64,000 nt of DNA, from the NCBI RefSeq assembly GCF_900167465.1, contig NZ_FUWR01000005.1, positions 1-64,000 on the forward strand. Direction: 5' to 3'. Below the pieces are notes generated by a model, which worked only from the letters and a program-made list of their open reading frames with translations, did not search any database and had not been told where the DNA came from. Of the stretch, positions 1 to 64,000 are shown in pieces. Source of the DNA: Trichlorobacter thiogenes. GTDB lineage: Bacteria > Desulfobacterota > Desulfuromonadia > Geobacterales > Pseudopelobacteraceae. The translations under genes and the position numbers were made by a program. Positions within the stretch are counted from its first letter, which is position 1. Each line of letters begins with the position of its first letter.

Positions 1-236
1 TTAGGGGCTTTCCTCAGGAGGAACTATCGCTGGAACGGCAGAGCCTTTTCAAGTCTCACCGGCAGAGCCGGTGGTTTACTGAAAACCTTCAATTATATCT
101 TTTTACAACACTCTAATGGTTAATGTTTACCACTCTTTTTTTTATTGTCAATTACTCTGCTGATCTTGCATTCGTCAAAACAGACGTTGTATGATGCTGC
201 AGCAGCATAAAAGCGTATAATTGGAGGTCCGAACGT
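1..236. other. Leader region before hemB, no certain gene
   Basis: No gene can be assigned. Two plus-strand frames are open from the window edge to about 120, so the 3' end of an upstream gene may be present, but neither reads like a recognisable protein. A hairpin with 7-bp arms (57-63 and 67-73, 3-nt loop) is followed by only a short T run, so it is a weak terminator candidate. The last 100 bases are AT-rich and probably hold the hemB promoter. Confidence 0.3.
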
Positions 237-1217
237 ATGTTTTCATCCCGCTTCAGGGCTCGTCGAATCCGTGGGAAAGAGGTATTCCGCCGTATGGTCA
301 GAGAGACCACTCTCTCGACCAATGACCTTATCTACCCCATGTTCTCTGCCTTTGGCAGTGGCATAAAAAAAGAAGTTTCTTCCATGCCGGGTATCTATCA
401 GCAATCCATTGAACATATCGTTGCTGAAGCAAAAGAAGTCTACGGCCTGGGCATACCAGCCGTTATTCTGTTCGGCATCCCCGAGGTAAAAGACGCTGTT
501 GGCAGTGATGCCTATGCCGAACACGGCATCATTCAGGAAACGATCCGGGCCATCAAAAAGGAAGTCCCGCAGCTGGCGGTAATCACCGATGTCTGCCTGT
601 GTGAGTACACTGATCATGGCCATTGCGGCATCATCAGAGATGGTGATGTAGATAACGACGCCACCGTTGATCTGCTGGCCAAAGAAGCCCTTTCCCACGC
701 CCGGGCCGGGGCCGACATGGTGGCTCCCTCAGATATGATGGATGGCCGGGTTGGGGCCATTCGCCAGATCCTGGACGAGAACGGTTTCAGCCATATCCCG
801 GTCATGAGCTATGCCGTAAAATATGCCTCAGGCTACTACGGCCCATTCCGTGAAGCGGCCGAATCCACACCACAGTTCGGAGATCGCCGTTCGTACCAGA
901 TGGACCCGGCCAACCGCCGTGAAGCACTGCGTGAAGCACAGCAGGATATTGACGAAGGGGCCGACATCATCATGGTTAAGCCAGGCCTACCCTATCTGGA
1001 CATCCTGCGCGACCTTCGCAATGAATACACCATGCCGCTGGCGGTCTATAACGTCTCCGGCGAATACAGCATGATCAAAGGCGCTGCAGCAAACGGATGG
1101 ATTGATGAAGAGCGGGTGGTGATGGAGACCATGCTGGCCTTCAAGCGGGCCGGAGCTGATCTGATTATTACCTACCACGCCAAAGATGTGGCGCGCTGGC
1201 TGAAAGGCGCAGCCTGA
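237..1217 (+). CDS. hemB: Porphobilinogen synthase (delta-aminolevulinic acid dehydratase)
   Basis: HemB condenses two 5-aminolevulinate molecules into porphobilinogen, the second shared step of tetrapyrrole synthesis, in the cytoplasm. The 326-residue length is normal for the family. Both Schiff-base lysines are present: K195 in [17 protein letters not shown] and K248 in [10 protein letters not shown]. The cysteines C120, C122 and C130 in [13 protein letters not shown] match the zinc-binding type of active site. A ribosome-binding site (GGAGG) lies about 9 bases before the ATG. The gene is followed after 49 bases by a universal stress protein gene on the same strand. Identification is secure; heme demand in a cytochrome-rich anaerobe fits the context. 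Confidence 0.97.
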
Positions 1218-1248
1218 TATTGGTGCCAACGATGGACTGAATTGTAGT

Positions 1249-1258
1249 GGGGGGGGGG
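1249..1258 (+). repeat. G10 homopolymer at the ribosome-binding position of the usp gene
   Basis: Ten consecutive G residues lie eight bases before the ATG at 1267, where the Shine-Dalgarno sequence would be. The tract is the only obvious ribosome-binding element of the gene. Homopolymers of this length are prone to slippage, so the spacing or strength of the site could vary between cells. Confidence 0.7.
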
Positions 1259-1266
1259 AACAACGG

Positions 1267-2070
1267 ATGCTAACCGACATCATCGCTCATATGGACAGGG
1301 GTGCCGGATGCACGGCAAGATTGATGGCTGCAATCAATCTTGCACTCCGCCATGGCGCTCGCCTCAAGGGGCTCTACGTCATTACCCACCCTCATTACGC
1401 TTCAAACTCTGATTATCTGACCGACTTTGCCCAGGTGCGTGAATTTTTCATCAATGCCACCTCAAAAGCCGGTATTGAAGCAGAATGGCTGCTGGTTGAC
1501 TGGGCCACCGTCGGCACGCCACTTTCACAGGTTGTTACCAGCCACTGCTACTACGCCGACACTATTCTGGTCGGACAACCAGCCCAATTGCACAACCGCA
1601 GGACAAGCCTAGATTTTCACGAAAGCCTGATTCTCGGGGCCGGGCGACCGGTTGTGGTATTTCCAGCCAGTGGCGATATCTTTCAGTTTGGTGAGCGGAT
1701 TCTGGTGGCTTGGAAAGGTGGCAGGGAATCGGTAAGGGCTGTTAACGATGCCTTGCCGTTTCTTCAGACAGCTGCTGATGTTTCAATTATTGCAGTAGTT
1801 AGCAATCACACGGATCAATCCCTGGAAGAACAATCCATGCTCAAACTGCAAAAGCACCTGGAGCGTTGCCGAGTTGCAGTCCGCACAGAAACGGTATTCA
1901 TGCAGAAAGGCACTGTGGCGGAAGTACTACTGGAGCAGACCGCCCAGGAAAAAGTTGATCTGATTGTTCTGGGCGGATTCGCTTACAAATCAAACCGGGC
2001 ACCGGTGTTAAGTCCCTTGACACAAGAACTACTGATCAAGACACCGGTGCCACTGTTGATCTCCCACTAA
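1267..2070 (+). CDS. Universal stress protein, tandem Usp domains
   Basis: This 267-residue cytoplasmic protein is about twice the length of a single Usp domain and appears to carry two copies. The N-terminal half begins MLTDIIAHMDRG and contains ADTILVGQ near residue 100. The C-terminal half begins at about residue 145 (ERILVAWKGGRES) and ends with VDLIVLGGFAYKS and TPVPLLISH, the usual Usp ending. Usp proteins often bind nucleotides and respond to starvation or oxidative stress; the ligand of this one is not evident. Its start lies eight bases after a G10 tract and 49 bases after hemB, so it may be cotranscribed with hemB. Confidence 0.85.
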   Translation: MLTDIIAHMDRGAGCTARLMAAINLALRHGARLKGLYVITHPHYASNSDYLTDFAQVREFFINATSKAGIEAEWLLVDWATVGTPLSQVVTSHCYYADTILVGQPAQLHNRRTSLDFHESLILGAGRPVVVFPASGDIFQFGERILVAWKGGRESVRAVNDALPFLQTAADVSIIAVVSNHTDQSLEEQSMLKLQKHLERCRVAVRTETVFMQKGTVAEVLLEQTAQEKVDLIVLGGFAYKSNRAPVLSPLTQELLIKTPVPLLISH

Positions 2071-2076
2071 AACAGA

Positions 2077-2514
2077 CTACTCTTTCATCCGCTCTTCCAT
2101 CTCCCGCTTTTGTTTGCGTATCGCTCCCTCTTCTGATGCCTGCGGGATTGGACGTTCCGGCAGCTTATTGGGCAAACTTGGCAGTGAAATCTTTTTATCC
2201 CCTTTTGCTGTCGGTGTCCCCGGAGCCGGTGCCGCCCCCGGTGCCGTAACGCCAGGCGTTGTTGTTGAAACTGCCGGAGTGGCGACAATACGCTTCACCC
2301 GCTTCTTACGGGGAGGAAAGGTCTTCTTAAGGTTAACCTCACCGGGAGTAAAACTGGTAATTGAGTCCCGGTTGACCAGCACCACCACTTTCCCTTTTTC
2401 TCGCCAGACCCGCTTAGCCTTAATCGTGCCACCATACTTCAGATAGACCGTTGATGCCTGGGCAGACACCGCCCAGACCAGCAACAAAGCCATAGCACAG
2501 AACAACTTTTTCAT
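2077..2514 (-). CDS. Small secreted protein, function unknown
   Basis: The predicted protein has 145 residues. It starts with a clear signal peptide (MKKLFCAMALLLVWAVSAQA, cleavage likely after QA). A short conserved-looking segment follows: a YLKYGGTIKAKRVWREKGKVVVLVNRDS stretch in the positions just after cleavage, resembling a small beta domain. A low-complexity Pro/Ala/Thr linker and a basic/acidic C terminus complete it. The chosen ATG at 2514 has an AGGTG-type ribosome-binding site and begins the signal peptide; the frame stays open upstream, but those residues look non-coding. It converges on the usp gene with a 6-base gap. Export to the periplasm or envelope is likely; no function can be assigned. 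Confidence 0.65.
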   Translation of the reverse strand: MKKLFCAMALLLVWAVSAQASTVYLKYGGTIKAKRVWREKGKVVVLVNRDSITSFTPGEVNLKKTFPPRKKRVKRIVATPAVSTTTPGVTAPGAAPAPGTPTAKGDKKISLPSLPNKLPERPIPQASEEGAIRKQKREMEERMKE

Positions 2515-3005
2515 GTTGACACCTCCCGGTGAATTTAAAATGTCTAAAATCCACCTTCTTCTATACCTTGAGATTGCCTCAAGGGCAAGCGATGGACAGT
2601 AAAAACAGGTTTGGGTTACCGAATTTTTAGTTTCAGCGACACACAAGATGTGGTATAGAAAAACTCTCTGCAACTACTTTATTGTCACGGCAGGTGTCCA
2701 TGATGGATCAGGCCGCAGACATAGCGTTTTTTGCCGTTATGGCAGCAGTGCCCCCCTTACTGCTGACCATGATGGCTTGCCTTACCCCCCCATGGCGTCA
2801 CACCAGGATAGCACCAATTCCACCGCATCTGTGTATCCCTCTGCTTCTCTCATGTGCCCCGCAACCAGAACCTTTTTATCCAGCAAAAGATCCGATTACA
2901 CCGCATGTATCACCAGTATGGCAGTCAGTTCAGATCCCGCCCCTCTACCTGTTGTTACCCCAACGTAACCAGCAAAACCACTTCAAGCAAAGGGAGGAAA
3001 GACCA
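2515..3005. other. Intergenic region between divergent genes
   Basis: About 490 bases lie between the secreted-protein gene (minus) and the ankyrin gene (plus). A 7-bp-arm hairpin (CCTTGAG / CTCAAGG) lies at about 2569-2587, in the upstream region of the minus-strand gene. The ankyrin frame remains open back to 2682, but that stretch is proline-rich, unlike the family, and lacks a ribosome-binding site, so it was not taken as coding. Promoters for both genes should be here; none was convincingly recognised. Confidence 0.4.
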
Positions 3006-3428
3006 ATGGAGAACGTAAACACCAAAGATCGTAACGGCCACACCCAGTTAATCTGCGCCTCCAAGCAGGGACAGATTGATAGCGTTAAAGACCTGCTGCA
3101 CCGTGGCGCCGATATTACCGCCTCCAGCGATAAAGGCAAGACCGCCCTACACTACGCTGCTGCCAACGGCAAAACCGAGATCGTCAAAATGCTGATTGAA
3201 AGCGGTGCCGAGGTTGATGCCCGGGATCGTGACGGCCACACCCCGCTGATGCTGGCCGCCATTTATGGCTGCAACCTGACCGTCCAGGCACTGTTGGAAG
3301 GGGGGGCCGACCCTCGCGCAAAGACCAAGTGCGGCAATACCGCTGTGCTGTATGCTGAAAACAACAGCCATCCGGTTGCCGCAACCCTGCTTAAAAAAGC
3401 AGAGCGGAGCAAAGCCGGCAACGCCTGA
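3006..3428 (+). CDS. Ankyrin repeat protein
   Basis: This 140-residue cytoplasmic protein consists almost entirely of ankyrin repeats of about 33 residues. The repeats begin near residue 6 (NGHTQLICASKQG), 39 (KGKTALHYAAANG), 72 (DGHTPLMLAAIYG) and 105 (CGNTAVLYAENNS). The TPLHxAA-type helix and the intervening GADxxA turns are visible in each. Ankyrin stacks mediate protein-protein binding; the partner is unknown. The ATG at 3006 has a strong GGGAGG site nine bases upstream. A rho-independent terminator follows, so the gene is probably transcribed alone. Confidence 0.88.
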   Translation: MENVNTKDRNGHTQLICASKQGQIDSVKDLLHRGADITASSDKGKTALHYAAANGKTEIVKMLIESGAEVDARDRDGHTPLMLAAIYGCNLTVQALLEGGADPRAKTKCGNTAVLYAENNSHPVAATLLKKAERSKAGNA

Positions 3429-3457
3429 TCAGCTTCCCGCAACTACCCGGCATACTC

Positions 3458-3500
3458 AACACCAGCCCATCGGCACACGTCGAAGGGCTGGTGTTTTTTT
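3458..3500 (+). terminator. Rho-independent terminator after the ankyrin gene
   Basis: Arms AACACCAGCCC (3458-3468) and GGGCTGGTGTT (3485-3495) form an 11-bp perfect stem, followed by a T run. It ends transcription of the ankyrin gene and insulates the efpL gene. Confidence 0.9.
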
Positions 3501-3552
3501 ATCCAAACAGCTATGATACCTCTTCATTTTATTTTACCAAGGAGTTGTAGCA

Positions 3553-4116
3553 ATGCTTACCACCTCTGACTTCAAAAAGGGACTGGTGATTCAACTGGAT
3601 GGCGCCCCCTGCCTGATACTGGATGTCACTGTCCAATCACCCTCTGCCCGTGGTGCCAACACCATGGTCAAGACCCGCTATCGCAACCTGTTAACCGCCC
3701 AGGTACTTGATCGCACCTTCCGTTCCGGCGACAAGGTGGATGAGGCAGATTACGAGCGCCACAAAGGGCAGTTTCTCTATGCCGATGGTGATCGCGGCGT
3801 CTTTATGGATATGGAAAATTATGAGCAGTTTGAGATGGAAGAGGCGGCCTTTTCTGCCATTTCCCCCTACCTGCTGGAGGGAACCGAAGTAACCTTGGGG
3901 CTTTTCCAAGGCCGCATGGTCATGGCAGAGCCACCAATGGTGGTTGAACTGACCGTTACCGAAACAGCACCGGTCATCAAAAATGCGACCGCAACAGCAG
4001 AGACCAAGGATGCTATCCTTGAAACCGGGCTAAAGCTAAAGGTGCCTCCCTACCTTGAAAATGGCGTAAAGATCAAGGTCGATACCCGTGAAGGCAGGTT
4101 TGTCAGCCGCGCCTGA
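3553..4116 (+). CDS. efpL: Elongation factor P-like protein, EfpL/YeiP type
   Basis: EF-P family proteins bind the ribosome between the P and E sites and relieve stalling at polyproline. The 187-residue protein has the usual three beta-barrel domains and ends with the family motif IKVDTREGRFVSRA. The domain I loop reads QSPSARGANTMVK with Arg at position 33. That matches the E. coli YeiP/EfpL loop (QSPTARGAAT) rather than the PGKGQA loop with the lysylated Lys34 of classical EF-P. I therefore call it EfpL-like; many annotations will simply say elongation factor P. The start has an AAGGAG site. It sits between a terminator and a tRNA gene and is likely monocistronic. Confidence 0.85.
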   Translation: MLTTSDFKKGLVIQLDGAPCLILDVTVQSPSARGANTMVKTRYRNLLTAQVLDRTFRSGDKVDEADYERHKGQFLYADGDRGVFMDMENYEQFEMEEAAFSAISPYLLEGTEVTLGLFQGRMVMAEPPMVVELTVTETAPVIKNATATAETKDAILETGLKLKVPPYLENGVKIKVDTREGRFVSRA

Positions 4117-4127
4117 CCTGAAATGCC

Positions 4128-4157
4128 TTGACATACAGAGCAACACCGCTGTATTAA
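4128..4157 (+). promoter_or_regulatory. Sigma70-type promoter of the tRNA gene
   Basis: TTGACA at 4128-4133 and TATTAA at 4152-4157 are separated by 18 bases. The predicted start of transcription falls a few bases before the mature tRNA 5' end at 4173. Confidence 0.75.
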
Positions 4158-4172
4158 TACACTTTACTGCAC

Positions 4173-4249
4173 GGGCCTATAGCTCAGTTGGCTAGAGCCA
4201 CCGGCTCATAACCGGTTGGTCCCAGGTTCGAGTCCTGGTGGGCCCACCA
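4173..4249 (+). tRNA. tRNA with CAT anticodon (Met or lysidine-modified Ile2)
   Basis: A complete 77-nt cloverleaf is present. The acceptor stem pairs GGGCCTA with TGGGCCC, the D arm is GCTC/GAGC, and the anticodon stem is ACCGG/CCGGT around the loop CTCATAA. The T arm is CCAGG TTCGAGT CCTGG, and CCA is encoded. The acceptor stem is fully paired (with one G-T), so it is not initiator tRNA. The sequence cannot firmly separate elongator tRNA-Met from tRNA-Ile2, whose CAT is modified by TilS; the resemblance to Ile2 genes is noticeable. Confidence 0.95.
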
Positions 4250-4321
4250 TACCAATCCCCCCAGCAGAGGTTCAGACCGGATGCGGTCAAACAATTACCG
4301 ATCAATAACGACCATAGGTCA

Positions 4322-4354
4322 AAAAGAGTGCATCTCACCAGGATGCACTCTTTT
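4322..4354 (+). terminator. Rho-independent terminator after the tRNA
   Basis: A perfect 13-bp inverted repeat (AAAAGAGTGCATC and GATGCACTCTTTT, 7-nt loop) ends in a T run. It ends tRNA transcription and, being A-rich on its left side, could also work in reverse. Confidence 0.88.
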
Positions 4355-4366
4355 CATTTATATGGC

Positions 4367-5497
4367 ATGACCAATCTAAAACTATCAGACATAACCGGAA
4401 TCATTAACAAAAAATACCCTTTTGCACTGGCTGAAGAATGGGACAACGTAGGGCTTCAGCTGGGAAATCCGGCAACAGAGATAACACGCATCATGGTGGC
4501 ACTTGACCCGCTCCCCCAGGTCATCACCTCCGCCATCAACAGCAACTGCGACCTGCTGATTACCCACCACCCCCTGATCTTCTCTCCGCTCCGCCAGATA
4601 ACCTCTTCAACCACCACCGGTAGCAGCATACTCAAGGCAGCCCAGAGCAACCTGGCCCTGTTGGCCATGCATACCAACTATGATATTGCACAAGATGGAT
4701 TAAATGACCTGTTGGCAAAGCGCATCGGCCTTGAGCAGACCCGACCGCTCAAGATTACCGGACGGAATGAGCTGATCAAACTGGTTGTGTTTGTTCCAGA
4801 AGAACAACTGGCAACAGTACGTGCGGCATTACTACCCCATACAGAGTCGATTGGAAACTATCAGGATTGTTCCTTTAGCGCTGCTGGTGAAGGCACCTTC
4901 CTCCCCCTTGCCGGGGCACAGCCGACCATTGGCACCATTGGCAAACTGGAAAAAGTGGCAGAGCAACGACTTGAACTATTGCTACGACGCGATCAGCTTT
5001 CTAAAGCGATCCGCACGCTGCTGGCGGTACACCCCTACGAAGAACCGGCCTTTGATTGCTATCCCCTGCTGAACGAAGCCCCGCCAAAGGGGCTGGGAAG
5101 AATCGGCTCACTGACAGAGCCGGTCAGACTGGCAGACTGGGCTGCAAACCTGGCAGAGACACTGGAATGCAGATCCGTCCGTTTTGTAGGCGATCCAGCT
5201 GGAATGATACAAAAGATTGCCCTCTGCAGCGGCAGCGGTGCCTCGCTGCTACGGGATGCGATCCGCGCCGGCTCTGATCTGCTGTTGACCGGCGACGTAA
5301 AATACCATGAGGCACGCGAGGCAGAGGCCCAAGGGATCGCCCTGGTGGATGCGGGACACTTTGGCACCGAGATCCTCATGGTGGCAGCTATACGTGATTT
5401 CCTTACCAACGCACTGCAGCAGGCTGGCCATACGATAGAAATTCTCACTGCAGATTGTGAACAGGACCCATTCAGGACCATAACCAGGCATCTCTAG
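4367..5497 (+). CDS. Nif3-like dinuclear metal-centre protein (DUF34/YqfO type)
   Basis: The 376-residue protein belongs to the NIF3/DUF34 family, which forms hexameric rings with a two-metal site; its substrate is still debated. Family motifs are EEWDNVGLQLGNP near residue 24, LITHHPLIF (metal-binding His) near 65, AMHTNYD near 104, and DAGHFGTE near the C terminus. The length matches the long YqfO-like form with a central inserted domain (about residues 130-235, containing VPEEQLATVRAAL). The ATG at 4367 lies just after the tRNA terminator; an upstream extension of the frame runs back into the tRNA and is not coding. The zinc-ribbon gene follows after 29 bases. Confidence 0.9.
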   Translation: MTNLKLSDITGIINKKYPFALAEEWDNVGLQLGNPATEITRIMVALDPLPQVITSAINSNCDLLITHHPLIFSPLRQITSSTTTGSSILKAAQSNLALLAMHTNYDIAQDGLNDLLAKRIGLEQTRPLKITGRNELIKLVVFVPEEQLATVRAALLPHTESIGNYQDCSFSAAGEGTFLPLAGAQPTIGTIGKLEKVAEQRLELLLRRDQLSKAIRTLLAVHPYEEPAFDCYPLLNEAPPKGLGRIGSLTEPVRLADWAANLAETLECRSVRFVGDPAGMIQKIALCSGSGASLLRDAIRAGSDLLLTGDVKYHEAREAEAQGIALVDAGHFGTEILMVAAIRDFLTNALQQAGHTIEILTADCEQDPFRTITRHL

Positions 5498-5526
5498 AAG
5501 ACCGCATTTCAAACAAGGAGTCAGAA

Positions 5527-6252
5527 GTGAAAAAGAAACTTGACCTGCTGGAAGAGCTACAAGGCATTGATCAGACCATTGACGGTAAAAAAGCTGAGCA
5601 GACGACGCTCAAGGCGGACATTACAGAGCTTGAGCAAGCTTTAGCTTCAGTTCAGTCAGCCCTTACCGGGCATCAGACCCAGATGACTGAGCTGCGCCGC
5701 GAAAGAGCTGACCTGGATGCCGCCATGCACACCGAGCAGGAAAACATCAAACGCTCTGAAACAAACATGAAGGAGATTCGTACCAACAAGGAATTTCAGG
5801 CTATTGGCCGTGAGATTACCGCTGCCCGCAAACAGGTGAGCGACCTTGAAGAGCAACAGTTGCAGATTGATACCCGGATTGAAGAACTGCAGGCCACTAT
5901 CGACACTTGCCAGTCCGAACTTGCCACCCTCGCCGACAGCACTAAAAATGGTAGCGATGAAAAGCAGGCTGCCATCACCGCCCTGCAAGACATTATTGAC
6001 GCTGCCACTGCCAAACGTGACGTAATCGTGAAAGAGCTTTCAAGTAATCTGGTGCGCCGCTACACACAACTGCGCGATCAGCGCCGGGGCCAGGCCGTGG
6101 CAGAAGCCCGCGATGGTTCCTGCATGGGCTGCAACATGCAACTTCCACCACAGCTGTACAACACCCTGTTTAAAGGTGATGAGATGTACTTCTGCCCCCA
6201 TTGCCAGCGTATTCTGATCCTGAAGCAGGAACCGGCAGCAGCAGCAGAGTAA
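5527..6252 (+). CDS. Coiled-coil C4 zinc-ribbon protein
   Basis: This 241-residue cytoplasmic protein is built of a long coiled coil (about residues 5-175, rich in Glu, Leu, Gln and Lys). A C4 zinc ribbon follows, with CMGCNMQLPP near residue 198 and CPHCQRIL near 223. The architecture matches the widespread zf-RING_7/DUF164 family, which is often found next to Nif3-family genes and just upstream of rnpB in Geobacter-like genomes; the neighbour arrangement here agrees. Some family members have been linked to translation or RNA processes, but no specific role can be read from this sequence. The start is GTG with AAGGAG seven bases before it. Confidence 0.85.
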   Translation: MKKKLDLLEELQGIDQTIDGKKAEQTTLKADITELEQALASVQSALTGHQTQMTELRRERADLDAAMHTEQENIKRSETNMKEIRTNKEFQAIGREITAARKQVSDLEEQQLQIDTRIEELQATIDTCQSELATLADSTKNGSDEKQAAITALQDIIDAATAKRDVIVKELSSNLVRRYTQLRDQRRGQAVAEARDGSCMGCNMQLPPQLYNTLFKGDEMYFCPHCQRILILKQEPAAAAE

Positions 6253-6262
6253 CAGCAAATGA

Positions 6263-6336
6263 AAACGGCGACTTTCTGTCCCGGATATGACACACTAACG
6301 TAAGCGTGTCGCAGTCGGGACAAAGAAAGGCCGTTT
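6263..6336 (+). promoter_or_regulatory. Long imperfect hairpin directly upstream of rnpB
   Basis: The outer arms 6263-6283 and 6316-6336 pair as AAACGGC...GTCCCG with CGGGAC...GCCGTTT. An inner GACAC/GTGTC stem sits in the loop. It ends seven bases before the RNase P P1 helix and lacks a terminal T run. It may be a terminator for the zinc-ribbon gene, or a 5' leader structure removed during RNase P RNA maturation. Confidence 0.5.
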
Positions 6337-6343
6337 GCCACAG

Positions 6344-6722
6344 ATTGGTTGGAGTAGGCCAGATGATCGCTGTCTGACACCGTCAGAGGGAGGAAAGTCC
6401 GGGCTCCGCAGGGCAGGGCGCTGGGTAATCACCAGCGGGGGCGACCCCAGGGAAAGTGCCACAGAGAGAAGTCCGCCCGTTTCGACGGGTAAGGGTGAAA
6501 GGGTGAGGTAAGAGCTCACCGGGTCCGGTGGTGACATCGGATGCCAGGTAAACCCCGCCAGGAGCAAGACCGAATAGGGAGGCGTTAAGGGCGGCCCGCC
6601 CGTGTCTCCGGGTTGGTTGCTTGAGGTCATCGGTAACGGTGATCCTAGATGAATGATCGTCACCTGCACGCGGGTAACCGCCAACAGGAACAGAACCCGG
6701 CTTACGGCCTGCTCCAACCAAT
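6344..6722 (+). ncRNA. rnpB: RNase P RNA, bacterial class A
   Basis: This is the catalytic RNA that removes tRNA 5' leaders. Hallmarks in order are: P1 5' strand at 6344-6360, the universally conserved GAGGAAAGTCCGGGCTCC at about 6390, GAGCAAGACCGAATAGGGAGGC, TAGATGAATGATCGTC, and ACAGAACCCGGCTTA near the 3' end. The 17-bp P1 closing strand is at 6706-6722 (one G-T pair). The length of about 379 nt is normal for type A. Open frames on both strands across it are not genes. Confidence 0.96.
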
Positions 6723-6748
6723 ATTTTCAATTTCACAAGGAATACTCC

Positions 6749-7090
6749 ATGATTTTAGAATCAGATCTGGTACTGGTACATGTGGACAACAAACCCGGCT
6801 TTTACGCCCGAGCAGAAGAGATAAGCCCTGATGTCAAGGCTGGCTGGTGGCAGGTAAAACTGCTGGTACTGACCTTTCCATTGCAGGTCTTCACCTGGAT
6901 TCTGGATGAAGAACAACTGGACGAGGCCCCCTTCACCATGGGCGGCACCCCGCTACGCCTTGAAAAACTGGTCTCTCCCATTGATGAGGAACGGCGCCAG
7001 CTGGAAAAGCAGGTTCAGGAAGTCCAAAAGACTGTTCCTGCCGACGCAGGCCAGAAAGTCGTCTCCCTGGCGGATCGCCGTAAAAAATAG
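6749..7090 (+). CDS. Conserved-looking small protein after rnpB, unknown function
   Basis: The predicted protein has 113 residues, no signal peptide and no membrane segment. Residues 1-80 alternate hydrophobic and charged stretches (LVLVHVDNKPGFYARAEEI, WWQVKLLVLTFPLQVFTWIL). A Glu/Gln/Lys-rich helix (about 80-100) and a basic tail follow. The ATG at 6749 has AAGG nine bases upstream and lies just outside the RNase P RNA. Codon use is like that of the neighbours. I do not recognise the family; the WILDEEQLDEAPFTMGGTP segment looks like a compact folded domain. Confidence 0.65.
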   Translation: MILESDLVLVHVDNKPGFYARAEEISPDVKAGWWQVKLLVLTFPLQVFTWILDEEQLDEAPFTMGGTPLRLEKLVSPIDEERRQLEKQVQEVQKTVPADAGQKVVSLADRRKK

Positions 7091-7203
7091 TTATTTTCCA
7101 GGGTTTCAGACAAAACACGCTGTTCTTTAATCAATAAGCATCCTGATAAGGCAGATTATCGAGCATAATTCCAGAAAACAACATGTATACTTAACGAGAA
7201 CTA

Positions 7204-7228
7204 ACGCCCCGCTTTCCGGGGCGTTTTT
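7204..7228 (+). terminator. Rho-independent terminator
   Basis: ACGCCCC (7204-7210) and GGGGCGT (7218-7224) form a perfect 7-bp GC-rich stem followed by a T run. It separates the rnpB/113-residue gene from the nif operon. Confidence 0.88.
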
Positions 7229-7318
7229 GTTTGGCCGCCCACCACACCGCTGCCACTTTACCTCCTTTATCTGCTGAATAAACAGACAATCACCAGAGCA
7301 CCCACCAGCCAAATCCAA

Positions 7319-7336
7319 GTAACTTTGGCAAGTTAC
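7319..7336. promoter_or_regulatory. 18-bp palindrome beside the sigma54 promoter
   Basis: GTAACTT and AAGTTAC flank the spacer TGGC as a perfect inverted repeat. It ends four bases before the -24 element of the nifX promoter, a position that suits a repressor operator better than an enhancer-binding site. Confidence 0.5.
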
Positions 7337-7340
7337 ACAT

Positions 7341-7356
7341 TGGCACATTCTGTGCT
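7341..7356 (+). promoter_or_regulatory. Sigma54 (-24/-12) promoter of the nif accessory operon
   Basis: TGGCAC at 7341-7346, five bases, then GTGC at 7352-7355 fits the TGGCAC-N5-TTGC consensus with one mismatch. The GG and GC doublets have correct spacing. The nifX start codon is 37 bases downstream with an AGGAGG site. Sigma54 control fits nitrogen-fixation genes. Confidence 0.72.
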
Positions 7357-7392
7357 AGCCGTTTTGTGTGCTTTTCGCAAAGGAGGCAGACT

Positions 7393-7782
7393 ATGAAAAT
7401 TGCATTTACCACCACCAACGGCAGCATGATTGATCAGCATTTTGGCCAGTGTGAAAGCTTCCAGATCTGGGAGATCGGACCGGATCAGGCATCATTTCTT
7501 GAATCTGTGACAACCGAGGCACACGGCTCTGACGAAGAGGACCGGATCGCAGCGCGGGCCAAGATTCTATCCGACTGCGCCATTGTCTACACCATGCAGA
7601 TCGGTGGTCCGGCTGCAGCCAAACTGGTGGCCCTGAAGATTCACCCGATGAAGACCAACACCGAAGTCAGCCTGCCGGAGACTGTGGCAAGGCTGCAAGA
7701 GGTATTACGGGGTAATCCCCCACCCTGGCTGCGCAAGGCGATGAACAAGGGACAGGTAACATCATTTGAAGATGAAGAATAG
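7393..7782 (+). CDS. nifX: NifX-like dinitrogenase iron-molybdenum cofactor binding protein
   Basis: This 129-residue cytoplasmic protein has the NifX/NifY/NifB C-terminal fold that carries FeMo-cofactor precursors during nitrogenase assembly. The start MKIAFTTTNGSMIDQHFGQCESFQIWEI contains the family DxHFGxxxxF signature near residue 14. ILSDCAIVYTMQIGGPAAAKL matches the second conserved block. The C terminus (NPPPWLRKAMNK) is typical of nif-cluster NifX. An AGGAGG site precedes the ATG. It is first in an operon behind a sigma54 promoter and precedes fdxB by 27 bases. The structural nif genes are not in this window. Confidence 0.88.
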   Translation: MKIAFTTTNGSMIDQHFGQCESFQIWEIGPDQASFLESVTTEAHGSDEEDRIAARAKILSDCAIVYTMQIGGPAAAKLVALKIHPMKTNTEVSLPETVARLQEVLRGNPPPWLRKAMNKGQVTSFEDEE

Positions 7783-7809
7783 ACTCACTAACCACACAGG
7801 AGGTGCCAA

Positions 7810-8073
7810 ATGGCCTACATCACCGGATTAACCAAAGACAAGCAGGAATGGACCCCGCAGTATATTGTTTCAATCGACGAAGAGACCTGTATCGGCTGTG
7901 GCCGCTGCTTTAAGGTCTGCAGCCACGACGTGCTGGCATTTGAAGAACTGGATGAGGATGATTCAGCCAAGATGTTCATGCGGGTGGCTAACGCCGGTAA
8001 CTGTATCGGCTGTGAGGCCTGTGGCAAGACCTGTTCCAAGAAGTGTTTCACCTTTGCACCGGTTGCAGCCTAG
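7810..8073 (+). CDS. fdxB: Nif-associated ferredoxin III (2[4Fe-4S])
   Basis: This 87-residue ferredoxin carries two 4Fe-4S cluster motifs: CIGCGRCFKVC near residue 27 and CIGCEACGKTCSKKC near 66. The acidic spacer (EELDEDDSAK) between them and the N-terminal ITGLTKDKQEWTP stretch are typical of FdxB/ferredoxin III of nif operons. There it is thought to supply electrons for cofactor assembly or to nitrogenase. It has its own AGGAGG site and follows nifX by 27 bases. A long palindromic repeat starts directly after its stop codon. Confidence 0.9.
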   Translation: MAYITGLTKDKQEWTPQYIVSIDEETCIGCGRCFKVCSHDVLAFEELDEDDSAKMFMRVANAGNCIGCEACGKTCSKKCFTFAPVAA

Positions 8074-8195
8074 GAGTGGTTCTTTTTCGCCCTGGCTGCG
8101 TTACCCTTCGGTCGTGCGTGCTCGACGTATTGGTCATAAGCCTCCGCCGCACTCCTTCGGGCAGCCTGGCCAGGACGAAAAACTCCTCGCTCCTG
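8074..8195. repeat. Long imperfect palindrome between fdxB and the second nifX-like gene
   Basis: The element begins at the fdxB stop codon. Its left end (TTCTTTTTCGCCCTGGCTGCG, 8080-8100) pairs with the right end GCAGCCTGGCCAGGACG... followed by AAAAACTCCTCGCTC (8161-8193). The inside contains two CCTTCGG copies. It is non-coding and could form a strong cruciform or RNA hairpin inside the operon, possibly lowering expression of the downstream genes. Confidence 0.6.
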
Positions 8196-8217
8196 CATAC
8201 GTAAGAAAGGGTTTGTG

Positions 8218-8550
8218 ATGCTGATTGCCGTAACATCATCCGATGGCAAACATATTGATACCCATTTCGGCAAGGCTGATCGCTTTCTGGTCTACGAAGT
8301 AGGAGTGGGAGAGCCTGCACTGTTGTATGAGGTGCAGGCCCCCCGCTACTGCGGCGGTACCGGACCGGGGCACAGTCTGATGGCAGACAAGCTGGCGGCT
8401 ATTGCCACTGGATTAGGCGCGTGCAGAGTGGTGGTGACTGCCATGATTGGCGAATCTCCCAAAGAGGAGATGGAGCGACTGGGGGTTGATATAATCAGCA
8501 TCAGTGGCCCGGTTATTGACGTGTTGAAAGAAGTAATTAAACTGTATTGA
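8218..8550 (+). CDS. Second NifX/NifB-C-like cofactor binding protein
   Basis: This 110-residue protein has the same fold as the gene at 7393. MLIAVTSSDGKHIDTHFGKADRFLVYEV carries the DTHFGxxxxF signature. A CGGTGPGHS loop near residue 44 and the GVDIISISGPVIDVLKEVIK C terminus resemble stand-alone NifB C-domain/NafY-type carriers. An in-frame GTG at 8215 is an alternative start; the ATG at 8218 is better spaced from AAGAAAGG. It probably binds a nitrogenase cofactor intermediate. It differs clearly from the first copy, so it is a paralogue rather than a recent duplicate. Confidence 0.82.
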   Translation: MLIAVTSSDGKHIDTHFGKADRFLVYEVGVGEPALLYEVQAPRYCGGTGPGHSLMADKLAAIATGLGACRVVVTAMIGESPKEEMERLGVDIISISGPVIDVLKEVIKLY

Positions 8551-8585
8551 ATCCTCTGCAGGCCATCTCAACGGGGTGACGGCCG

Positions 8586-9374
8586 ATGTCCATCTTTAAT
8601 CTCTGTAATCTGCCACCCTGGGTGATCGCCTCGCGTCACTTCAATGAACATCCACAACCGCTGTTTCTGCAGGGGGTGCGGGATGCCAACCGCTTTCTAT
8701 TCAACAAACTTGATGCCGTTGCAAGCCGTGAAGAGCGTGGTCAGGTGTTCAGTGACTACCTTTCAGTCAAATTCCAGCTCCACCATGAAGATGGTCATAC
8801 CGATTCTGCCCGCAGGGCACTGCGTAACAGCTACCTTCGCTTCCTTAAGGGCTGGATGATGGAAAGCAACTCGGTGGAAGGGGCGGTGCTGAAAAGCTGG
8901 GTAGAAAGCAGAATGGGGATCGCCCCCACCTTCCACAATGGCCGGATCAACGGCACTGATTCAGAGGCCCACTACCGCTATATTATGGACCGGACCCGTG
9001 GCAGCAAGCGGACCAACGCCATCAATGCCCAGCTTGATCTTTTGTACGAATACTGCCAGTACGAGCTGCAGCGCAGCCATGGTGATCTGGCCTGCCTGAC
9101 CCTGTTTCGTGGCACCAACGGCGCAACCGAAGATCAAATCCTGGAGCAGGTGGGCAAACGGGAGCAGATCGTGCGGCTGAACAACCTGGTTTCCTTTACT
9201 GATGAAGAAGAACGGGCCTGGGAGTTTGGTTCCGTAGTCTGGCGGGTGCAGGTTCCCACCTCAAAGATCTTCTTTTTTGATGAACTACTCCCCACCAGTC
9301 TGTTAAAGGGCGAGGGAGAGTATCTGGTGATAGGTGGAGATTATCTGGTCAAGCGGATCATGTGTACCGTCTGA
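8586..9374 (+). CDS. draT: NAD(+)-dinitrogenase-reductase ADP-ribosyltransferase
   Basis: DraT switches nitrogenase off by ADP-ribosylating an arginine of the Fe protein (NifH) when ammonium appears or energy falls. The 262-residue length fits. Recognisable blocks are NLPPWVIASRHFNEHPQPLFL near the N terminus (first part only cited), LTLFRGTNG (the arginine motif of R-S-E ADP-ribosyltransferases), LVSFTDEEERA, and KGEGEYLV with the E243-x-E245 catalytic pair. It is last in the nif accessory operon, 35 bases after the second nifX-like gene. The reversing glycohydrolase DraG is not in this window. The 3' end overlaps the convergent methyltransferase gene by 17 bases. Confidence 0.92.
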   Translation: MSIFNLCNLPPWVIASRHFNEHPQPLFLQGVRDANRFLFNKLDAVASREERGQVFSDYLSVKFQLHHEDGHTDSARRALRNSYLRFLKGWMMESNSVEGAVLKSWVESRMGIAPTFHNGRINGTDSEAHYRYIMDRTRGSKRTNAINAQLDLLYEYCQYELQRSHGDLACLTLFRGTNGATEDQILEQVGKREQIVRLNNLVSFTDEEERAWEFGSVVWRVQVPTSKIFFFDELLPTSLLKGEGEYLVIGGDYLVKRIMCTV

Positions 9375-10362
9375 CACCAGCCAACCCCTCTCCTGCCTGC
9401 TGTATCGACAACCCTGCCTCTTCCATCACCTTAACCAAAACTGCTTCCGGCAGCTGTTTTTTCCAGCCAGCGTGGAAATGATCAGCAACCAGCAGCACGC
9501 CTCCTCGGGACAAGAGCCCTGCAAGCTGTTTCAGTACCTGCTGAAGCCGAGAGGGCTGATTAATAATCGGTCCTCCCAGCAGGCCGTTGCAGAGGATCAG
9601 GTCAAAGGGAGCTGATTCGATCTGCTCTGCCAACAGATCCGCAGCCCTGAAGCTGATCCGTTCTTCCCAGCCCTGTTCCAGTAATGGCTGTATCCGCTGC
9701 TGATAGTTTTTCTCCCGCTGCGGTTCATGGGGCAGGCGCTGCGTCTGCGCTGCCCATACCTCCAGCGGCTCAATGGTCCAGCCCTCAACCTGAACCTGCT
9801 CCGGTTGCCAGCCATTCCCATCCAATACCTCTGCCAACTCCCAGGTTCCTTCACCACTGCCGCAGGCAGCATCAAGTATTCGCAGAGAATCGCTCCGCTT
9901 TGACAGATACTGTTGTAACCAGTCAAGCTGTGCAGGATAACGTCCGAATCCGGCGCCATTAAAGCGGCCCGGCAGAAAAGAAAAAAAGAGGAAGCGGATC
10001 AACAACTGCTGATCCGCTAGCAACCGATCCAGCAAACAGGCTGGATCGGCTGAAAACTGCAGCCAGACAGGCAGATCAACAAAGCAATCAGCCCAACTGA
10101 GACTGGCATGAAACGGGGTGCTGCTTAGAATGGGAGCATGGCTAAGGGTTGCATCGTACAAGCGATTAAATAGTCGCCTGATCTCGTTGATCGGCAGGTA
10201 CAGTTCGGACTGCAACCGGATCTCCGGAGTGATGATCAGCCCCGGAGCCGGTAGCGGTTGTGGTGAGGTGGCAGCATAGGTGGTAAAGCGCTGGTTTAGC
10301 TTCCGCAGGCCAGCCTGAAACCGGGTTGGGTCAGGCTGGCGTATTAATGGACAGGCAGGCAC
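9358..10362 (-). CDS. Class I SAM-dependent methyltransferase, CheR-like
   Basis: The C-terminal half has a Rossmann methyltransferase core: ILDAACGSGEGTWELAEVL is the SAM-binding motif I (the first part being ILDAACGSGEG), followed by EGWTIEPLEVWAAQ, FRAADLL and FDLILCNGL. The spacing and the CNGL motif resemble CheR-type or small-molecule methyltransferases. The N-terminal 130 residues are not recognisable. The substrate is unknown. The start is uncertain: a GTG at 10362, two bases past the mqnE stop, gives 334 residues. The frame also runs to a TTG at 10422 with a longer overlap. Tight coupling to mqnE suggests cotranscription, but a role in menaquinone synthesis is only a guess. Confidence 0.75.
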   Translation of the reverse strand: MPACPLIRQPDPTRFQAGLRKLNQRFTTYAATSPQPLPAPGLIITPEIRLQSELYLPINEIRRLFNRLYDATLSHAPILSSTPFHASLSWADCFVDLPVWLQFSADPACLLDRLLADQQLLIRFLFFSFLPGRFNGAGFGRYPAQLDWLQQYLSKRSDSLRILDAACGSGEGTWELAEVLDGNGWQPEQVQVEGWTIEPLEVWAAQTQRLPHEPQREKNYQQRIQPLLEQGWEERISFRAADLLAEQIESAPFDLILCNGLLGGPIINQPSRLQQVLKQLAGLLSRGGVLLVADHFHAGWKKQLPEAVLVKVMEEAGLSIQQAGEGLAGVRRYT

Positions 10363-10363
10363 A

Positions 10364-11443
10364 TCAAAAACTGCGTAGTTGATTATAGAGAGTATCCCGC
10401 TCAACCGGCGTCTTCCCGGCAACCTTGATTAACCTGATCAAGCGTTCCAGTGTTAACGACTGGGGCGAGGCTGCGCCTGCATCATGGCCGATCTTCTCCT
10501 CCACCACGGTGCCATCCAGATCATCCACCCCAAAGGCCAGCGCCACCTGGGCGATCTTTTCCCCCAGCATGATCCAGTAGGCCTTCAGGTGCGGGAAGTT
10601 GTCCAGAAACAGCCGGGCAATGGCCAGGGTCTTCAGGTCATCCAGACCGGAGGTGCCCTTGGTATCCAGTTTAAGCGGTGAATTTTCCGGCTGCCAGGCC
10701 AGGGGGATAAAGACCTGGAACCCGCCGGTCTGGTCCTGCAGCTCACGCAGCAGCGCCATGTGGCGCACCCGGTCAGCAGCGGTCTCAACATGACCGTACA
10801 GCATGGTGGCATTGGTCTTAAGTCCGGCATGATGCGCCAGACGATGCACCTCCAGCCAGCGCTGACCACTGATCTTTTCCGGGCAGATCTTCTGGCGTAC
10901 TTCCTCCACCAGGATCTCGGCCCCGCCACCAGGCATGGAACCAAGCCCGGCCTCAATCAGCTGGGCCAGCACCTGTTCCACAGTCAGCTGGCTGATCTGG
11001 GCAAAGTAATCAATCTCAACCGCGGTAAAGGCCTTGATATGCAGGGACGGTGCGCTTATGCGGATATCCCGCAACAGCTCCAGATAAAACTCAAAGGTCA
11101 GGTCAGGGTGCAGTCCACCCACCAGATGCACCTCGGTAGCCCCCTGCCCAACCGCCTCAACTGCACGGCCCACCATCTGGTCCATGGCCAGGGTATAGGC
11201 GTCGTCAGCATCGGCAGTGCGGGAAAAGGCGCAGAAGGCACAGCGGTTGACACAGACATTGGTGGGGTTGATATGACGGTTAACGTTAAAATAGACGTTT
11301 GCACCGTTCTTTTGCTCATTTACCCAGGCTGCCAGCTCGCCGATGGCCAACAGGTCATTGGAAGCATACAGTGCCAGTGCATCGTCTTCAGAGAGCCGTT
11401 GACCGGCATGGACTTTTTCTTTAATAGTGGCTAATGTTGTCAT
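10364..11443 (-). CDS. mqnE: Aminofutalosine synthase (radical SAM)
   Basis: MqnE joins 3-[(1-carboxyvinyl)oxy]benzoate and SAM to give aminofutalosine, the second step of the futalosine menaquinone pathway. The radical-SAM motif CVNRCAFCAF (CxxxCxxC) follows YFNVNRHINPTNV at about residues 50-75. EVHLVGGLHPDL, LIEAGLGSMPGGGAEIL, KTNATMLYGHVE and FIPLAWQPENSPL are MqnE/MqnC-family blocks, with the GGGAE loop typical of MqnE. The ATG at 11443 gives 359 residues; a TTG lies 18 bases further upstream. The ribosome-binding site is weak. It is divergent from the CoA-binding gene. Confidence 0.9.
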   Translation of the reverse strand: MTTLATIKEKVHAGQRLSEDDALALYASNDLLAIGELAAWVNEQKNGANVYFNVNRHINPTNVCVNRCAFCAFSRTADADDAYTLAMDQMVGRAVEAVGQGATEVHLVGGLHPDLTFEFYLELLRDIRISAPSLHIKAFTAVEIDYFAQISQLTVEQVLAQLIEAGLGSMPGGGAEILVEEVRQKICPEKISGQRWLEVHRLAHHAGLKTNATMLYGHVETAADRVRHMALLRELQDQTGGFQVFIPLAWQPENSPLKLDTKGTSGLDDLKTLAIARLFLDNFPHLKAYWIMLGEKIAQVALAFGVDDLDGTVVEEKIGHDAGAASPQSLTLERLIRLIKVAGKTPVERDTLYNQLRSF

Positions 11444-11500
11444 GCCGACAGCATACGGCAACTATAAAAACGGTGCAAGATCAAGATAAGGAGAAAAACA

Positions 11501-11899
11501 ATGACTGACGCGATTGAGACCTTTTTGAAGTCAGAGGCGTTTGGTGTTGTGGGGGCATCGGAAGACCGCAGTAAGTATGGCAACAAGGTGCTGCGTTGCT
11601 ACCTGCAAAATAAGAAAATCGCCATTCCGGTTAATCCCAAAGTAGCATCTGTTGAGGGGATTGCCACCGTTGCCACGGTTTCAGACCTGCCGGACAACGT
11701 TAAAAGTATCTCGGTCATCACCCCTCCAGCAGTGACTGAGAAGGTGGTTGAGGCAGCCATTAGCCGCGGCATTACCAACATCTGGATGCAGCCGGGGGCG
11801 GAGAGTGATGCGGCCATTGCACGCTGCAAGGCTGTCGGGATCAACGTGATTGCCGACCACAGTTGTGTACTGGTGGTGTTGGGCTATCACGAACACTGA
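11501..11899 (+). CDS. CoA-binding domain protein (YccU-like)
   Basis: This 132-residue cytoplasmic protein is a single Rossmann CoA-binding domain, as in succinyl-CoA synthetase alpha chains. It shows FGVVGASEDRSKYGNKV (nucleotide loop), IPVNPKVASVEGI, SVITPPAVTEKVVEAAI, IWMQPGAES and the final VIADHSCVLVVLGYH. Stand-alone members bind CoA or acyl-CoA, but their reaction is unknown. It has an AAGGAG site. A small secreted-protein gene follows 12 bases downstream. Confidence 0.88.
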   Translation: MTDAIETFLKSEAFGVVGASEDRSKYGNKVLRCYLQNKKIAIPVNPKVASVEGIATVATVSDLPDNVKSISVITPPAVTEKVVEAAISRGITNIWMQPGAESDAAIARCKAVGINVIADHSCVLVVLGYHEH

Positions 11900-11911
11900 T
11901 CGGACGCCACT

Positions 11912-12361
11912 ATGTCTCGTATCCTTTTATTCCTGTTCCTCACGGTGTCTCTGGTTTGCGTATCTTCCATATCTCAGGCAACAGAAATGACTTTTAGCTC
12001 TATTACCATTGAATCTGTTGGCAGGGATGGAAGGGCCCACAAGACGGTTCTGGCCGATGGTACACTCAGCGGCGGCCATCTGTCCGGCATGCCACCCCGC
12101 ATCTACCGCAATGAAGGCCGGATGCCAGCGGATCAACTGGCACAGTTGTCAAACCTGATGCAGCTGGCTGCAGAACTGCTGCCCAATGACCAACAACCAC
12201 AGCATGGCCAGACAGCCCCAACATCCTACCGCAGACTGACGGTTGTCAGACAGGGAAAACCTGACTGCAGCTGTACCGCATCAGGTGAGACCCGCTTTGC
12301 ACCGGAACTGCTTGAGCAGATCTACACGCTGCTCGCCGCACAGAAGGTGGGGGGCTGGTAG
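11912..12361 (+). CDS. Small secreted protein, unknown function
   Basis: This 149-residue protein starts with a signal peptide (ILLFLFLTVSLVCVSSISQA, cleavage after QA near residue 23). The mature part has a short beta-rich segment (MTFSSITIESVGRDG), a central GGHLSGMPPRIYRNEGRMP stretch and a pair of cysteines in DCSCTASGE near residue 117. A periplasmic location is likely; the cysteines could form a disulfide or bind a ligand. The family is not recognised. It overlaps nothing and probably shares a transcript with the CoA-binding gene. Confidence 0.65.
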   Translation: MSRILLFLFLTVSLVCVSSISQATEMTFSSITIESVGRDGRAHKTVLADGTLSGGHLSGMPPRIYRNEGRMPADQLAQLSNLMQLAAELLPNDQQPQHGQTAPTSYRRLTVVRQGKPDCSCTASGETRFAPELLEQIYTLLAAQKVGGW

Positions 12362-12389
12362 AGTTACAGCTTACCTGTCCTGAAACTGA

Positions 12390-12419
12390 AAGCGGCGACC
12401 TTTTTTGAGGCCGCCGCTT
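12390..12419. terminator. Hairpin between convergent genes
   Basis: AAGCGGCG (12390-12397) and CGCCGCTT (12412-12419) form a perfect 8-bp stem in the gap between the convergent secreted-protein gene and phoU. No long T run follows on either strand, but the position suits a shared terminator. Confidence 0.6.
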
Positions 12420-12451
12420 CCTGTTTATCCTGTCGGCTACATGCTTAACAA

Positions 12452-13120
12452 TCAGGGCAGTGTATGGCGAATATCCTTACCCTTCACCATAAAGATCACC
12501 ATCTCGGCAATATTGGTGGCGTGGTCGGCAATCCGCTCCAGAGATTTTGAGATGTAGGTCAACCGCATGGCGCGGCTGATGGTGGCCGGGTCTTCCAGCA
12601 TATAGGTGTACAGTTCACGCTGCACCTGCTGATTCAGATCATCCACCATCTGATCATCCTTACAGACCTTGATGGCCAGCTCTGCATCGCCCCGAACAAA
12701 GGCATCCAGCGCTTCTTTAATCATCTGCTCAACCCAGTGGGCCATGCGAGGAATATCAACGTACGGCTTAAGTGGCGGTTCCTGATTCAATTGCCGGGCA
12801 CGCTTGGCCATATTTGCACACTTGTCGCCAATCCGCTCCAGATCGGTCACAATTTTTAATGCGAGGGTGATAAAACGCAGATCACGTCCGGTGGGTTGCC
12901 GCAGGGCAAGTAACTCAAGGCACTTTTCATCAATGGCGACCTCATGGCCGTTAACTTCATGATCCATGGCGATGATCTTCTCTGCCAGCTCGGTATCACG
13001 ATCAACCAGTGCCTTGATGGCATCGGTGATCATCTTTTCCACCAGCCCACCCATGGTCAGAACGTGTTGTTTCAGGTCTTTCAGTTCGGCATCATAGGAT
13101 GCCACCAGATGTCCACTCAT
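12452..13120 (-). CDS. phoU: Phosphate transport system regulator PhoU
   Basis: PhoU connects the Pst transporter to the PhoR kinase and keeps the Pho regulon off when phosphate is plentiful. The 222-residue all-alpha protein has two PhoU three-helix repeats (about 15-100 and 115-205). Metal-binding E/DxxxD motifs appear in both: DLERIGDKCANMAKRA near residue 93 and SLERIADHATNIAEMV near 190. Its ATG overlaps the pstB stop by one base, so translation is coupled. It is last in the pstSCAB-phoU operon. Confidence 0.96.
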   Translation of the reverse strand: MSGHLVASYDAELKDLKQHVLTMGGLVEKMITDAIKALVDRDTELAEKIIAMDHEVNGHEVAIDEKCLELLALRQPTGRDLRFITLALKIVTDLERIGDKCANMAKRARQLNQEPPLKPYVDIPRMAHWVEQMIKEALDAFVRGDAELAIKVCKDDQMVDDLNQQVQRELYTYMLEDPATISRAMRLTYISKSLERIADHATNIAEMVIFMVKGKDIRHTLP

Positions 13121-13905
13121 TAACCAAACCTCCCGGTGATATAATCTTCTGTCTGCTGCTTCTCCGGGTTGGTGAAGATCTTCTTGGTGTCACCCATCTC
13201 AATCAGCTCCCCCAGATAAAAGAAGGCGGTTGAATCGGAAACCCGTGCTGCCTGTTGCATGTTATGGGTCACAATCACAATCGTATACTGTTCCTTCAGT
13301 TCGTCAATCAGTTCTTCAATCTTCAGCGTTGAAAGCGGGTCAAGGGCCGAACAGGGCTCGTCCATCAGGATCACTTCCGGGTTGGTGGCAATGGCACGGG
13401 CAATACAGATCCGCTGGGCCTGGCCGCCGGACAGCCCCAGGGCTGAGTCGTGCAGACGATCCTTGACTTCGTTCCAGATCGCGGCCCCTTTCAGGCTCCG
13501 CTCCACGGTCTCATCAAGGGTTGCTTTGTCGTTAATCCCGGCGATCCGCAGGCCATAGACGATATTCTCATAAATCGACTTGGGAAACGGGTTGGACTGC
13601 TGGAAGACCATCCCCACCCGCCGACGCAGCGAGATGACGTCGGTGGATCGACCAGTAATCTCATCCTTATCCAGCCGGATACTCCCTTCGATCCGCACGG
13701 AATCGATCAGGTCGTTCATCCGGTTCAGACAACGCAACAGGGTTGACTTGCCGCAGCCGGAGGGACCGATAAAGGCGGTGACCTGGTTCTTACGCATGGT
13801 CAGCGAAATATCCTTCAGGGCGTGGGAGGCACCATAGTACAGGTGTAGCTTATCCACCTCAATCAGGGGTGGGTGTTTACTCAGATCAACAGGTTCAGGA
13901 CTCAT
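13120..13905 (-). CDS. pstB: Phosphate ABC transporter ATP-binding protein
   Basis: PstB is the ATPase of the high-affinity phosphate importer. It has 261 residues, the usual size. Walker A is GPSGCGKST near residue 46, the Q-loop is in [18 protein letters not shown], the ABC signature is LSGGQAQR near 158, Walker B is [14 protein letters not shown], and the switch His is in [11 protein letters not shown]. The [10 protein letters not shown] stretch is diagnostic of PstB. It follows pstA by 21 bases. Confidence 0.97.
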
Positions 13906-13926
13906 CAGTCAGTATCCTTTGGGTGA

Positions 13927-15519
13927 TTAGAAGTGCGATGTGGTGTATCTGCGCCGCATCTGGTTACGGAAACGGATCGCCAGACTACTGGCTGCGATTA
14001 CGATCAACAGCAGCAGCAGGGTGGTGACATAGACCATCGGCTTGGCTGCCTCCACGTTGGGGGATTGGAAGCCCACGTCAAAGATATGAAAGCCCAGGTG
14101 CATAAACTTGCGGTCCATATGAAAGAACGGAAACTGGGTATCAAACGGCAGGGTCGGGGCCAGCTTGACCACCCCCACCATCATCAAGGGAGCAACTTCA
14201 CCCACGGCGCGGGCCATGGAAAGTACCAGGCCGGTCATGATCCCCGGTGTGGCCATTGGCAGCAACACCTTGGTCAGGGTCTGGAACTTGGTGGCACCCA
14301 GGGCCAGCGATCCTTCTCGGATTCCTTTGGGGATTGAGGCCAGCGACTCTTCAGTGGCCACGATCACCACCGGCACGGTCAACAGTGCCAGGGTCAGGGA
14401 TGACCAGAGGATGCCGCCGGTGCCAAAGACCGGAGTAGGCAGCCGCTCCGGGAAGAACAGTTTGTCCAGTGAACCGCCAATGCCGTAAACAAAGAAGCCC
14501 AGACCGAACACCCCATAGACAATCGATGGCACACCGGCAAGATTGTTGACCGCGATCCGCACCAGCTGCACCAGCTTGCCCTCTTTGGCGTATTCCCTTA
14601 GATAGATGGCTGCAATGACACCAAAGGGCAGCGAGAAAACCGACATCAGCAGCACCATCATCACGGTGCCGAAGATGGCTGGAAACAGACCGCCCTCGGT
14701 GTTTGATTCGCGGGGATCATCAAACAGCAGCTCGTTAATCTTGACCAGATAGGCACCAGCCTTGGCAAAAATCGACATACTGTTAGGCTGGTAAAAACGG
14801 ACAATCTCCAGCAGCGGCAGTTCCTTGTCAGCACCGGCTGCATCGCTGAAAACCGCTGTTACCTTGCCCAGTTCCGCCTGCTGTTGATTCAGTTTCTCGT
14901 TCAGCCCATCAAAGGTTGCTGTCAGCTTGGCCCGTTCTTCGTTCAGACTGTTGATGGCTGCGCTATTGGCCTCTGCGCCACGGTATTCCAGTTTCTGGAT
15001 CTTAAGCCGTAACGCCTCAGAGCTTTGGTTCAGATCAGACATCTGACCCTTGATCTGCTTCAGCCCTTTTTGCTTTTTCATGATTTCACTGTGGGCCTGC
15101 TGCAAAGCCGCAGCATCGGCGGCAACGGTACTGCCATCTGCCTTTTTCAGCTCTTTTAAAAAACCGAAGAAATTGCCATGTTCAAACCGTTCCAACAGAT
15201 AGGCATCCTTGGGGATATCCTTACTGCTGATCTCACTTTCATCCACCCATCTGAAATCCTGGCTGTACAGGTCACGGTTACCCACCTTCAACTGCAGCCG
15301 TTTGGCCTTGGTCAGGGCGTGGGATTCGGCAGCCGTCAACTGCCCCATCACGTATGAGCCGTCATTCAGCTTAAACCGCACCAGTCCCTTGACCCAGAAG
15401 TAGCCCAGGCTGTTGCCCAGGATAACGGCCATCAAGGTCAGGGTCATAAACAGGATCACTGCCAGGGTTGCCCCGGCAGTCAGCACCATTGGTTCGCCAC
15501 GTTTCCAGTAGTTTTTCAC
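13927..15519 (-). CDS. pstA: Phosphate ABC transporter permease PstA with extended periplasmic coiled coil
   Basis: PstA forms the phosphate channel with PstC in the inner membrane. It is about 530 residues, much longer than the roughly 290 of E. coli PstA. The C-terminal 260 residues are the normal permease with the EESLASIPKGIREGSLALGATKFQT coupling region (cited in part). Before it lie TM1 (about 12-33) and a 200-residue periplasmic insert with a coiled coil (about 125-215, rich in Lys, Glu, Gln and Leu). The GTG start at 15519 has an AAAGGTG site; upstream in-frame codons overlap a repeat and look non-coding. Similar long PstA proteins occur in Pseudomonas and Geobacter. Confidence 0.94.
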   Translation of the reverse strand: MKNYWKRGEPMVLTAGATLAVILFMTLTLMAVILGNSLGYFWVKGLVRFKLNDGSYVMGQLTAAESHALTKAKRLQLKVGNRDLYSQDFRWVDESEISSKDIPKDAYLLERFEHGNFFGFLKELKKADGSTVAADAAALQQAHSEIMKKQKGLKQIKGQMSDLNQSSEALRLKIQKLEYRGAEANSAAINSLNEERAKLTATFDGLNEKLNQQQAELGKVTAVFSDAAGADKELPLLEIVRFYQPNSMSIFAKAGAYLVKINELLFDDPRESNTEGGLFPAIFGTVMMVLLMSVFSLPFGVIAAIYLREYAKEGKLVQLVRIAVNNLAGVPSIVYGVFGLGFFVYGIGGSLDKLFFPERLPTPVFGTGGILWSSLTLALLTVPVVIVATEESLASIPKGIREGSLALGATKFQTLTKVLLPMATPGIMTGLVLSMARAVGEVAPLMMVGVVKLAPTLPFDTQFPFFHMDRKFMHLGFHIFDVGFQSPNVEAAKPMVYVTTLLLLLIVIAASSLAIRFRNQMRRRYTTSHF

Positions 15520-15538
15520 GTTACACCTTTGTTTTTTA

Positions 15539-15641
15539 CCGCAGAGGACGCCAAGGAACGCAGAGGGAAACAAAAAACTTTTGTAAAATCACTTTGACAA
15601 TTTTAAAGCCTTTCCTCTGCGAACCTCTGAGTCCTCTGTGG
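15539..15641. repeat. Inverted repeat between pstC and pstA (CCGCAGAGG type)
   Basis: Arms of 28 bases (15539-15566 and 15614-15641) carry CCGCAGAGGAC...CGCAGAGG and its inverted counterpart CCTCTGCG...GTCCTCTGTGG around an AT-rich loop. A single related arm occurs at 30001-30027. It lies between two genes of one operon. Confidence 0.75.
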
Positions 15642-15651
15642 TGAAATATCC

Positions 15652-17574
15652 TTAATACCTTCCGTACTTCTTACGGAACCGTTGCCGCAGCAGTTCTGCA
15701 GCGGTGTTGATGATAAAGGTCAGCACAAACAGCAGCACTGCCGAGAGAAACAGGGTCCGGTACAGCGTGCCGAACAGAGGAGCCTCAGGGATCTCCACCG
15801 CGATGTTGGCTGAAAGCGACCGCAAGCCATTGAACAGGGACCAGCTCATAATGGGCGTATTGCCGGTGGCCATCAGCACGATCATGGTCTCCCCCACCGC
15901 ACGACCAAAGCCGATCATAATGGCAGAAAAAACACCGGGCAGGGCAGAAGGCAAGATCACCCGCCAGGCGGTCTGCCAACGACTGGCGCCCAGAGCCAGT
16001 GAAGCGGCAGCCAGGTTGCGTGGCACATTAGAGAGGGCATCCTCGGCAATGGTAAAGATAATCGGGATCACGGCAAAGCCCAGGGCAATGGCAATAATGA
16101 TGCTGTTACGCTGGTCATAGCGCACCCCAAGGCTCGAGTAGAGCCACTGTTTCAGATCAGCGCCAAACAGGGTGGCCTCAAGCGGTGGGGCGATCAGACC
16201 GGATAACCAGAGTCCCAGCAGTACCACCGGCATCATGCAGATAAACTCATACCCCTTCAGTCGTCGCCCGACAGCGGTGTCTGCAACCGCCTTCCAGCTG
16301 AAGACCGCTATTAACAGCATGGCTGGCACGATTACCACCGCAAGAAACAGCATCAACAGGTTCTTGTCCATTAGCGGCGCCAACCAGAGACCGGCCAGAA
16401 AACCGATCACCACCGATGGCACTGCCGCCATGATCTCAACCGCTGGCTTAATCCGGCCTTTCAGGGTTGAAGACATGAACTGGCTGGTGTAGAGCGCCCC
16501 CAACAGCGCCAGCGGCACCGCAAACAGCATGGCAAACAGGGTGGCCTTAAAGGTACCGAAGATCAGCGGCATCAACGATATTTTAGCTTCAAAATCATCG
16601 GTGGCAGCAGAGGACTGCCAGACATACTCAGGCTTGTCATACCCTTCATACCAGACCTTGCCGAACAGGGTAGAGAACGAGACCTCCGGGTGAGGTATGG
16701 ACAGCTTCCAGACTGATACCTTGCCATCTGAGCCAGCCACCACCAGTTTTCTGCCGTTATCAGCAAAGGCAGCAGCTGCTACCCCGGAACCGGCCTTCAG
16801 TTCCAGCAGCAGGCGTTCACTGGTCATATGCAGCAGCTTGATCGTCCCAGCTGCATCAAAGGCCGCCAGAGACTTGTCGCGGGGGGAGGCTACTAACCGT
16901 TGGACCGGCTGCATGAAGCCGGGCAGATGGTGAATCAGGGTCAACTGTTTATCTTCACCGCTACCCGGTTTGCGTACCGGCATCCAGGTGGTGATCTGCC
17001 CCTTTGCATCACCCACTGCCAAAGAGGTATCTCCCAGCAGGGTGGTCAGCGCCGTAATCTTGCGGTGATCCTTAAACGCCTCCACTGTCTCCACCAGCCG
17101 CCCCTGACCTTCATCGGCCAGATCCCAGCGGACCAGCCAGCCGTTAGCCGTGGCAGCGTAGAGATTCTGCCCTTTACGTCCCAACCAGACGGCAGAGATG
17201 GCACCGGGCAGACTGTCACTCAGTTGATAGCTCTGCTGACTGACCTTTTCGTTACCCAGCAGATCTTTTTCAATCATCTTCCGCTGCACGTCAATCCGGT
17301 TATCCGGCAAAAGCCGCACTGAGATGTTGCCTTTTTCACCAAGTTCACGGGTCTGGTGTGTGCCACTAGCGTCACTTGCAACCAGGCTTTGCAGTTCAGC
17401 CGGAACATCGGCCAGTTTTTCTGCAGAAGGCGAGTAAAACAGCGGCAGGGCAACATTGGCGATCAGCAACAGAATGCCGATAACGGCAACGATAACGAAC
17501 AGACCACCAGCCTTGATCAGCCAGGCAGCCAGACGGTCATTACGGCGGGATTTATCTACAATTGAGGAGGCCAT
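15652..17574 (-). CDS. pstC: Phosphate ABC transporter permease PstC with periplasmic beta-propeller-like domain
   Basis: PstC pairs with PstA. At 640 residues it is twice the E. coli size. After TM1 (about 22-43) comes a periplasmic region of roughly 270 residues with WD40-like repeats (GQNLYAATANGWLVRWDL, DTSLAVGDAKGQITTW, DKSLAAFDAAGTIKLL, GRKLVVAGSDGKVSVWKL). The permease follows from about residue 330, with ALSNVPRNLAAASLALGAS as the EAA coupling loop. The extra propeller is known from some proteobacterial PstC proteins, but its role is unclear. The ATG lies downstream of a long palindrome that separates it from pstS. Confidence 0.94.
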   Translation of the reverse strand: MASSIVDKSRRNDRLAAWLIKAGGLFVIVAVIGILLLIANVALPLFYSPSAEKLADVPAELQSLVASDASGTHQTRELGEKGNISVRLLPDNRIDVQRKMIEKDLLGNEKVSQQSYQLSDSLPGAISAVWLGRKGQNLYAATANGWLVRWDLADEGQGRLVETVEAFKDHRKITALTTLLGDTSLAVGDAKGQITTWMPVRKPGSGEDKQLTLIHHLPGFMQPVQRLVASPRDKSLAAFDAAGTIKLLHMTSERLLLELKAGSGVAAAAFADNGRKLVVAGSDGKVSVWKLSIPHPEVSFSTLFGKVWYEGYDKPEYVWQSSAATDDFEAKISLMPLIFGTFKATLFAMLFAVPLALLGALYTSQFMSSTLKGRIKPAVEIMAAVPSVVIGFLAGLWLAPLMDKNLLMLFLAVVIVPAMLLIAVFSWKAVADTAVGRRLKGYEFICMMPVVLLGLWLSGLIAPPLEATLFGADLKQWLYSSLGVRYDQRNSIIIAIALGFAVIPIIFTIAEDALSNVPRNLAAASLALGASRWQTAWRVILPSALPGVFSAIMIGFGRAVGETMIVLMATGNTPIMSWSLFNGLRSLSANIAVEIPEAPLFGTLYRTLFLSAVLLFVLTFIINTAAELLRQRFRKKYGRY

Positions 17575-17625
17575 GGAAAATCCGGGTACTGTCTTTGTAT
17601 TTCATATACGCAAATGGAATGAAAC

Positions 17626-17741
17626 GAGGATTTTTTTGTTCTGAGTGGGGCAATCAAGGAGTGGCGAGGAGGCGTACTACTTTGTACGCCGCACAAGCCA
17701 CTCCATCGATTAACACGCTCAGGCTAGAAAAAGACCGTTTC
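17626..17741. repeat. Long palindrome between pstS and pstC (GTAC-core family)
   Basis: The centre GGCGTAC-TACTTT-GTACGCC (17671-17690) is flanked by GGAGTGGC / GCCACTCC and outer CTGAG / CTCAG and T-run / A-run ends, giving an imperfect palindrome of about 115 bp. It lies right after the pstS stop and may act as an RNA hairpin that protects the pstS transcript and limits read-through into pstC. Related elements are at 21724 and 61669. Confidence 0.75.
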
Positions 17742-18706
17742 TACTTCAGTGCTTTCAGTTGCTGCTCAACAACCTTGGCAGGCAGCGGATCATAGCCATC
17801 CTTCACCACAATCTGCTGACCTTCCTTGGAAAGGGCAAATTTCAGGAACTCTTCAGTCACCTTGGGCAGCGGCTGACCCGGCTTCTTGGCTACATAGATG
17901 TAGAGCATACGAGCCAGGGGATACTTGCCGGACAACACGTTGGCATAGTTGGCTTCATAGACGGTGCCACCTTTTTTGTCAGACAGGGGCACTGCCTTAA
18001 CACCTGAAGTGGCGTAGCCGATACCGGAGTAGCCCATGGCACTGATATCCTTGGCAACACCTTCAACAACCGAAGCGGAGCCGGGCTGCTCTTTTACGGT
18101 ACTCTTGAAGTCACCTTTATTCAGAGTGTGCTCCTTGAAGTAGCCATAGGTACCAGAGGCAGAGTTACGACCGAACAGGGAGATCGGCTTGGCTGCCAGT
18201 GAACCGCTTACACCAACCTGGCCCCAGGTAGTGATATCGGCCAGACCACGCTTGTGGGTCTTGGAGAAGATGGCATCAACCTCATCCAGAGACAGGGACT
18301 TAATCGGGTTATCCTTATTGACAAACACAGCCAGTGAATCCAGGGCCACACCGATCTTGGTCGGCTTGTAGCCGTACTTCTTCTCAAAATCTTCAATCTC
18401 TTTGCCCTTCATCTCGCGGGACATGGGACCCAGTTGAGCAGTACCGGCGATCAGGGCCGGAGGAGCAGTTGAAGAGCCTTTGCCCTCAATCTGAATGTTC
18501 ACGTTGGGATACTTCTTCTTGAACCCTTCTGCCCAGTAGGTCATCAGGTTGTTCAGGGTATCGGAACCGATACTGCCCAGGTTGCCGGATACGCCGGACG
18601 TTGCCTTATAGGTTGGCAGCTTGGCATCTACCTTCACTTTTTCTGCATGGGCCGCAGTGGCGATACAGAAGGTGGCGCACAGCGCCAGAACGCTCTTTTT
18701 CAACAT
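17741..18706 (-). CDS. pstS: Periplasmic phosphate-binding protein PstS
   Basis: PstS captures phosphate in the periplasm for PstCAB. The 321-residue length is normal. A signal peptide (MLKKSVLALCATFCIATAAHA) ends near residue 21. Ligand-contacting blocks are NLGSIGSDTLNNLMTYWAEG, EGKGSSTAPPALIAG, LGPMSREM, FGRNSASGTYGYFKEH and GYSGIGYATSGVK. A strong AGGAGG precedes the ATG. A Pho-box-like element lies about 60-90 bases upstream. It is the first gene of the pstSCAB-phoU operon. Confidence 0.97.
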   Translation of the reverse strand: MLKKSVLALCATFCIATAAHAEKVKVDAKLPTYKATSGVSGNLGSIGSDTLNNLMTYWAEGFKKKYPNVNIQIEGKGSSTAPPALIAGTAQLGPMSREMKGKEIEDFEKKYGYKPTKIGVALDSLAVFVNKDNPIKSLSLDEVDAIFSKTHKRGLADITTWGQVGVSGSLAAKPISLFGRNSASGTYGYFKEHTLNKGDFKSTVKEQPGSASVVEGVAKDISAMGYSGIGYATSGVKAVPLSDKKGGTVYEANYANVLSGKYPLARMLYIYVAKKPGQPLPKVTEEFLKFALSKEGQQIVVKDGYDPLPAKVVEQQLKALK

Positions 18707-18765
18707 TGGTACATCCTCCTTGGTATTGTTCGTGTTTTCAGGTTGTGTGTAGCTTGATTGCCACC

Positions 18766-18795
18766 TTACACAGCTTTTGTGACAGGCATGTTACG
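18766..18795 (-). promoter_or_regulatory. Putative Pho box upstream of pstS
   Basis: Read on the gene strand, CGTAACATGCCTGTCACA contains two TGTNACA-like units (plus-strand 18789-18795 and 18778-18784) exactly 11 bp apart. A weaker third unit TGTGTAA lies 12 bp further on. The PhoB consensus is a pair of CTGTCAT units with 11-bp periodicity. It overlaps the stop codon of the upstream GH3-like gene. Confidence 0.65.
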
Positions 18796-20374
18796 GAGAG
18801 GCAAAAGGTTGGTGACTATTGTTACAGGCATAGGCAGACAGGCTTTGTACCAGCTCTCCGGTCAGGGTCGGGTCGATATGGGGGATCTTGCTCTGGCCAC
18901 CAAGTTTGCCACGCACCTGGGCAGACCAGTCGTAAATCTGTTGTTCCGATACCAACAGCACACGAGGACTGTTGATCCTACCTTGCTGGCGGAAGGTGTC
19001 GTAATCGGCATTTGAATCACGTAGCTGTTCATCCAGCAGCGTTGCTGCCTGATCAGACAACAGCCCATCACCACGGCAGGCCAGCACCCAGTGGTGGCAG
19101 CGGCCACCAATATCAGCCCCTACCATAAACTCTCGCACCATACCGTCATGCTTACCGTTCAACCCGGCAACCGCCTGCTCCACCTCACTCTGGGTCACCT
19201 TTTCTTCAAAACGATCCAAAAATTTATCCCGGCCGGTAAACTCAAATCTGAACCGATCCTTGTCCAGAAAGCGCAGGGTGTCACCGATGTGGTAACGCCA
19301 GAGACCAGCACAGGTGGAAAGGATCACGGCATAGCGCTGCCCCACCACCACCTCGGCCAAGGATACGGCTCGGGCATCTGGCAACGGCGCACCGGTCTCA
19401 TCAAGCTGCTCAATCGGCACAAACTCAAAAAGAGCACCATAAAACGGGGTCAGCCGCATGGTTGCCTCACCCTGCACCTGAAAGCCCATGAACGCCTCGG
19501 ATGAGGGCAACAGCTCCAGAAAATCAGGACCGCCTGAAGGAAGCAGGCGCTGATATTCAGCAGCATAGGGGGCCATGCTGGTGCCACCGTGGATGATCAG
19601 CTCAAGATTAGGCAACACCTCAGACACAGAGCGGCCTGATAGGGCCTCCACCTGCTTCAACAGCAGCAAGATCCAGGGCGGCACCCCGGAAATGATGCGG
19701 ATCTTCTGGTCATCCAGCAGCAGACGGGCCATCCCCTCAAGTCGCTGGTCCCAGGGGGCCGAAGTCAGCGGCTCCTGCGGCTCCACAAACGGATTCAGCC
19801 AGGAGGGGCGCTGCTGCAGGGTAATGGCGCTCATATCGCCGGCCAGCACCCCTTCTCCCATCTGCTTGAGTTGGGTGCTGCCAGCCATATAGAGGATCTT
19901 GCCCGCTGGAATGTTGCTACCCGGCTTGGCAGCCAGATAGCAGCAAAGCATATCCAGGGCTGCCCGCTGGTTCATGTTGAACATCTCGGCAGTAAAGGGG
20001 ATGAACTTGGTTGGCGCCGTGGTGCCGGAGGTCTCACAGAACCAGGGGACCAGGCCGGGCCAGGTCTGGTCCTGCAAGCGCAACTGCTGCCCCTGTGGTG
20101 TGGTTGTCAGGCTGGCTGCAAACCAGTCATCCCAGAACTGACGATAGGTACGGATCGGCACCTGTTGTTGAAAACGGCGATAACAGGTATCAAACGGCAG
20201 ACCGGCCAAGCCGGCAAAACCATAGGTAACACCAAAGCGGGTGGCAGCGGCCTTGCGCAGCAGGCGCGGCAGCAATTCACGCTGGCTGTCCAGTGGATCT
20301 TTACGCAAAAACTGCCGGGCGCGGATATCAGCAGCGGCATGCAGCGGAAGGGAAAGTAGTGATGAGAGATTCAA
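18791..20374 (-). CDS. GH3-like acyl-adenylating enzyme
   Basis: The protein belongs to the GH3/auxin-responsive family of the ANL adenylating superfamily, which activates carboxylates with ATP for conjugation. The P-loop-like motif SGTTAPTKFIPFT near residue 115 (of 527), the LELIIHGGTSMAPY block and the YRYHIGD-type motif LWRYHIGDTLRFLDKDRFRFEFTGRDKFLD (cited in part) define the family. Bacterial members are poorly characterised; the substrate is unknown. A TTG at 20374 with AGGAG five bases before it is the best start; a GTG lies seven codons further upstream. It sits between pst and an alpha/beta hydrolase gene on the same strand. Confidence 0.85.
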   Translation of the reverse strand: MNLSSLLSLPLHAAADIRARQFLRKDPLDSQRELLPRLLRKAAATRFGVTYGFAGLAGLPFDTCYRRFQQQVPIRTYRQFWDDWFAASLTTTPQGQQLRLQDQTWPGLVPWFCETSGTTAPTKFIPFTAEMFNMNQRAALDMLCCYLAAKPGSNIPAGKILYMAGSTQLKQMGEGVLAGDMSAITLQQRPSWLNPFVEPQEPLTSAPWDQRLEGMARLLLDDQKIRIISGVPPWILLLLKQVEALSGRSVSEVLPNLELIIHGGTSMAPYAAEYQRLLPSGGPDFLELLPSSEAFMGFQVQGEATMRLTPFYGALFEFVPIEQLDETGAPLPDARAVSLAEVVVGQRYAVILSTCAGLWRYHIGDTLRFLDKDRFRFEFTGRDKFLDRFEEKVTQSEVEQAVAGLNGKHDGMVREFMVGADIGGRCHHWVLACRGDGLLSDQAATLLDEQLRDSNADYDTFRQQGRINSPRVLLVSEQQIYDWSAQVRGKLGGQSKIPHIDPTLTGELVQSLSAYACNNSHQPFASP

Positions 20375-20430
20375 TGAGTCTCCTAAAAAAGACACCTATT
20401 CAGCAAATAAAGTCAAAAACTGGCAATGTA

Positions 20431-20526
20431 ACAGGGATACAAGGGATACAAGCGGATAAGATCCAAAAATCACATTAGGATGCCTGTTTTAGATGGTTTT
20501 ATCCTGTTCATCCTTTTTATCCCTGT
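20431..20526. repeat. Inverted repeat of the ACAGGGATA type
   Basis: The left arm (20431-20459, ACAGGGATACAAGGGATACA...) and right arm (20499-20526, TTATCCTGTTCATCC...CCCTGT) are imperfect inverted copies. Each contains internal GGGATA/GGATAA repeats. The rest of the 20375-20621 gap holds nothing else recognisable. Such elements occur at many loci in related genomes. Confidence 0.6.
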
Positions 20527-20621
20527 CAAAAAGCCTTTGGAAGTTCAAGCTGTTGCATTACTACTGAATAGTTACTTATTTCTTTGTGTTTTTTGCGGCA
20601 AGTCATCATTTTCAGGTTTCA

Positions 20622-21704
20622 TTACACAACCGCCAACAGCGGTTGATTATGCAGCTTCTGCAACCACTGCTCCATACGTGGATTGTAACAGTGCTGATGG
20701 AAGATCAGCGAGGCATGGGCCACCGGATCGGCATCGCTGTTGGATGCAATAAGGCAGGTCTTGCCTTCCGGAAAGACAGACCGCAGGGCAGCATGGTCAG
20801 CACAGAGCTGCAGGGTGGGTGAACCAGGCACCAGAATGCTCTGCTCATCCTCTGCCAGCATGACCAGGGTTGGTCCACTAAAGATGGTCCTGGCCGGAGC
20901 TGGCTCAGCAAAGCTGCGCAAGGCCAGTACCCGCTGATAGCCTCCCAGGTTGGAGGTATGTTCCAGCACACCAAAGATCCGCTGCCGAATGGCCAGATGG
21001 CGGGTGGTCAGGTTACGATTTTCCGCCCCTGCCTCAAACAGCGCCTGAAAGCAGCGCCGTGCCCGTTCAAGCTGGCGGTTCAGGTTGGTCTCATCATTGG
21101 GGTCGGCCTTCAATATTTTACGGAGATTTGATTCCAGCATCCGCACGCCGCCACTGCGCTGGTCATCGGGCCGAATCAGGTCAGCGGTACAGAGCACCGG
21201 GCTGACCAGCAGCAGGCCGCGCAAACGATCATGCAGCTGCTCTGAGGCGCGGCGCAGAAAATCAACCACCAGACCGGCCCCGAAACTGACCCCCATCAGC
21301 ACCGGCCGCTGCCCCTTCAGCGTCAGCTCATCAATCAGGTCTGCCAACTGGGCCTCAAACAGCTCCTGACTAAAACCGTTACGGGGATAATTCAGATAGT
21401 AGATGCTGCCATGGCTACGCAGGATCGGACGCTGGAACTCCACCACCTCGGTGGCATCCGGTACAAACCCAGCCACCACAATGGTGGGCCGCCCCCCAGC
21501 AGACTTTTCACGATAGACCTGGCAGCGCACCGCATGCAGACTGTGATACCGCTCCCACAACGCCAGCTCCCGTGGACGGTGACGCTGCTTGTACGGCTTG
21601 ATCGCTATGGAACGGAAAAATCCGGCCGTGGCTGTGGCCATGGTCATCAACGCCGGGTGACGCTCAGTTAACGGCTGCAGGTGCCTGCTTAACAACTGCT
21701 TCAT
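20622..21704 (-). CDS. Alpha/beta hydrolase-fold protein
   Basis: This 360-residue cytoplasmic protein has an alpha/beta hydrolase core. PTIVVAGFVPDATEVVEFQRP is the first strand and oxyanion region (cited in part). PVLMGVSFGAGLVVDFLRR carries the G-x-S-x-G nucleophile elbow (GVSFG). TLVMLAEDEQSILV likely carries the acid residue, and DPVAHASLIFHQH the catalytic His near residue 335. The N-terminal 60 residues are basic. The substrate is unknown; cotranscription with the GH3-like gene suggests hydrolysis or editing of a related ester or amide. The ATG has a GGGAG site. Confidence 0.78.
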   Translation of the reverse strand: MKQLLSRHLQPLTERHPALMTMATATAGFFRSIAIKPYKQRHRPRELALWERYHSLHAVRCQVYREKSAGGRPTIVVAGFVPDATEVVEFQRPILRSHGSIYYLNYPRNGFSQELFEAQLADLIDELTLKGQRPVLMGVSFGAGLVVDFLRRASEQLHDRLRGLLLVSPVLCTADLIRPDDQRSGGVRMLESNLRKILKADPNDETNLNRQLERARRCFQALFEAGAENRNLTTRHLAIRQRIFGVLEHTSNLGGYQRVLALRSFAEPAPARTIFSGPTLVMLAEDEQSILVPGSPTLQLCADHAALRSVFPEGKTCLIASNSDADPVAHASLIFHQHCYNPRMEQWLQKLHNQPLLAVV

Positions 21705-21723
21705 GGGTGATCTCCCCGATCTT

Positions 21724-21847
21724 ATTCCGGTTCCAGTTCAAGGATGAGATCAAGGCGGCGAGGAATTCGGCGACGTAGGCGTACACGCAGTACGTTGAGG
21801 AGCCGAAGACGAGCCAACGAAGATAACACCTTGAAATGGAATTGGAA
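21724..21847. repeat. Long imperfect palindrome (GTAC-core family)
   Basis: Arms ATTCCGGTTCCAGTTCAAGG... and its inverted counterpart ending CCTTGAAATGGAATTGGAAT enclose a centre GTAC-ACGCA-GTAC at 21781-21794, with matching TTCGGC / GCCGAA blocks. It lies between the 31-residue frame and the hydrolase gene. Confidence 0.65.
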
Positions 21848-21943
21848 TTAGGCCTGTCGGCCGGTCAAGCGCCGCAGGCGCTCAAGTTGCTGGTCAATCA
21901 GATCAAACTGCCGCTTCATCGTCAAAATCCGCACCAGAAACAT
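21848..21943 (-). CDS. Possible 31-residue small protein
   Basis: A short frame, ATG at 21943 to TAA, encodes a basic helical peptide (MFLVRILTMKRQFDLIDQQL, then ERLRRLTGRQA). A good ribosome-binding site (GAGGTGG) lies five bases before the ATG. The frame starts 11 bases after the stop of the zinc-ribbon protein gene on the same strand. The helix has a heptad-like pattern of Leu/Ile. No family is recognised, and it could be a chance frame; the ribosome-binding site and tight spacing are the arguments for it. Confidence 0.45.
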   Translation of the reverse strand: MFLVRILTMKRQFDLIDQQLERLRRLTGRQA

Positions 21944-21954
21944 AGTCCACCTCG

Positions 21955-22146
21955 TTAGCACTGTCCGGCCATCATCTGCCGCTGTCCACCAGCCAGCGCG
22001 ATACTTGAAGTAGGAAAACTGGTGGTGCGGTGGCAGGCGCCGCAGGCAACATCACCGTTTGCCACCCGTACCCAGAGGGTCCGGTTTTCGCTGTCACACC
22101 AGTCACAGGTCCAGGCATAGTAATCATCAAGGGTCTTTGTTCTCAT
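21955..22146 (-). CDS. Small double-CxxC zinc-ribbon-like protein
   Basis: This 63-residue protein has CDWC near residue 14 and CGAC near residue 34, spaced as in a small zinc ribbon, then a Ser/Thr-rich and Gly/Gln tail ending in Cys. The second of two close ATGs (22146) was chosen, because AGGAGG directly abuts the first (22155) and is nine bases before the second. No function is evident; such proteins often bind nucleic acid or a partner. The gene is divergent from the chemoreceptor gene and shares its upstream region. Confidence 0.7.
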   Translation of the reverse strand: MRTKTLDDYYAWTCDWCDSENRTLWVRVANGDVACGACHRTTSFPTSSIALAGGQRQMMAGQC

Positions 22147-22305
22147 CGCAGTCATCCTCCTGCCTCGTTCATTGGCATCCTTTTTTTGTTTGTCAGACCA
22201 TACCGTTTAAACATGACGTTTGGGTGTCGGGATTCCAAAGAGTCTGCAACAACGGCCAGAAGCCTGAAAACGGCCATCGGGCATGCCACAGACATTTTTC
22301 TCTAT

Positions 22306-22347
22306 TGTCACAGGGCTGTAACAGCGGCCTGTTACTGTCCTGTTTCA
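22306..22347 (+). promoter_or_regulatory. Putative double Pho box upstream of the chemoreceptor operon
   Basis: TGTCACA (22306) and TGTAACA (22317) are 11 bp apart. TGTTACT (22330) and TGTTTCA (22341) are again 11 bp apart. This resembles two adjacent PhoB sites and matches the elements before pstS, phoB and DUF47-pit. The start codon is at 22374; only the first pair leaves room for a -10 element. Confidence 0.55.
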
Positions 22348-22373
22348 CGCATCAAAAGGGAGGAAAACACGCC

Positions 22374-24605
22374 ATGACCATTCGCCTGAAACTGCTGATC
22401 AACAGCCTGATTACCTTTGCCGGTTTTGCTGCTGTTGTGCTGCTGGGCTACTACACCATCGCCGGATTTCAGACCAACATACGGGAGCTGACCACCCGCT
22501 CCACCCCACTGCAGGTCAAGATGCTGCAGTTCCAGCAGACCGTGGAACGGCTCTCCGGTGATCTGCTGCAAACCGGCATGCTGGAAGATCCCCAAGAGCT
22601 GCAGAAGCAGACCGCTGTGATGGAAGAGCGCCGTAAAAGGCTTGATCAACTGAATAAAGAGATACAGGAGCTGAAGGGGGTACAACTGGATGTGTCTGCC
22701 TTTGCAACCCTTGAACAGCAGGTGGCTGCGGCGTTGCGCGACAAGTTCGCCAGTCTGGAGATATTTAAGGCAGAGGCTACCAATCTGAGCGGTTCCATTA
22801 AGGCTGCTGAAAAATCACTTGAAGGGATTCGTGACGTTATCTCAGGACTGCGCAGCACGGCAGCACGGCGTGCCTCAGCCTATTCAAAAGATATTGACCG
22901 CGCCCTGAAAGGTGAAACCGTAACCGGTCTGAACGATACCGCGACCCTGCAGGACAAGATTCAGAACTATCGTAATGGTGTTGAAAACGACATGGAGATC
23001 AACAAGCGGGTCATGACTGCAGTTGAAGCAGTGGACAGCATTCATATTGACCTGCGCCTGCTGGATGCCAAGGCCCGGATGGTAATGCTCAGCAGCTCTG
23101 CAGCGGAGCTGGACAGACTGGTGGCAGAGATCAATGGTGTTCAAGCAAGAATCAGTAAGCATTTAAAGCAGGCAGAAACAGAAGTCATGTCAGTCAAAAG
23201 CGGTGGCGTGGTCAAGGATGCCATTGAGCAGATCGGCAACGGCACAGGACGGGCAGGCGCTGCAATCAGGCGGATCACCACGGCCCAGCGCAATGTGCTG
23301 GCCAGCATGGGGCAGGTTGAGGCAACTGTAGCCAAAGTCAGACAGGTAACCATGGAGCAGGCACGCCAGAGTGAGGCCCAGGTCTCAGCCACCACCAGCG
23401 AGCAGCATACGTTTGTTGAGGAGATGACCAGCACCTCACGCAAACGGACTGGAATCATGCTGGGTGGTGCGCTGACAATCGGCATACTGGTACTGACCCT
23501 TAACTGGCTGGTGGCCAGAATTATCCGCAAGCCCCTTGCTCTGCTGCAAACAACTATCGGCGAGATTGCAGAAAGTCGTGACCTGCGCCGCAGTATTGAG
23601 GTCCAGAACCACGATGAAATCGGTCAGTCCATCAATGCCTTTAACCGCTTGATCAGCTCATTCAGACGTATTGTAGGCACCATAGCCGGAACCGCCGGAA
23701 CCCTGGCCAACACCTCACAGGAACTTTCAGGCACGGTAAGCCTGATCACCTGCCAGGTACAGGAACAGAGTGAACGGGTCAGCCAGGTTGCCACGGCAGG
23801 CAGTGAGTTGTACCAGACCGTGGCAGATGTCGCGCAGCACACGGCACGGATTGCTGATTCAGCCGGAATGGCCCGACAGACCGCTCAGGACGGTGCCAAG
23901 GTGGTGAACCGAACCATTGCAGAGGTACAGGCCATAGCCGATTCGGTGGGGGAGTCACAAACTACCATTGCCAGCCTGCATGGGCGATCTCAACAGATCG
24001 GTGAGATCCTTGCAACCATCCGTGACATTGCCGACCAGACCGGCCTGCTGGCGCTGAATGCCGCCATTGAAGCGGCCCGGGCCGGCGAACACGGACTTGG
24101 CTTTACCGTGGTGGCCAATGAGGTACGCAACCTCTCCCGTCGTGCCGAGGAAGCCACAGCTGAAATCGCCGAAAAGCTCACCGCTATCCAGAGTGACACC
24201 AGCAGGGCCGTTGAGACCATGCAGCAGAGCCTGACACAGGTTAATCAAGGTATTCGCTACTCTGAAAAGGCGGGCTTTGCCCTTGCCAGTATTGTTGAAA
24301 GCGTTGACGGTCTGCAGGGGATGACCCAGCAGATCGCCACTGCAACGGAAGAGCTGTCTGCCACCTCCAGCCAGATCAGCGATGACATCCTTGCCATTGA
24401 CAGCTCACTGCGGCAGACCCTGCAGGCCACCGGTGCCATCTCGGAAGAATCAATCCGGCTGGCAGCCATCTCACAGGAACTACAGGCCGAGCTGAATCAG
24501 TTTCAGTATGACGAACCACCGGTTTTAACCACCGAACCGTCACCGCAGCAGCGCTACCAGCCGCCTGTTTTTAACATGCTGAACAACCTCCCTGCAGCAG
24601 CGTAG
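22374..24605 (+). CDS. Methyl-accepting chemotaxis protein
   Basis: This 743-residue membrane receptor has TM1 at about residues 8-30, a long helical sensory region (about 31-355) and TM2 near 360-383. A HAMP domain (about 385-440) and a signalling domain follow, with the conserved hairpin tip ADQTGLLALNAAIEAARAGE (20 residues) and FTVVANEVRNLSRR. It transmits ligand state to CheA/CheW; the ligand is not known. The start has GGGAGG 9-10 bases upstream. It is the first of three plus-strand genes (gaps 47 and 27 bases). The double Pho-box-like element upstream and a PstS-like domain two genes downstream hint at phosphate-related sensing; this is inference. Confidence 0.93.
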   Translation: MTIRLKLLINSLITFAGFAAVVLLGYYTIAGFQTNIRELTTRSTPLQVKMLQFQQTVERLSGDLLQTGMLEDPQELQKQTAVMEERRKRLDQLNKEIQELKGVQLDVSAFATLEQQVAAALRDKFASLEIFKAEATNLSGSIKAAEKSLEGIRDVISGLRSTAARRASAYSKDIDRALKGETVTGLNDTATLQDKIQNYRNGVENDMEINKRVMTAVEAVDSIHIDLRLLDAKARMVMLSSSAAELDRLVAEINGVQARISKHLKQAETEVMSVKSGGVVKDAIEQIGNGTGRAGAAIRRITTAQRNVLASMGQVEATVAKVRQVTMEQARQSEAQVSATTSEQHTFVEEMTSTSRKRTGIMLGGALTIGILVLTLNWLVARIIRKPLALLQTTIGEIAESRDLRRSIEVQNHDEIGQSINAFNRLISSFRRIVGTIAGTAGTLANTSQELSGTVSLITCQVQEQSERVSQVATAGSELYQTVADVAQHTARIADSAGMARQTAQDGAKVVNRTIAEVQAIADSVGESQTTIASLHGRSQQIGEILATIRDIADQTGLLALNAAIEAARAGEHGLGFTVVANEVRNLSRRAEEATAEIAEKLTAIQSDTSRAVETMQQSLTQVNQGIRYSEKAGFALASIVESVDGLQGMTQQIATATEELSATSSQISDDILAIDSSLRQTLQATGAISEESIRLAAISQELQAELNQFQYDEPPVLTTEPSPQQRYQPPVFNMLNNLPAAA

Positions 24606-24652
24606 CCGCAACTGAACGTTGTCCGTCAACCTTGCTCACAGAGGAACCACCT

Positions 24653-27600
24653 ATGCATAGCGTTACGCAGCACCAGATAGCAGGCAGGTTGTGGTCTTCA
24701 GAGAAAACCACACAACAGGCAGATATACCGGGACGACAGGAAAAGATCCTGTTGTTCGGCATACCGATTGCGCTGACAGCCCGCAACACAACCATCGCAT
24801 TTCTACTGTTCGGCTGCGCCTGGACCGTTGCAGCCGGGCTGCTTGAACAGCAGTTCAGCCTGTCAACCCTGCCGCATATTGCTACCGGTATCGGCCTGCT
24901 TATCATCACCGCCATATCGCTCTATCTTCTGATCCGCCGCTTTACCAAAAACAACGCCTCATCCCATGAGCTGATCATCAGGGCCTTTCATGCCTCCCCT
25001 AACGGTATTGCGGTGGTGCGGGATCATGACCGCCAGATCCTGCTGGTAAACCAGCGCTTTGCCGGTATGACCGGCTATACGGTTGCTACCATTGTTGGCC
25101 GTAGCGACAGCGACCTTAACCTTTGGGAGAACAGCGCAGAACGGCTGGATCTGATCCGCCAGATCCGTGACAACGGTGTTGTGCAGGGGCTTGAGGTCAC
25201 CCTGCGGAAACAGGATGGGACACTGCTGAACGGCGCGGTTTCTGCCCACCGGATTCTGTTTGAAGGAGATTCCTGCACCATCATTTTTCTGGAAGATACC
25301 ACCCTGCTGAAACAGGCGGCCCGCAAGGTGGAAGAGTTGACCCGCTATGACGCCATCACCGGGCTGCCCAACCAGAAACTGCTCAATGACCGGCTTAGTC
25401 AGCTGCTGGCCATCAGCAACCGTGATGAACAGGCGCTGTCCGTGCTGAAACTTGCCCTGGGGCGTTGTCCCGGCGCCATTAGTGCCCGGGCCAATGATGA
25501 TTGCGATGAGCTGCTGCGCTGTGTGGCAGACCGCCTGCAGGGTGTTTTGCGCGAAACCGACAGTCTGGCAGTGCTGCAAAAGGGTGAATTTGGCATCCTG
25601 CTGCCAAAGACCGAGAGTGAACGGGATATTTTACCGGTCATCACCAAACTGCTTGATGCCCTCAATGAACCGATCAACCTGCATGACGCAGAGTTCCAAC
25701 TGAACGTCCATATCGGTATCGCCATCTTTCCCAATGATGGCCGCACCGGTGAGGTGTTGTTGCAGCATGCCCATCTGGCACTGGCCCAGGCACAGGCCAA
25801 GTCAATTGGTGGGGAATGCGGCTTCAAGTTTTATTCAGAGGAGATGAACCAGGCGGTCAGTGAGCAGATGCAGATAGAGTCAAGCATCCTGCGGGGGATT
25901 CGGGCCGGGGAATTTTTTGCCTGTTATCAGCCACTGTTCAGCCAGGATGGTAAAAAACTGGTCGGTATGGAGGCGTTGGCCCGCTGGCAGCACCCCACCC
26001 TGGGGCTGGTGGGGCCGGATAAGTTTATTCCGGTGGCCGAGGATAACGGTGCCATCGTGCAGCTGGGGGACCGAATGCTGGAGCTGGCCCTGCAAAACTG
26101 CAAAGAGTGGCGGGAACAGGGCTATCCCCATCTGACCGTGGCGGTTAATGTCTCGACCCGTCAGCTGAAGGATCGCCAGTTTGCCGAGCGGGTCGCCCGT
26201 CAACTGCAGATGGTGGGGCTGCCACCTGATGCACTCTGCTGCGAACTGACCGAATCGCTGTTGATGGAACATTCCAATGAAAATACCGAGCAGATCTTCA
26301 GGCTGAAGGAGCTGGGGGTTAAACTGGCCATTGATGACTTTGGCACCGGCTACTCATCCCTGACCTACCTGAAACATCTGCCGGTGGACCGCCTTAAGAT
26401 TGACCGCTCCTTTGTGAAGGAGCTGGACAGCAACCCTGATGACCGGGCGATTGTGGTTGCCATCATCGCCATGGCCCGCTCACTGCACCTCAAGGTTACT
26501 GCAGAAGGGGTAGAAACCGCCCATCAGCACCAACTGTTGCAGGAGCTGGGCTGCGACACCATGCAGGGCTACTACTTTGGCAAACCGATGCCACGGGAAA
26601 CCTTTGAAGATTTTTTACAGGCAGGCACGCCACTGCTTGTTGGTGATCCAACCGACGTGAGTGCAGATCAGACAACACAGGAATTGCATCCCTGCCCTCC
26701 CCTGGCGGCTGCACCGGAAGAAGTTGATCGCTCACTGCAGACCGTTGCAGATATCACCCTGCATATCGAGCCCCTCAGACCGGCAGACCGCCTGAACACC
26801 GCCCTGGAACGGTTTCAGACCGATAAACGGTTGCAGGTACTGCCGGTGGTGGACCAGCACCGGGTAGCCGGGGTACTGAACCGCTCCGAGTTCATTGAAG
26901 AACAGATTGTGGGGCGGATCGGCTACGCCTTTCATATCAACCATTCCAAAAAAGTGCGTGATCTGATGCAGCCGGTACCGCTGGTGATTGATGCTGAAGC
27001 CAGCATTGAAGAGGCGGCCCAGGCACTGCACGGCAACTTTGGCAGCATGCGGCTGGAGAACATCTGCGTTGCCAAACGTGGCGTCTATCGAGGCATTCTG
27101 GACGTCCGCACCCTGGTGGAGGCGATCACCGCCCTGAACCTGAAGCTGGCCAAGGGGGCCAACCCGCTGACCGGTCTGCCGGGTAACGAGAGTATCCAGC
27201 GGGAAACCACCCGACGGCTGGAATCAGGCATGCCGTTTGACATCGCCTATATCGATATTGACCACTTCAAGCCGTACAACGACTTTTACGGTTTTGAACG
27301 GGGCGACATGGTGATTCAGGTGGTGGGAGATATCTTGAAACAGTACGCCGATGACCTGCTGCAGGATCGACCGTCCAGAAACTTCTGCGGTCATATCGGC
27401 GGCGATGACTTCATCATCATCACCGGTCCCGGCCATGCCGTGGCCCTGTCACGGCAAATGATTGCGGAATTTGATGCCCGGCTACCCCTGCTGCATGGCG
27501 CAAGTGACTATGCCAAAGGTTGCTACACCTCTTTTAACCGCAAAGGAGAACTGGAGACCTTTAACCTGCTGTCCCTTTCTGTAGCGGCAATCAGCACCGC

Positions 27601-27751
27601 CAACCTAAAGATCGGTTCCTACGCGCAACTGGCCTCCATGGCCAGCGAGGTCAAAAAAACCGCTAAAAAAGTCAAAGGATCATCGGTGGTAATCAAAGAC
27701 AACAATGAAGCCCCCCGTGTGATGCTTGGAGCATTGTCAGCAGAATCGTAA
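24653..27751 (+). CDS. Membrane PAS-GGDEF-EAL-CBS-GGDEF cyclic-di-GMP protein
   Basis: This 1032-residue protein has two TM segments (about 38-62 and 68-90) and a PAS domain (about 105-215). A degenerate GGDEF (KGEF in LQKGEFGILLP) follows. The EAL domain (about 405-650) keeps MEALARW and IDDFGTGYSSL and so may hydrolyse c-di-GMP. Next come a region like a pair of CBS domains (about 685-835), then a second GGDEF with intact GGDDF in HIGGDDFIII. The second GGDEF lacks a clear RxxD inhibitory site. It could therefore both make and break c-di-GMP. The ATG has AGAGGA upstream. It lies between the chemoreceptor and the pseudokinase genes, probably cotranscribed. Confidence 0.92.
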   Translation: MHSVTQHQIAGRLWSSEKTTQQADIPGRQEKILLFGIPIALTARNTTIAFLLFGCAWTVAAGLLEQQFSLSTLPHIATGIGLLIITAISLYLLIRRFTKNNASSHELIIRAFHASPNGIAVVRDHDRQILLVNQRFAGMTGYTVATIVGRSDSDLNLWENSAERLDLIRQIRDNGVVQGLEVTLRKQDGTLLNGAVSAHRILFEGDSCTIIFLEDTTLLKQAARKVEELTRYDAITGLPNQKLLNDRLSQLLAISNRDEQALSVLKLALGRCPGAISARANDDCDELLRCVADRLQGVLRETDSLAVLQKGEFGILLPKTESERDILPVITKLLDALNEPINLHDAEFQLNVHIGIAIFPNDGRTGEVLLQHAHLALAQAQAKSIGGECGFKFYSEEMNQAVSEQMQIESSILRGIRAGEFFACYQPLFSQDGKKLVGMEALARWQHPTLGLVGPDKFIPVAEDNGAIVQLGDRMLELALQNCKEWREQGYPHLTVAVNVSTRQLKDRQFAERVARQLQMVGLPPDALCCELTESLLMEHSNENTEQIFRLKELGVKLAIDDFGTGYSSLTYLKHLPVDRLKIDRSFVKELDSNPDDRAIVVAIIAMARSLHLKVTAEGVETAHQHQLLQELGCDTMQGYYFGKPMPRETFEDFLQAGTPLLVGDPTDVSADQTTQELHPCPPLAAAPEEVDRSLQTVADITLHIEPLRPADRLNTALERFQTDKRLQVLPVVDQHRVAGVLNRSEFIEEQIVGRIGYAFHINHSKKVRDLMQPVPLVIDAEASIEEAAQALHGNFGSMRLENICVAKRGVYRGILDVRTLVEAITALNLKLAKGANPLTGLPGNESIQRETTRRLESGMPFDIAYIDIDHFKPYNDFYGFERGDMVIQVVGDILKQYADDLLQDRPSRNFCGHIGGDDFIIITGPGHAVALSRQMIAEFDARLPLLHGASDYAKGCYTSFNRKGELETFNLLSLSVAAISTANLKIGSYAQLASMASEVKKTAKKVKGSSVVIKDNNEAPRVMLGALSAES

Positions 27752-27778
27752 CCAACCATACATTCAGGAGTTTTTACA

Positions 27779-29983
27779 ATGCAAAAGGGAGAAATGCTGT
27801 ACCACTATCGTATTGAAGGACCGGCCCCCTACGGCAAAGGGGCCCTGTTATCAGCCGAGCATGTTCTGCTGGGCAAACGCTTCCTGCTTAAATCGCTGAC
27901 CAGCAGGCAACCCGGCACCGAATCCTATCGGGAACGCTTTTACAACGAAGCCAAGCTGCTGGCCGGCATGGTGCATCCCAATATCCTCCAGGCCACTGAC
28001 TTTTTTGAGCACAATGGTGGATTCTGGCTGGTGATGGAGTATTACAACGGCGCGGCCCTGGACCGGATGATTGAGCATAACGGCCCTTTCCCCCAACATT
28101 TTGCCCTGCATTTTACCATACGGCTGTTGCAAGGGCTCAGATTTGCCCATGAAAAAGGGATCGTCCACCGTGGTCTGTGTACCTCAATTATTCTGGTTGA
28201 CCGTAACGGCGGACTGAAGATCTCCGATTTTGGCGTAGCTCTGCTGAAGTATGGTGAAGACCTGCAAGAGGTGGGACAAGGGGGCGATGCCGCTTTTATG
28301 AGCCCGGAGCAGATTTTAAACCCCTTTACCGTTACCCCCCAGAGCGATATCTATGCCGTCGGGATGATTCTCTACAACATGCTGGCCGGCAGTCTGCCGT
28401 TTCAGGAAGAATCTGCGGTTGACACCCTGCTGAACCAATTTGACCGCACCATTCCTGACATCAGGGAGTTTGCGCAGGATACCCATGAAGAACTGGCGTT
28501 GATTCTCCACAAGGCCCTGGAAAAAGATCCGGCTAACCGCTACCAGAGCAGCCTTGAATTCCTGAATGCGTTGGAAAGACACCGGATCGCCATGCTGCCC
28601 AGCACCCCTGCCAACGGCATTGCCGATTCATGGTTCAAACGTCGCCGTGGCCTGGTGATGTCATCACTGGTGGGAGCCCTGTTGCTGGCCAGTAGTGGCG
28701 GCTACTACTACAACTGGATCAACTCCTACGACATCATCCTGAAACTGCAGGGATCAAACACCATCGGTGCAGAACTGGCCCCCTCGCTGGCTGAAGAGTT
28801 TCTGAAAAAGAACGGGGCGGTCCGCACCCGGCGGGTGCCGGGCAAGAATCATGAAGAGCTGCTGGTGGAAGGGATCATGGAAGGGCGTCGCAACCGGGCG
28901 GTGGAGATCAAGGCCCATGGCTCCACCACCGCCTTTGAGGGGTTACTGGCCAATGCCTGCGATATCGGCATGTCCTCCCGCAGGGTCAAGGATGACGAAA
29001 CAAAGAAGCTATCACTGCTGGGAACTATGACCTCCCGCGCAAACGAGCATATTCTGGCCCTGGACGGGGTGGCGGTAATCGTTAACAGCGCAAACCCGGT
29101 TTCCCGGCTTTCACTGGACGACACCCAGTCGCTCTTTACCGGTAAGACCCCTGACTGGAAGGGATTGACCGGCATTGCCAAGGCTGCACCGGTCCATCTC
29201 TACGCCCGTGATGACAAATCAGGCACCTTCGACACCTTCAAAAGCCTGGTACTGCACAAGCAAGAGCTTACCAAGGCGGCAAAACGGTTTGAAGACAGCG
29301 TTAAGCTCTCACGAGAGGTATCCACAGATCCCAACGGAATCGGCTTTATCGGCCTGCCCTATGTCAAGTCATCCAAGGCGGTGGCCATCAGCAGCGGCGG
29401 CCAACCGATCCTGCCCACCGCCTTCACCGTTGCCACCGAGGACTACAGTCTTGCACGGCGCCTCTACCTCTACACGCCGGGGCAGCCAAAGAATCCCAAG
29501 ATCAGGGACTTTGTCGAGTTTGCCCTCTCGCCGGAAGGCCAGGCCATTGTCGAAAAGACCGGATTCGTGCCGCTCAACGTACGGATCGGCAACTCATACA
29601 TCCCCACCAACGCGCCGGAGCGCTACCGCCAGCTGGCCAGCGGTTCAGATCGGCTCTCAATCACCTTTAAATTTGCAGCAGACGGCCAGCTTGATAACAA
29701 GGCCTACCGCGATCTTGACCGTCTGGTGCGGGCGATGTCGGCAAAAGAGCTGCAAGGACGGCAACTGCTGCTGTTCGGCTTCACCGATGATGCCGGTGAT
29801 ACCAACACCAGCCTGGCGCTTTCCAATCAGCGGGTGGGACAGGTAGCCCAGGAACTGCGCTCCCGAGGCATTATGGTTGCCGCTGCAGAAGGGTTCGGCT
29901 CCAGCCTGCCGATGGCCGACAACAGCACCAAAGAGGGCAAACAGCGCAATAACCGGGTAGAAATCTGGCTGGCAAAACGATAA
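27779..29983 (+). CDS. Transmembrane pseudokinase-PstS-like-OmpA fusion
   Basis: This 734-residue protein joins three modules. Residues 1-270 are a Ser/Thr kinase fold with K38, E57, SDFG (149-152) and MSPEQ (174-178). The catalytic loop reads HRGLCTSIIL (130-139) instead of HRDLKPxNIL, so the catalytic Asp, Lys and Asn are missing: it looks like a pseudokinase. A single TM segment spans about 291-309. Residues 320-600 resemble a PstS-type substrate-binding protein (LQGSNTIGAEL, AHGSTTAFEGLL, IGMSSRRV, DDKSGTFDTFKSL, DPNGIGFIGLPYV). Residues 625-734 are an OmpA-like peptidoglycan-binding domain (LFGFTDDAGD, NRVEIWL). The likely topology is pseudokinase inside, the rest in the periplasm. It closes the chemoreceptor operon. 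Confidence 0.9.
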   Translation: MQKGEMLYHYRIEGPAPYGKGALLSAEHVLLGKRFLLKSLTSRQPGTESYRERFYNEAKLLAGMVHPNILQATDFFEHNGGFWLVMEYYNGAALDRMIEHNGPFPQHFALHFTIRLLQGLRFAHEKGIVHRGLCTSIILVDRNGGLKISDFGVALLKYGEDLQEVGQGGDAAFMSPEQILNPFTVTPQSDIYAVGMILYNMLAGSLPFQEESAVDTLLNQFDRTIPDIREFAQDTHEELALILHKALEKDPANRYQSSLEFLNALERHRIAMLPSTPANGIADSWFKRRRGLVMSSLVGALLLASSGGYYYNWINSYDIILKLQGSNTIGAELAPSLAEEFLKKNGAVRTRRVPGKNHEELLVEGIMEGRRNRAVEIKAHGSTTAFEGLLANACDIGMSSRRVKDDETKKLSLLGTMTSRANEHILALDGVAVIVNSANPVSRLSLDDTQSLFTGKTPDWKGLTGIAKAAPVHLYARDDKSGTFDTFKSLVLHKQELTKAAKRFEDSVKLSREVSTDPNGIGFIGLPYVKSSKAVAISSGGQPILPTAFTVATEDYSLARRLYLYTPGQPKNPKIRDFVEFALSPEGQAIVEKTGFVPLNVRIGNSYIPTNAPERYRQLASGSDRLSITFKFAADGQLDNKAYRDLDRLVRAMSAKELQGRQLLLFGFTDDAGDTNTSLALSNQRVGQVAQELRSRGIMVAAAEGFGSSLPMADNSTKEGKQRNNRVEIWLAKR

Positions 29984-30000
29984 CCGTAAAAACGATTTTA

Positions 30001-30027
30001 CCGCAGAGGGCACAAAGGTTCGCAGAG
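30001..30027. repeat. Solo arm of the CCGCAGAGG repeat
   Basis: This sequence closely matches one arm of the inverted repeat at 15539-15641 (CCGCAGAGG...CGCAGAG). Its partner arm is absent here. Confidence 0.6.
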
Positions 30028-30072
30028 TCAAATCAATCAGTTACTAAATTTAGCGCTTAACCCAAATGGGTA

Positions 30073-30235
30073 CCTGATGAGCACTGAGATGTAGAATGCC
30101 CCTTCTCCATGAGGGAGAAGGTGGCCGAAGGCCGGATGAGGGGGACAGCAGCGGCTTGATGTGACCCTTTTCCCCCTCACCCTGACCCTCTCCCTCAAGG
30201 GCGAGGGGATTTTCTGAAGATTGGTGCTCATCAGG
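30073..30235. repeat. 163-bp nested palindromic element
   Basis: Perfect 12-bp ends CCTGATGAGCAC (30073-30084) and GTGCTCATCAGG (30224-30235) enclose a second, imperfect inverted repeat. Its halves contain CCCCTTCTCC...GGGAGAAGG and the inverse of CCCTCGCCC...GGGAGAGGG. The structure is MITE-like, but no transposase is nearby and no target duplication was recognised. The remaining 29984-30365 gap otherwise holds only a solo repeat arm and a small GC-rich hairpin near 30247-30275. Confidence 0.7.
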
Positions 30236-30365
30236 TTTAATTTTCTCCGCGAGCCCCACGGCTCCGCGTGAGTATCTGCTTTTTCTGGATAACTGCTACT
30301 GGAACCAATCCGCTAAACGGTGTACTGTTGCCATGACACACCACCAGCAGGAAAGGGAAACAGCC

Positions 30366-30833
30366 ATGCCGTCATACAACATCATCGAAATGGGATCACG
30401 CAAGCGGATCGCCCTGGTGGCCCACGACCATAAGAAACGGGATCTGATTGAATGGGCCCGCTTTAACCGGGCCATATTGGTGGAGCATGACCTGTACGCC
30501 ACCGGCACCACCGGCGCACTGCTCTGTGAGCAGTTAGACCTGCAGGTAACCCGGCTGCAGAGCGGCCCGCTGGGTGGCGATCAGCAGATCGGCGCCATGA
30601 TCGCCCAGGGGGAGATTGATTTTGTGATCTTTTTCTGGGATCCGCTGGAACCACAGCCCCATGACCCGGATGTCAAGGCGCTCTTGAGGATAGCCGTTGT
30701 CTGGAACATTCCGGTGGCCTGCAACCGCGCCACCGCTGATTTCATGATCTCGTCATCCCTGATGCATGACCCCTACGACCGGATGATGCAGGATTATGAA
30801 GCGTATAAACAACGCTTAAAGAATGTGGCCTGA
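30366..30833 (+). CDS. mgsA: Methylglyoxal synthase
   Basis: MgsA converts dihydroxyacetone phosphate to methylglyoxal and phosphate, a bypass of lower glycolysis that is favoured when phosphate is scarce. The 155-residue protein has IALVAHDHKKRDLIEW, LYATGTTGALL, SGPLGGDQQIGAMIA (with the catalytic Asp), FWDPLEPQPHDPDVKALLRI (20 residues) and the NIPVACNRATADFM block. The ATG at 30366 has AGGAAAGGGA upstream. An FRG-domain gene starts five bases after its stop. In E. coli the enzyme is inhibited by phosphate, which fits the local theme but is not proof. Confidence 0.95.
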   Translation: MPSYNIIEMGSRKRIALVAHDHKKRDLIEWARFNRAILVEHDLYATGTTGALLCEQLDLQVTRLQSGPLGGDQQIGAMIAQGEIDFVIFFWDPLEPQPHDPDVKALLRIAVVWNIPVACNRATADFMISSSLMHDPYDRMMQDYEAYKQRLKNVA

Positions 30834-30838
30834 CTCCC

Positions 30839-31624
30839 ATGATTGAAACTATTACCGTCCACTCCTGGGATGAACTCCAGCAGGCACTGTTTGCCGATTC
30901 ATGGAACGAAGAGCTGGGCCGCTACCGTTCCCGCTTTGCCTTTCGGGGCCTGTCCGATGTTGATTACCGCCTTGAAACCACCCTGATGCGGTTGGGCGGC
31001 CAATACGCCGATCTGGAACACCACCTGATGCGTAATTTCAAAAAATATGCCCATCAGCGGGTGGTTGAACGTGACTCCATCTGGCACTGGCTGTCGGTGG
31101 CGCAGCACTACGGCCTGCCCACCCGCTTGCTGGACTGGACCTATTCACCATTTATTGCCATGCACTTTGCCACGGCCAATATTGAAAAGAGTGATCTTGA
31201 TGGAGTGGTCTGGGCAGTCAACTACGTCAAGGCGCACCAGCTATTACCCGACGTATTACGTCACAAACTTGAGCAGGAAGGGGCCAATGTACTCACGGTA
31301 GAGATGTTATCTGAAGTGATTACATCGTTGCCTGAACTGGATGCCATTACCCAGGATGATGTTGCCGTATTTTTTGAACCACCCTCCATAGATGACCGGA
31401 TCGTCAACCAGTTTGCCTTCTGCTCAGTCATGACCTCACCCGGTATGGCGCTGGACAGCTGGTTGGAACAACATCCCGACACCGGTCGCAAGATCATCAT
31501 ACCAGCTGCTTTAAAGTGGGAAATCCGCGACAAGCTGGACCAAGCCAACGTGACGGAACGGGTACTGTTTCCAGGGCTTGATGGTCTGAGCCGCTGGCTT
31601 AAGCGGCACTATAGTCCGCGATGA
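30839..31624 (+). CDS. FRG domain-containing protein
   Basis: This 261-residue cytoplasmic protein is named for its FRG motif: FAFRGLSDVDYRLETTLMR near residue 30. The family YGLPTRLLDWTYSPFIAMHFA block (about residues 95-115, cited as YGLPTRLLDWTYSP) is also present. The second half is less conserved. FRG proteins have no firmly assigned activity; some occur in phage-defence and toxin contexts. There is no good ribosome-binding site, but the start is five bases after the mgsA stop, so translational coupling is likely. A HigBA module lies 112 bases beyond on the other strand. Confidence 0.85.
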   Translation: MIETITVHSWDELQQALFADSWNEELGRYRSRFAFRGLSDVDYRLETTLMRLGGQYADLEHHLMRNFKKYAHQRVVERDSIWHWLSVAQHYGLPTRLLDWTYSPFIAMHFATANIEKSDLDGVVWAVNYVKAHQLLPDVLRHKLEQEGANVLTVEMLSEVITSLPELDAITQDDVAVFFEPPSIDDRIVNQFAFCSVMTSPGMALDSWLEQHPDTGRKIIIPAALKWEIRDKLDQANVTERVLFPGLDGLSRWLKRHYSPR

Positions 31625-31736
31625 GGGGTGGGGATTGTGCTTTGATGAGCACCCAAAAGCATCAGTGAAATAGCACTGTTACACCTCCACCTAATATAAC
31701 GGCTCTGAAATTTTCTCACGTTCTTTCAGTCCAAGG

Positions 31737-32033
31737 CTACGCCGCCATCTTCCACGGATGAATCTTATTCAGCTCGGTGGAAAGGTTACGCTCCACCTCC
31801 TCTGAATCAAAATCGGCCTGAAGTCCCAGCCAGAAAGCAGCCGTTGTTCCAAAGAAACGGGCAAAACGGGCGGCAGTATCTGCTCCAACTGCCCGTTTGC
31901 CTTGGCAGATAGCCGATATTCTGGATTCCGTCACCCCGATCTCTTTTGCAAGCCGGTACTGACTGATCCCCATGGGTATCAGGAACTCTTCCTTCAATAC
32001 TTCCCCAGGATGTACGTTTGCTAGTTGTGCCAT
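31737..32033 (-). CDS. higA: HigA-type antitoxin (XRE family)
   Basis: This 98-residue DNA-binding antitoxin starts AQLANVHPGEVLKEEFLIPMG, the HigA N-terminal signature. A helix-turn-helix follows (QYRLAKEIGVTESRISAICQGKRAV), then the FFGTTAAFWLGLQADFD segment typical of HigA. It would neutralise HigB and repress the operon. It lies nine bases after higB, the toxin-first order usual for higBA. Confidence 0.93.
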   Translation of the reverse strand: MAQLANVHPGEVLKEEFLIPMGISQYRLAKEIGVTESRISAICQGKRAVGADTAARFARFFGTTAAFWLGLQADFDSEEVERNLSTELNKIHPWKMAA

Positions 32034-32042
32034 AGCTTCACC

Positions 32043-32324
32043 TCAGTGATAATCGCATATCTCAACACGCGAAGCTGTTCCTTCATTCCAGAGGAAGCAA
32101 ATTCGCCATTGGTCATTAATCCGAATACTCCACTGACCGTCTCGATCGCCAGAGAGCTTCTCAAGCCTGTTTTGTGGGGGGATACGCAGGTCATCCACCC
32201 TGCCGGCGTTGTTAAGCATCCTTAACTTACGCCGGGCCACCTGCTGAATGTCGTGGGGCAGCTTGCGGGAGAACTGCCCCTCCCAAACCTTTTGGGTTTC
32301 GTTGTCATGGAATGAAACGATCAT
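32043..32324 (-). CDS. higB: HigB-type toxin (RelE superfamily mRNA interferase)
   Basis: This 93-residue ribosome-dependent mRNA endonuclease toxin shows MIVSFHDNETQKVWEGQ, ARRKLRMLNNAGRVDDLRIPPQNRLEKL and the C-terminal GQWSIRINDQWRICFLW block. IPPQNRLEKLSG is characteristic of HigB, and the RINDQWRICF segment carries the usual catalytic region. The ATG at 32324 is preferred over a TTG two codons upstream. It is cotranscribed with higA. Confidence 0.92.
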   Translation of the reverse strand: MIVSFHDNETQKVWEGQFSRKLPHDIQQVARRKLRMLNNAGRVDDLRIPPQNRLEKLSGDRDGQWSIRINDQWRICFLWNEGTASRVEICDYH

Positions 32325-32474
32325 GGCCAATGCTACCGCATGACGGAAGTATGAGCAAGAATTATTTCGCTACACTGGAATATACATTTGGCAGTAATCC
32401 AGAGGCAGGAGTCGCGGGTAGTTGATGGTCTGTCCGTTGGAGGGGGGCGGTGCGGGAGCCCACGGTGATTCTGG

Positions 32475-33425
32475 TCAGACACTTCGAATCATCTTCAGCA
32501 TATCAGACGAAAGTCTGTTTTTGCTGCAGTACTGATCCTCAAGATCTTCTATATAAAACAGATCCAGCCCTGATTTTTCGATAAAATCCTGCCGCAGGGC
32601 GGCATTGCCGCGCACCACTTGCGGCAGGATGGCGTTGGAATAGATCGCCTCCAGCTTGACCAGTTCAAAGGCCTTCTGAAACAGCGCATCCGGTATATCA
32701 CCCTCCACCCCGTGGCGTTGGCGCAGCTCAATGGTGGTAACCCGCCGGATTACCTCCTGTCCTTGCGGGGTACTCATGGCAGCCTGATTCAACTTGGACT
32801 GTTCGGCAACAATTTCAGCCAGCAGCATGAAGAGCCGTTCTTCCTTTTCCAGCTGCTGCAGCCGGTAGATAATCCCCTGCACCGCCTGCAGATCAAAAAA
32901 CTTCATATCATTTTTCTGGGTCTGTACCGTCTGAATCCTGGCCAGACCATCCACCAGCAGCTTGACCCTGCGCCGTCCGTAGCTGTCCAGTAGCTGGCTC
33001 TTGAGCAGGTCATCCACCATCAAGCGGGCAAAAAGCCCGCCATCAATTGACTCGAACCACTCCATATCATGCTTCAGCTCCACCAACAGCTCCAGATCAA
33101 GCTGGGAGCTGCCCATAAAAGCCAGATGGTTCAGGTGGCCGGTGGCCAGTTCCAACCTCTGGAAGTAGTCGGTCAGCAGGGTAAAGCGCTTTTTAAGCGC
33201 CAATGGGGCACCGTCCCGGATCTGCTCATCCAGTTGTTTACCCAGCTCAAACAGCAGCCCGTCAAAGGACTGGTCACCGGCTGCCAGGGCTCGTTTCCGC
33301 GCACACAAAAGCTGCATCACCTGTAGCCGGGACAGACCGGTTGAACCCGGCCCGTCCAGCAGCACCAGCTGCTTCAACAGTTCCTGCGCCTCTTCAGGGG
33401 AAAGCTGATTGGGGTGGTGTATCAT
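32475..33425 (-). CDS. Mostly helical protein of unknown function
   Basis: This 316-residue protein has no signal peptide or membrane segment. It is predicted largely alpha-helical: QLSPEEAQELLKQLVLLDGPGSTG near the start (cited in part), long Leu/Glu-rich helices, then FELVKLEAIYSNAILPQVV and a short tail FYIEDLEDQYCSKNRLS. I do not recognise a family. The ATG has a GAGG site. It is 57 bases downstream of the DUF2062 gene on the same strand and might be the last gene of that cluster. Codon use is ordinary for the region. Confidence 0.7.
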   Translation of the reverse strand: MIHHPNQLSPEEAQELLKQLVLLDGPGSTGLSRLQVMQLLCARKRALAAGDQSFDGLLFELGKQLDEQIRDGAPLALKKRFTLLTDYFQRLELATGHLNHLAFMGSSQLDLELLVELKHDMEWFESIDGGLFARLMVDDLLKSQLLDSYGRRRVKLLVDGLARIQTVQTQKNDMKFFDLQAVQGIIYRLQQLEKEERLFMLLAEIVAEQSKLNQAAMSTPQGQEVIRRVTTIELRQRHGVEGDIPDALFQKAFELVKLEAIYSNAILPQVVRGNAALRQDFIEKSGLDLFYIEDLEDQYCSKNRLSSDMLKMIRSV

Positions 33426-33482
33426 GATGGCAACCTCATTGTGTTAAGCTGCCAGAATAGGCTCAATTTCACCCTTTGTGTG

Positions 33483-33998
33483 TCACAATCCGGCAACATC
33501 TACAGCCCCTGATTCCAACCTTTTGGCCACCCTTGTCAGCACCAAATACACCAGCAGCGTCACAGGCGGGACCGTGATCAACCAGCCCAGCAACGCCTTA
33601 TATGACAACCAGAGCAGCAATGATAAGGCAGCAAAAACGCCTGTGTGATGGACGGTTAGCAGTTGATCAGGTGCAACGCTCGGCCCCCAGGGAATAAGCA
33701 GCTGGCCCAGTTTGCAAAACGGCACCAGCAGTGCCAGCTGAACCGGATAGAGCAGATAATTTACCGACTGAAGCACCAGATGGTTGAGCCTGAATCTCTG
33801 GGCAAGCCAGAGACAGATCAACGAGGTGCCCCAGAGTAGCGGTAGCACCCCCAGTGCTCCGCCGATACAGAGTGTCATGATAAGTTGACGCGGGGAGAGC
33901 CCACAGGTTGCGATTGCCCTAATGCGACAGATAAAAGGTTGGGATATCCGTTGAAGCAGTGGCCTGGTATTCGGGTCAGATCCGATCATGGTGAACAT
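33483..33998 (-). CDS. DUF2062 small membrane protein
   Basis: This protein has about 171 residues. SPRQLIMTLCIGGALGVLPLLWG near residue 35 and the two or three membrane segments that follow, ending with TRVAKRLES, fit the DUF2062 family. Such proteins are often near glycosyltransferases and envelope genes. It overlaps the Lgt-like gene by 23 bases, so it is cotranscribed; the second Met at 33989 is an equally good start. The role is unknown. Confidence 0.78.
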   Translation of the reverse strand: MFTMIGSDPNTRPLLQRISQPFICRIRAIATCGLSPRQLIMTLCIGGALGVLPLLWGTSLICLWLAQRFRLNHLVLQSVNYLLYPVQLALLVPFCKLGQLLIPWGPSVAPDQLLTVHHTGVFAALSLLLWLSYKALLGWLITVPPVTLLVYLVLTRVAKRLESGAVDVAGL

Positions 33999-35031
33999 GA
34001 AAACTGAGGGTGGCCCCGGTCACGGTGCTGCGTCCGGTGTAGAAGAAGATGATGCACCAGATCCCCTGCAGAAACAGGATCAGGGCCGGACTCCAGATGC
34101 TTTGCAGGCCTGCTGCAAGTTGAGCAGGTGCGCTTGTGGCACCACCCAGCAGCCAGACCATGGCAAAGGCATAGAGCACGCCGATCATTCCCATAATCTG
34201 ATAGGCTGAGATCCGGCCTTCTCCACGGTAATCGGCCCGCATGGTCTCTGAAAAGGAACGCCAGCCCTGGGTCACCGTGGTGGCCAGCAGAAAGGCAGCG
34301 GCATGGTGAGCGGAAAGAAACAGCGCGGTTGCCAGCAGGCCGCAAACGGTGTAGAGCACGGCAGTCAGCGCCTGAACCGGCAGTACTTCCACTGACTCCA
34401 TACCGTCTGCATAGGCGATCTTCTTGGTGCTGCCCTTAAAGACAAATCCGCGACCACTGAAAAGTCTGTGTAACCATCCTCCATCCTGCGGAACCGGCTT
34501 GCCATAGCAGCAGCCAAAGCTGATGCAGGCCAGCCGCCCCAGCCCCTCACCAAAGGCATAGGCAATGGCAATGGCCGCATAGGCTGCCATGACCGGAATC
34601 TGAAAGCCCAGTTGCGGACCAACCAGCCGGTTCAGCAGACCGATCAGAAACGGGGTGATGATGATCCCCACAAAGACTGCCCCCCCCACGGTGAAGGTGT
34701 GGGCCTTTTTCTCCACGATCCGCGCCACCAGCCGGGAGGCAGGTACACAGCAGCAGAGCATGGCTGCAGCCAGCAACGCCGTGCCCAGCGGCGACACCCC
34801 CACCGACCCCAGCAGCACCAGCAGCACGGCAACGGCCACCAGATAGGCGTTGGCGGTCAAGAGGCCGTACCAGGTAATATTGATCCCCAGCCAGCCGTTG
34901 CCGTGGGGGTCTCTGGCGGTTGGCACTGCGGCAACGATCTGCCAGCGTTCAGCCGGTAAAAAACGAAAACCCCACCAGAGGTAGGCGCCAAGCAGAAATG
35001 TTGCGATCAGCAGGAACAGGGCTGCGGACAT
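33976..35031 (-). CDS. Lgt-like (prolipoprotein diacylglyceryl transferase family) membrane protein
   Basis: This 351-residue polytopic inner-membrane protein has about seven TM segments. It carries the Lgt signature region GEGLGRLACISFGCCYGKPV around residues 165-185. True Lgt transfers diacylglycerol from phosphatidylglycerol to prolipoprotein cysteines. This copy has an unusual N terminus (LWWGFRFLPAERWQIV) and a 25-residue insert after CCYGKP. It also sits in a lipid/envelope operon, so it may transfer a diacylglyceryl group to something else, or be a paralogue beside a housekeeping lgt. It overlaps its neighbours on both sides (25 and 23 bases). Confidence 0.82.
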   Translation of the reverse strand: MSAALFLLIATFLLGAYLWWGFRFLPAERWQIVAAVPTARDPHGNGWLGINITWYGLLTANAYLVAVAVLLVLLGSVGVSPLGTALLAAAMLCCCVPASRLVARIVEKKAHTFTVGGAVFVGIIITPFLIGLLNRLVGPQLGFQIPVMAAYAAIAIAYAFGEGLGRLACISFGCCYGKPVPQDGGWLHRLFSGRGFVFKGSTKKIAYADGMESVEVLPVQALTAVLYTVCGLLATALFLSAHHAAAFLLATTVTQGWRSFSETMRADYRGEGRISAYQIMGMIGVLYAFAMVWLLGGATSAPAQLAAGLQSIWSPALILFLQGIWCIIFFYTGRSTVTGATLSFHVHHDRI

Positions 35032-37460
35032 GGGTTCTCCCCGGAGATGGAATAACCGGCATCCAGCCTGAGGCCGGGCTGCAGGATGGTGCTGTAGGTA
35101 TCTGAACTATGCGGAGCTTTTTCAACGCTAAAGGCCCGTGCACTGTCTCCCATCAGGGACAGCACAAGTCGGTTTGCGATCAGCTGCCGGATCGCTGCAA
35201 CCAGTGCATCCAGATTGCCGGCACTGAAAACCAGACCGGTCTCTCCGGCAACCATCAACTCCCTTGGCCCACCAGCATCAGAGACAATCACCGGCAGGCC
35301 TGATGCCTGTGCTTCGAGGACCACATTGCCAAAGGTATCGGTGGCGCTGGGGAAGACGAACAGGTCTGCCGAGGCATAGGCCCGCTGCAACTCTTCACCC
35401 TGCAGGTAACCGGTAAACAGCACCGGATAGCCCACAAGGGCGGCCTCCATCTCTTCGCGGTAAGGACCATCGCCGATAATGGCCAGAGCTATCTCTGCCC
35501 CTTCGTCAAACAGCCTGCAAAAGGCCTCCACCAGCAGGTCAAGCGCCTTTTCCTTTGAAACCCGCCCGACATACAGCAGCACGGTACCGTCAGCCAGTCC
35601 CCGTTGTTTCCAGTACTGCTCGACGCGTTTGTCCGGCCTGAACTGATCAGTATCGACCCAGCGCGGCAGCGGTTTCATCTTCTCCAGCGGCAGACCATGG
35701 GAGAGCAGCTGTTCCCGCGTACCGGCAGACGGGACCAGCACCTCTTCCATCTGATTGTAGAACCAGATCATATAGCTCCAGGCCGCCTGCTCCAGAAACT
35801 CGTCATTGGTCAGACTGCGGACATACTGGGGGATGTCGGTGTGGTAGGTACCGGCCACCGGGATGTTCATCAACCGGGCGATCAGCAGCCCCAGTAGACC
35901 CACCGTGCCGGGGGTGCTGACATGGATACGGGTAATTCCCTCTTTCTCGATGTAATTCAGCACATCCAGAATCGGCGGAAAGCTCAGCTTCAATTCAGGA
36001 TATTCAGGCAGCACAAAGTCGCCCACCGCCTGGAACTGTTTCACCCCTGCGGGTACCGCCTGACTGCCATCGCCGGAGGTAATCACCGTCAGACTAATGC
36101 CGCGTTCCTGTGCGGTCTTGATCAGACGCCGGATGGTCATGGCCACGCCGTTAATCTCATCCAGGGTGTCGGTAAACAGGGCGATCTTCTCCTCTGCAGG
36201 TGGAAACGGGATCTCCGGCAACTGCTCCGCTATCTCACGGATCAGTTCCTTGCCCTTGTGCTGATGATGAAAGGCCAGGTAGTAGGGGGAGATCAGTAGA
36301 TGCACCAGACCGATGGTGCCTGCCGTGTTGAGATAATCGAAAAAACCGGCCTGCATGGAGAGTGACATGAAGCGGTTGGTGTACTGGTACAGAATCCGGT
36401 TTGCCAACCGGCTGGTGACCATGAATATCTTCCGGTTCAGGTCAGCCCCCTTGATCCCCTCCAGAAAGAGGGTGTCATTGAGCAGCTGTCGGGCCTCACT
36501 GTCCAGCAGCTCTTCAAAGCTAAGCTCCCGCGATGAACGTTTTTCCGGCAGGTTTTTCAGCACAAACAGCCTGATCTTTTCCACAAAGGAACCTTTGTCC
36601 GTGCCCAGATTAAAAAAGCGGTCCAGCAGGGCACTGACAAAGGGGGTGGCGCTCCGCCTGCGCTCGCCGAAGCGTTCACGATAAAAATTGTGGGCCACAC
36701 CATAGAGACTGTGGGCCATGGTCAGAGGCCCGCCATGCTCCCCCTCTGCCCAGGTGCCGCCTTCCCGGACCGCATCAAGAAAGGCATCCAGATCCTCACC
36801 CCGACGGCTGCAGGTGTGAGCCCGCGCAATGAACAGGCCACCGTGATCGTCAGATCCCCCCACCACCCCCTTACGGTACGGTTCATCACCCAGAGGAGTC
36901 AGGTTGTGTTTGTCGGCCAATCGCTCGATCAGCGTCTGGGTCAGGGTTCCCACCAATGTCGCGGTAAAATTGTTGAACCGGCTGGCCCGGCAGCCGTTCC
37001 GAATCTCAAAGACTGAAAACAGCAACAGGCTTTTTTCAATAATCTCCAAGGTCAGCTTGTCGTTCTGGGCATAGAGCGGATGGGCCAGAAAATGGGCAAT
37101 CCCTTGCTGGTTCAAAAAGACAACCAGATCATAGATATTTTTACGCAAACGCATGATCTCGCCAAACTGGGCCTCGGAGATATGCAGCACCACAACATGG
37201 GCCTTGCAGTCATTTTCAGGAAAGTGGGTAGTAATCTCGGCGCTGATAAACGTCCTGGGCAGATGGGCGATCTCCAATGCCCCGCCGATGGCGTTGTGAT
37301 CGGTGATGGTGACATAGTCCATACCCCGGGCCAGGGCGGTCTGATACAACTGCCGGGGCGAGGTATAGCTCTCCGGGCAGTTGAATTTACGCATCGCCCA
37401 GTAGGTTGGCTTGTTAGAGTAGCTGGAATGGACATGCAGGTCGGCTTTATAGGTCTTCAT
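35007..37460 (-). CDS. PHP-domain / GT4 glycosyltransferase fusion
   Basis: This 817-residue cytoplasmic protein has two enzymes. Residues 1-290 are a PHP phosphoesterase domain: D7-L-H9-V-H11, ITDHN (52-56), FLAHPLY (124-130) and GGSDDHGG (201-208). A middle linker of about 130 residues follows. Residues 420-800 are a GT-B GT4 glycosyltransferase: GTYHTDIPQY, VLVPSAGTREQLL, PRWVDTDQFRP, LLYVGRVSKEKALDLLVEAF and TDTFGNVVLEAQASGLPVI. The acceptor-side motifs resemble lipid glycosyltransferases such as SqdX/SQD2 and PimB, suggesting glycolipid synthesis. A weak Pho-box-like pair lies about 110 bases upstream. Confidence 0.9.
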   Translation of the reverse strand: MKTYKADLHVHSSYSNKPTYWAMRKFNCPESYTSPRQLYQTALARGMDYVTITDHNAIGGALEIAHLPRTFISAEITTHFPENDCKAHVVVLHISEAQFGEIMRLRKNIYDLVVFLNQQGIAHFLAHPLYAQNDKLTLEIIEKSLLLFSVFEIRNGCRASRFNNFTATLVGTLTQTLIERLADKHNLTPLGDEPYRKGVVGGSDDHGGLFIARAHTCSRRGEDLDAFLDAVREGGTWAEGEHGGPLTMAHSLYGVAHNFYRERFGERRRSATPFVSALLDRFFNLGTDKGSFVEKIRLFVLKNLPEKRSSRELSFEELLDSEARQLLNDTLFLEGIKGADLNRKIFMVTSRLANRILYQYTNRFMSLSMQAGFFDYLNTAGTIGLVHLLISPYYLAFHHQHKGKELIREIAEQLPEIPFPPAEEKIALFTDTLDEINGVAMTIRRLIKTAQERGISLTVITSGDGSQAVPAGVKQFQAVGDFVLPEYPELKLSFPPILDVLNYIEKEGITRIHVSTPGTVGLLGLLIARLMNIPVAGTYHTDIPQYVRSLTNDEFLEQAAWSYMIWFYNQMEEVLVPSAGTREQLLSHGLPLEKMKPLPRWVDTDQFRPDKRVEQYWKQRGLADGTVLLYVGRVSKEKALDLLVEAFCRLFDEGAEIALAIIGDGPYREEMEAALVGYPVLFTGYLQGEELQRAYASADLFVFPSATDTFGNVVLEAQASGLPVIVSDAGGPRELMVAGETGLVFSAGNLDALVAAIRQLIANRLVLSLMGDSARAFSVEKAPHSSDTYSTILQPGLRLDAGYSISGENPCPQPCSC

Positions 37461-37562
37461 GGCGGCTGCCTCTCACTGGTTACGGCGGCTACGGTTGGCT
37501 TGAACAGGGTCACGGTTGCGTTCCATACGGTTCTTCTGCTGATTTTCATCCTAACAGCCCAC

Positions 37563-37580
37563 TGTTACGTTCAGGTTAAG
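37563..37580 (-). promoter_or_regulatory. Weak Pho-box-like pair upstream of the PHP-glycosyltransferase gene
   Basis: On the gene strand, CTTAACCTGAACGTAACA contains CTTAACC and CGTAACA exactly 11 bp apart, about 105 bases before the ATG. The first unit departs from the TGTNACA pattern, so this is the least certain of the five. Confidence 0.35.
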
Positions 37581-37608
37581 GTGGTGCAATAATCAGGTTG
37601 CGCCCTGA

Positions 37609-39816
37609 TTAGTTATGCGTGAAAGCGCTCCCAAGCCCCAGGGTCCGGCGAATATCCCACAGCTTCATAAACAGGGGATCAAAACGTTCATGGCGGACCT
37701 GTTCCTCTTCCCGTTGCCAGAAAATCAGCCCGGATACCGGGTAGAGGTAGCCGAAGGGATAGGCGGTCAGGCTGGGACGCTGCCGTGCCAGCAGTTCCAC
37801 CGGATAGCGGTACTGCAGCTCACGCTGGTGTACCAGCTGCAGTGCATTCTGCCGCACCAGCCGGGCCTGCAGCAGCAGCCGGTCTGACTCCTGCTGTCCG
37901 CCCAGCGCGTCTCGATGTTTTACGATCAAGGCCTGCAGGGTCAGACTCCGGTGCTGTGCCCGCAAGGCGGTCATCTGCAGGGCATCACAAAACTCTTGCG
38001 CCAGTGCAAGCGGTCCCTCGTCAACGCTGTTGTTCCGACGCAGGCGGCTGATCCGGGCGGCCAGTCGGTCCGTAACCGCCGCCATCTGCTGAGCATAGCT
38101 CCTCAGATCTGCCACCGGTCCGTTGAGCAGTGCCACAGATGCCGTGTCATCGGCATCGTGTAGCAGCCAACGGTATGAAAACTCCGGCGCAGGCTGAAAC
38201 GGCAGGTCAAAGGGGGCGGGCAGTTCTGAAAAGGGGGTGGCTGCCGCCAGATACCGCAGCAGCTCCTGCTGTTTGAGAAAACGATTCTGCAGCTGCAACG
38301 CCTGTTGCCACTGTCTGCTCAGCTTCCGATCCGGCAGCAGTTCGGCCAGACGGGAGAGCGGCGACGTGCCCCGCAACCGACCGTTGTCGCGGTACTGCCA
38401 GGACCAGCGGGCAATACTCCAGTCCACCAGCCAGTAGCCCCATTCCCAGCCGGTACTGAACGTCAGATGGCCATGCACGCCCACTTTTCCCATCAGATTG
38501 ATATCGTCCCAGCGGCTGTCCAGATACGGCAACAGCAGTAGCGGCACGGAACTGTCAAAGCCGACCCAGTAGGAGGATTCCGGCCAGTACCAGGTCTGAC
38601 GCCCGGACACCTCGGCCTTGGCTGCCTCAAGCATGAAACACTGGTTGCGATTGCCATAGACCGGTGCCTTGTCTTCCGATGCCGAGTAGCACATCACCGT
38701 ATGGATCAGGATACCACTTGCCGGATGCAGGGGACGCCGCACCTTTTCCTCTCCCTTGCCTCTGATGACGTGGGTGGCGTAGAGCAGGGGGCGTCCGTAC
38801 TGTTGCTCCACCAACTGCTCAAGATGTCGCTGGGCGCTGGGCAGCAGCCTGCTGATCAAGGGCAGGTGCTCACCCATCATCGATTCAAGGGTGATAAAAT
38901 CCCAGGGGACCTGAAACAGCCAGCCCAGGGTCTGCTCAACCTGGCGGCGATGGGTGGGCAGCGGCTTCAGCAGAGTTATTGCCTGAAAGGCCTGTTGCTG
39001 CAGCATGGCCAGCGAGATCTCAACCCCGCAACGAATGCCGCGGCCATGGGCATAGGCGACCATCCGGCGGGCATGGCTAGGCCAGGCAGCACGGTCCACC
39101 TCCCGCAGCAGAAAGAACTGAAAGCTGTTCTGACCATTGCGGGCCAGCCAGTCCAGATAGGCGGCAATATCCTCAAAGCCGCCCGGATGCAGCGGATCAT
39201 GCAGCTGCTCCGTCAACTCCATCGGGTGCAGGGTATGCAGATGAAAGCCCTGATGCCGGAAACGCGGTTGCCCGGAAAAACTGAATACCGCCGGCAGCGG
39301 CCAGGCACGGTAGCGAGGGAAAATGGTCTGGCGTGGATGCACAAATCTGATCTTCAGCTGTTCCTGCAGCAGGCCGTAGAGACCGGCGCTGACCCCCTCA
39401 GGCGTAGTGGCCTGCAGGTGCAGGACAGTTCGTGCCCCCTGACGGCTGGAACTCCAGCGATAGCGCTGATCCGGCACCTTCCCTGCAGCCGTCGGTGTTG
39501 TCCGGTCAGGCAACTGCAGGATCACCGCGCCATCACGATTAAGCGTCACGTCTGACTGAGGAAACACGCGCTGCAGCAGTTGCAGCGTATCGTCCACAGC
39601 GATTTTGGCAGGTGCTGAGGCCATCAGTTGGGGTGATGCATGGATTGAGATGGTGAGACGGCGGGAACCGGCATCTGCGGTGCTGGAAAACAGCAGCAGC
39701 CATAGCAGCAGAAACGGCAAGGTAACAGCGCAGAGGGAGCGGGACAAACGAGCCGTTTTCTTGGAGGTAGCAGAGAGGTGATCAGGGTCTGACACCCCAG
39801 GCAACAGTTTTAGCAC
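37609..39816 (-). CDS. Secreted or membrane-anchored glycoside-hydrolase-like protein
   Basis: This 735-residue protein has a signal/anchor helix at about residues 29-48 (TLPFLLLWLLLFSSTADA). Residues 55-160 resemble the small alpha/beta N-terminal domain found before the catalytic barrel of GH20/GH67-type hydrolases (TPEGVSAGLYGLLQE, IRFVHP). A barrel-like region follows (RFRHQGFHLHTLHPMELTE, YLDWLARNGQNSFQFFLL, YAHGRGIRCGVEISL, TLESMMGEHLP). The C-terminal 200 residues are helical. No catalytic pair was identified. It starts with GTG and overlaps psd by seven bases. It may trim a surface glycan or glycolipid in the periplasm; this is inference. Confidence 0.7.
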   Translation of the reverse strand: MLKLLPGVSDPDHLSATSKKTARLSRSLCAVTLPFLLLWLLLFSSTADAGSRRLTISIHASPQLMASAPAKIAVDDTLQLLQRVFPQSDVTLNRDGAVILQLPDRTTPTAAGKVPDQRYRWSSSRQGARTVLHLQATTPEGVSAGLYGLLQEQLKIRFVHPRQTIFPRYRAWPLPAVFSFSGQPRFRHQGFHLHTLHPMELTEQLHDPLHPGGFEDIAAYLDWLARNGQNSFQFFLLREVDRAAWPSHARRMVAYAHGRGIRCGVEISLAMLQQQAFQAITLLKPLPTHRRQVEQTLGWLFQVPWDFITLESMMGEHLPLISRLLPSAQRHLEQLVEQQYGRPLLYATHVIRGKGEEKVRRPLHPASGILIHTVMCYSASEDKAPVYGNRNQCFMLEAAKAEVSGRQTWYWPESSYWVGFDSSVPLLLLPYLDSRWDDINLMGKVGVHGHLTFSTGWEWGYWLVDWSIARWSWQYRDNGRLRGTSPLSRLAELLPDRKLSRQWQQALQLQNRFLKQQELLRYLAAATPFSELPAPFDLPFQPAPEFSYRWLLHDADDTASVALLNGPVADLRSYAQQMAAVTDRLAARISRLRRNNSVDEGPLALAQEFCDALQMTALRAQHRSLTLQALIVKHRDALGGQQESDRLLLQARLVRQNALQLVHQRELQYRYPVELLARQRPSLTAYPFGYLYPVSGLIFWQREEEQVRHERFDPLFMKLWDIRRTLGLGSAFTHN

Positions 39817-40799
39817 CCTGTTGCTAAAAGTGAGCGCACCTTGATATCGGTCTCCACCAAAGGCCGGATGAAACCCTGCGTAAATCTGCTGGCCACCCCG
39901 CTACGCAACTGATTCTGTAGCAGATCTGCGGCAAAGCTGACCCTGCCGGGCTGGAAAAGCAGGATATCGGTGCTGCTGCCAGGGCGGTAGAGACTCTTGG
40001 GCTGTCCCTTTTCCAGAAACATACCGACCCTGACCTGCCGGGGATCATCGTAGCCCTGGTGGCTGTAGGCCTGCACAATATCGCCGATCATCAATGCCAC
40101 CACCTCCACCATTGCCACCAGCCCGACCCGGCTGCCGCCCTCCACATCGGTGTCGATCAGGGTCACCACCCGCTTGTTCTTGGAATAGGGGGTGACCATG
40201 CTGACCACGGCGGTGGGATTGCAGCAGTGGTAGGCACCGTCAATACTGTAGAAGTCAACCACCTTACCGCTGACCGGGACATGGTTGTAGTGATACTTGT
40301 CCGGGGTCAGGCGGAACAGGGCAAAATCACCGTTTGCGAAACGATGGCGCCAGAAGCTGCGTTCAGGGCCGATCAGCTCTTCAAAGCTGAAAAACTTATC
40401 CTTCAGAAAGAACAGCTCTGTCTCCTGCAGCGAACCCACAATCACCCGTGCATCGGCCGGAGAGACCACCGCAGCAGGATCATCCGGCATCGGCCGACAC
40501 TGTTCGTACCTGATCCGGCGTTCAAAGACCTTGCGGGCCGTGTCCAGCTGTTCCGGCGGATCAAGGCATTCACTCAGATCAATGCCGCAGCGTGCTGCGA
40601 AGCTCTGCCGGTTCAAGAGCGGACGATCAAAGTTGACCGCCCCGAGGATTCTGGATGACCAGCTGCTGGTCAGCAGACGGAACAGCCCACTGCTGTTTTC
40701 CCTGACCTGATGGTAGAGCAGCTGCACCATCCGGTCACCCAGCAGCTGTTCGGTCATCACTGCGCCGCTATCCCGCTCGATATACTGGTGCTGCAGCAT
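39810..40799 (-). CDS. psd: Phosphatidylserine decarboxylase family protein
   Basis: Psd makes phosphatidylethanolamine from phosphatidylserine using a pyruvoyl group formed by self-cleavage. Family blocks are VSPADARV, FALFRLTPDKYHYNHVPVSG, VVTLIDTD, VGLVAMVEVVALMIGDI and the cleavage region LYRPGSSTDILLF. The cleavage site is GSST rather than the usual LGST, so activity should be confirmed. The ATG at 40799 has AAGGAG eight bases upstream; a GTG three codons earlier is less well spaced. It gives 329 residues, nearer the long (eukaryote-like) form. It overlaps the 816-residue gene and the hydrolase-like gene, implying one operon. Confidence 0.88.
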   Translation of the reverse strand: MLQHQYIERDSGAVMTEQLLGDRMVQLLYHQVRENSSGLFRLLTSSWSSRILGAVNFDRPLLNRQSFAARCGIDLSECLDPPEQLDTARKVFERRIRYEQCRPMPDDPAAVVSPADARVIVGSLQETELFFLKDKFFSFEELIGPERSFWRHRFANGDFALFRLTPDKYHYNHVPVSGKVVDFYSIDGAYHCCNPTAVVSMVTPYSKNKRVVTLIDTDVEGGSRVGLVAMVEVVALMIGDIVQAYSHQGYDDPRQVRVGMFLEKGQPKSLYRPGSSTDILLFQPGRVSFAADLLQNQLRSGVASRFTQGFIRPLVETDIKVRSLLATGC

Positions 40800-43218
40800 C
40801 CTGTTCACTCCTTCTGGTCATGGACTGCTGCTGATCATGGTGTACCTTCACCAGCAGCAGATTCATCAGACGTTGCAGGGTCGGGATATCAGCCTGCTCC
40901 TGCAGGATATCCTGTCTGATCAAGCCCATAAACTGATCCGCACTCTGCCCCTGCAGGGTCAGCAACAACGCCTTGCGCAGCGGTTCATCCAGCTCTGTTG
41001 CCTGTTGATCAAGCCTGCAGCATTCGTCTTGCAGCAGATCAAAGGCCTCAGCCATCTGCTCCTTACGCAGGGTGGTGCGGTAATACTCTTCAGCCCCGCT
41101 ATTGAAGTCACGGGCCTCGGTTTTCAGGGCAGATCTGCTGCCGATCTGTTCAAGGATGCCGCCCGTCAGGCGGCCGCTGGCAGCGTACTGTTCCGGCTCT
41201 CTCAGCCGACATGCAAGATCGGCAATGGTATCCTGCAGCCCCATCAGCTCGATCAGGTCAGCAGCATCCTCCCGCAGGACACGCAGCAGCGCCAGCCGGT
41301 ATTCATGAATCTGGACCCGCAGATAGCCGGGATACCGTTTACTGGGGCGCACCCCCTGGGTTTTGGCAATGATCCGCTGCAGGAAGCCATTGGCGGTATC
41401 CTTACGGACAAAGAAGGTAGGCAGGCCGATGGCTGCCCCAAAGAAGATCTGCCGCCGCTCGCTCTCCAGCGTAGGATCATCAGGTATGCTGCGGTGATCA
41501 ACCCCTTGCGCCATATACTTGTAGGCCAGGGCCGTGATCAGGGTCTGCAGGTCAGCCGCCCGCCCCATATCACCACTAAAGGTTTGGAACAGACTGTAGT
41601 GACGCCCTTCAAACCCGGAAAAACCCATTTTGGCAAACTCTCGCTGTTTGTAGAGCAGGTAGACCGACATCTGCTCATCAAAGACCCCCATATCAGCCAG
41701 GTCACGCCGCAGCAAATCGGTATTGCCCGGCTGACCATTCAAGGCCGGGCTGCGGTCGGTTGAGAGCAGGCAGACCAGATAATCCACCAGGCGATAATCC
41801 GGCACAAAATCACCCTTCAGACCAAAGGCACGGCTGAGAAATGAATCCACTGCCGGAGGACCAAACGGCGTGACTGATTGCCCAAAGATGGAGATATCCG
41901 CCTTCTTGCGCCAGCGCCGCCAGAGCATCCGCAGGTGGGTGTAATCCAGCTCATGGGGCAGGAAGCCCAGCGCCTTTTCAGGGTGAAAATCACTGAAGGC
42001 CAGCCGGAACGGTGCAGCAGTGTAAGAGCCAACAAACAGCGGCAGAAAATGCTCGCTGATCTTGATGGTCAGATCCCCCAGCAGCTTTTCATGGGCTGCC
42101 GTGAAGCCTGATCCACTGTCCTGCAGGGCAGCGGTCAACCTGCGGCTGCCAATGCTGATATGGGTGCCGTTGTTGGCCAGACTGACATTGGAGACATTGG
42201 GCAGCACCACCAGATTATTAAGGATGATCCCGGCATCCTTCAGCTTGGCCACGGCGTTGAGCTGGCTGCGGGACAGGACCTGATGGCAGAGCTGCATGTA
42301 GCGGAACTTGTCTTCTCCACGATCCCAGCCGGACAGGCAGGGGCTCATGAATAGCTCACGGTAGAAGCTGTCCGGGATATGGTCGTTCAGCTCTTTCTGA
42401 CGCACCGGCGGATGGGGGGCAAAGTAGGCCATGGCCTGCTGGCCATGTTCGGTGATGCCAAAGGCCTGATTGGCATACAGGATCAACAACTGGGTCATCA
42501 GGAAGCGGATGGCGGTCTCCCGGGCAATGGCTGCCCCCATACCGCTCTGGGGGGTCAGGGAAACCACGTTAAAGGAGAAGGTTTCAGGCGAGGTGTTGTC
42601 GTTCAGGTAGTGCCCCAGCAACCGGATACCGGTCTGGCGGATCAGGTCCGGCAGGATCTGTTGAGATCCGATCAGGTCGGCCAGGGCCAGTTTGATCAGA
42701 TAACTGATCGGCAGACGCAGCATAACCTTGCCATCTGCAGCATGGAAAAAGAAGCGTGCGGCATCGGCCCGCTGTCCTGCCGCCGGGTTCTGCTTGTCTG
42801 CCAGCAGATCCTGATCAAGCACCTGCCTGGCATAGCTTGAAAGCCGTTTAAGGGGAAAGCGAACCCAGCTGTTTTCCCAGACAGCACTGCTGTTGTCTGC
42901 CAAAAACCGCTCCAGATCAGCCACCGCCCGATGGGAGGTTTCGCCCGATGCGGCCCGCTTCATCATATTGGCAAAGTAGTTTGACTGCTCAATAATCAGC
43001 GGCAGATCAACATGCCGCTTGTCTCCAGCCACCACCGCCTGCAGCTCACTTTCAGACCCGGCAGTCACATCTCCGGCTGAAAAAGGGAGTGAGGCAATGA
43101 TGGTTTCAGGTCGCTCCAGGCAGACACCGGCCAATGAAAGGGCCTGAGCTATACCTGTCTGTTGATGCTTGTGTTCTCTGCTGATTGTCGTACACCACGG
43201 GCGTGACAATTCCGGCAT
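40768..43218 (-). CDS. Large protein of unknown function, first gene of the lipid/envelope operon
   Basis: This 816-residue protein has no obvious signal peptide; residues 160-260 include hydrophobic helices (LRLPISYLIKLALADLIGS, FLMTQLLILYANQAFGI) that could be amphipathic or buried. Notable segments are NNLVVLPNVSNVSLANNGTHISIGS, FLPLFVGSYTAAPFRLAFSDFHPEKALGFLPHEL (cited in part), GFEGRHYSLFQ and a helical C terminus. I recognise no family. It overlaps psd by about 32 bases, so its function is probably linked to that enzyme. Codon use matches its neighbours. The ATG has a GAGG site. Confidence 0.8.
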   Translation of the reverse strand: MPELSRPWCTTISREHKHQQTGIAQALSLAGVCLERPETIIASLPFSAGDVTAGSESELQAVVAGDKRHVDLPLIIEQSNYFANMMKRAASGETSHRAVADLERFLADNSSAVWENSWVRFPLKRLSSYARQVLDQDLLADKQNPAAGQRADAARFFFHAADGKVMLRLPISYLIKLALADLIGSQQILPDLIRQTGIRLLGHYLNDNTSPETFSFNVVSLTPQSGMGAAIARETAIRFLMTQLLILYANQAFGITEHGQQAMAYFAPHPPVRQKELNDHIPDSFYRELFMSPCLSGWDRGEDKFRYMQLCHQVLSRSQLNAVAKLKDAGIILNNLVVLPNVSNVSLANNGTHISIGSRRLTAALQDSGSGFTAAHEKLLGDLTIKISEHFLPLFVGSYTAAPFRLAFSDFHPEKALGFLPHELDYTHLRMLWRRWRKKADISIFGQSVTPFGPPAVDSFLSRAFGLKGDFVPDYRLVDYLVCLLSTDRSPALNGQPGNTDLLRRDLADMGVFDEQMSVYLLYKQREFAKMGFSGFEGRHYSLFQTFSGDMGRAADLQTLITALAYKYMAQGVDHRSIPDDPTLESERRQIFFGAAIGLPTFFVRKDTANGFLQRIIAKTQGVRPSKRYPGYLRVQIHEYRLALLRVLREDAADLIELMGLQDTIADLACRLREPEQYAASGRLTGGILEQIGSRSALKTEARDFNSGAEEYYRTTLRKEQMAEAFDLLQDECCRLDQQATELDEPLRKALLLTLQGQSADQFMGLIRQDILQEQADIPTLQRLMNLLLVKVHHDQQQSMTRRSEQDAAAPVYRAG

Positions 43219-43471
43219 GGGGGCCTCATCTACTCTGAAAGGATGACATGCGGTAACCGTACCCTTTCAGTATGTCGGAACTGCTGGCAACAGGTAACAA
43301 TCAGGTGAATTTTCAACCATTCGTCACAACAAATAAGATTATTTTAAACAACTCCTTTTAAAGTGACAGACACCTGTCACCGAAGTCTGCTATAGCTATC
43401 CGTTAAAATCAGGATAATTCCCCTACAACTACGTCGAAAATCCTGCATCTCCAAAGGACAACGCCCTTTTT
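43219..43471. promoter_or_regulatory. Divergent promoter region with 18-bp palindrome
   Basis: This 253-base gap separates the 816-residue gene (minus) from the HTH-PAS-GGDEF gene (plus). GTGACAG-ACAC-CTGTCAC at 43363-43380 is a perfect inverted repeat with 7-bp arms and looks like an operator. An AT-rich stretch (43321-43360) lies beside it. No clear -35/-10 pair was fixed. Confidence 0.5.
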
Positions 43472-44947
43472 ATGTACAAGTATGCCAATAAAATTGATGC
43501 ACTCACTGCCATACTGAAACGGCTTGATACCGGAGAACAACTGAACCCAGAGCTGCTGGCGCAGGACTTTCATGTCGGGGTCCGCACCATCTACCGTTAT
43601 CTGAACCACCTGCAGGCAGCCGGTTATCCGATCTACTTTGACAAGGGAGACAAAAGCTACCGCTTCCTGAATAATTTCAGGCTGACCCAACTCAAATCAG
43701 GTGGCAGTGACGAGGCGTTTGCGCTGCATCCGATTAACAATATGAGCGGGGTGGCCATTGCCACCTTCCGTACCACCGGCGAATGTATCCATAAAAACAT
43801 GGCCATGGTCCGTCTGATGGGCTGTCCAAGCTGGGACGGCTGCAAGGGCAATTTTAGACAAACTGACTGGTGGCGTGATTCTGGCCTGCTTGCCATGGCA
43901 GACGAGGTGATTGAGACAGGGCGGGAGATCCGTCGCGACATTACCGTAACCATTGACAAGCGAGAACGTTGGATACAGGCCCACCTAACCCTGGTGAAAC
44001 AGGACAAAGGCACCTATCTGGTGTTTCTGGCCCAAGACCTTTCGCCCCGCATGCATAAAGAGATACAGGTTGCCCGCTTCTTTGCCGCCATGAACCAATC
44101 ACCCAACCTGATTCTGGTCACTGACACCCAGGGCACCATAGAGCATGTCAGCGAACGGGCGGAAGAGATGACCGGCTACACTGCCGAAGAACTTGTGGGC
44201 GCCAACCCCAGGATTCTCAAATCCGGCCAGACCCCCCCTGAGCTGTATCAAAGCATCTGGAGCACCATCAGCCGGGGCTATGCCTGGAGCGGCGAGCTGC
44301 TTAACCGCAAAAAGAACGGTGAGTGCTACTGGCAACACCTCCATATTGCACCGATCCGCAACCACCACAACGGCATCTCCCGCTATGTAGGGGTCATGGA
44401 AGACATCTCCCGCCAAAAGAGGCTGGAAGAAGAGATCTACGCCTACGCCATAAATGATAGAATTACCGGTCTGTATAACCGTAAAATCCTGCTTGAACTG
44501 GGAAATCGTGACATTGCCGCAGCTCTGCGTTACGGGCGATCCATGACCTTGTTGATTGTGGATATTGACCACTTTAAAGAGGTTAATGACCGCTTCGGTT
44601 ATCCGGCCGGCAACCAGTACATGCAGCAACTGGCCGAGATCTGTCGCGCATCGGTACGCACCACAGACCTGATCGGCCGGGTCGGCAAAGACTCCTTCGG
44701 CATCCTGCTATCAGAATCTGCAGTTACCGATGCCCTGCCGGTTGCTGAACGGATACGGGAAAAGGCTGCACAGATACGAGTTGTTGCGGCTGAAGACTCA
44801 CTTGCCTGCACCGTAAGTGTTGCCGGTACAGCCCTGGCAGCCCATCATCAGAATATGGAACAACTGGTGGTGGCATGCGAAGCATTACTCCAGAGCCACC
44901 TGCCACAACACCAGCCCAATACCTGTATCGGCTTTCCAGAACGATGA
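43472..44947 (+). CDS. HTH-PAS-GGDEF-like regulator with degenerate GGDEF
   Basis: This 491-residue soluble protein opens with an HTH_11/DeoR-type DNA-binding domain (about residues 5-65: LNPELLAQDFHVGVRTIYRYLNHLQAAGYPI, cited in part). A Cys-containing PAS-like region (about 85-195, with MGCPSWDGCKGNF) follows. A canonical PAS domain (about 205-325) and a GGDEF domain complete it. The GGDEF signature reads GKDSF, so cyclase activity is unlikely, although the DIDHF metal motif is kept. A transcription factor sensing redox or small molecules is plausible. It overlaps the next gene by four bases (ATGA). Confidence 0.88.
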   Translation: MYKYANKIDALTAILKRLDTGEQLNPELLAQDFHVGVRTIYRYLNHLQAAGYPIYFDKGDKSYRFLNNFRLTQLKSGGSDEAFALHPINNMSGVAIATFRTTGECIHKNMAMVRLMGCPSWDGCKGNFRQTDWWRDSGLLAMADEVIETGREIRRDITVTIDKRERWIQAHLTLVKQDKGTYLVFLAQDLSPRMHKEIQVARFFAAMNQSPNLILVTDTQGTIEHVSERAEEMTGYTAEELVGANPRILKSGQTPPELYQSIWSTISRGYAWSGELLNRKKNGECYWQHLHIAPIRNHHNGISRYVGVMEDISRQKRLEEEIYAYAINDRITGLYNRKILLELGNRDIAAALRYGRSMTLLIVDIDHFKEVNDRFGYPAGNQYMQQLAEICRASVRTTDLIGRVGKDSFGILLSESAVTDALPVAERIREKAAQIRVVAAEDSLACTVSVAGTALAAHHQNMEQLVVACEALLQSHLPQHQPNTCIGFPER

Positions 44948-47022
44948 GCAAAACACTGGACCGATCATCACAATACAGAATGCGTCAACACTGGCTGGCA
45001 CTCTCTGTTGCGCTTACCCTGCTTGGCTGTATTGTTGCCTACAATCTGGTTTCCATGCGTCAGCGGATTATCAGCCAGGAACATCAGAGGCTGACAAACC
45101 AGGCCAGAGTAATCGACAAAAATATCGAGCGTCAGCTTACGGCAACCAGCCTGACTCTTGAGGGAATTATTGATGATCTGCCGGAGCTGCATCGCCCACA
45201 AAATCATGCACAAGCCAACAAACGTCTAAGCGTACTGGCCGATGCCATGCCCGGCGTGCGCACCCTGTTTTATACTGATGCCAAAGGGACTATTCTGGCC
45301 TCTAACCGACAGGAACTGATCGGACGTAACGTCACAACCAGACAGTTTTTTGATGAACCGCGCCGACATCCTGATCCTGATACACTCTATATCTCTCCTC
45401 CCTTCAAATCAGTCCTGAACAGATACGTCTTTGATCTTACCAAGATCATCCCCGCTCCTGACGGTTCGTTTAACGGCATTGTCACCGCCGGAGTCGATCC
45501 TGACTATTTTGAAACGATTCTCGCATCAACCCTCTATGCACCGGATATGTGGAACACCATTAACCATGGTGACGGCCTCCGTTTCATGACCATGCCGTAT
45601 CGCGAGGGGCAGGTTGGCAAAAATCTGGCCGTACCCGGTTCCCTGTTTACCCGCCATAAAGAGAGCGGCAAGCCGGAAAACATCTTTACCGACACCGCCT
45701 ATGCCACCGGCGAGTACCGTATGGTGGCCCTGCTGACCCTCCAGCCCAAAGAACTTAAAATGGATAAACCGCTGGTGATCATCATCAGCCGCAGCCCGGA
45801 TGCAGTCCTGGAAAGCTGGAAAAATGAGGCGATCTTTCAGGGGCTGCTGTTTCTGGTGGCCTGCATCGGCAGCTCAATCGGGCTATTTCTACTGCACCGG
45901 CGCCAGTCTTTGTTTGAAAAGCAGGCACAACGGGCAGAGGCGATGGTGCAGATCCGCTATGAACTGCTGGAATATGCCACCATGCATACGGTGGATGAAC
46001 TGCTGCAGTACGGCCTTGATGAAGTCTGCCGGATCAGCGACAGTCCGATCGGATTCTACCACTTTGTTGACCCTGACCAACAGGCCCTGACCCTGCAAGC
46101 CTGGTCCACCCGTACCCTGCAGGAGTTCTGCAGGGCTGAAGGGCACGGCATGCACTATGGTGTTGAACAGGCCGGTGTCTGGGCAGAATGCATCCAGACC
46201 AGGGCACCAGCTATCCATAATGACTATGCCGGTCTACCCAACAAAAAGGGGCTGCCGCCGGGCCATGCGCCGGTGATGCGTGAGCTGGTGGTGCCGGTAA
46301 TTCGGGATGAGCGGATTGTGGCAGTACTGGGGGTAGGCAACAAAGAAAGCGACTACACGCTGAAGGATGCCGAAGAGGTGCTGTATCTGGCAGATGTCAC
46401 CTGGGAAATCATTGACAGTCGCCGATCTCAGGAAGAGTTGAAACAGGCCAATGAGCTGCTGGCTAACCATGCCCGGATCGACTATCTGACCGGCATCTAT
46501 AACCGCCGGATGTTTGATGGCCTGATGACTGCCGAAATCGCCCGCTCCTACCGCTACAACTCTTCACTATCGCTGATTATGATGGACATAGATCACTTTA
46601 AGCAGGTTAACGACACCCTGGGACATGCCGCCGGCGACCATGTCCTGCAAAAAATTGCAGAGCTGATTTCAGGCAGAATCAGGAATTACGATATTTTCAG
46701 CCGTTGGGGCGGGGAAGAGTTTGTCATCATGGCCCCTAAAAATGATGTATGCAAGGCAGCAGAGTTGGCTGAAATCCTGCGTGAGGCGATCGAACAGTTT
46801 GACTTTGGCAATGGCCTTAAAATAACGGTCAGTTTCGGGGTAACCCAATACTGGTATGGAGAAGAACCTGAAGAGTTTGTAGCCAGGGCCGATACCGCAC
46901 TCTATCAGGCCAAGCACAAGGGCAGGAACCGGGTAGAAATTGCAGAACAGCCGGTTGTTTTATCAAAAAACTGTGTTACAGAAGAGCTTGTACGGCTACC
47001 GCTACTAGAGGCCAGCTCATGA
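44944..47022 (+). CDS. dCache-GAF diguanylate cyclase
   Basis: This 692-residue membrane protein has TM1 (about 18-38), a periplasmic double-Cache sensor (about 40-275), TM2 (about 295-315), a GAF domain (about 340-500, ISDSPIGFYHFV) and a GGDEF domain. The active-site motif GGEEF is intact. An RNYD inhibitory site lies five residues before it, so c-di-GMP feedback inhibition is expected. The start ATG overlaps the previous stop (ATGA) and its own stop overlaps the next ATG, so three genes are translated together. The signal is unknown. Confidence 0.92.
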   Translation: MSKTLDRSSQYRMRQHWLALSVALTLLGCIVAYNLVSMRQRIISQEHQRLTNQARVIDKNIERQLTATSLTLEGIIDDLPELHRPQNHAQANKRLSVLADAMPGVRTLFYTDAKGTILASNRQELIGRNVTTRQFFDEPRRHPDPDTLYISPPFKSVLNRYVFDLTKIIPAPDGSFNGIVTAGVDPDYFETILASTLYAPDMWNTINHGDGLRFMTMPYREGQVGKNLAVPGSLFTRHKESGKPENIFTDTAYATGEYRMVALLTLQPKELKMDKPLVIIISRSPDAVLESWKNEAIFQGLLFLVACIGSSIGLFLLHRRQSLFEKQAQRAEAMVQIRYELLEYATMHTVDELLQYGLDEVCRISDSPIGFYHFVDPDQQALTLQAWSTRTLQEFCRAEGHGMHYGVEQAGVWAECIQTRAPAIHNDYAGLPNKKGLPPGHAPVMRELVVPVIRDERIVAVLGVGNKESDYTLKDAEEVLYLADVTWEIIDSRRSQEELKQANELLANHARIDYLTGIYNRRMFDGLMTAEIARSYRYNSSLSLIMMDIDHFKQVNDTLGHAAGDHVLQKIAELISGRIRNYDIFSRWGGEEFVIMAPKNDVCKAAELAEILREAIEQFDFGNGLKITVSFGVTQYWYGEEPEEFVARADTALYQAKHKGRNRVEIAEQPVVLSKNCVTEELVRLPLLEASS

Positions 47023-50000
47023 AACGTAGCAGCTGCATCATAGGAATCCTGCTGTTTCTACTCTTCTGCCTGCAGGGGAAGGCCCTTACAGCAGCCACCA
47101 CTGCTGCACCGCCGGTTACCAAACCGCTGATCGCCGTCATTCCCACCGACCTTGCCCCCTATTATTTCCGTGACCCTGCCACCGGCAAGCCTGCCGGACT
47201 GGCCGTTGACATCACCAATGCCCTGGCCCGCCATGGCGGGTTTACCGTTGAATACCGCTTTGCCAAGGCGTGGGATGAGGTAGATCAGCTGGTGGCAAAA
47301 GGTCAGGCAGACCTGATTCCGTTACGGGTGATTAACCCGGCAACAGAAAAACAGTTTCTATTCACTGAGGTGCTGGATGTCGCGCCAATCAACTATTTAG
47401 TACGCGCCACAGACCACAGCACCAAAGGCCTGACACCCGGCAAACGGGTGGGGGTCATGAACAAAAGCACCGCCTACAGCATGCTGCGGGAACGCAACGA
47501 CATTACGGTCATTCCCTATGAAAGTCTGCAGCATCTGCTGGTTGATCTGGTGTCTGGCCAGCTTGATCTGGTACTGACCTTTAGAAGCACCATTATGCAG
47601 ATGGCCGAGAAAAGCGGCCTGGACGATCAAATCCGGGTGATTGAACCACCGGCACTGGAGTCACGACGTGCCATAGCAGTGCATCCCGGCAACCAGATTC
47701 TGCAACTTCAACTCAACAATGCCATCAAGGCCTTTCACAAATCACCTGAACATGTAAAAATTTTCCAGCACTGGATGGGTAAACCCAAACCGTGGTGGAC
47801 CGTACAGCGTGCTGTAATGGTGGTGGGTAGCAGCGGTATCCTGCTCCTGGCAGGGGCACTGATATGGCGTTTTTTCAGTATCAGACGACTTAATCTGCGT
47901 CTGTTGGAAGCCAATCAACGACTTGGAGCTGAGATCAGTGAACACAATCAAGCTGTTCAACTGCTTAAAAAAAATGAACAGTTCCAAAAAACGTTGATTG
48001 AAACCCTGCCAGACCTGGTCTGGCTTAAAGATCCAGAAGGCGTCTACCTTGTCTGTAACCCCCGCTTTGAAGACCTGTACGGAGCAAAAGAATCTGACAT
48101 TATCGGCAAGACTGACTACGACTTTGTTGACAAAGAACTGGGTGATTTTTTCCGCGCCAACGACCGTAAGGCAGCAGAAGCAGGAAAGCCAACCGTTAAC
48201 GAGGAATGGCTGACCTTTGCTGCAAGCGGCTACCATGGCCGATTTGAGACAATCAAAACCCCCATGTTTGATAGTAAGGGCACACTGATCGGCGTACTGG
48301 GAGTCGCCCGTGATATATCTGAACGAACCAGGGCCTACGAACTGCTGCGACTGTCTGAAGAAAAATTTTCAACCGCCTTCAAATCATCACCCGATGCGTT
48401 TTCCCTGACCCGCTTCCGAGACGGCGTATTCCTGGATATCAACGAGAGTTTTACCGAGCAGCTCGGCTACCGGTCGGAAGATGTCGTCGGCAAGTCTTCT
48501 CTTAATCTGAACATCTGGGTAAACCCGACTGATCGGGATCTGATGGTACAGCAGATCAGGGACAAGGGATCTGTTCGAAATATGGAGGCACAATTCCGAC
48601 GCAAGGACGGCCAGATTCAAATCGGCCTGATGTCCACCGCACTGATTATGATTAATGGTGAGGAATGCCTGCTTAATTTTGTCCGGGATATAACGGAGCG
48701 AAAACGGGCTGAAGAACAATTACGCCTGTCTGAAGAAAAGTTTGCCAGTGCCTTCAAGGCTTCTCCAGACTCCGTCAACCTCAACCGGCTCACAGACGGC
48801 ACCTATCTGGAGGTTAATGAGGGCTTCACCAGTATAGTCGGTTACCAAGCTGAAGAAGTACTGGGCAAATCATCCCTTGATCTGAACATCTGGGTATTCC
48901 CGGAAGACCGTCAGCGACTGGTGCAAGCGATAAGGCAGTACGGCGTTGTTAAAAACCTTGAAACACAGTTCAGATGTAAAGACGGATCAATAATTACCGG
49001 ACAGATGTCGGCCTGCATTATTACCGTAAATGGCGAGCAGTGCCTGCTGAACATCACCCGTGATATCAGTGAGCGCAAGCAGTACGAAGAAGAACTGAAG
49101 CAGGCCCGCAGGGCAGCCGACGCTGCCAACCGCGCCAAGAGCGAGTTTCTCGCCAATATGTCCCATGAGATCCGCACCCCGATGAACGGCATCATCGGCA
49201 TGGCGCAGCTACTGCAATTTACCGACCTGAACCCGGAACAGCAGGAGTATCTGCAGTGCCTGGATAGCTCCACCAAAAACCTGTTGTCACTGCTGAACGA
49301 CATTCTGGATCTGTCAAAGATTGAATCAGGCAAGATCACACTTGAAAACACCAGATTCTCACTGCGCCAGAGTATCCAGGAAGTGATTACCACCCAGATC
49401 TCTCAGATACATCAGAAACGACTCAAATTTACCACCAATATTGCTGATGAACTTCCTGACTTCCTGCTTGGCGACCCACTGCGGATCAAACAGATTCTGC
49501 TGAACTTGCTGGCAAACGCCATCAAGTTTACCGAAACCGGCAGTATCACCCTGACCGTCAGCACAATCGAACGTCTGGGTAGCAGCCTGAAACTCCAGCT
49601 GTCACTGCAGGACACCGGTATCGGCATGACGCCTGAAGCACTGGAAAGAATCTTTGCCCCCTTTGAGCAGGCCGATAACTCCACCACCCGCAAATACGGC
49701 GGCACCGGATTAGGCTTAACCATCTGTCGCCGCCTGGCAGAACTGATGGGGGGTAGAATCTGGGCAGAGTCAGAACCGGCAAAAGGCAGCTGTTTCCTGG
49801 TTGAACTGCCGTTTGAGCTACCTACAGAACAACAGACGCAGCAACCCGAGCCTGCTGCGCAGACCTGCAGCAATGGCACAAGAAGCCTCAAACTGCTCCT
49901 TGCAGAAGACAATGAACTGAACGCCGCCACACTTATCGCTATGCTGAAGAAGCTCGGACACCAGATTAAGCTGGCCAGCAATGGCCAACAGGCCTTGGAC

Positions 50001-50252
50001 TGCCTGCTTAGAGGCAGGTATGATTGCATCCTGATGGATATCTCCATGCCGGTTCTTGGTGGCGATGAGACTACCCGCATTATCCGTGAAGCCGAGCTGC
50101 AGACCGGGCAGCATATGCCGATCATCGCCCTGACCGCCCACGCCCTGCGTGGTGACCGGGAACAGTTCTTGAGTAGCGGTTTTGATGGATATGTTGCCAA
50201 ACCGGTTGATATACAGCAGCTTGCAGCAGAACTTGATCGACTGGTGACCTGA
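47019..50252 (+). CDS. Hybrid sensor histidine kinase with SBP_bac_3 sensor and three PAS domains
   Basis: This 1077-residue protein starts with a signal peptide (about 1-27) and a periplasmic amino-acid-binding-protein-like sensor (about 35-255, IAVIPTDLAPYYFRD). TM (about 263-285) and three PAS domains (about 320-440, 445-570, 575-695) follow. The kinase core has HisKA (ANMSHEIRTPMNGIIGMAQ) and HATPase (GTGLGLTICRRLAELMGG). A receiver domain (LLLAEDNELNAATL, CILMDISMPVLGG) ends it. PAS2 and PAS3 are near-duplicates. The output partner is not adjacent. It overlaps the cyclase gene by four bases. Confidence 0.95.
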   Translation: MKRSSCIIGILLFLLFCLQGKALTAATTAAPPVTKPLIAVIPTDLAPYYFRDPATGKPAGLAVDITNALARHGGFTVEYRFAKAWDEVDQLVAKGQADLIPLRVINPATEKQFLFTEVLDVAPINYLVRATDHSTKGLTPGKRVGVMNKSTAYSMLRERNDITVIPYESLQHLLVDLVSGQLDLVLTFRSTIMQMAEKSGLDDQIRVIEPPALESRRAIAVHPGNQILQLQLNNAIKAFHKSPEHVKIFQHWMGKPKPWWTVQRAVMVVGSSGILLLAGALIWRFFSIRRLNLRLLEANQRLGAEISEHNQAVQLLKKNEQFQKTLIETLPDLVWLKDPEGVYLVCNPRFEDLYGAKESDIIGKTDYDFVDKELGDFFRANDRKAAEAGKPTVNEEWLTFAASGYHGRFETIKTPMFDSKGTLIGVLGVARDISERTRAYELLRLSEEKFSTAFKSSPDAFSLTRFRDGVFLDINESFTEQLGYRSEDVVGKSSLNLNIWVNPTDRDLMVQQIRDKGSVRNMEAQFRRKDGQIQIGLMSTALIMINGEECLLNFVRDITERKRAEEQLRLSEEKFASAFKASPDSVNLNRLTDGTYLEVNEGFTSIVGYQAEEVLGKSSLDLNIWVFPEDRQRLVQAIRQYGVVKNLETQFRCKDGSIITGQMSACIITVNGEQCLLNITRDISERKQYEEELKQARRAADAANRAKSEFLANMSHEIRTPMNGIIGMAQLLQFTDLNPEQQEYLQCLDSSTKNLLSLLNDILDLSKIESGKITLENTRFSLRQSIQEVITTQISQIHQKRLKFTTNIADELPDFLLGDPLRIKQILLNLLANAIKFTETGSITLTVSTIERLGSSLKLQLSLQDTGIGMTPEALERIFAPFEQADNSTTRKYGGTGLGLTICRRLAELMGGRIWAESEPAKGSCFLVELPFELPTEQQTQQPEPAAQTCSNGTRSLKLLLAEDNELNAATLIAMLKKLGHQIKLASNGQQALDCLLRGRYDCILMDISMPVLGGDETTRIIREAELQTGQHMPIIALTAHALRGDREQFLSSGFDGYVAKPVDIQQLAAELDRLVT

Positions 50253-50348
50253 AAAGCGTTGCACAACCTTCAGGACAGCTCAACCTGTCTGACACATCTG
50301 CATGCTACATTTCCTTCATACATTCAAATCGTAGGGAGGAAACAAACC

Positions 50349-50555
50349 ATGAAAAATCTAAAGGAATTTTGTCTGGAGTGCGGCAGCAGGGCGGTCTCTA
50401 AAACCATTGACAACGTCCTGCCCAAATTCAAAATGGAGATCATCAACTACGCCTGTGGCGCTGAGCTGAAAAGCATCTATTCCAGCAATGGCAACACCGG
50501 CAGGCTCTGTCTGTCAGGCTGCAGCCAGCTTGAAGAGCAGGTATCACCGATCTGA
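50349..50555 (+). CDS. Small four-cysteine protein
   Basis: This 68-residue protein has CLECGSRAV near residue 8, a YACGAELKS segment near 38 and CLSGC near 56, a pattern suited to metal binding. There is a strong GGGAGG site nine bases before the ATG. It follows the hybrid kinase gene by 96 bases and is closed by a terminator. The family is not recognised; the sequence looks like small zinc-ribbon proteins common in Geobacter-like genomes. Confidence 0.72.
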   Translation: MKNLKEFCLECGSRAVSKTIDNVLPKFKMEIINYACGAELKSIYSSNGNTGRLCLSGCSQLEEQVSPI

Positions 50556-50588
50556 AGCCAGTGATGACACTGACACCTGCTTCCTGTG

Positions 50589-50625
50589 ACCGCATCGCCC
50601 TGCCAAAGGGACCATGCGGTTTTTT
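50589..50625. terminator. Rho-independent terminator between convergent genes
   Basis: ACCGCAT (50589-50595) pairs with ATGCGGT (50614-50620), with an inner CCCT/AGGG stem and a T run after it on the plus strand. It closes the 68-residue gene; the histidine kinase on the minus strand ends 42 bases further. Confidence 0.85.
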
Positions 50626-50666
50626 ACGTCTATGCATTATTCACAAAGCTTTCAGTGGCTGGCAGC

Positions 50667-52073
50667 CTACGGCAAACTGACAATGAACTCTGCCCCTTCG
50701 GACCTGTTCCGTGCCGACAGGCTGCCAGCCATATGCTTCTCAATGATGGTCTTTGCCATATAGAGACCGATGCCGGTTCCTTCCCCCGGCCCTTTGGTGG
50801 TGAAGTACGGTTCAAAGATGTGAGGCAACGCTTCAGGGGCGATCCCGCCGCCGTTGTCCTGAACCGACAGGACTGCCCTGTTGTTTTCTGCGCTGATTCT
50901 GACCAGAATCCGTCTATCCGGGTTGATGCTGTGATTTAGCGCATCAATGGCGTTGTTGAGTATATTCAGCACCACCTGAATATACTCGGCCTGATAGCCG
51001 TTGACCATAAGCTCGTCATGGACATTCAACTGACAGCTTATGCCGTAATGTTCCATCTGCGCCGAGACAAAGCTGATCGCCTTGCTGACCGCCTCTTTAA
51101 CTGAAAACGGATGTTTCTGTTTTTCGTTTCTGAAGAAGGTACGAAAATCATCAATGGTCTTCGACATATAATTGATGATTGCCATGATGTTCTGGACATC
51201 GCTCTGAATCTGCTCGTCGGTCAGCTCATGAGAGGCCTTCAGTAGCTGCATGCTTTGGACATAAATTGCAATATTGTTCAATGGTTGCCGCCATTGATGG
51301 GCAATATTGTTCAGCATCTCTCCCATGGCGGCATGGCGGCTCTGCTGTAACAGCAGTTCATCCTTTTGACGCAACTCTGCAATCGCCTCAGCAACCCGCA
51401 TTTCAAGGGTGTGGTTCAGCTCCTCCAGTTGTGCCTGCTGCAAACTGAGCTGTTCTTCAGCCCGCTTGCGTTCAGAGATGTCCCGTACCATCACCACAAT
51501 CCGGTTTTCACCGTCAAGGGTTGCCCGGCGCATGCTGACCTCAACCCACAGACGGCTGGCATATTTTGTGGTGGTGATCCATTCAAAGGTCTGGGGAGCG
51601 CCTTCTGCACAACGCTGAATCCATTCCAGTGCCTCAACTTCGCTATAGGGCGACTCTCCCGTTCCTACCTGATAGAGACCTTTGTTCAGCACCTCATCTC
51701 GACTGTAACCGTAGAGCCGACACATGGTCTCATTCACGTCAAGAATACGCCCTGACTCTGCATCATGGATAAATACGGCGTCGTTAAGAGAATCATAAAT
51801 GGTATGAAAGCGCTCTTCACTACCCTGCAACAGGGCAGTTGCCTTTGCCAGTTTCAGGTTATCGGAATAGATGAGTTTATAGAGGATCAACGAGGTAAGC
51901 AGGACAAACAGCCAGCCCTTGAAAAGCGCAATCCTGGTCAGGGTGTCATGGTCAGACACCAACCAACCAACAATAGTGTCGGAAACAAGAATCCAGACCG
52001 CTGCAAAGAAGGCGTAAATGCCGACAATACGCAATGCAGCCAATCGTACCTGTGGTGGGGCGTTGGGAAGCAT
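50667..52073 (-). CDS. Membrane PAS sensor histidine kinase
   Basis: This 468-residue kinase has two TM segments (about 15-37 and 45-65), a PAS domain (about 80-205), a coiled coil (about 205-240) and an NtrB/FixL-like phosphoacceptor region. The phosphoacceptor is in HAAMGEMLNNIAHQWRQPL (His in AHQWRQPL). The ATPase domain has NILNNAIDAL, VQDNGGGI and GTGIGLYMAKTIIEKH. The HQWRQPLN type is common in Geobacter-like bacteria. No response regulator is adjacent. The start has a GAGGAGG site. Confidence 0.93.
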   Translation of the reverse strand: MLPNAPPQVRLAALRIVGIYAFFAAVWILVSDTIVGWLVSDHDTLTRIALFKGWLFVLLTSLILYKLIYSDNLKLAKATALLQGSEERFHTIYDSLNDAVFIHDAESGRILDVNETMCRLYGYSRDEVLNKGLYQVGTGESPYSEVEALEWIQRCAEGAPQTFEWITTTKYASRLWVEVSMRRATLDGENRIVVMVRDISERKRAEEQLSLQQAQLEELNHTLEMRVAEAIAELRQKDELLLQQSRHAAMGEMLNNIAHQWRQPLNNIAIYVQSMQLLKASHELTDEQIQSDVQNIMAIINYMSKTIDDFRTFFRNEKQKHPFSVKEAVSKAISFVSAQMEHYGISCQLNVHDELMVNGYQAEYIQVVLNILNNAIDALNHSINPDRRILVRISAENNRAVLSVQDNGGGIAPEALPHIFEPYFTTKGPGEGTGIGLYMAKTIIEKHMAGSLSARNRSEGAEFIVSLP

Positions 52074-52223
52074 GACGAACCTCCTCGGTTCGTCCCAAGT
52101 GTAGCAGGCATCACTAAGACGTCAACTACCCCAGTTTCTTCGCTAGAGGGGCATAGCGCTTTCAAAACAGCCCGCAAGAGCAACCTGATTAATCAATTAC
52201 AACGTTGCACAAATTGTTTCAGG

Positions 52224-53411
52224 CTATTTTATGATGATCTGATCCACAACGAGGGTCCCGTGACTGACAACCAGCGTATCATCGATTAAAGTAAAATCAT
52301 TTACTTCCCTAGTTGAGCTATTAAATGAATCATTAAAACCACCTTTTAAAGTGGCCAACACATTCGGTCGGTTAAAGGTGGTTCCTGTTGGAGTGTAGCT
52401 TTTCTGTGCAAAAATTGTCTCATAATTCTGAACAGCAGAAAAGGCTTCCGCTAACGAAGAAAAATATCTCGCTGCACCCTCTATTTTAAACGGCTGCAAA
52501 GAGAAAGATGCAATGACTGTTTTATTGTCGCTCATCCAAATATCGCACGGATTGCTCTGGCCTGAACAATTACTGTCCACCCACCCGCCAAAACTTGAAT
52601 TATCGCTTGGAACTGCAGTTATTGTCGAGCCCAGGTTGGCAACTATAGAAATAGTACAAGAAGGTTCGGTGCATGTACCCCCAGGGGAACTGGAAAGAAA
52701 ACCATTCCCAGAGCCTGTTTGCTGCAAAGTCAGGGAATATGTAGGTCTGAGAGAAAGCGGCAATACAGCTTCAATAATTGAACCATTTGGGACCGTAGTG
52801 GTCAGGCTGTTCATGAAATACCCATACTTCATGCCGGATAGTGTAACTTCATGAGCAGAGGGAACAATGGCCACAAAGACACCGCTTAAATCAGTCTCCG
52901 TACCAGGAACAATATTATGCGAAGCTGCATCAACATACATAATCTGGGTCGTCGCTACATTAGTACTAGCAGAAACACCGCTAAGTAGAGACCCACTATT
53001 GCTATCAACTACGCCCACTATGACAGCACTACGCCCTGGTAATAGTTCTAATTCGTCAGGGGTAAAGAGATAATAAGGATAGTTTGAGTTATCAAAACTC
53101 TGGGAAGATGAATAATACTGGGTATAAACAGGCAGGTAGCCAACCTTCGTTATTTTGAGACGAAAGAGTGCCGCTTGAGGAATGCCAGACACAACAAAAA
53201 AACCATTTTCGTCAGTCACGTTAAATAATGTGGGGCTGCCATCAACTTCAACCAGGACACCTGCCACCGAGGCATTTACGCGGTCTTTTACAACTCCGGC
53301 AAGGCTAATTGTTGACAAATTCGAAGAAGGGTTAGCCATAGATATCTCTGGTAGTATTGACCACAAAAAAACAAACATGGTCATCAACAATACGCTGCGC
53401 TTCTTCATCAC
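52224..53411 (-). CDS. Secreted protein with carboxypeptidase-regulatory-like and beta-repeat domains
   Basis: This 395-residue protein has a signal peptide (cleavage near residue 26, after SMA). Two or so Ig-like carboxypeptidase-regulatory domains follow (about 35-125, GVVKDRVNASVAGVLVEVDG; about 130-220). A Listeria-Bacteroides-type repeat (about 225-305) carries GSGNGFLSSSPGG and FGGWVDSNCSG with paired cysteines. The last 90 residues are Ser/Thr/Asn-rich. It is clearly more AT-rich than its neighbours and lies alone between a kinase and the polyphosphate genes, suggesting foreign origin. A surface or extracellular structural role is likely. Confidence 0.8.
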   Translation of the reverse strand: MMKKRSVLLMTMFVFLWSILPEISMANPSSNLSTISLAGVVKDRVNASVAGVLVEVDGSPTLFNVTDENGFFVVSGIPQAALFRLKITKVGYLPVYTQYYSSSQSFDNSNYPYYLFTPDELELLPGRSAVIVGVVDSNSGSLLSGVSASTNVATTQIMYVDAASHNIVPGTETDLSGVFVAIVPSAHEVTLSGMKYGYFMNSLTTTVPNGSIIEAVLPLSLRPTYSLTLQQTGSGNGFLSSSPGGTCTEPSCTISIVANLGSTITAVPSDNSSFGGWVDSNCSGQSNPCDIWMSDNKTVIASFSLQPFKIEGAARYFSSLAEAFSAVQNYETIFAQKSYTPTGTTFNRPNVLATLKGGFNDSFNSSTREVNDFTLIDDTLVVSHGTLVVDQIIIK

Positions 53412-53494
53412 ATATCGTCCTTATCAAAAAATACGTTATCTTTTTTAACTAGCACAGATTCCCGCAATAACAAGAGTGATTACCAAAAAAGACA

Positions 53495-54316
53495 TCAACC
53501 ACCCCAGAACTTCTGCCAGAGGGCCATAATGATCTCAAAGGCGATCAGGATGATAATGATCCATTCCAGGCGGGCGGAGCGGCGGGCATGGGAGAGGTTT
53601 GAAAAGACATCGGTGACATCCATCAGAGTTTCTGCCTTGTGCTTGATCTCCTGATAGCGGGGACGCAGTTCAAACAGGTTGGAGATGGTCAGGTAAAAGC
53701 GGTCTGCCTCAGCGTCATCCCAGGTGCTTTCCGGCTTATCCAGCACCATGATATGGGCGATTGAGGTGTATTTGAAGCCCAGTATCACTGAGGCCAGTTT
53801 GGCAAGCCGCTTGTCCGGCAGTTCCAGCACACCCTGCCCCAGGCGGTTGATCATGACGCCGACTTCGTCAAAGACCGCATCCACATGCTCTTCAATCCGC
53901 TCCAGGGCAACCGACTTGGCAATCACAAAACAGATGATCTCCAGCAGCTCCTGCTTGAACTCCGGCATACTGGCGCTGTCGTTGGTTATGGAGGGCTCAG
54001 CAGCCGGATTGATCTCCAGCTGATAGTCTTCACGGAAAGGGAGCTGGGGCTGTTCCTTCAGCTGTTCAAGGTGCTGCTTCAACCCTTCAATGCAGCGGGC
54101 AACAATGTCGTCACTGCAGTTCAGAAAGACCATACCGCCGAAATAATAGAGGTAGACCCAGACCCCGTCACCTGCTGCAGAAGGGGTGAAGGTAACCGGA
54201 TTCAGCCGCATCGGTTCTTCCCAGCGGTACTTGCGATCAATCCCCAATCGCGTTGCCAGACGGTTCAGGTCAAGATCGCCGCCAATGGCAAAGGCGGTAA
54301 ACTGATAGCGCATCAT
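53495..54316 (-). CDS. RMD1/DUF155 family protein with C-terminal membrane anchor
   Basis: This protein of about 273 residues resembles yeast RMD1-family proteins. The middle has VWVYLYYFGGMVFLNCSDD. A core of helices follows (SVALERIEEHVDAVFDEVG, LELPDKRLAKLASVILGFKY, FYLTISNLFELRPRYQEIKHKAETLMDVTDVF cited in part), then a C-terminal TM segment (LEWIIIILIAFEIIMALWQ). The ATG at 54316 overlaps the ppx stop (ATGA), implying coupling. The function is unknown. Confidence 0.83.
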   Translation of the reverse strand: MMRYQFTAFAIGGDLDLNRLATRLGIDRKYRWEEPMRLNPVTFTPSAAGDGVWVYLYYFGGMVFLNCSDDIVARCIEGLKQHLEQLKEQPQLPFREDYQLEINPAAEPSITNDSASMPEFKQELLEIICFVIAKSVALERIEEHVDAVFDEVGVMINRLGQGVLELPDKRLAKLASVILGFKYTSIAHIMVLDKPESTWDDAEADRFYLTISNLFELRPRYQEIKHKAETLMDVTDVFSNLSHARRSARLEWIIIILIAFEIIMALWQKFWGG

Positions 54317-55854
54317 GGCAGGCAACCCTCTGTTGCAAACAGTACCTGCAGACCAAAGGCCTTTTCAAACAGGTCTTTTTTGGCGCTGGCACCAAACAGT
54401 TCCACGGCCAGATCTTCAGTACCGGACAGAGTCAGCCGCACCAGACTGCCTTCAACGCAACATTGCAGACCGCTGACCGTTGAGCAGCGCCGCCGGTCAA
54501 GCCCATCGGCCAACCGCAGGATGCCAGCCAGCTTGATCACCGTTGTCTGTTCCTTGACTGTGAGACGCTGGAATTCATCATGTTTCTTTTTGGGCAACGA
54601 CTTGCGGTGATAACGGGCGATGACCGCCACCATTTCACGTTCACGAGGGGTGATGCCAAACAGGTCGGCATGGCGGATCAGGTGGCAGGAATGTTTGTGG
54701 TGGCTGTGGTAGCTGATGTAGTAGCCGATATCATGCAGCAGGGCAGCTGCCTCAAGCAGCACCCGTTCACGTTTTTTCAGCCCATAGCTATCGGCCAACC
54801 CGTCAAACAGGGCCAGTGACAGGGTTGCCACCTGTTGGGAGTGCATATCATCCATCTGACAGGATCGGCCAAAGCTGACCACTGATTCACGCCAGGAACG
54901 GGGCGAAGGTGCATCCGGCGCCAGACCGCGCCTTTTGATCGCCTCGACGATCATCCCTTCCCGGATACCGTGGCTGTTTACCAACAGGGTGTTGGCGTTA
55001 AACAGCTCCATCATGGTATCCACCAGCCCGACACCGGCCACGATAATATCAGCCCGGTCCGGCGTAAGCCCCGGCACCTCACGGCGTCCCTTGAGGTCAC
55101 GACGCTGGAGCATGGCCAGCAGATGCACCACCTCTGAGCGCAGCACCTCCAACCCATGCACCCCTTCCACCGGGTTGCGACGCAGTTGCAGGGCCATCTG
55201 GGCAATGGCGTTGATGGTACCGCCAGAGCCGATCAGGGTCGGCAGGGTCAGCTTATCCCCATCCAGCTGCTTCTTGACCGTATCTCGGATATGCTTCTGA
55301 AACTTGCGGTAGTCGGTGGAGCGGAGCGGATCAGCCTTCAGGAACTGCTCGGTCATCACCACCGCGCCCAGCTCAAAAGAGTAGAACTCCTCCACATGCA
55401 CACCTTGGGCAGTGATCAGCTCAACACTGCCGCCACCCACATCCAGCACACCAAACCGTTTGCCGTGGGTATCAAAGTTACGCAGGGCTGATTGGGCTGC
55501 CAGGGCGGCCTCTTCATCGCCGGAGATGACCCGGATCTCGCTCCCCAGCAGTTCGGAAAAACGTTTAACCAACTGCGGACCATTGGCTGATTTACGCATG
55601 GCACTGGTGGCCACCGCATCAATCGCCTTGACCTTGAGGCCGGTTACCAGCTTGTGCATCCGGATCAGGGCTGCCTCGGCCCGTGCCACCGCTGCAGCGG
55701 AGATCTCGCCGGTCTCGGCAATCCCCTCTCCCAGCCGTACCGTATCCTTTTCGTCATCAAGAATACGAAAACTACCGTCTTGATTACATTCAACCACGAT
55801 GCAACGAATGGAGTTGGTACCGATATCTATGGCGGCAAGACGGTCTTTGGTCAT
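54313..55854 (-). CDS. ppx: Exopolyphosphatase / pppGpp phosphatase (Ppx/GppA family)
   Basis: Ppx/GppA enzymes remove phosphate from polyphosphate ends or from pppGpp. The 513-residue protein has the two actin-like lobes (AAIDIGTNSIRCIVVE at the start, VLDVGGGSVELITAQG near residue 140, IGSGGTINAIAQMAL) and the C-terminal HD-like domain (LLHDIGYYISYHSHHKHS). The long form with that domain matches E. coli Ppx. It sits between the RMD1-like gene and a CHAD gene on the same strand, in a phosphate island. Confidence 0.93.
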   Translation of the reverse strand: MTKDRLAAIDIGTNSIRCIVVECNQDGSFRILDDEKDTVRLGEGIAETGEISAAAVARAEAALIRMHKLVTGLKVKAIDAVATSAMRKSANGPQLVKRFSELLGSEIRVISGDEEAALAAQSALRNFDTHGKRFGVLDVGGGSVELITAQGVHVEEFYSFELGAVVMTEQFLKADPLRSTDYRKFQKHIRDTVKKQLDGDKLTLPTLIGSGGTINAIAQMALQLRRNPVEGVHGLEVLRSEVVHLLAMLQRRDLKGRREVPGLTPDRADIIVAGVGLVDTMMELFNANTLLVNSHGIREGMIVEAIKRRGLAPDAPSPRSWRESVVSFGRSCQMDDMHSQQVATLSLALFDGLADSYGLKKRERVLLEAAALLHDIGYYISYHSHHKHSCHLIRHADLFGITPREREMVAVIARYHRKSLPKKKHDEFQRLTVKEQTTVIKLAGILRLADGLDRRRCSTVSGLQCCVEGSLVRLTLSGTEDLAVELFGASAKKDLFEKAFGLQVLFATEGCLP

Positions 55855-55866
55855 TATGGATACTCC

Positions 55867-56745
55867 CTACAGCTCAAAACAATAGGCAATCGGGTTGGCA
55901 ATCAGCAGATCACACAACTTCTTCAGCAGTTTACGCTGTTCTTTGGCAATATTTTTCAGCTGTTTTTCCCGCACCGGTTCCGGCAGATCAGCCGCCCCCT
56001 GTAGCAGGGCTGCAATCACCACCCGGTCATTCATATCACCCAACACTGACTGATACTGGCGCAGCTGATCCAGTAAGACCTGCTGCTTGCCACCCAGTAT
56101 AGCATGGAGCAGCTCGGTGAAGTAGCGCCACTTTTTGACCGCAATCCGCAGGGCATGGCGTTCCTCCACCATCTCTGGGGCAGCCACCAACGGCAGCAGG
56201 GCATGGATCGGGTAGTACAAGGCCAGATTGCGTTCGGACAACAGCGCCAGCAGCCCCTGCGAAGCGATATTATCCGGTGTCACCAGCGCTGTTGCCGCAG
56301 CACGGAGCTGGCGTTCCAGCTTCATGCAATCAAGCGTTTCCAGTAAACGTCTGGCCTGGGCCGCCTCCTGTTTCCGCTGTTGTCCCAATGAGGCAAGCAA
56401 CGGCTCAAGCCCTTGTTCGCCGGTCTTTTCCAGATAGAGCAGGGTTTCATCCAGATTCCGCACCAGTCCAAGTTCACGGGTCAGGCGTCTGATAGGCCGC
56501 CGCAGGCGGTCCATCCGTTCTGTTCCGATAAACGGCCCCAGTTGTTCAACCGCGCCACGCAGACGACGGCTGGCCACCCGCAGATCGTGGATATGCTCAA
56601 CATCAAAACAGTTCAGGGTCTGATGGCGTAATTGCAGGAGATCATCCCAACGGGAGGTAAGACAGGCAGCAAAGGCCTCCAGCAGCTGACGGCTGCCGGG
56701 TAACGGCGGTTGAACCGTTCTATGCGGACTATTGGACAGGGACAA
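55867..56745 (-). CDS. CHAD domain protein
   Basis: This 292-residue protein consists of one CHAD domain, a helical bundle with conserved histidines and basic residues that binds polyphosphate. DVEHIHDLRVASRRLRGAVEQL near residue 50 and RHALRIAVKKWRYFTELL near 197 are the paired family motifs. The start is a TTG at 56745, inside the end of sixA, so it is uncertain. Position next to ppx strongly supports a polyphosphate role. The two genes are 12 bases apart. Confidence 0.9.
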   Translation of the reverse strand: MSLSNSPHRTVQPPLPGSRQLLEAFAACLTSRWDDLLQLRHQTLNCFDVEHIHDLRVASRRLRGAVEQLGPFIGTERMDRLRRPIRRLTRELGLVRNLDETLLYLEKTGEQGLEPLLASLGQQRKQEAAQARRLLETLDCMKLERQLRAAATALVTPDNIASQGLLALLSERNLALYYPIHALLPLVAAPEMVEERHALRIAVKKWRYFTELLHAILGGKQQVLLDQLRQYQSVLGDMNDRVVIAALLQGAADLPEPVREKQLKNIAKEQRKLLKKLCDLLIANPIAYCFEL

Positions 56746-57241
56746 GGACTTTCTTTACTGAACTGATCAGCTTGCCGCCGGCTGGTGCAAGCCAGAGAAA
56801 ACGGGCCGGTTTGCCCGGTTTTAGACGCGGTTCCAGACAGAGACAGCTCCCTTTACCCAATCCGGCCACCTGCTCTTTACCCAGCAACAGGGCAGCGGTC
56901 TGACTCAGCAATGGTTCATGTCCCACCAGCATGATACTCTTCAGCTTTTGACGACTATGCAGCAGCTCCACCACCTGATCAGCAGTAGATTCCGGCGCAA
57001 GCCGACTATCAGCCGACAGCTCGGCATGGCTGCCAACTTCAGCCATCAGCAGTTCTGCTGTCTGCACAGCCCGGGTCAAGGGGCTGGTAATGATCTGATC
57101 AGGCCGCACCCGCTTTTTATGCAGACGAGAGGCCGCCTTCTGCATGGCCTTACGCCCTTTTTTAGTCAACCAGCGTGTACTGTCCTCAAGCCCTTCAGCC
57201 TGTTCTACCGCCTCTGCATGTCGTACCAGATAGATCTCCAT
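56729..57241 (-). CDS. sixA: SixA-like phosphohistidine phosphatase
   Basis: This 170-residue histidine-phosphatase-superfamily protein has YLVRHAEA near the start (catalytic His of the RHG motif, here RHA), ITSPLTRAVQTAELL (second arginine), and SIMLVGHEPLLSQTAALLLG (second His). SixA in E. coli removes phosphate from a PTS histidine. It could equally act on another phosphate ester. The ATG has an AGAGGAG site. It overlaps the CHAD gene by 17 bases. Confidence 0.88.
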   Translation of the reverse strand: MEIYLVRHAEAVEQAEGLEDSTRWLTKKGRKAMQKAASRLHKKRVRPDQIITSPLTRAVQTAELLMAEVGSHAELSADSRLAPESTADQVVELLHSRQKLKSIMLVGHEPLLSQTAALLLGKEQVAGLGKGSCLCLEPRLKPGKPARFLWLAPAGGKLISSVKKVLVPVQ

Positions 57242-57285
57242 CGGTAGTCTCCTCTTCGTAGAGTCTAACGCATTTTGCCAAGAGT

Positions 57286-59031
57286 TCAAGCCGCTGGCAG
57301 TGTTACCGTAAAGGTGCTGCCCTTGCCCGCCTCACTGGTCACGGCAATCTCGCCGCCATGTAGTTGGACAATATGTTTGACAATGGCCAGCCCCAGGCCG
57401 GTGCCGCCCTGTTCCCGGCTACGTCCTTCATCAACCCGGTAGAATCGTTCAAAAATCCGTTTCAGGTCTTTGGGGGGGATACCGATGCCGGTGTCGCTGA
57501 CTTCAATTACCACCCGCTTGTTTTCCTGACGGGTCCGTATCGCAATATCACCGCCATCCGGGGTGTACTTGATGGCGTTATCCAGCAGATTCAGCAGCAC
57601 CTGTTCCAGTTGCCCCTGATCTGCCAGCACCTTGGGTATTGATTCCGGGCAGGCAGCAGTCAACCGGATCCCCTTGGTACGGGCATGATCTTCCATCAGC
57701 ATCTGGGCCTTACGAATGGTTCCGCACAGGTCCAGCGGATGCAGGGCCAAAGCGGCATCCCGCGCTTCAAGTTTGGACAGGGTCAAAATATCATTGATCA
57801 GGCTGGTCAGCCGCTCGGCATGACCGGCAATAATGGAGACAAAATGTCGCCCCCGCTCAGGTACATCTTCCAGCGCGCCATCCAGCAGGGTCTCGGCATA
57901 GCCTTTGATGACCGCCACCGGGGTGCGCAGCTCATGGGAGACGTTGGCCACAAAATCACGGCGCATGGTCTCAATCCGCTTCATATCGCTTATATCGTGG
58001 AAGACCGCCACGGTACCGCGCTTGCCATGTTCTCCAGACAGCGGCACCCAGTGGGCCATCAGCACCAGATTGGTGGCAGGGATGGTGATCTCGCAGGTCA
58101 CTTCATCACCGGATTCACGCTGTTCCTCAAAGGCCTGCAGCAGATCAGGATGTCGGCAGACCTCCACCAGTGGTCGGCCTTCCACCTCGCCAGGCAGGCC
58201 GAACTGTTTGCGGAAGGCCGGGTTGACCAGAATAATGGCCCCCTGGGTATCGGTCACCATCACCCCTTCACCCATGCCCCGCAGAATGGCAGCCAGACGC
58301 TGCTGTTCCGAGGTAAGTTTGTGCATCTGATCTTCAATCCGGGCAGCCATTTCGTTCAGGACTCGGGCCAGATAATCGATCTCTTCACCTTTACCGGTGG
58401 GCACCCGCACACCCCGCTCACCAATACCGATCCGGGCCGCAGCATCGGCGATCTCACGAAGCGGACGGGCCGTGATCTTTGAGAAAATGACGCTTAAAAT
58501 CAGCGAGATGATCAGTAGCGCAATCAACGTACCGCCCAGCAGGCCATGCAGGTTCTCTTTAGCTGCGTCAAACGATTCAAGGGGCAGGGCAAGCCGCAGC
58601 ACCGCCGCCTGACCGCTTGCAACCGGCAGGGCCACGTACAGCATGGTAGCCCGTACCGTTTCTGAATAGCGAATGGCGCTGCCGCTGCCGGTCTTCAGGG
58701 CCTGTTGCACCTCCGGCCGCATTAGGTGGTTCTCAATGCCGGACAGCTGGTCATCACGCAGGTCTGATTCACCCAGCACACGACCGTCGGCTGCAATCAG
58801 GGTAACCCGCGACTTGATCGCTGCTCCCAGTTTGTGGGCAAGCTTCTGGGGAGGGAGCTCCTTTTGTTGTTCAACCAGTAGCTTGGCCAGCTTGGCCTGT
58901 TGCTGGAGATTTAAGCGACTTTCATCCAGCAGCCGTTGTTCCAGCAGATGATTGACATAGCCGAACCCGCCACCGGCAATCAGCAGCGAAAGGGAGATAT
59001 ACGATAGAAACAACTTCCAGCGAAATGACAT
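57286..59031 (-). CDS. phoR: Phosphate regulon sensor histidine kinase PhoR
   Basis: PhoR phosphorylates PhoB when phosphate is limiting. The 581-residue protein has TM1 (about 7-27), a periplasmic domain (about 30-165), TM2 (about 168-190), HAMP (about 190-243), PAS (about 255-365) and kinase domains. The phosphoacceptor is in [21 protein letters not shown] (His of SHELRTP; cited in part) and the ATPase in [19 protein letters not shown]. The periplasmic sensor makes it longer than E. coli PhoR and like the PhoR/PhoP-type of Gram-positive bacteria. It starts three bases after the phoB stop. Confidence 0.93.
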
Positions 59032-59034
59032 GGT

Positions 59035-59715
59035 CTACTCCTCCAGCTTATAGCCAAAGCCACGCACGGTCTTGATCATCTCACCGGCATCCCCCAGCTT
59101 GTTCCGCAAACGGGTTACATGGGTATCCACGGTACGGGTATCACCCACAAAATTATAGCCCCAGACATCCTGCAGCAGCAGTTCACGCTTCATGACCCGC
59201 CCGCTATGCTCAGCCAGATAGAGCAGCAGTTTGTACTCTGTGCTGGTTAGCTCAATCTCTGCATCGGCCACGGTGACCCGATGACTGCCACAATCAATGG
59301 CTATCGTCCCCATGGTGATCTGCCGTTCCGTGTTGACCGGTTCCTGACCGCTGCGTCGCAGAATGGCACGAATTCGCAGCATCAGCTCCCGCATGGAAAA
59401 CGGCTTGACGATATAGTCATCGGCCCCCATCTCAAAGCCCACCACCCGGTCAATCTCGTCACCCCGTGCAGTCAGCATCAGCACCGGGATGCCACGGGTC
59501 TTGTCACTGTGGCGCAGGGATGAACAGACCTCGGTCCCCATCATGCCGGGCAGCATCAGATCCAGCAGAATCAGATCCGGCAACTCCCGCCGGGCGGTCT
59601 CCAACCCCTCCAGACCGGTTCCGGTCACCAGCGCCTGATAGCCCTCTTTTTCAAGGTTATAGGCCAGCAACTCCGCCAGATCACGCTCATCCTCAACGAT
59701 CAACACCTTCTTCAT
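59035..59715 (-). CDS. phoB: Phosphate regulon response regulator PhoB
   Basis: This 226-residue OmpR-family regulator has a receiver domain (about 1-120: KVLIVEDERDLAELL, LILLDLMLPGMMG with the phosphoacceptor Asp, VKPFSMRELMLRI) and a winged helix (about 130-225: ELTSTEYKLLLYLAEHSGRV, DVWGYNFVGDTRTVDTHVTRL cited in part). The ATG at 59715 has AGGAG nine bases upstream. It is first in phoBR, 3 bases before phoR. A Pho-box-like pair upstream suggests autoregulation. Confidence 0.93.
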   Translation of the reverse strand: MKKVLIVEDERDLAELLAYNLEKEGYQALVTGTGLEGLETARRELPDLILLDLMLPGMMGTEVCSSLRHSDKTRGIPVLMLTARGDEIDRVVGFEMGADDYIVKPFSMRELMLRIRAILRRSGQEPVNTERQITMGTIAIDCGSHRVTVADAEIELTSTEYKLLLYLAEHSGRVMKRELLLQDVWGYNFVGDTRTVDTHVTRLRNKLGDAGEMIKTVRGFGYKLEE

Positions 59716-59782
59716 AATGGTCATCTCCTGTGCCACTAAACCAGAAAACAGCTTATTTTAGATTGTAACAGTATCAGAGCAA

Positions 59783-59800
59783 GGTTACAGGCTTGTTACG
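59783..59800 (-). promoter_or_regulatory. Putative Pho box upstream of phoB
   Basis: On the gene strand, CGTAACAAGCCTGTAACC has two TGTNAC-like units 11 bp apart, about 70-85 bases before the ATG. A single TGTAACA (plus strand) lies nearer at 59764. It closely matches the pstS element (CGTAACATGCCTGTCACA). Confidence 0.65.
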
Positions 59801-59828
59801 CCGGTGCAAACAGTTTGTGGCAGAATGC

Positions 59829-59860
59829 AAAAAGGCTGCCTCCAAACAGAAGCAGCCTTG
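59829..59860 (-). terminator. Rho-independent terminator after pit
   Basis: On the minus strand, AAGGCTGC and GCAGCCTT (59852-59859 and 59832-59839) form an 8-bp stem followed by a T run. It ends the DUF47-pit transcript just before the phoB promoter. Confidence 0.85.
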
Positions 59861-59890
59861 TACAGACCATTAATTCGCCACAGAAGAAAC

Positions 59891-60889
59891 TCAGCCAAGT
59901 AGTGGCAGCAAGACCTGATAGGTCATAAAGGCAACCAACGCCGCTGCCGGAATGGTTAGAACCCAGGCCCAGACAATCCGCTTGGCAACGTTCCAGTTAA
60001 CTGCGGTCAACCGCTTGGAAACCCCCACCCCCAGAATGGTTGAGGTGATGACATGGGTGGTACTGACCGGCATGCCGATGGAGGAAGCGCCGAGAATAAC
60101 ACCGGCTGCCGCGGTTTCAACACAAAACCCATGCACTGGCTGCAATTTAACAAAGTCCTTGCCGATGGTCTTGATAATCCGCCAGCCACCGGCAGCAGTT
60201 CCCAGACCCATGGCAATGGCGCAGGAGATCTTGACCCAGGTAGGCACATCAAAAGAGGGGATCAGGCCATAGGAAAGTAGGGCCATGGTGATAACACCCA
60301 TTGATTTCTGAGCATCGGCAGTACCGTGCGAGAAGGCCATAAATGCGGCTGAAGCAACCTGTAACTTACGGAAATTTTTATTCAGTGGCCCAGGATTGCT
60401 GTCATGAAACAGTCGCATGACAATCATCATAAATACAAAGCCGATGGCAACACCGATGATCGGTGAAAGAATCAAGGCCATCACGATCTTTTGCAACCCC
60501 TTCCAATGCAGCGTGGCAGTGCCGGAATGGGCAATAACCGCCCCCATGATGCCACCAATAATGGCGTGGGATGAAGAGGAGGGCATACCGTAATACCAGG
60601 TAATCAGGTTCCAGATAATGGCCCCGAGAATTCCGGCCAGCACCACCAGTTGCGTAACATTATTCGCATCGACAATCCCTTTGCCGATGGTTGATGCCAC
60701 CTTGGTTGAAACCATGGCACCGGCAAAGTTCAGAAAGGCGGCCATGAAGATGGCAGCCTTAACCGACAGGGCACGGGTAGAGACACAGGTGGCAATGGCA
60801 TTGGCGGTATCATGGAAGCCGTTGATATAATCAAAAGCCAGTGCGGCAACAATCACCAGCACCAGCATGATCAAGGCAAGATCAGGCAT
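59891..60889 (-). CDS. pit: Low-affinity inorganic phosphate transporter
   Basis: Pit imports phosphate with metal and protons and is in the inner membrane. The 332-residue protein has the two PHO4 signatures: FDYINGFHDTANAIAT near residue 20 and the second at SHGTADAQKSMGVI near 188. About ten TM segments are evident. Its ATG overlaps the DUF47 stop by eight bases, the usual pairing with a PhoU-like regulator. A terminator follows. Confidence 0.96.
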   Translation of the reverse strand: MPDLALIMLVLVIVAALAFDYINGFHDTANAIATCVSTRALSVKAAIFMAAFLNFAGAMVSTKVASTIGKGIVDANNVTQLVVLAGILGAIIWNLITWYYGMPSSSSHAIIGGIMGAVIAHSGTATLHWKGLQKIVMALILSPIIGVAIGFVFMMIVMRLFHDSNPGPLNKNFRKLQVASAAFMAFSHGTADAQKSMGVITMALLSYGLIPSFDVPTWVKISCAIAMGLGTAAGGWRIIKTIGKDFVKLQPVHGFCVETAAAGVILGASSIGMPVSTTHVITSTILGVGVSKRLTAVNWNVAKRIVWAWVLTIPAAALVAFMTYQVLLPLLG

Positions 60890-61499
60890 TTTTCACTACC
60901 ACGCTTTCAAGAATATTGGCAGCGTCTTCACACTTGTCAGTGGCCTTTTCCAGCGTCTCGTAGATCTCTTTCCACTTGATCAGGTTGATCGGATCTTTTT
61001 CTTCATCAAACAGGCGGCTGATCGCCTCACGGCAGACCCGGTCTGCCTCGTTTTCCAGGGCATTGATCTCGACACAGCAGTCATTGATATCCTCAAACTT
61101 GCCGCCCAGATGCTTCAGTGCCCGCTCAACGGTCTGGCAGCACTTCAGGATAATAAAGGCCAGCTGCTGTGCCTCCGGGGTCGGTTTCTCAACATTGTAC
61201 ATTACGAAACGCTGGGCCGAGGCATCGATCAGGTCAATGATATCGTCAAGTTTCGAGGCCAGCGAATAGATATCTTCGCGGTCAAGGGGGGTAATAAAGG
61301 TCTTGTTGAGGGTCTTGATAATCAGGTGGGTCTGGTTGTCACCTTTATGCTCGGTATCTTTAATCTGACGTTGACTGGCAAGGGGATCAACGTAATCATC
61401 CAACATCACCTTCAGTTGCTGGGCACCTTCAGTAATGATCACGCCCATATCCTGAAACATCTTAAAGAACTTCTCTTCCTTCGGGATCAATCCAAACAT
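60882..61499 (-). CDS. DUF47/PhoU-like regulator of phosphate transport
   Basis: This 205-residue helical protein (TIGR00153 type) is typically encoded just before pit. Motifs are FFKMFQDMGVIITEGAQQL near residue 12, FITPLDREDIYSLASKLDDIID (cited in part) near 70 and KWKEIYETLEKATDKCEDAA near the C terminus. The ATG at 61499 has AAAGGAG; the frame runs further up, but those residues overlap the promoter region. It probably modulates Pit. A Pho-box-like pair lies upstream. Confidence 0.92.
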   Translation of the reverse strand: MFGLIPKEEKFFKMFQDMGVIITEGAQQLKVMLDDYVDPLASQRQIKDTEHKGDNQTHLIIKTLNKTFITPLDREDIYSLASKLDDIIDLIDASAQRFVMYNVEKPTPEAQQLAFIILKCCQTVERALKHLGGKFEDINDCCVEINALENEADRVCREAISRLFDEEKDPINLIKWKEIYETLEKATDKCEDAANILESVVVKNA

Positions 61500-61552
61500 G
61501 CTGCTCTCCTTTTTCAATGCAGACAACTGACAGATCATGACAAGCGAGGGCA

Positions 61553-61570
61553 TGTTACAGGTATGTGACG
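61553..61570 (-). promoter_or_regulatory. Putative Pho box upstream of DUF47-pit
   Basis: On the gene strand, CGTCACATACCTGTAACA has two TGTNACA-like units exactly 11 bp apart, about 55-70 bases before the ATG. Together with the pstS and phoB sites this gives three near-identical elements before known phosphate genes. Confidence 0.65.
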
Positions 61571-61604
61571 GAGATGTAAAGTTTCAGTTGCGTTATTAAA
61601 ACAG

Positions 61605-61640
61605 AAGCGGGCAGCCCCGCCAAGGGACTGCCCGCTTTCT
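61605..61640. terminator. GC-rich hairpin downstream of hcp
   Basis: AAGCGGGCAG (61605-61614) and CTGCCCGCTT (61628-61637) form a perfect 10-bp stem. Only a short T run follows on the minus strand. It lies beyond the palindrome at 61669 and probably ends hcp transcription. Confidence 0.65.
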
Positions 61641-61668
61641 AAAATGTTTCATAAACAGTTGAACGTTT

Positions 61669-61791
61669 GCAACGAAGATTTTTTCGGCCTGTGCGGGGTA
61701 AGCAAGGGGTGAGTTGTGCGGCGTACTAAGCAGTACGCCGCACAACTCACCCCGCTGCTTGACCTGCATCAGGGCGAAAAAAGATCGTTGC
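61669..61791. repeat. Near-perfect 123-bp palindrome downstream of hcp (GTAC-core family)
   Basis: A perfect 22-bp stem (61706-61727 with 61732-61753, loop AAGC) carries the centre GCGTACT-AAGC-AGTACGC. It is extended outward by GCAACGA...TTTTTTCG and the inverse at the right end. It starts four bases after the hcp stop codon. It is the best-preserved member of the group with 17626 and 21724. Confidence 0.85.
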
Positions 61792-61795
61792 CCTT

Positions 61796-63397
61796 CTACC
61801 CCAGAATGGCCTTGAGATCTTCCTCTGCCGTAGTAATCGGCATAATATTGAAGTTCTCCACCAGGAAGGCCAGTACGTTTGGCGTAATAAAGGCCGGAAG
61901 TGAAGGTCCGAGGCGGATATCCTTGATACCCAGTGACAAGAGGGTCAGCAGAATCACCACCGCCTTTTGCTCGTACCAGGACAGGATCATGGAGAGCGGC
62001 AGATCATTCACGCCACACTCAAAGGCACCTGCCAGGGCCACCGCGATCTGGATGGCACTGTAAGCATCGTTACACTGGCCGATATCCAGGAGACGGGGGA
62101 TACCGCCGATATCGCCAAACTCCAGCTTGTTGAAGCGGTACTTACCGCAGGCCAGGGTCAGGATCACGGTATCCTGGGGTGCCTTCTCGGCAAACTCGGT
62201 GTAGTAGTTACGACCTGATTTCGCGCCGTCGCAACCGCCCACCAGGAAGAAATGCTTGATCTGGCCAGCCTTGACCGCTGCGATCACCTTGTCAGCCACA
62301 CCCAGAACTGCCTTGTGACCAAAGCCGGTCAGGATCTCCTGGCCCGGATTTTCCGGCAGACTTGGGCACTCCAACGCCTTGTTAATCACCTCGGAGAAAT
62401 CCCAGCCACTGATGTGGGTTACGCCTGGCCATTGCACCAGTCCCCAGGTATAGAGACGATCCTTGTAGGAATCAGCCGGACGCTGGATGCAGTTGGTGTT
62501 GAAGATGATGGCGCCGGGAAAGTTAGGGAACTCCTTGGCCTGATCCTGCCATGCGCCGCCATAGTTGGCCACCAGATGGGGGTACTTCTTCAGGCCGGGA
62601 TAACCGTGGGCAGGCAGCATCTCACCATGGGTATAGATGTTGATCCCCTTGCCTTCGGTCTGCTTCAGCAGCTCTTCCAGCATCTTCAGGTCGTGACCGG
62701 TAACCAGAATCCCTTTGCCTGCCTTGGTGCCCAGGTTAACCGAGGTCGGGGTCGGTGCGCCGTAGGTCTCGTTGTGGGCCGTGTCCAACAGGGCCATGAC
62801 CGTCAGGTTCTGCTTGCCGCACTCCATGCAAAGGCCAACGAAATCCATCAGACCAAGAGCCGGATCCGTGGTGGCTGCCAGCGCCTTCTGAAAAAAGGCC
62901 ATTACTGCGTCATCGCTGCGACCCAGGATCATGGCATGATCCATATAGGCAGACATCCCTTTCAGGCCGTACATCAGGATCTCGATCACGGAACGGATAT
63001 CTTCGTTAATATGCTGGGTGTTGATGCCGTGCTGCTCACCCTGAGCCACCATGCCGGCCAGGTCGGCCGCAGGCTTCCAATCAGCAACCGGGCAGGCGAT
63101 TGCAGCGCCGGAGGCTGCCTTGGCCTTTTCCTTCAACCGGTAGCATTTCTGAATCAGCTTGCCGATATCTTCAGGATCAAAATCCACGTTGGTGACGGTG
63201 CTGAACAGCGCCTCAATGGTAAAGCGGTCGATCTCGGCATCACGTCCCATTTTATCAGCATACAGGGCGACAGACTTCAGACCGTATAACAGATGGTCCT
63301 GCAGGGCTGCCACATCAGGCTTCTTGCCACAGACACCGGAAATGTTACAGCCGGTTCCATTTGCTGCCTGCTCACATTGGTTACAGAACATACTCAT
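61796..63397 (-). CDS. hcp: Hydroxylamine reductase / hybrid-cluster protein
   Basis: Hcp holds a [4Fe-4S] and a hybrid Fe-S-O cluster and detoxifies nitric oxide or hydroxylamine in anaerobes. The 533-residue length fits class I. The N-terminal cysteines in MFCNQCEQAANGTGCNISG then VCG give the C-x2-C-x8-C-x5-C pattern. Hybrid-cluster ligands lie in NLTVMALLDTAHNETYG, GAIIFNTNCIQRP, LACGKYRFNKLEFG and GVNDLPLSMILSWYEQKA. The ATG at 63397 has AAAGGAGG. An HcpR-like site lies about 95 bases upstream. Confidence 0.95.
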   Translation of the reverse strand: MSMFCNQCEQAANGTGCNISGVCGKKPDVAALQDHLLYGLKSVALYADKMGRDAEIDRFTIEALFSTVTNVDFDPEDIGKLIQKCYRLKEKAKAASGAAIACPVADWKPAADLAGMVAQGEQHGINTQHINEDIRSVIEILMYGLKGMSAYMDHAMILGRSDDAVMAFFQKALAATTDPALGLMDFVGLCMECGKQNLTVMALLDTAHNETYGAPTPTSVNLGTKAGKGILVTGHDLKMLEELLKQTEGKGINIYTHGEMLPAHGYPGLKKYPHLVANYGGAWQDQAKEFPNFPGAIIFNTNCIQRPADSYKDRLYTWGLVQWPGVTHISGWDFSEVINKALECPSLPENPGQEILTGFGHKAVLGVADKVIAAVKAGQIKHFFLVGGCDGAKSGRNYYTEFAEKAPQDTVILTLACGKYRFNKLEFGDIGGIPRLLDIGQCNDAYSAIQIAVALAGAFECGVNDLPLSMILSWYEQKAVVILLTLLSLGIKDIRLGPSLPAFITPNVLAFLVENFNIMPITTAEEDLKAILG

Positions 63398-63491
63398 ACT
63401 CGAATCCTCCTTTGGGTTAGGTACATCCTCATCAGATGCGTTTTGGTCGTTTGTATGGTATGAAGAGTATAGCAGTCCTTTTAGATAATGC

Positions 63492-63505
63492 ATGACCTTG
63501 GTCAA
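63492..63505 (-). promoter_or_regulatory. HcpR-like binding site upstream of hcp
   Basis: On the hcp strand, TTGACCAAGGTCAT is a near-perfect palindrome of the TTGACC-NN-GGTCAA form known for HcpR, the CRP/FNR-family regulator of hcp in deltaproteobacteria. It lies in the region shared with the divergent gltX. Confidence 0.6.
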
Positions 63506-63601
63506 AAAAAGTGCGTATCTTGCGAATACGTTCTGTAGTATCTTGTCTGCCAATACTATCATTAAGCAGGACTATCAAAAATCTTTCAGGAGTTTCCCCC
63601 G

Positions 63602-64000
63602 ATGTCTGATCTGCGTGTCCGTTTTGCCCCATCCCCCACCGGCTACCTGCATGTTGGTGGCGCCCGCACCGCCCTGTTTAACTGGCTCTACGCCCACCAC
63701 TTTGGCGGCACCTTTATCCTACGGATTGAGGATACCGATACCGAGCGTTCCACCCAGCAGTCGGTGGATGCTATTTTACAGGGGATGGAGTGGTTGGGGC
63801 TGGATTGTGATGAAGGGCCGTTCTTTCAGACCGACAACTTTCCGCTCTACAAGCAGCATGTGCAGAAGTTGTTAGAGGAAGGCAAGGCCTACCGTTGCTG
63901 GTGCAAACCGGAAGAGTTGGAGGCCAAGCGCGAGGCAGCCATGGCAGAAGGGCGCAAGCCCAAATATGATGGCACCTGCCGCCACCGCCAGGATCAACCG
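63602..64000 (+). CDS. gltX: Glutamyl-tRNA synthetase, N-terminal part (cut by the window end)
   Basis: Charges tRNA-Glu with glutamate. The 133 residues present show the class I signature [20 protein letters not shown] (HIGH-type motif HVGG), [31 protein letters not shown] and [17 protein letters not shown]. The ATG at 63602 has AGGAG upstream. The frame runs off the window; the KMSKS region is not included. It is divergent from hcp. Confidence 0.95.

Follow-up and report, generated by a model that had tools for sequence, protein, structure and literature searches.

PASTA-type kinases such as PknB and StkP place the kinase inside the cell, cross the membrane with one span and carry wall-related domains outside. 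A 2025 pseudokinase review names, in the available part of its text, the ActPs1-3, GLW, CP1, DYD and DLHK families together with individual cases, and its headings group together families in which all three motifs are degraded and, separately, those whose ATP and metal motifs diverge (PMC12599244); neither OmpA nor PstS occurs as a term in that part. OmpA-domain proteins associated with FtsZl1 are described by Makarova and Koonin (2010), in whose text, as far as it is available, the word 'phosphate' is absent (PMC2875224). The gene analysed here lies in a window of 64,000 nucleotides from Trichlorobacter thiogenes and encodes a single chain in which a kinase fold is separated by a predicted membrane span from a PstS-like and an OmpA-type domain. 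Among the best matches in the literature on the protein, on pseudokinases and on the associated system, no published description of this architecture was found.

Gene and domain architecture

The open reading frame starts with ATG, AGGAG lies just 5' of it, and the start codon is 27 bp past the stop codon of the upstream gene (Table 1). A preliminary description of this DNA had proposed a kinase fold followed by one transmembrane segment, a PstS-type domain and an OmpA domain, and this layout was borne out by Pfam and hydropathy: Pkinase (residues 27-256), PBP_like_2 (372-586, E 5.1e-24) and OmpA (636-724, E 2.6e-11) matched above the curated cut-offs, and the only stretch with a 19-residue hydropathy above 1.3 starts at residues 291-292, with a modest peak of 1.41. 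Because KRRR directly precedes this span, the kinase part should, by the positive-inside rule, be cytosolic and the remainder periplasmic. The closest named relative is a protein of a Trichlorobacter MAG, with 98 percent identity across residues 1-568. The genome has three kinase-family genes including this one, and the other two retain the catalytic Asp (HRD and HQD).

The search for the family covered 97 relatives first and then 141 genomes of the order, nine of which, the window's included, carry the full architecture. These nine members are the window protein (P0001), six further Trichlorobacter-type sequences and two more distant ones in genus g6 (L011 and L012); L005 and L006 are near-copies, L007 and L009 end at contig ends, and L006, a Trichlorobacter-type sequence, occurs in a MAG of genus g6. 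A pattern scan of contigs, which was built on the one window protein, reached only close relatives. A scan of viral contigs found no relatives.

Table 1 Features of the receptor gene and its surroundings (positions in the window)
Feature	Position	Strand	Basis or remark
pst operon: PhoU, PstB, PstA, PstC, PstS	12452..18706	-	NCBIfam
Methyl-accepting chemotaxis protein, upstream, same direction (ORF limits)	22059..24605	+	Domain matches
PAS-GGDEF-EAL-CBS-GGDEF cyclic-di-GMP protein, 27 bp upstream	24632..27751	+	Domain matches
Pseudokinase - TM - PstS-like - OmpA receptor gene (734 aa)	27779..29983	+	ORF, Pfam
Degenerate nucleotide (Gly) loop, residues 14-21	27818..27841	+	A16 and Y18 replace first two Gly; G21 kept
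Protein-kinase fold, residues 27-256	27857..28546	+	Pfam PF00069, E 3.3e-38
K38 (VAIK Lys) to E57 (alpha-C Glu)	27890..27949	+	Both retained in 9/9
Catalytic loop H130-R-G-L-C-T-S-I137	28166..28189	+	Without catalytic Asp, Lys, Asn
DFG, residues 150-152	28226..28234	+	Intact in window protein; GFG in 2/9 members
Single predicted membrane span, residues 291-309, after KRRR	28649..28705	+	Hydropathy
PstS-like binding domain, residues ~319-599	28733..29575	+	Ligand positions T328, S382, S400, R401, R477, S481, T483
OmpA-type peptidoglycan-binding domain, residues 636-724 (D670, R685)	29684..29950	+	Pfam, sequence
mgsA, methylglyoxal synthase, downstream	30333..30833	+	Profile match
FRG-domain protein	30839..31624	+	Domain match
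Short TIGR04442 protein	32475..33425	-	Match confined to positions 319-607 of 608 in the model

Catalytic residues lost and kept in the kinase-fold head

The preliminary description had also read K38, E57, an HRG loop (H130-R131-G132, with C134 and I137) and DFG at residues 150-152 in this protein, and all of them are present as described. A survey of the homologues for HRG versus HRD returned HRG in every member, so that the catalytic Asp is Gly in 9/9, and HRG aligns gap-free with the HRD of the solved kinases 9ymt and 4eqm. Since the nine members come from nine genomes, HRG is neither a chance event nor a sequencing error. The comparison set consisted of the other kinases at the fetched loci whose sequence spans the catalytic loop (n=28; the alignment of 38 non-redundant rows held nine family members, these 28 controls and one row that was dropped as the loop was not covered), and Asp, Lys, Asn and DFG are retained in 28/28. 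The pseudokinase claim of the preliminary description is thus strongly supported by Gly in nine of nine members against Asp in all 28 controls, together with the purifying selection described below.

The remaining active-site positions are less uniform. At the catalytic-loop Lys position, the residues are C, T, T, C, N, N, K, S and S in P0001, L005, L006, L007, L008, L009, L010, L011 and L012, respectively, and the Asn position is occupied by I in P0001 and L005-L009 and by N in L010, L011 and L012. DFG is retained in seven members and reads GFG in the other two, and Lys38 and Glu57 are retained in all nine. The first two Gly of the nucleotide loop are replaced in every member, the second by Tyr or Phe, and the third is kept; both first Gly are present in all 19 controls that span the three positions. 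The other nine controls have incomplete or no coverage there, and in one partly covered row the second position is Leu. The aromatic residue suggests weak or no nucleotide binding, and the role of the retained Lys-Glu pair may be to stabilise the fold and not to bind ATP. The P+1 Thr is changed to D, E or A in 9/9 members, whereas the 28 controls have T (26) or S (2), and the segment from DFG to SPE is free of Ser and Thr in the window protein, some being present in three of the nine members. The preliminary description had mentioned neither the changes in the nucleotide loop and at P+1 nor this lack of Ser and Thr. The catalytic Asp, the P+1 Thr/Ser and the intact Gly-rich loop expected of an active Hanks-type Ser/Thr kinase are therefore all missing. 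A pseudokinase is expected to be a kinase fold that has lost the VAIK Lys, the HRD Asp or the DFG Asp, and the sequence agrees with this (PF00069, E 3.3e-38, with HRG). The fold itself seems to be maintained, with the [SA]PE motif, the F-helix Asp and the C-lobe Arg fixed in members (9/9) and controls alike. Single-sequence structure prediction of the kinase part was of low confidence, with a mean pLDDT of 35. Because the catalytic Asp and the P+1 Thr are gone in all members and Lys, Asn and DFG are lost unevenly, the loss may have been stepwise, with the former two going first and the latter three apparently later.

The dN/dS ratio (Nei-Gojobori) of the kinase part was 0.057-0.196 in five pairs and that of the PstS part was much the same (0.060 to 0.223), although these ratios are rough, with dS near saturation in several pairs. 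A relic gene was rejected on this ground, since a dN/dS as low as 0.06-0.20 indicates that the kinase part is no relic. That the head is a decaying former kinase, now useless, is hardly credible: it would agree with the lack of the gene in the sister genome G011 and with the drift of active-site positions among members, but it fits neither with the low dN/dS nor with a frame that has no internal stop codons in the members found and with fixed structural motifs.

It is also quite unlikely that the kinase fold catalyses a different reaction, for example glutamylation or the transfer of AMP, or serves as a nucleotide-binding switch. Activities of another kind are described for the pseudokinases SelO and SidJ in the available part of the review (PMC12599244), and the presence of K38 and E57 in all members and of DFG in most, including those of Trichlorobacter, points the same way, but Tyr or Phe in place of the second loop Gly may crowd the ATP site, the first two loop Gly are replaced throughout, DFG has become GFG in two members, and positions 134 (C/T/N/K/S) and 137 (I/N) vary, whereas catalysis would be expected to preserve one active site. 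The receptor probably acts by docking, not by phosphorylation.

PstS-like domain and wall anchor

Most of the solved structures related to the middle third bear the name of phosphate-binding proteins, with 4q8r, 4gd5, 4pqj and 4omb coming first, and the PBP_like_2 profile (PF12849) scored 85.9 bits against a cut-off of 27 bits. T328, S382, S400-R401, R477 and S481-G482-T483 are invariant in 7/7 aligned full-length members, the two partial members being omitted from this alignment, and the PstS-type ligand-position residues are invariant in 12/12 aligned PstS-OmpA modules, whichever head these carry. Except for T328, which was not covered or not placed in the alignments concerned, they match 4q8r, 4gd5 and the genome's own PstS; we take these positions to be contacts as in E. 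coli PstS. The phosphate-contact residues on which the ligand idea of the preliminary description depended are thus represented by PstS-type pocket positions that are both present and invariant. Its broader proposal of a phosphate or oxyanion receptor is partly supported: the invariant predicted pocket and, in Trichlorobacter, the nearby pst-phoU genes argue for it, but the PstS-like domain scored 170.7 bits against the PstS-2 (TIGR02136) cut-off of 206.6 bits, which the PstS of the operon exceeds (273.1).

The OmpA_C profile (PF00691) scored 44.2 bits in the window protein against a cut-off of 27.2, and D670 and R685 stand 15 residues apart, presumably the spacing for diaminopimelate binding, with both residues taken to be contacts. 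The wall anchor that had been proposed earlier therefore fits in Trichlorobacter, but it does so less well in the g6 members L011 and L012, which have Trp for the expected peptidoglycan-contact Arg and of which L011 scores 27.1 bits, just below the cut-off.

The same sensor half with other cytosolic heads

A profile search of the class (277 genomes, E up to 1e-60) found the PstS-OmpA module in 17 genomes; nine of these have the pseudokinase and eight do not. A phylum sample (395 genomes, E up to 1e-50) gave matches in 11, namely the window's genome, four in which the complete module is joined to a different head, and six with the PstS part only. That proteins with other heads have this sensor half in common was absent from the preliminary description.

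Seven of the eight non-pseudokinase heads of the class (L082-L088) were labelled Roadblock/LC7-like, L087 by likeness, the Pfam head scan covering the other six. Five of the six Roadblock-like heads in alignment A4 match Pfam Robl_LC7 (E up to 0.1, best 3.3e-5); whole-protein scans matched Robl_LC7 in four of six, all below the cut-off, and gave no match in L085 and L089. A PDB profile search with these heads returned only two matches with E up to 10, both Roadblock proteins (0.35 and 0.39), and comparing their profile with that of a Roadblock protein encoded nearby gave no significant match (probability 4 percent). The Roadblock/LC7-like assignment is a weak one. The head of the eighth class member, L089, is unlabelled; it groups with the Roadblock-like rows on the tree and was excluded from the group count. 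Three of the four phylum proteins have a short Cys-rich head, zinc-ribbon-like by eye and with no convincing Pfam match, and the fourth has a receiver-like domain (below the cut-off) and DUF4388 (above it); the receiver-like head looks, by eye, to be without the usual phospho-acceptor Asp (DLILCSQ).

The tree of the module was treated as unrooted, as the window's PstS used as outgroup gave an end branch of 9 and no useful rooting. The pseudokinase, Roadblock-like and zinc-ribbon-like rows each lie on one side of a branch, with support of 90/97, 87/95 and 86/80, respectively, which is moderate and in no case at the starred level, and within the zinc-ribbon group the program flagged a meeting of long branches. 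Exchangeable heads on one sensor half suggest signalling by recruitment, because no catalytic function is expected of any of these heads.

The zinc-ribbon-like versions L120, L121 and L123 adjoin Tubulin_2 genes, and Tubulin_2 was found in three of 12 genomes searched, those that carry these versions. This arrangement bears on the unlikely alternative that the protein is a structural tether, which would link the inner membrane, the wall and a cytosolic assembly and use its PstS-like part as a spacer or as a grip on a fixed wall ligand. Transmembrane pseudokinase scaffolds are known, EssB/YukC in secretion being an example in the available part of the review (PMC12599244), and the Tubulin_2 system has been proposed to remodel membranes with OmpA proteins, as the available text has it (PMC2875224). 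Nevertheless, ligand positions that are invariant in 12/12 modules go beyond what a spacer would be expected to need, and a Tubulin_2 gene is absent from the window's genome (G000) and from eight others of the 12 searched.

Neighbouring genes, co-occurrence and a natural absence

In the further Trichlorobacter-type loci that are long enough to show it, the GGDEF/EAL gene lies upstream in 6/6 (in G008 with 44 percent identity) and mgsA lies downstream in 5/5. Methylglyoxal synthase is controlled by phosphate, which inhibits it. The pst-phoU genes are about 9 kb from the receptor gene in the window and in G005 and about 17 kb in G008; no GGDEF/EAL gene, mgsA or pst gene was found within the 20 kb fetched around the copies of G044 and G052 (g6). 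PhoB-box-like sites in the window numbered 4 against 6.8 expected by chance, and were thus fewer than chance.

The proximity of the pst operon in these three genomes and the agreement of most pocket positions with the operon's PstS would also suit an additional PstS, held at the wall and gathering phosphate for the PstCAB transporter, with the kinase fold as a docking part on the membrane side. We consider this very unlikely, because the pst operon already encodes a conventional PstS, a single-span anchored protein could presumably serve few transporters, unrelated cytosolic heads are found on the same half elsewhere, and pst genes are missing from the stretches fetched in G044 and G052.

The short TIGR04442 gene corresponds to the C-terminal half of that family only and is carried by 9/141 genomes (G000, G005, G007, G008, G009, G011, G014, G044 and G052), where split full-length genes (G024, G081, G111 and G140) and a 96-position sub-cut-off match in G032 were excluded from the count. 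It shares eight of its nine carriers with the pseudokinase, which also has nine among the 141 genomes; G011 has the short TIGR04442 gene only, and G057 has the pseudokinase only, on a contig of 5.8 kb. This co-occurrence gave a Fisher p of 2.5e-11 over the 141 genomes and of 0.004 within genus g6 (39 genomes), both values ignoring relatedness. The two genes are directly adjacent on one strand in G044 and G052.

The DNA of the sister genome G011 matches the window until 27744 (96 percent over 744 bases) and again from 30312 (89 percent over 692 bases), and in G011 itself the two matched blocks are only about 60 bases apart. As the matched blocks skip it, the receptor gene is missing there, while the short TIGR04442, GGDEF/EAL and mgsA genes are retained. 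Loss in G011 is the simpler reading, since more distant species have the gene at the same place.

Proposed mechanism

The reading that we prefer, and whose chances we judge to be about even, is that of a single-span inner-membrane receptor with a periplasmic phosphate or oxyanion sensor, a wall anchor and a cytosolic dead kinase that binds a partner. The periplasmic PstS-like domain would bind phosphate or a similar oxyanion, the OmpA domain would hold the receptor to peptidoglycan and give it a fixed point, and the kinase fold, without phosphotransfer chemistry, would sit in the cytosol. With the wall anchor as reference, a bound ligand would then alter the state or the pairing of the cytosolic domain, which would in turn bind or release a partner. 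The likeliest partner is the short TIGR04442 protein, and the cyclic-di-GMP enzyme of the adjacent gene is a possible one. We infer the topology, the ligand and with it phosphate sensing, the signalling and the partner, whereas the domain order, the missing catalytic residues, the purifying selection, the retained ligand positions, the gene linkage and the other heads are observations. A tentative extension, which we hold at somewhat less than an even chance, is that the proteins with this sensor half form a family, so far without a name, of receptors for phosphate or an oxyanion that are anchored in the wall, in which a conserved sensor half carries exchangeable, non-enzymatic-looking heads and signals by recruiting partners. 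The partners in such a family would be the short TIGR04442 protein in Trichlorobacter and perhaps tubulin-like FtsZl1 filaments in distant relatives.

The anchor and the dead kinase share one chain with the domain for the presumed input, phosphate or an oxyanion. Both input and output are directly testable, because there is a candidate gene for the partner, a genome that naturally lacks the receptor gene, and a set of relatives whose heads differ. The system may also be relevant to the question of how the envelope is coupled to phosphate supply in bacteria when no two-component relay is involved.

Comparison with known systems

StkP, PknA and PknB are among the best PDB matches of the kinase part. 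Unlike the PASTA kinases, which have an active HRD and PASTA domains, the receptor is without the catalytic Asp and scores 191.3 bits against the cut-off of 450 bits of the PASTA-kinase model NF033483. MviN has its pseudokinase fused to a many-span protein, whereas the fusion of the receptor is one of sensor and wall anchor. By the descriptions in the available part of the review, MviN (ActPs3, mycobacteria) resembles the receptor in being transmembrane, in its Hanks-type pseudokinase domain, in its tie to peptidoglycan synthesis and in its non-catalytic role, but it is without the VAIK Lys and DFG (VALT, Y--) (PMC12599244), whereas the receptor keeps Lys, Glu and DFG. EssB/YukC, as described there, is likewise a membrane protein with a cytosolic pseudokinase, which acts as a scaffold; EssB, however, has each of the three motifs degraded (LDMR, Ytfvlapd and TRG) and belongs to type VII secretion, and a PstS or OmpA part in EssB is not mentioned in the available text (PMC12599244). 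The degraded VAIK Lys and DFG that mark ActPs3 (MviN) and EssB-like proteins are not found here, where K38 is present in 9/9 members and DFG in 7/9.

The same part of the review describes GLW pseudokinases, in which GLW replaces HRD and the VAIK Lys is lost, whereas the receptor has HRG and K38, and CP1 pseudokinases, whose variable motifs, lack of membrane spans and constant link to COG3899 the receptor does not fit (PMC12599244). Compared with the review's families by their available descriptions, the receptor differs in that Lys, Glu and mostly DFG are kept and the catalytic Asp is lost (PMC12599244). Regarding the FtsZl1-associated OmpA-domain proteins, as far as the available text describes them (PMC2875224), the zinc-ribbon-like relatives adjoin Tubulin_2, while the window's genome is without it. 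Finally, the sensor is like PstS-2 (TIGR02136) in that it has the same domain with most pocket positions alike, but it differs from PstS-2 in scoring below the cut-off, in being tied to the membrane, in being fused on both sides and in lying outside the pst operon.

Locus and neighbouring genes

The receptor gene alone is absent from contig C120 of the sister genome G011 (L090), where both neighbours are retained, and this natural absence can be used as a control. A short contig of 5763 bases (C49, L006/L044) in G057, a MAG of genus g6, has almost the same sequence as the locus of the Trichlorobacter genome G005, and we consider that this contig was probably misbinned rather than acquired by transfer. 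The gap between the receptor gene and mgsA contains a stretch that, judged by eye, is GC-rich and inverted-repeat-like; the gap is shorter at this place in other genomes, and the single further match of the stretch in the genome is partial, covering 38 bases. In the pst operon, both PstC and PstA far exceed the length of their family models and bear long N-terminal extensions.

Coordinates of features in the window
Feature	Positions	Lengths
PstC and PstA	13927-17574	PstC 640 aa (family model 296 positions); PstA 548 aa (272 positions)
Region compared with G011:C120	27744-30312	
GC-rich stretch	30090-30215	

Relatives with other cytosolic heads

The PstS-OmpA protein of G602 (L111/L122) bears a receiver-like domain, which seems to lack the phospho-acceptor Asp, together with DUF4388. 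A separate DUF4388 gene adjoins the receptor gene in L082 and L086, loci with putative Roadblock/LC7-like heads; thus, fusion and adjacency agree. At L120, L121, and L123, Tubulin_2 (FtsZl1) genes lie close to those for PstS-OmpA proteins with zinc-ribbon-like heads, and these neighbours indicate a possible tie between the receptor family and a tubulin-like system.
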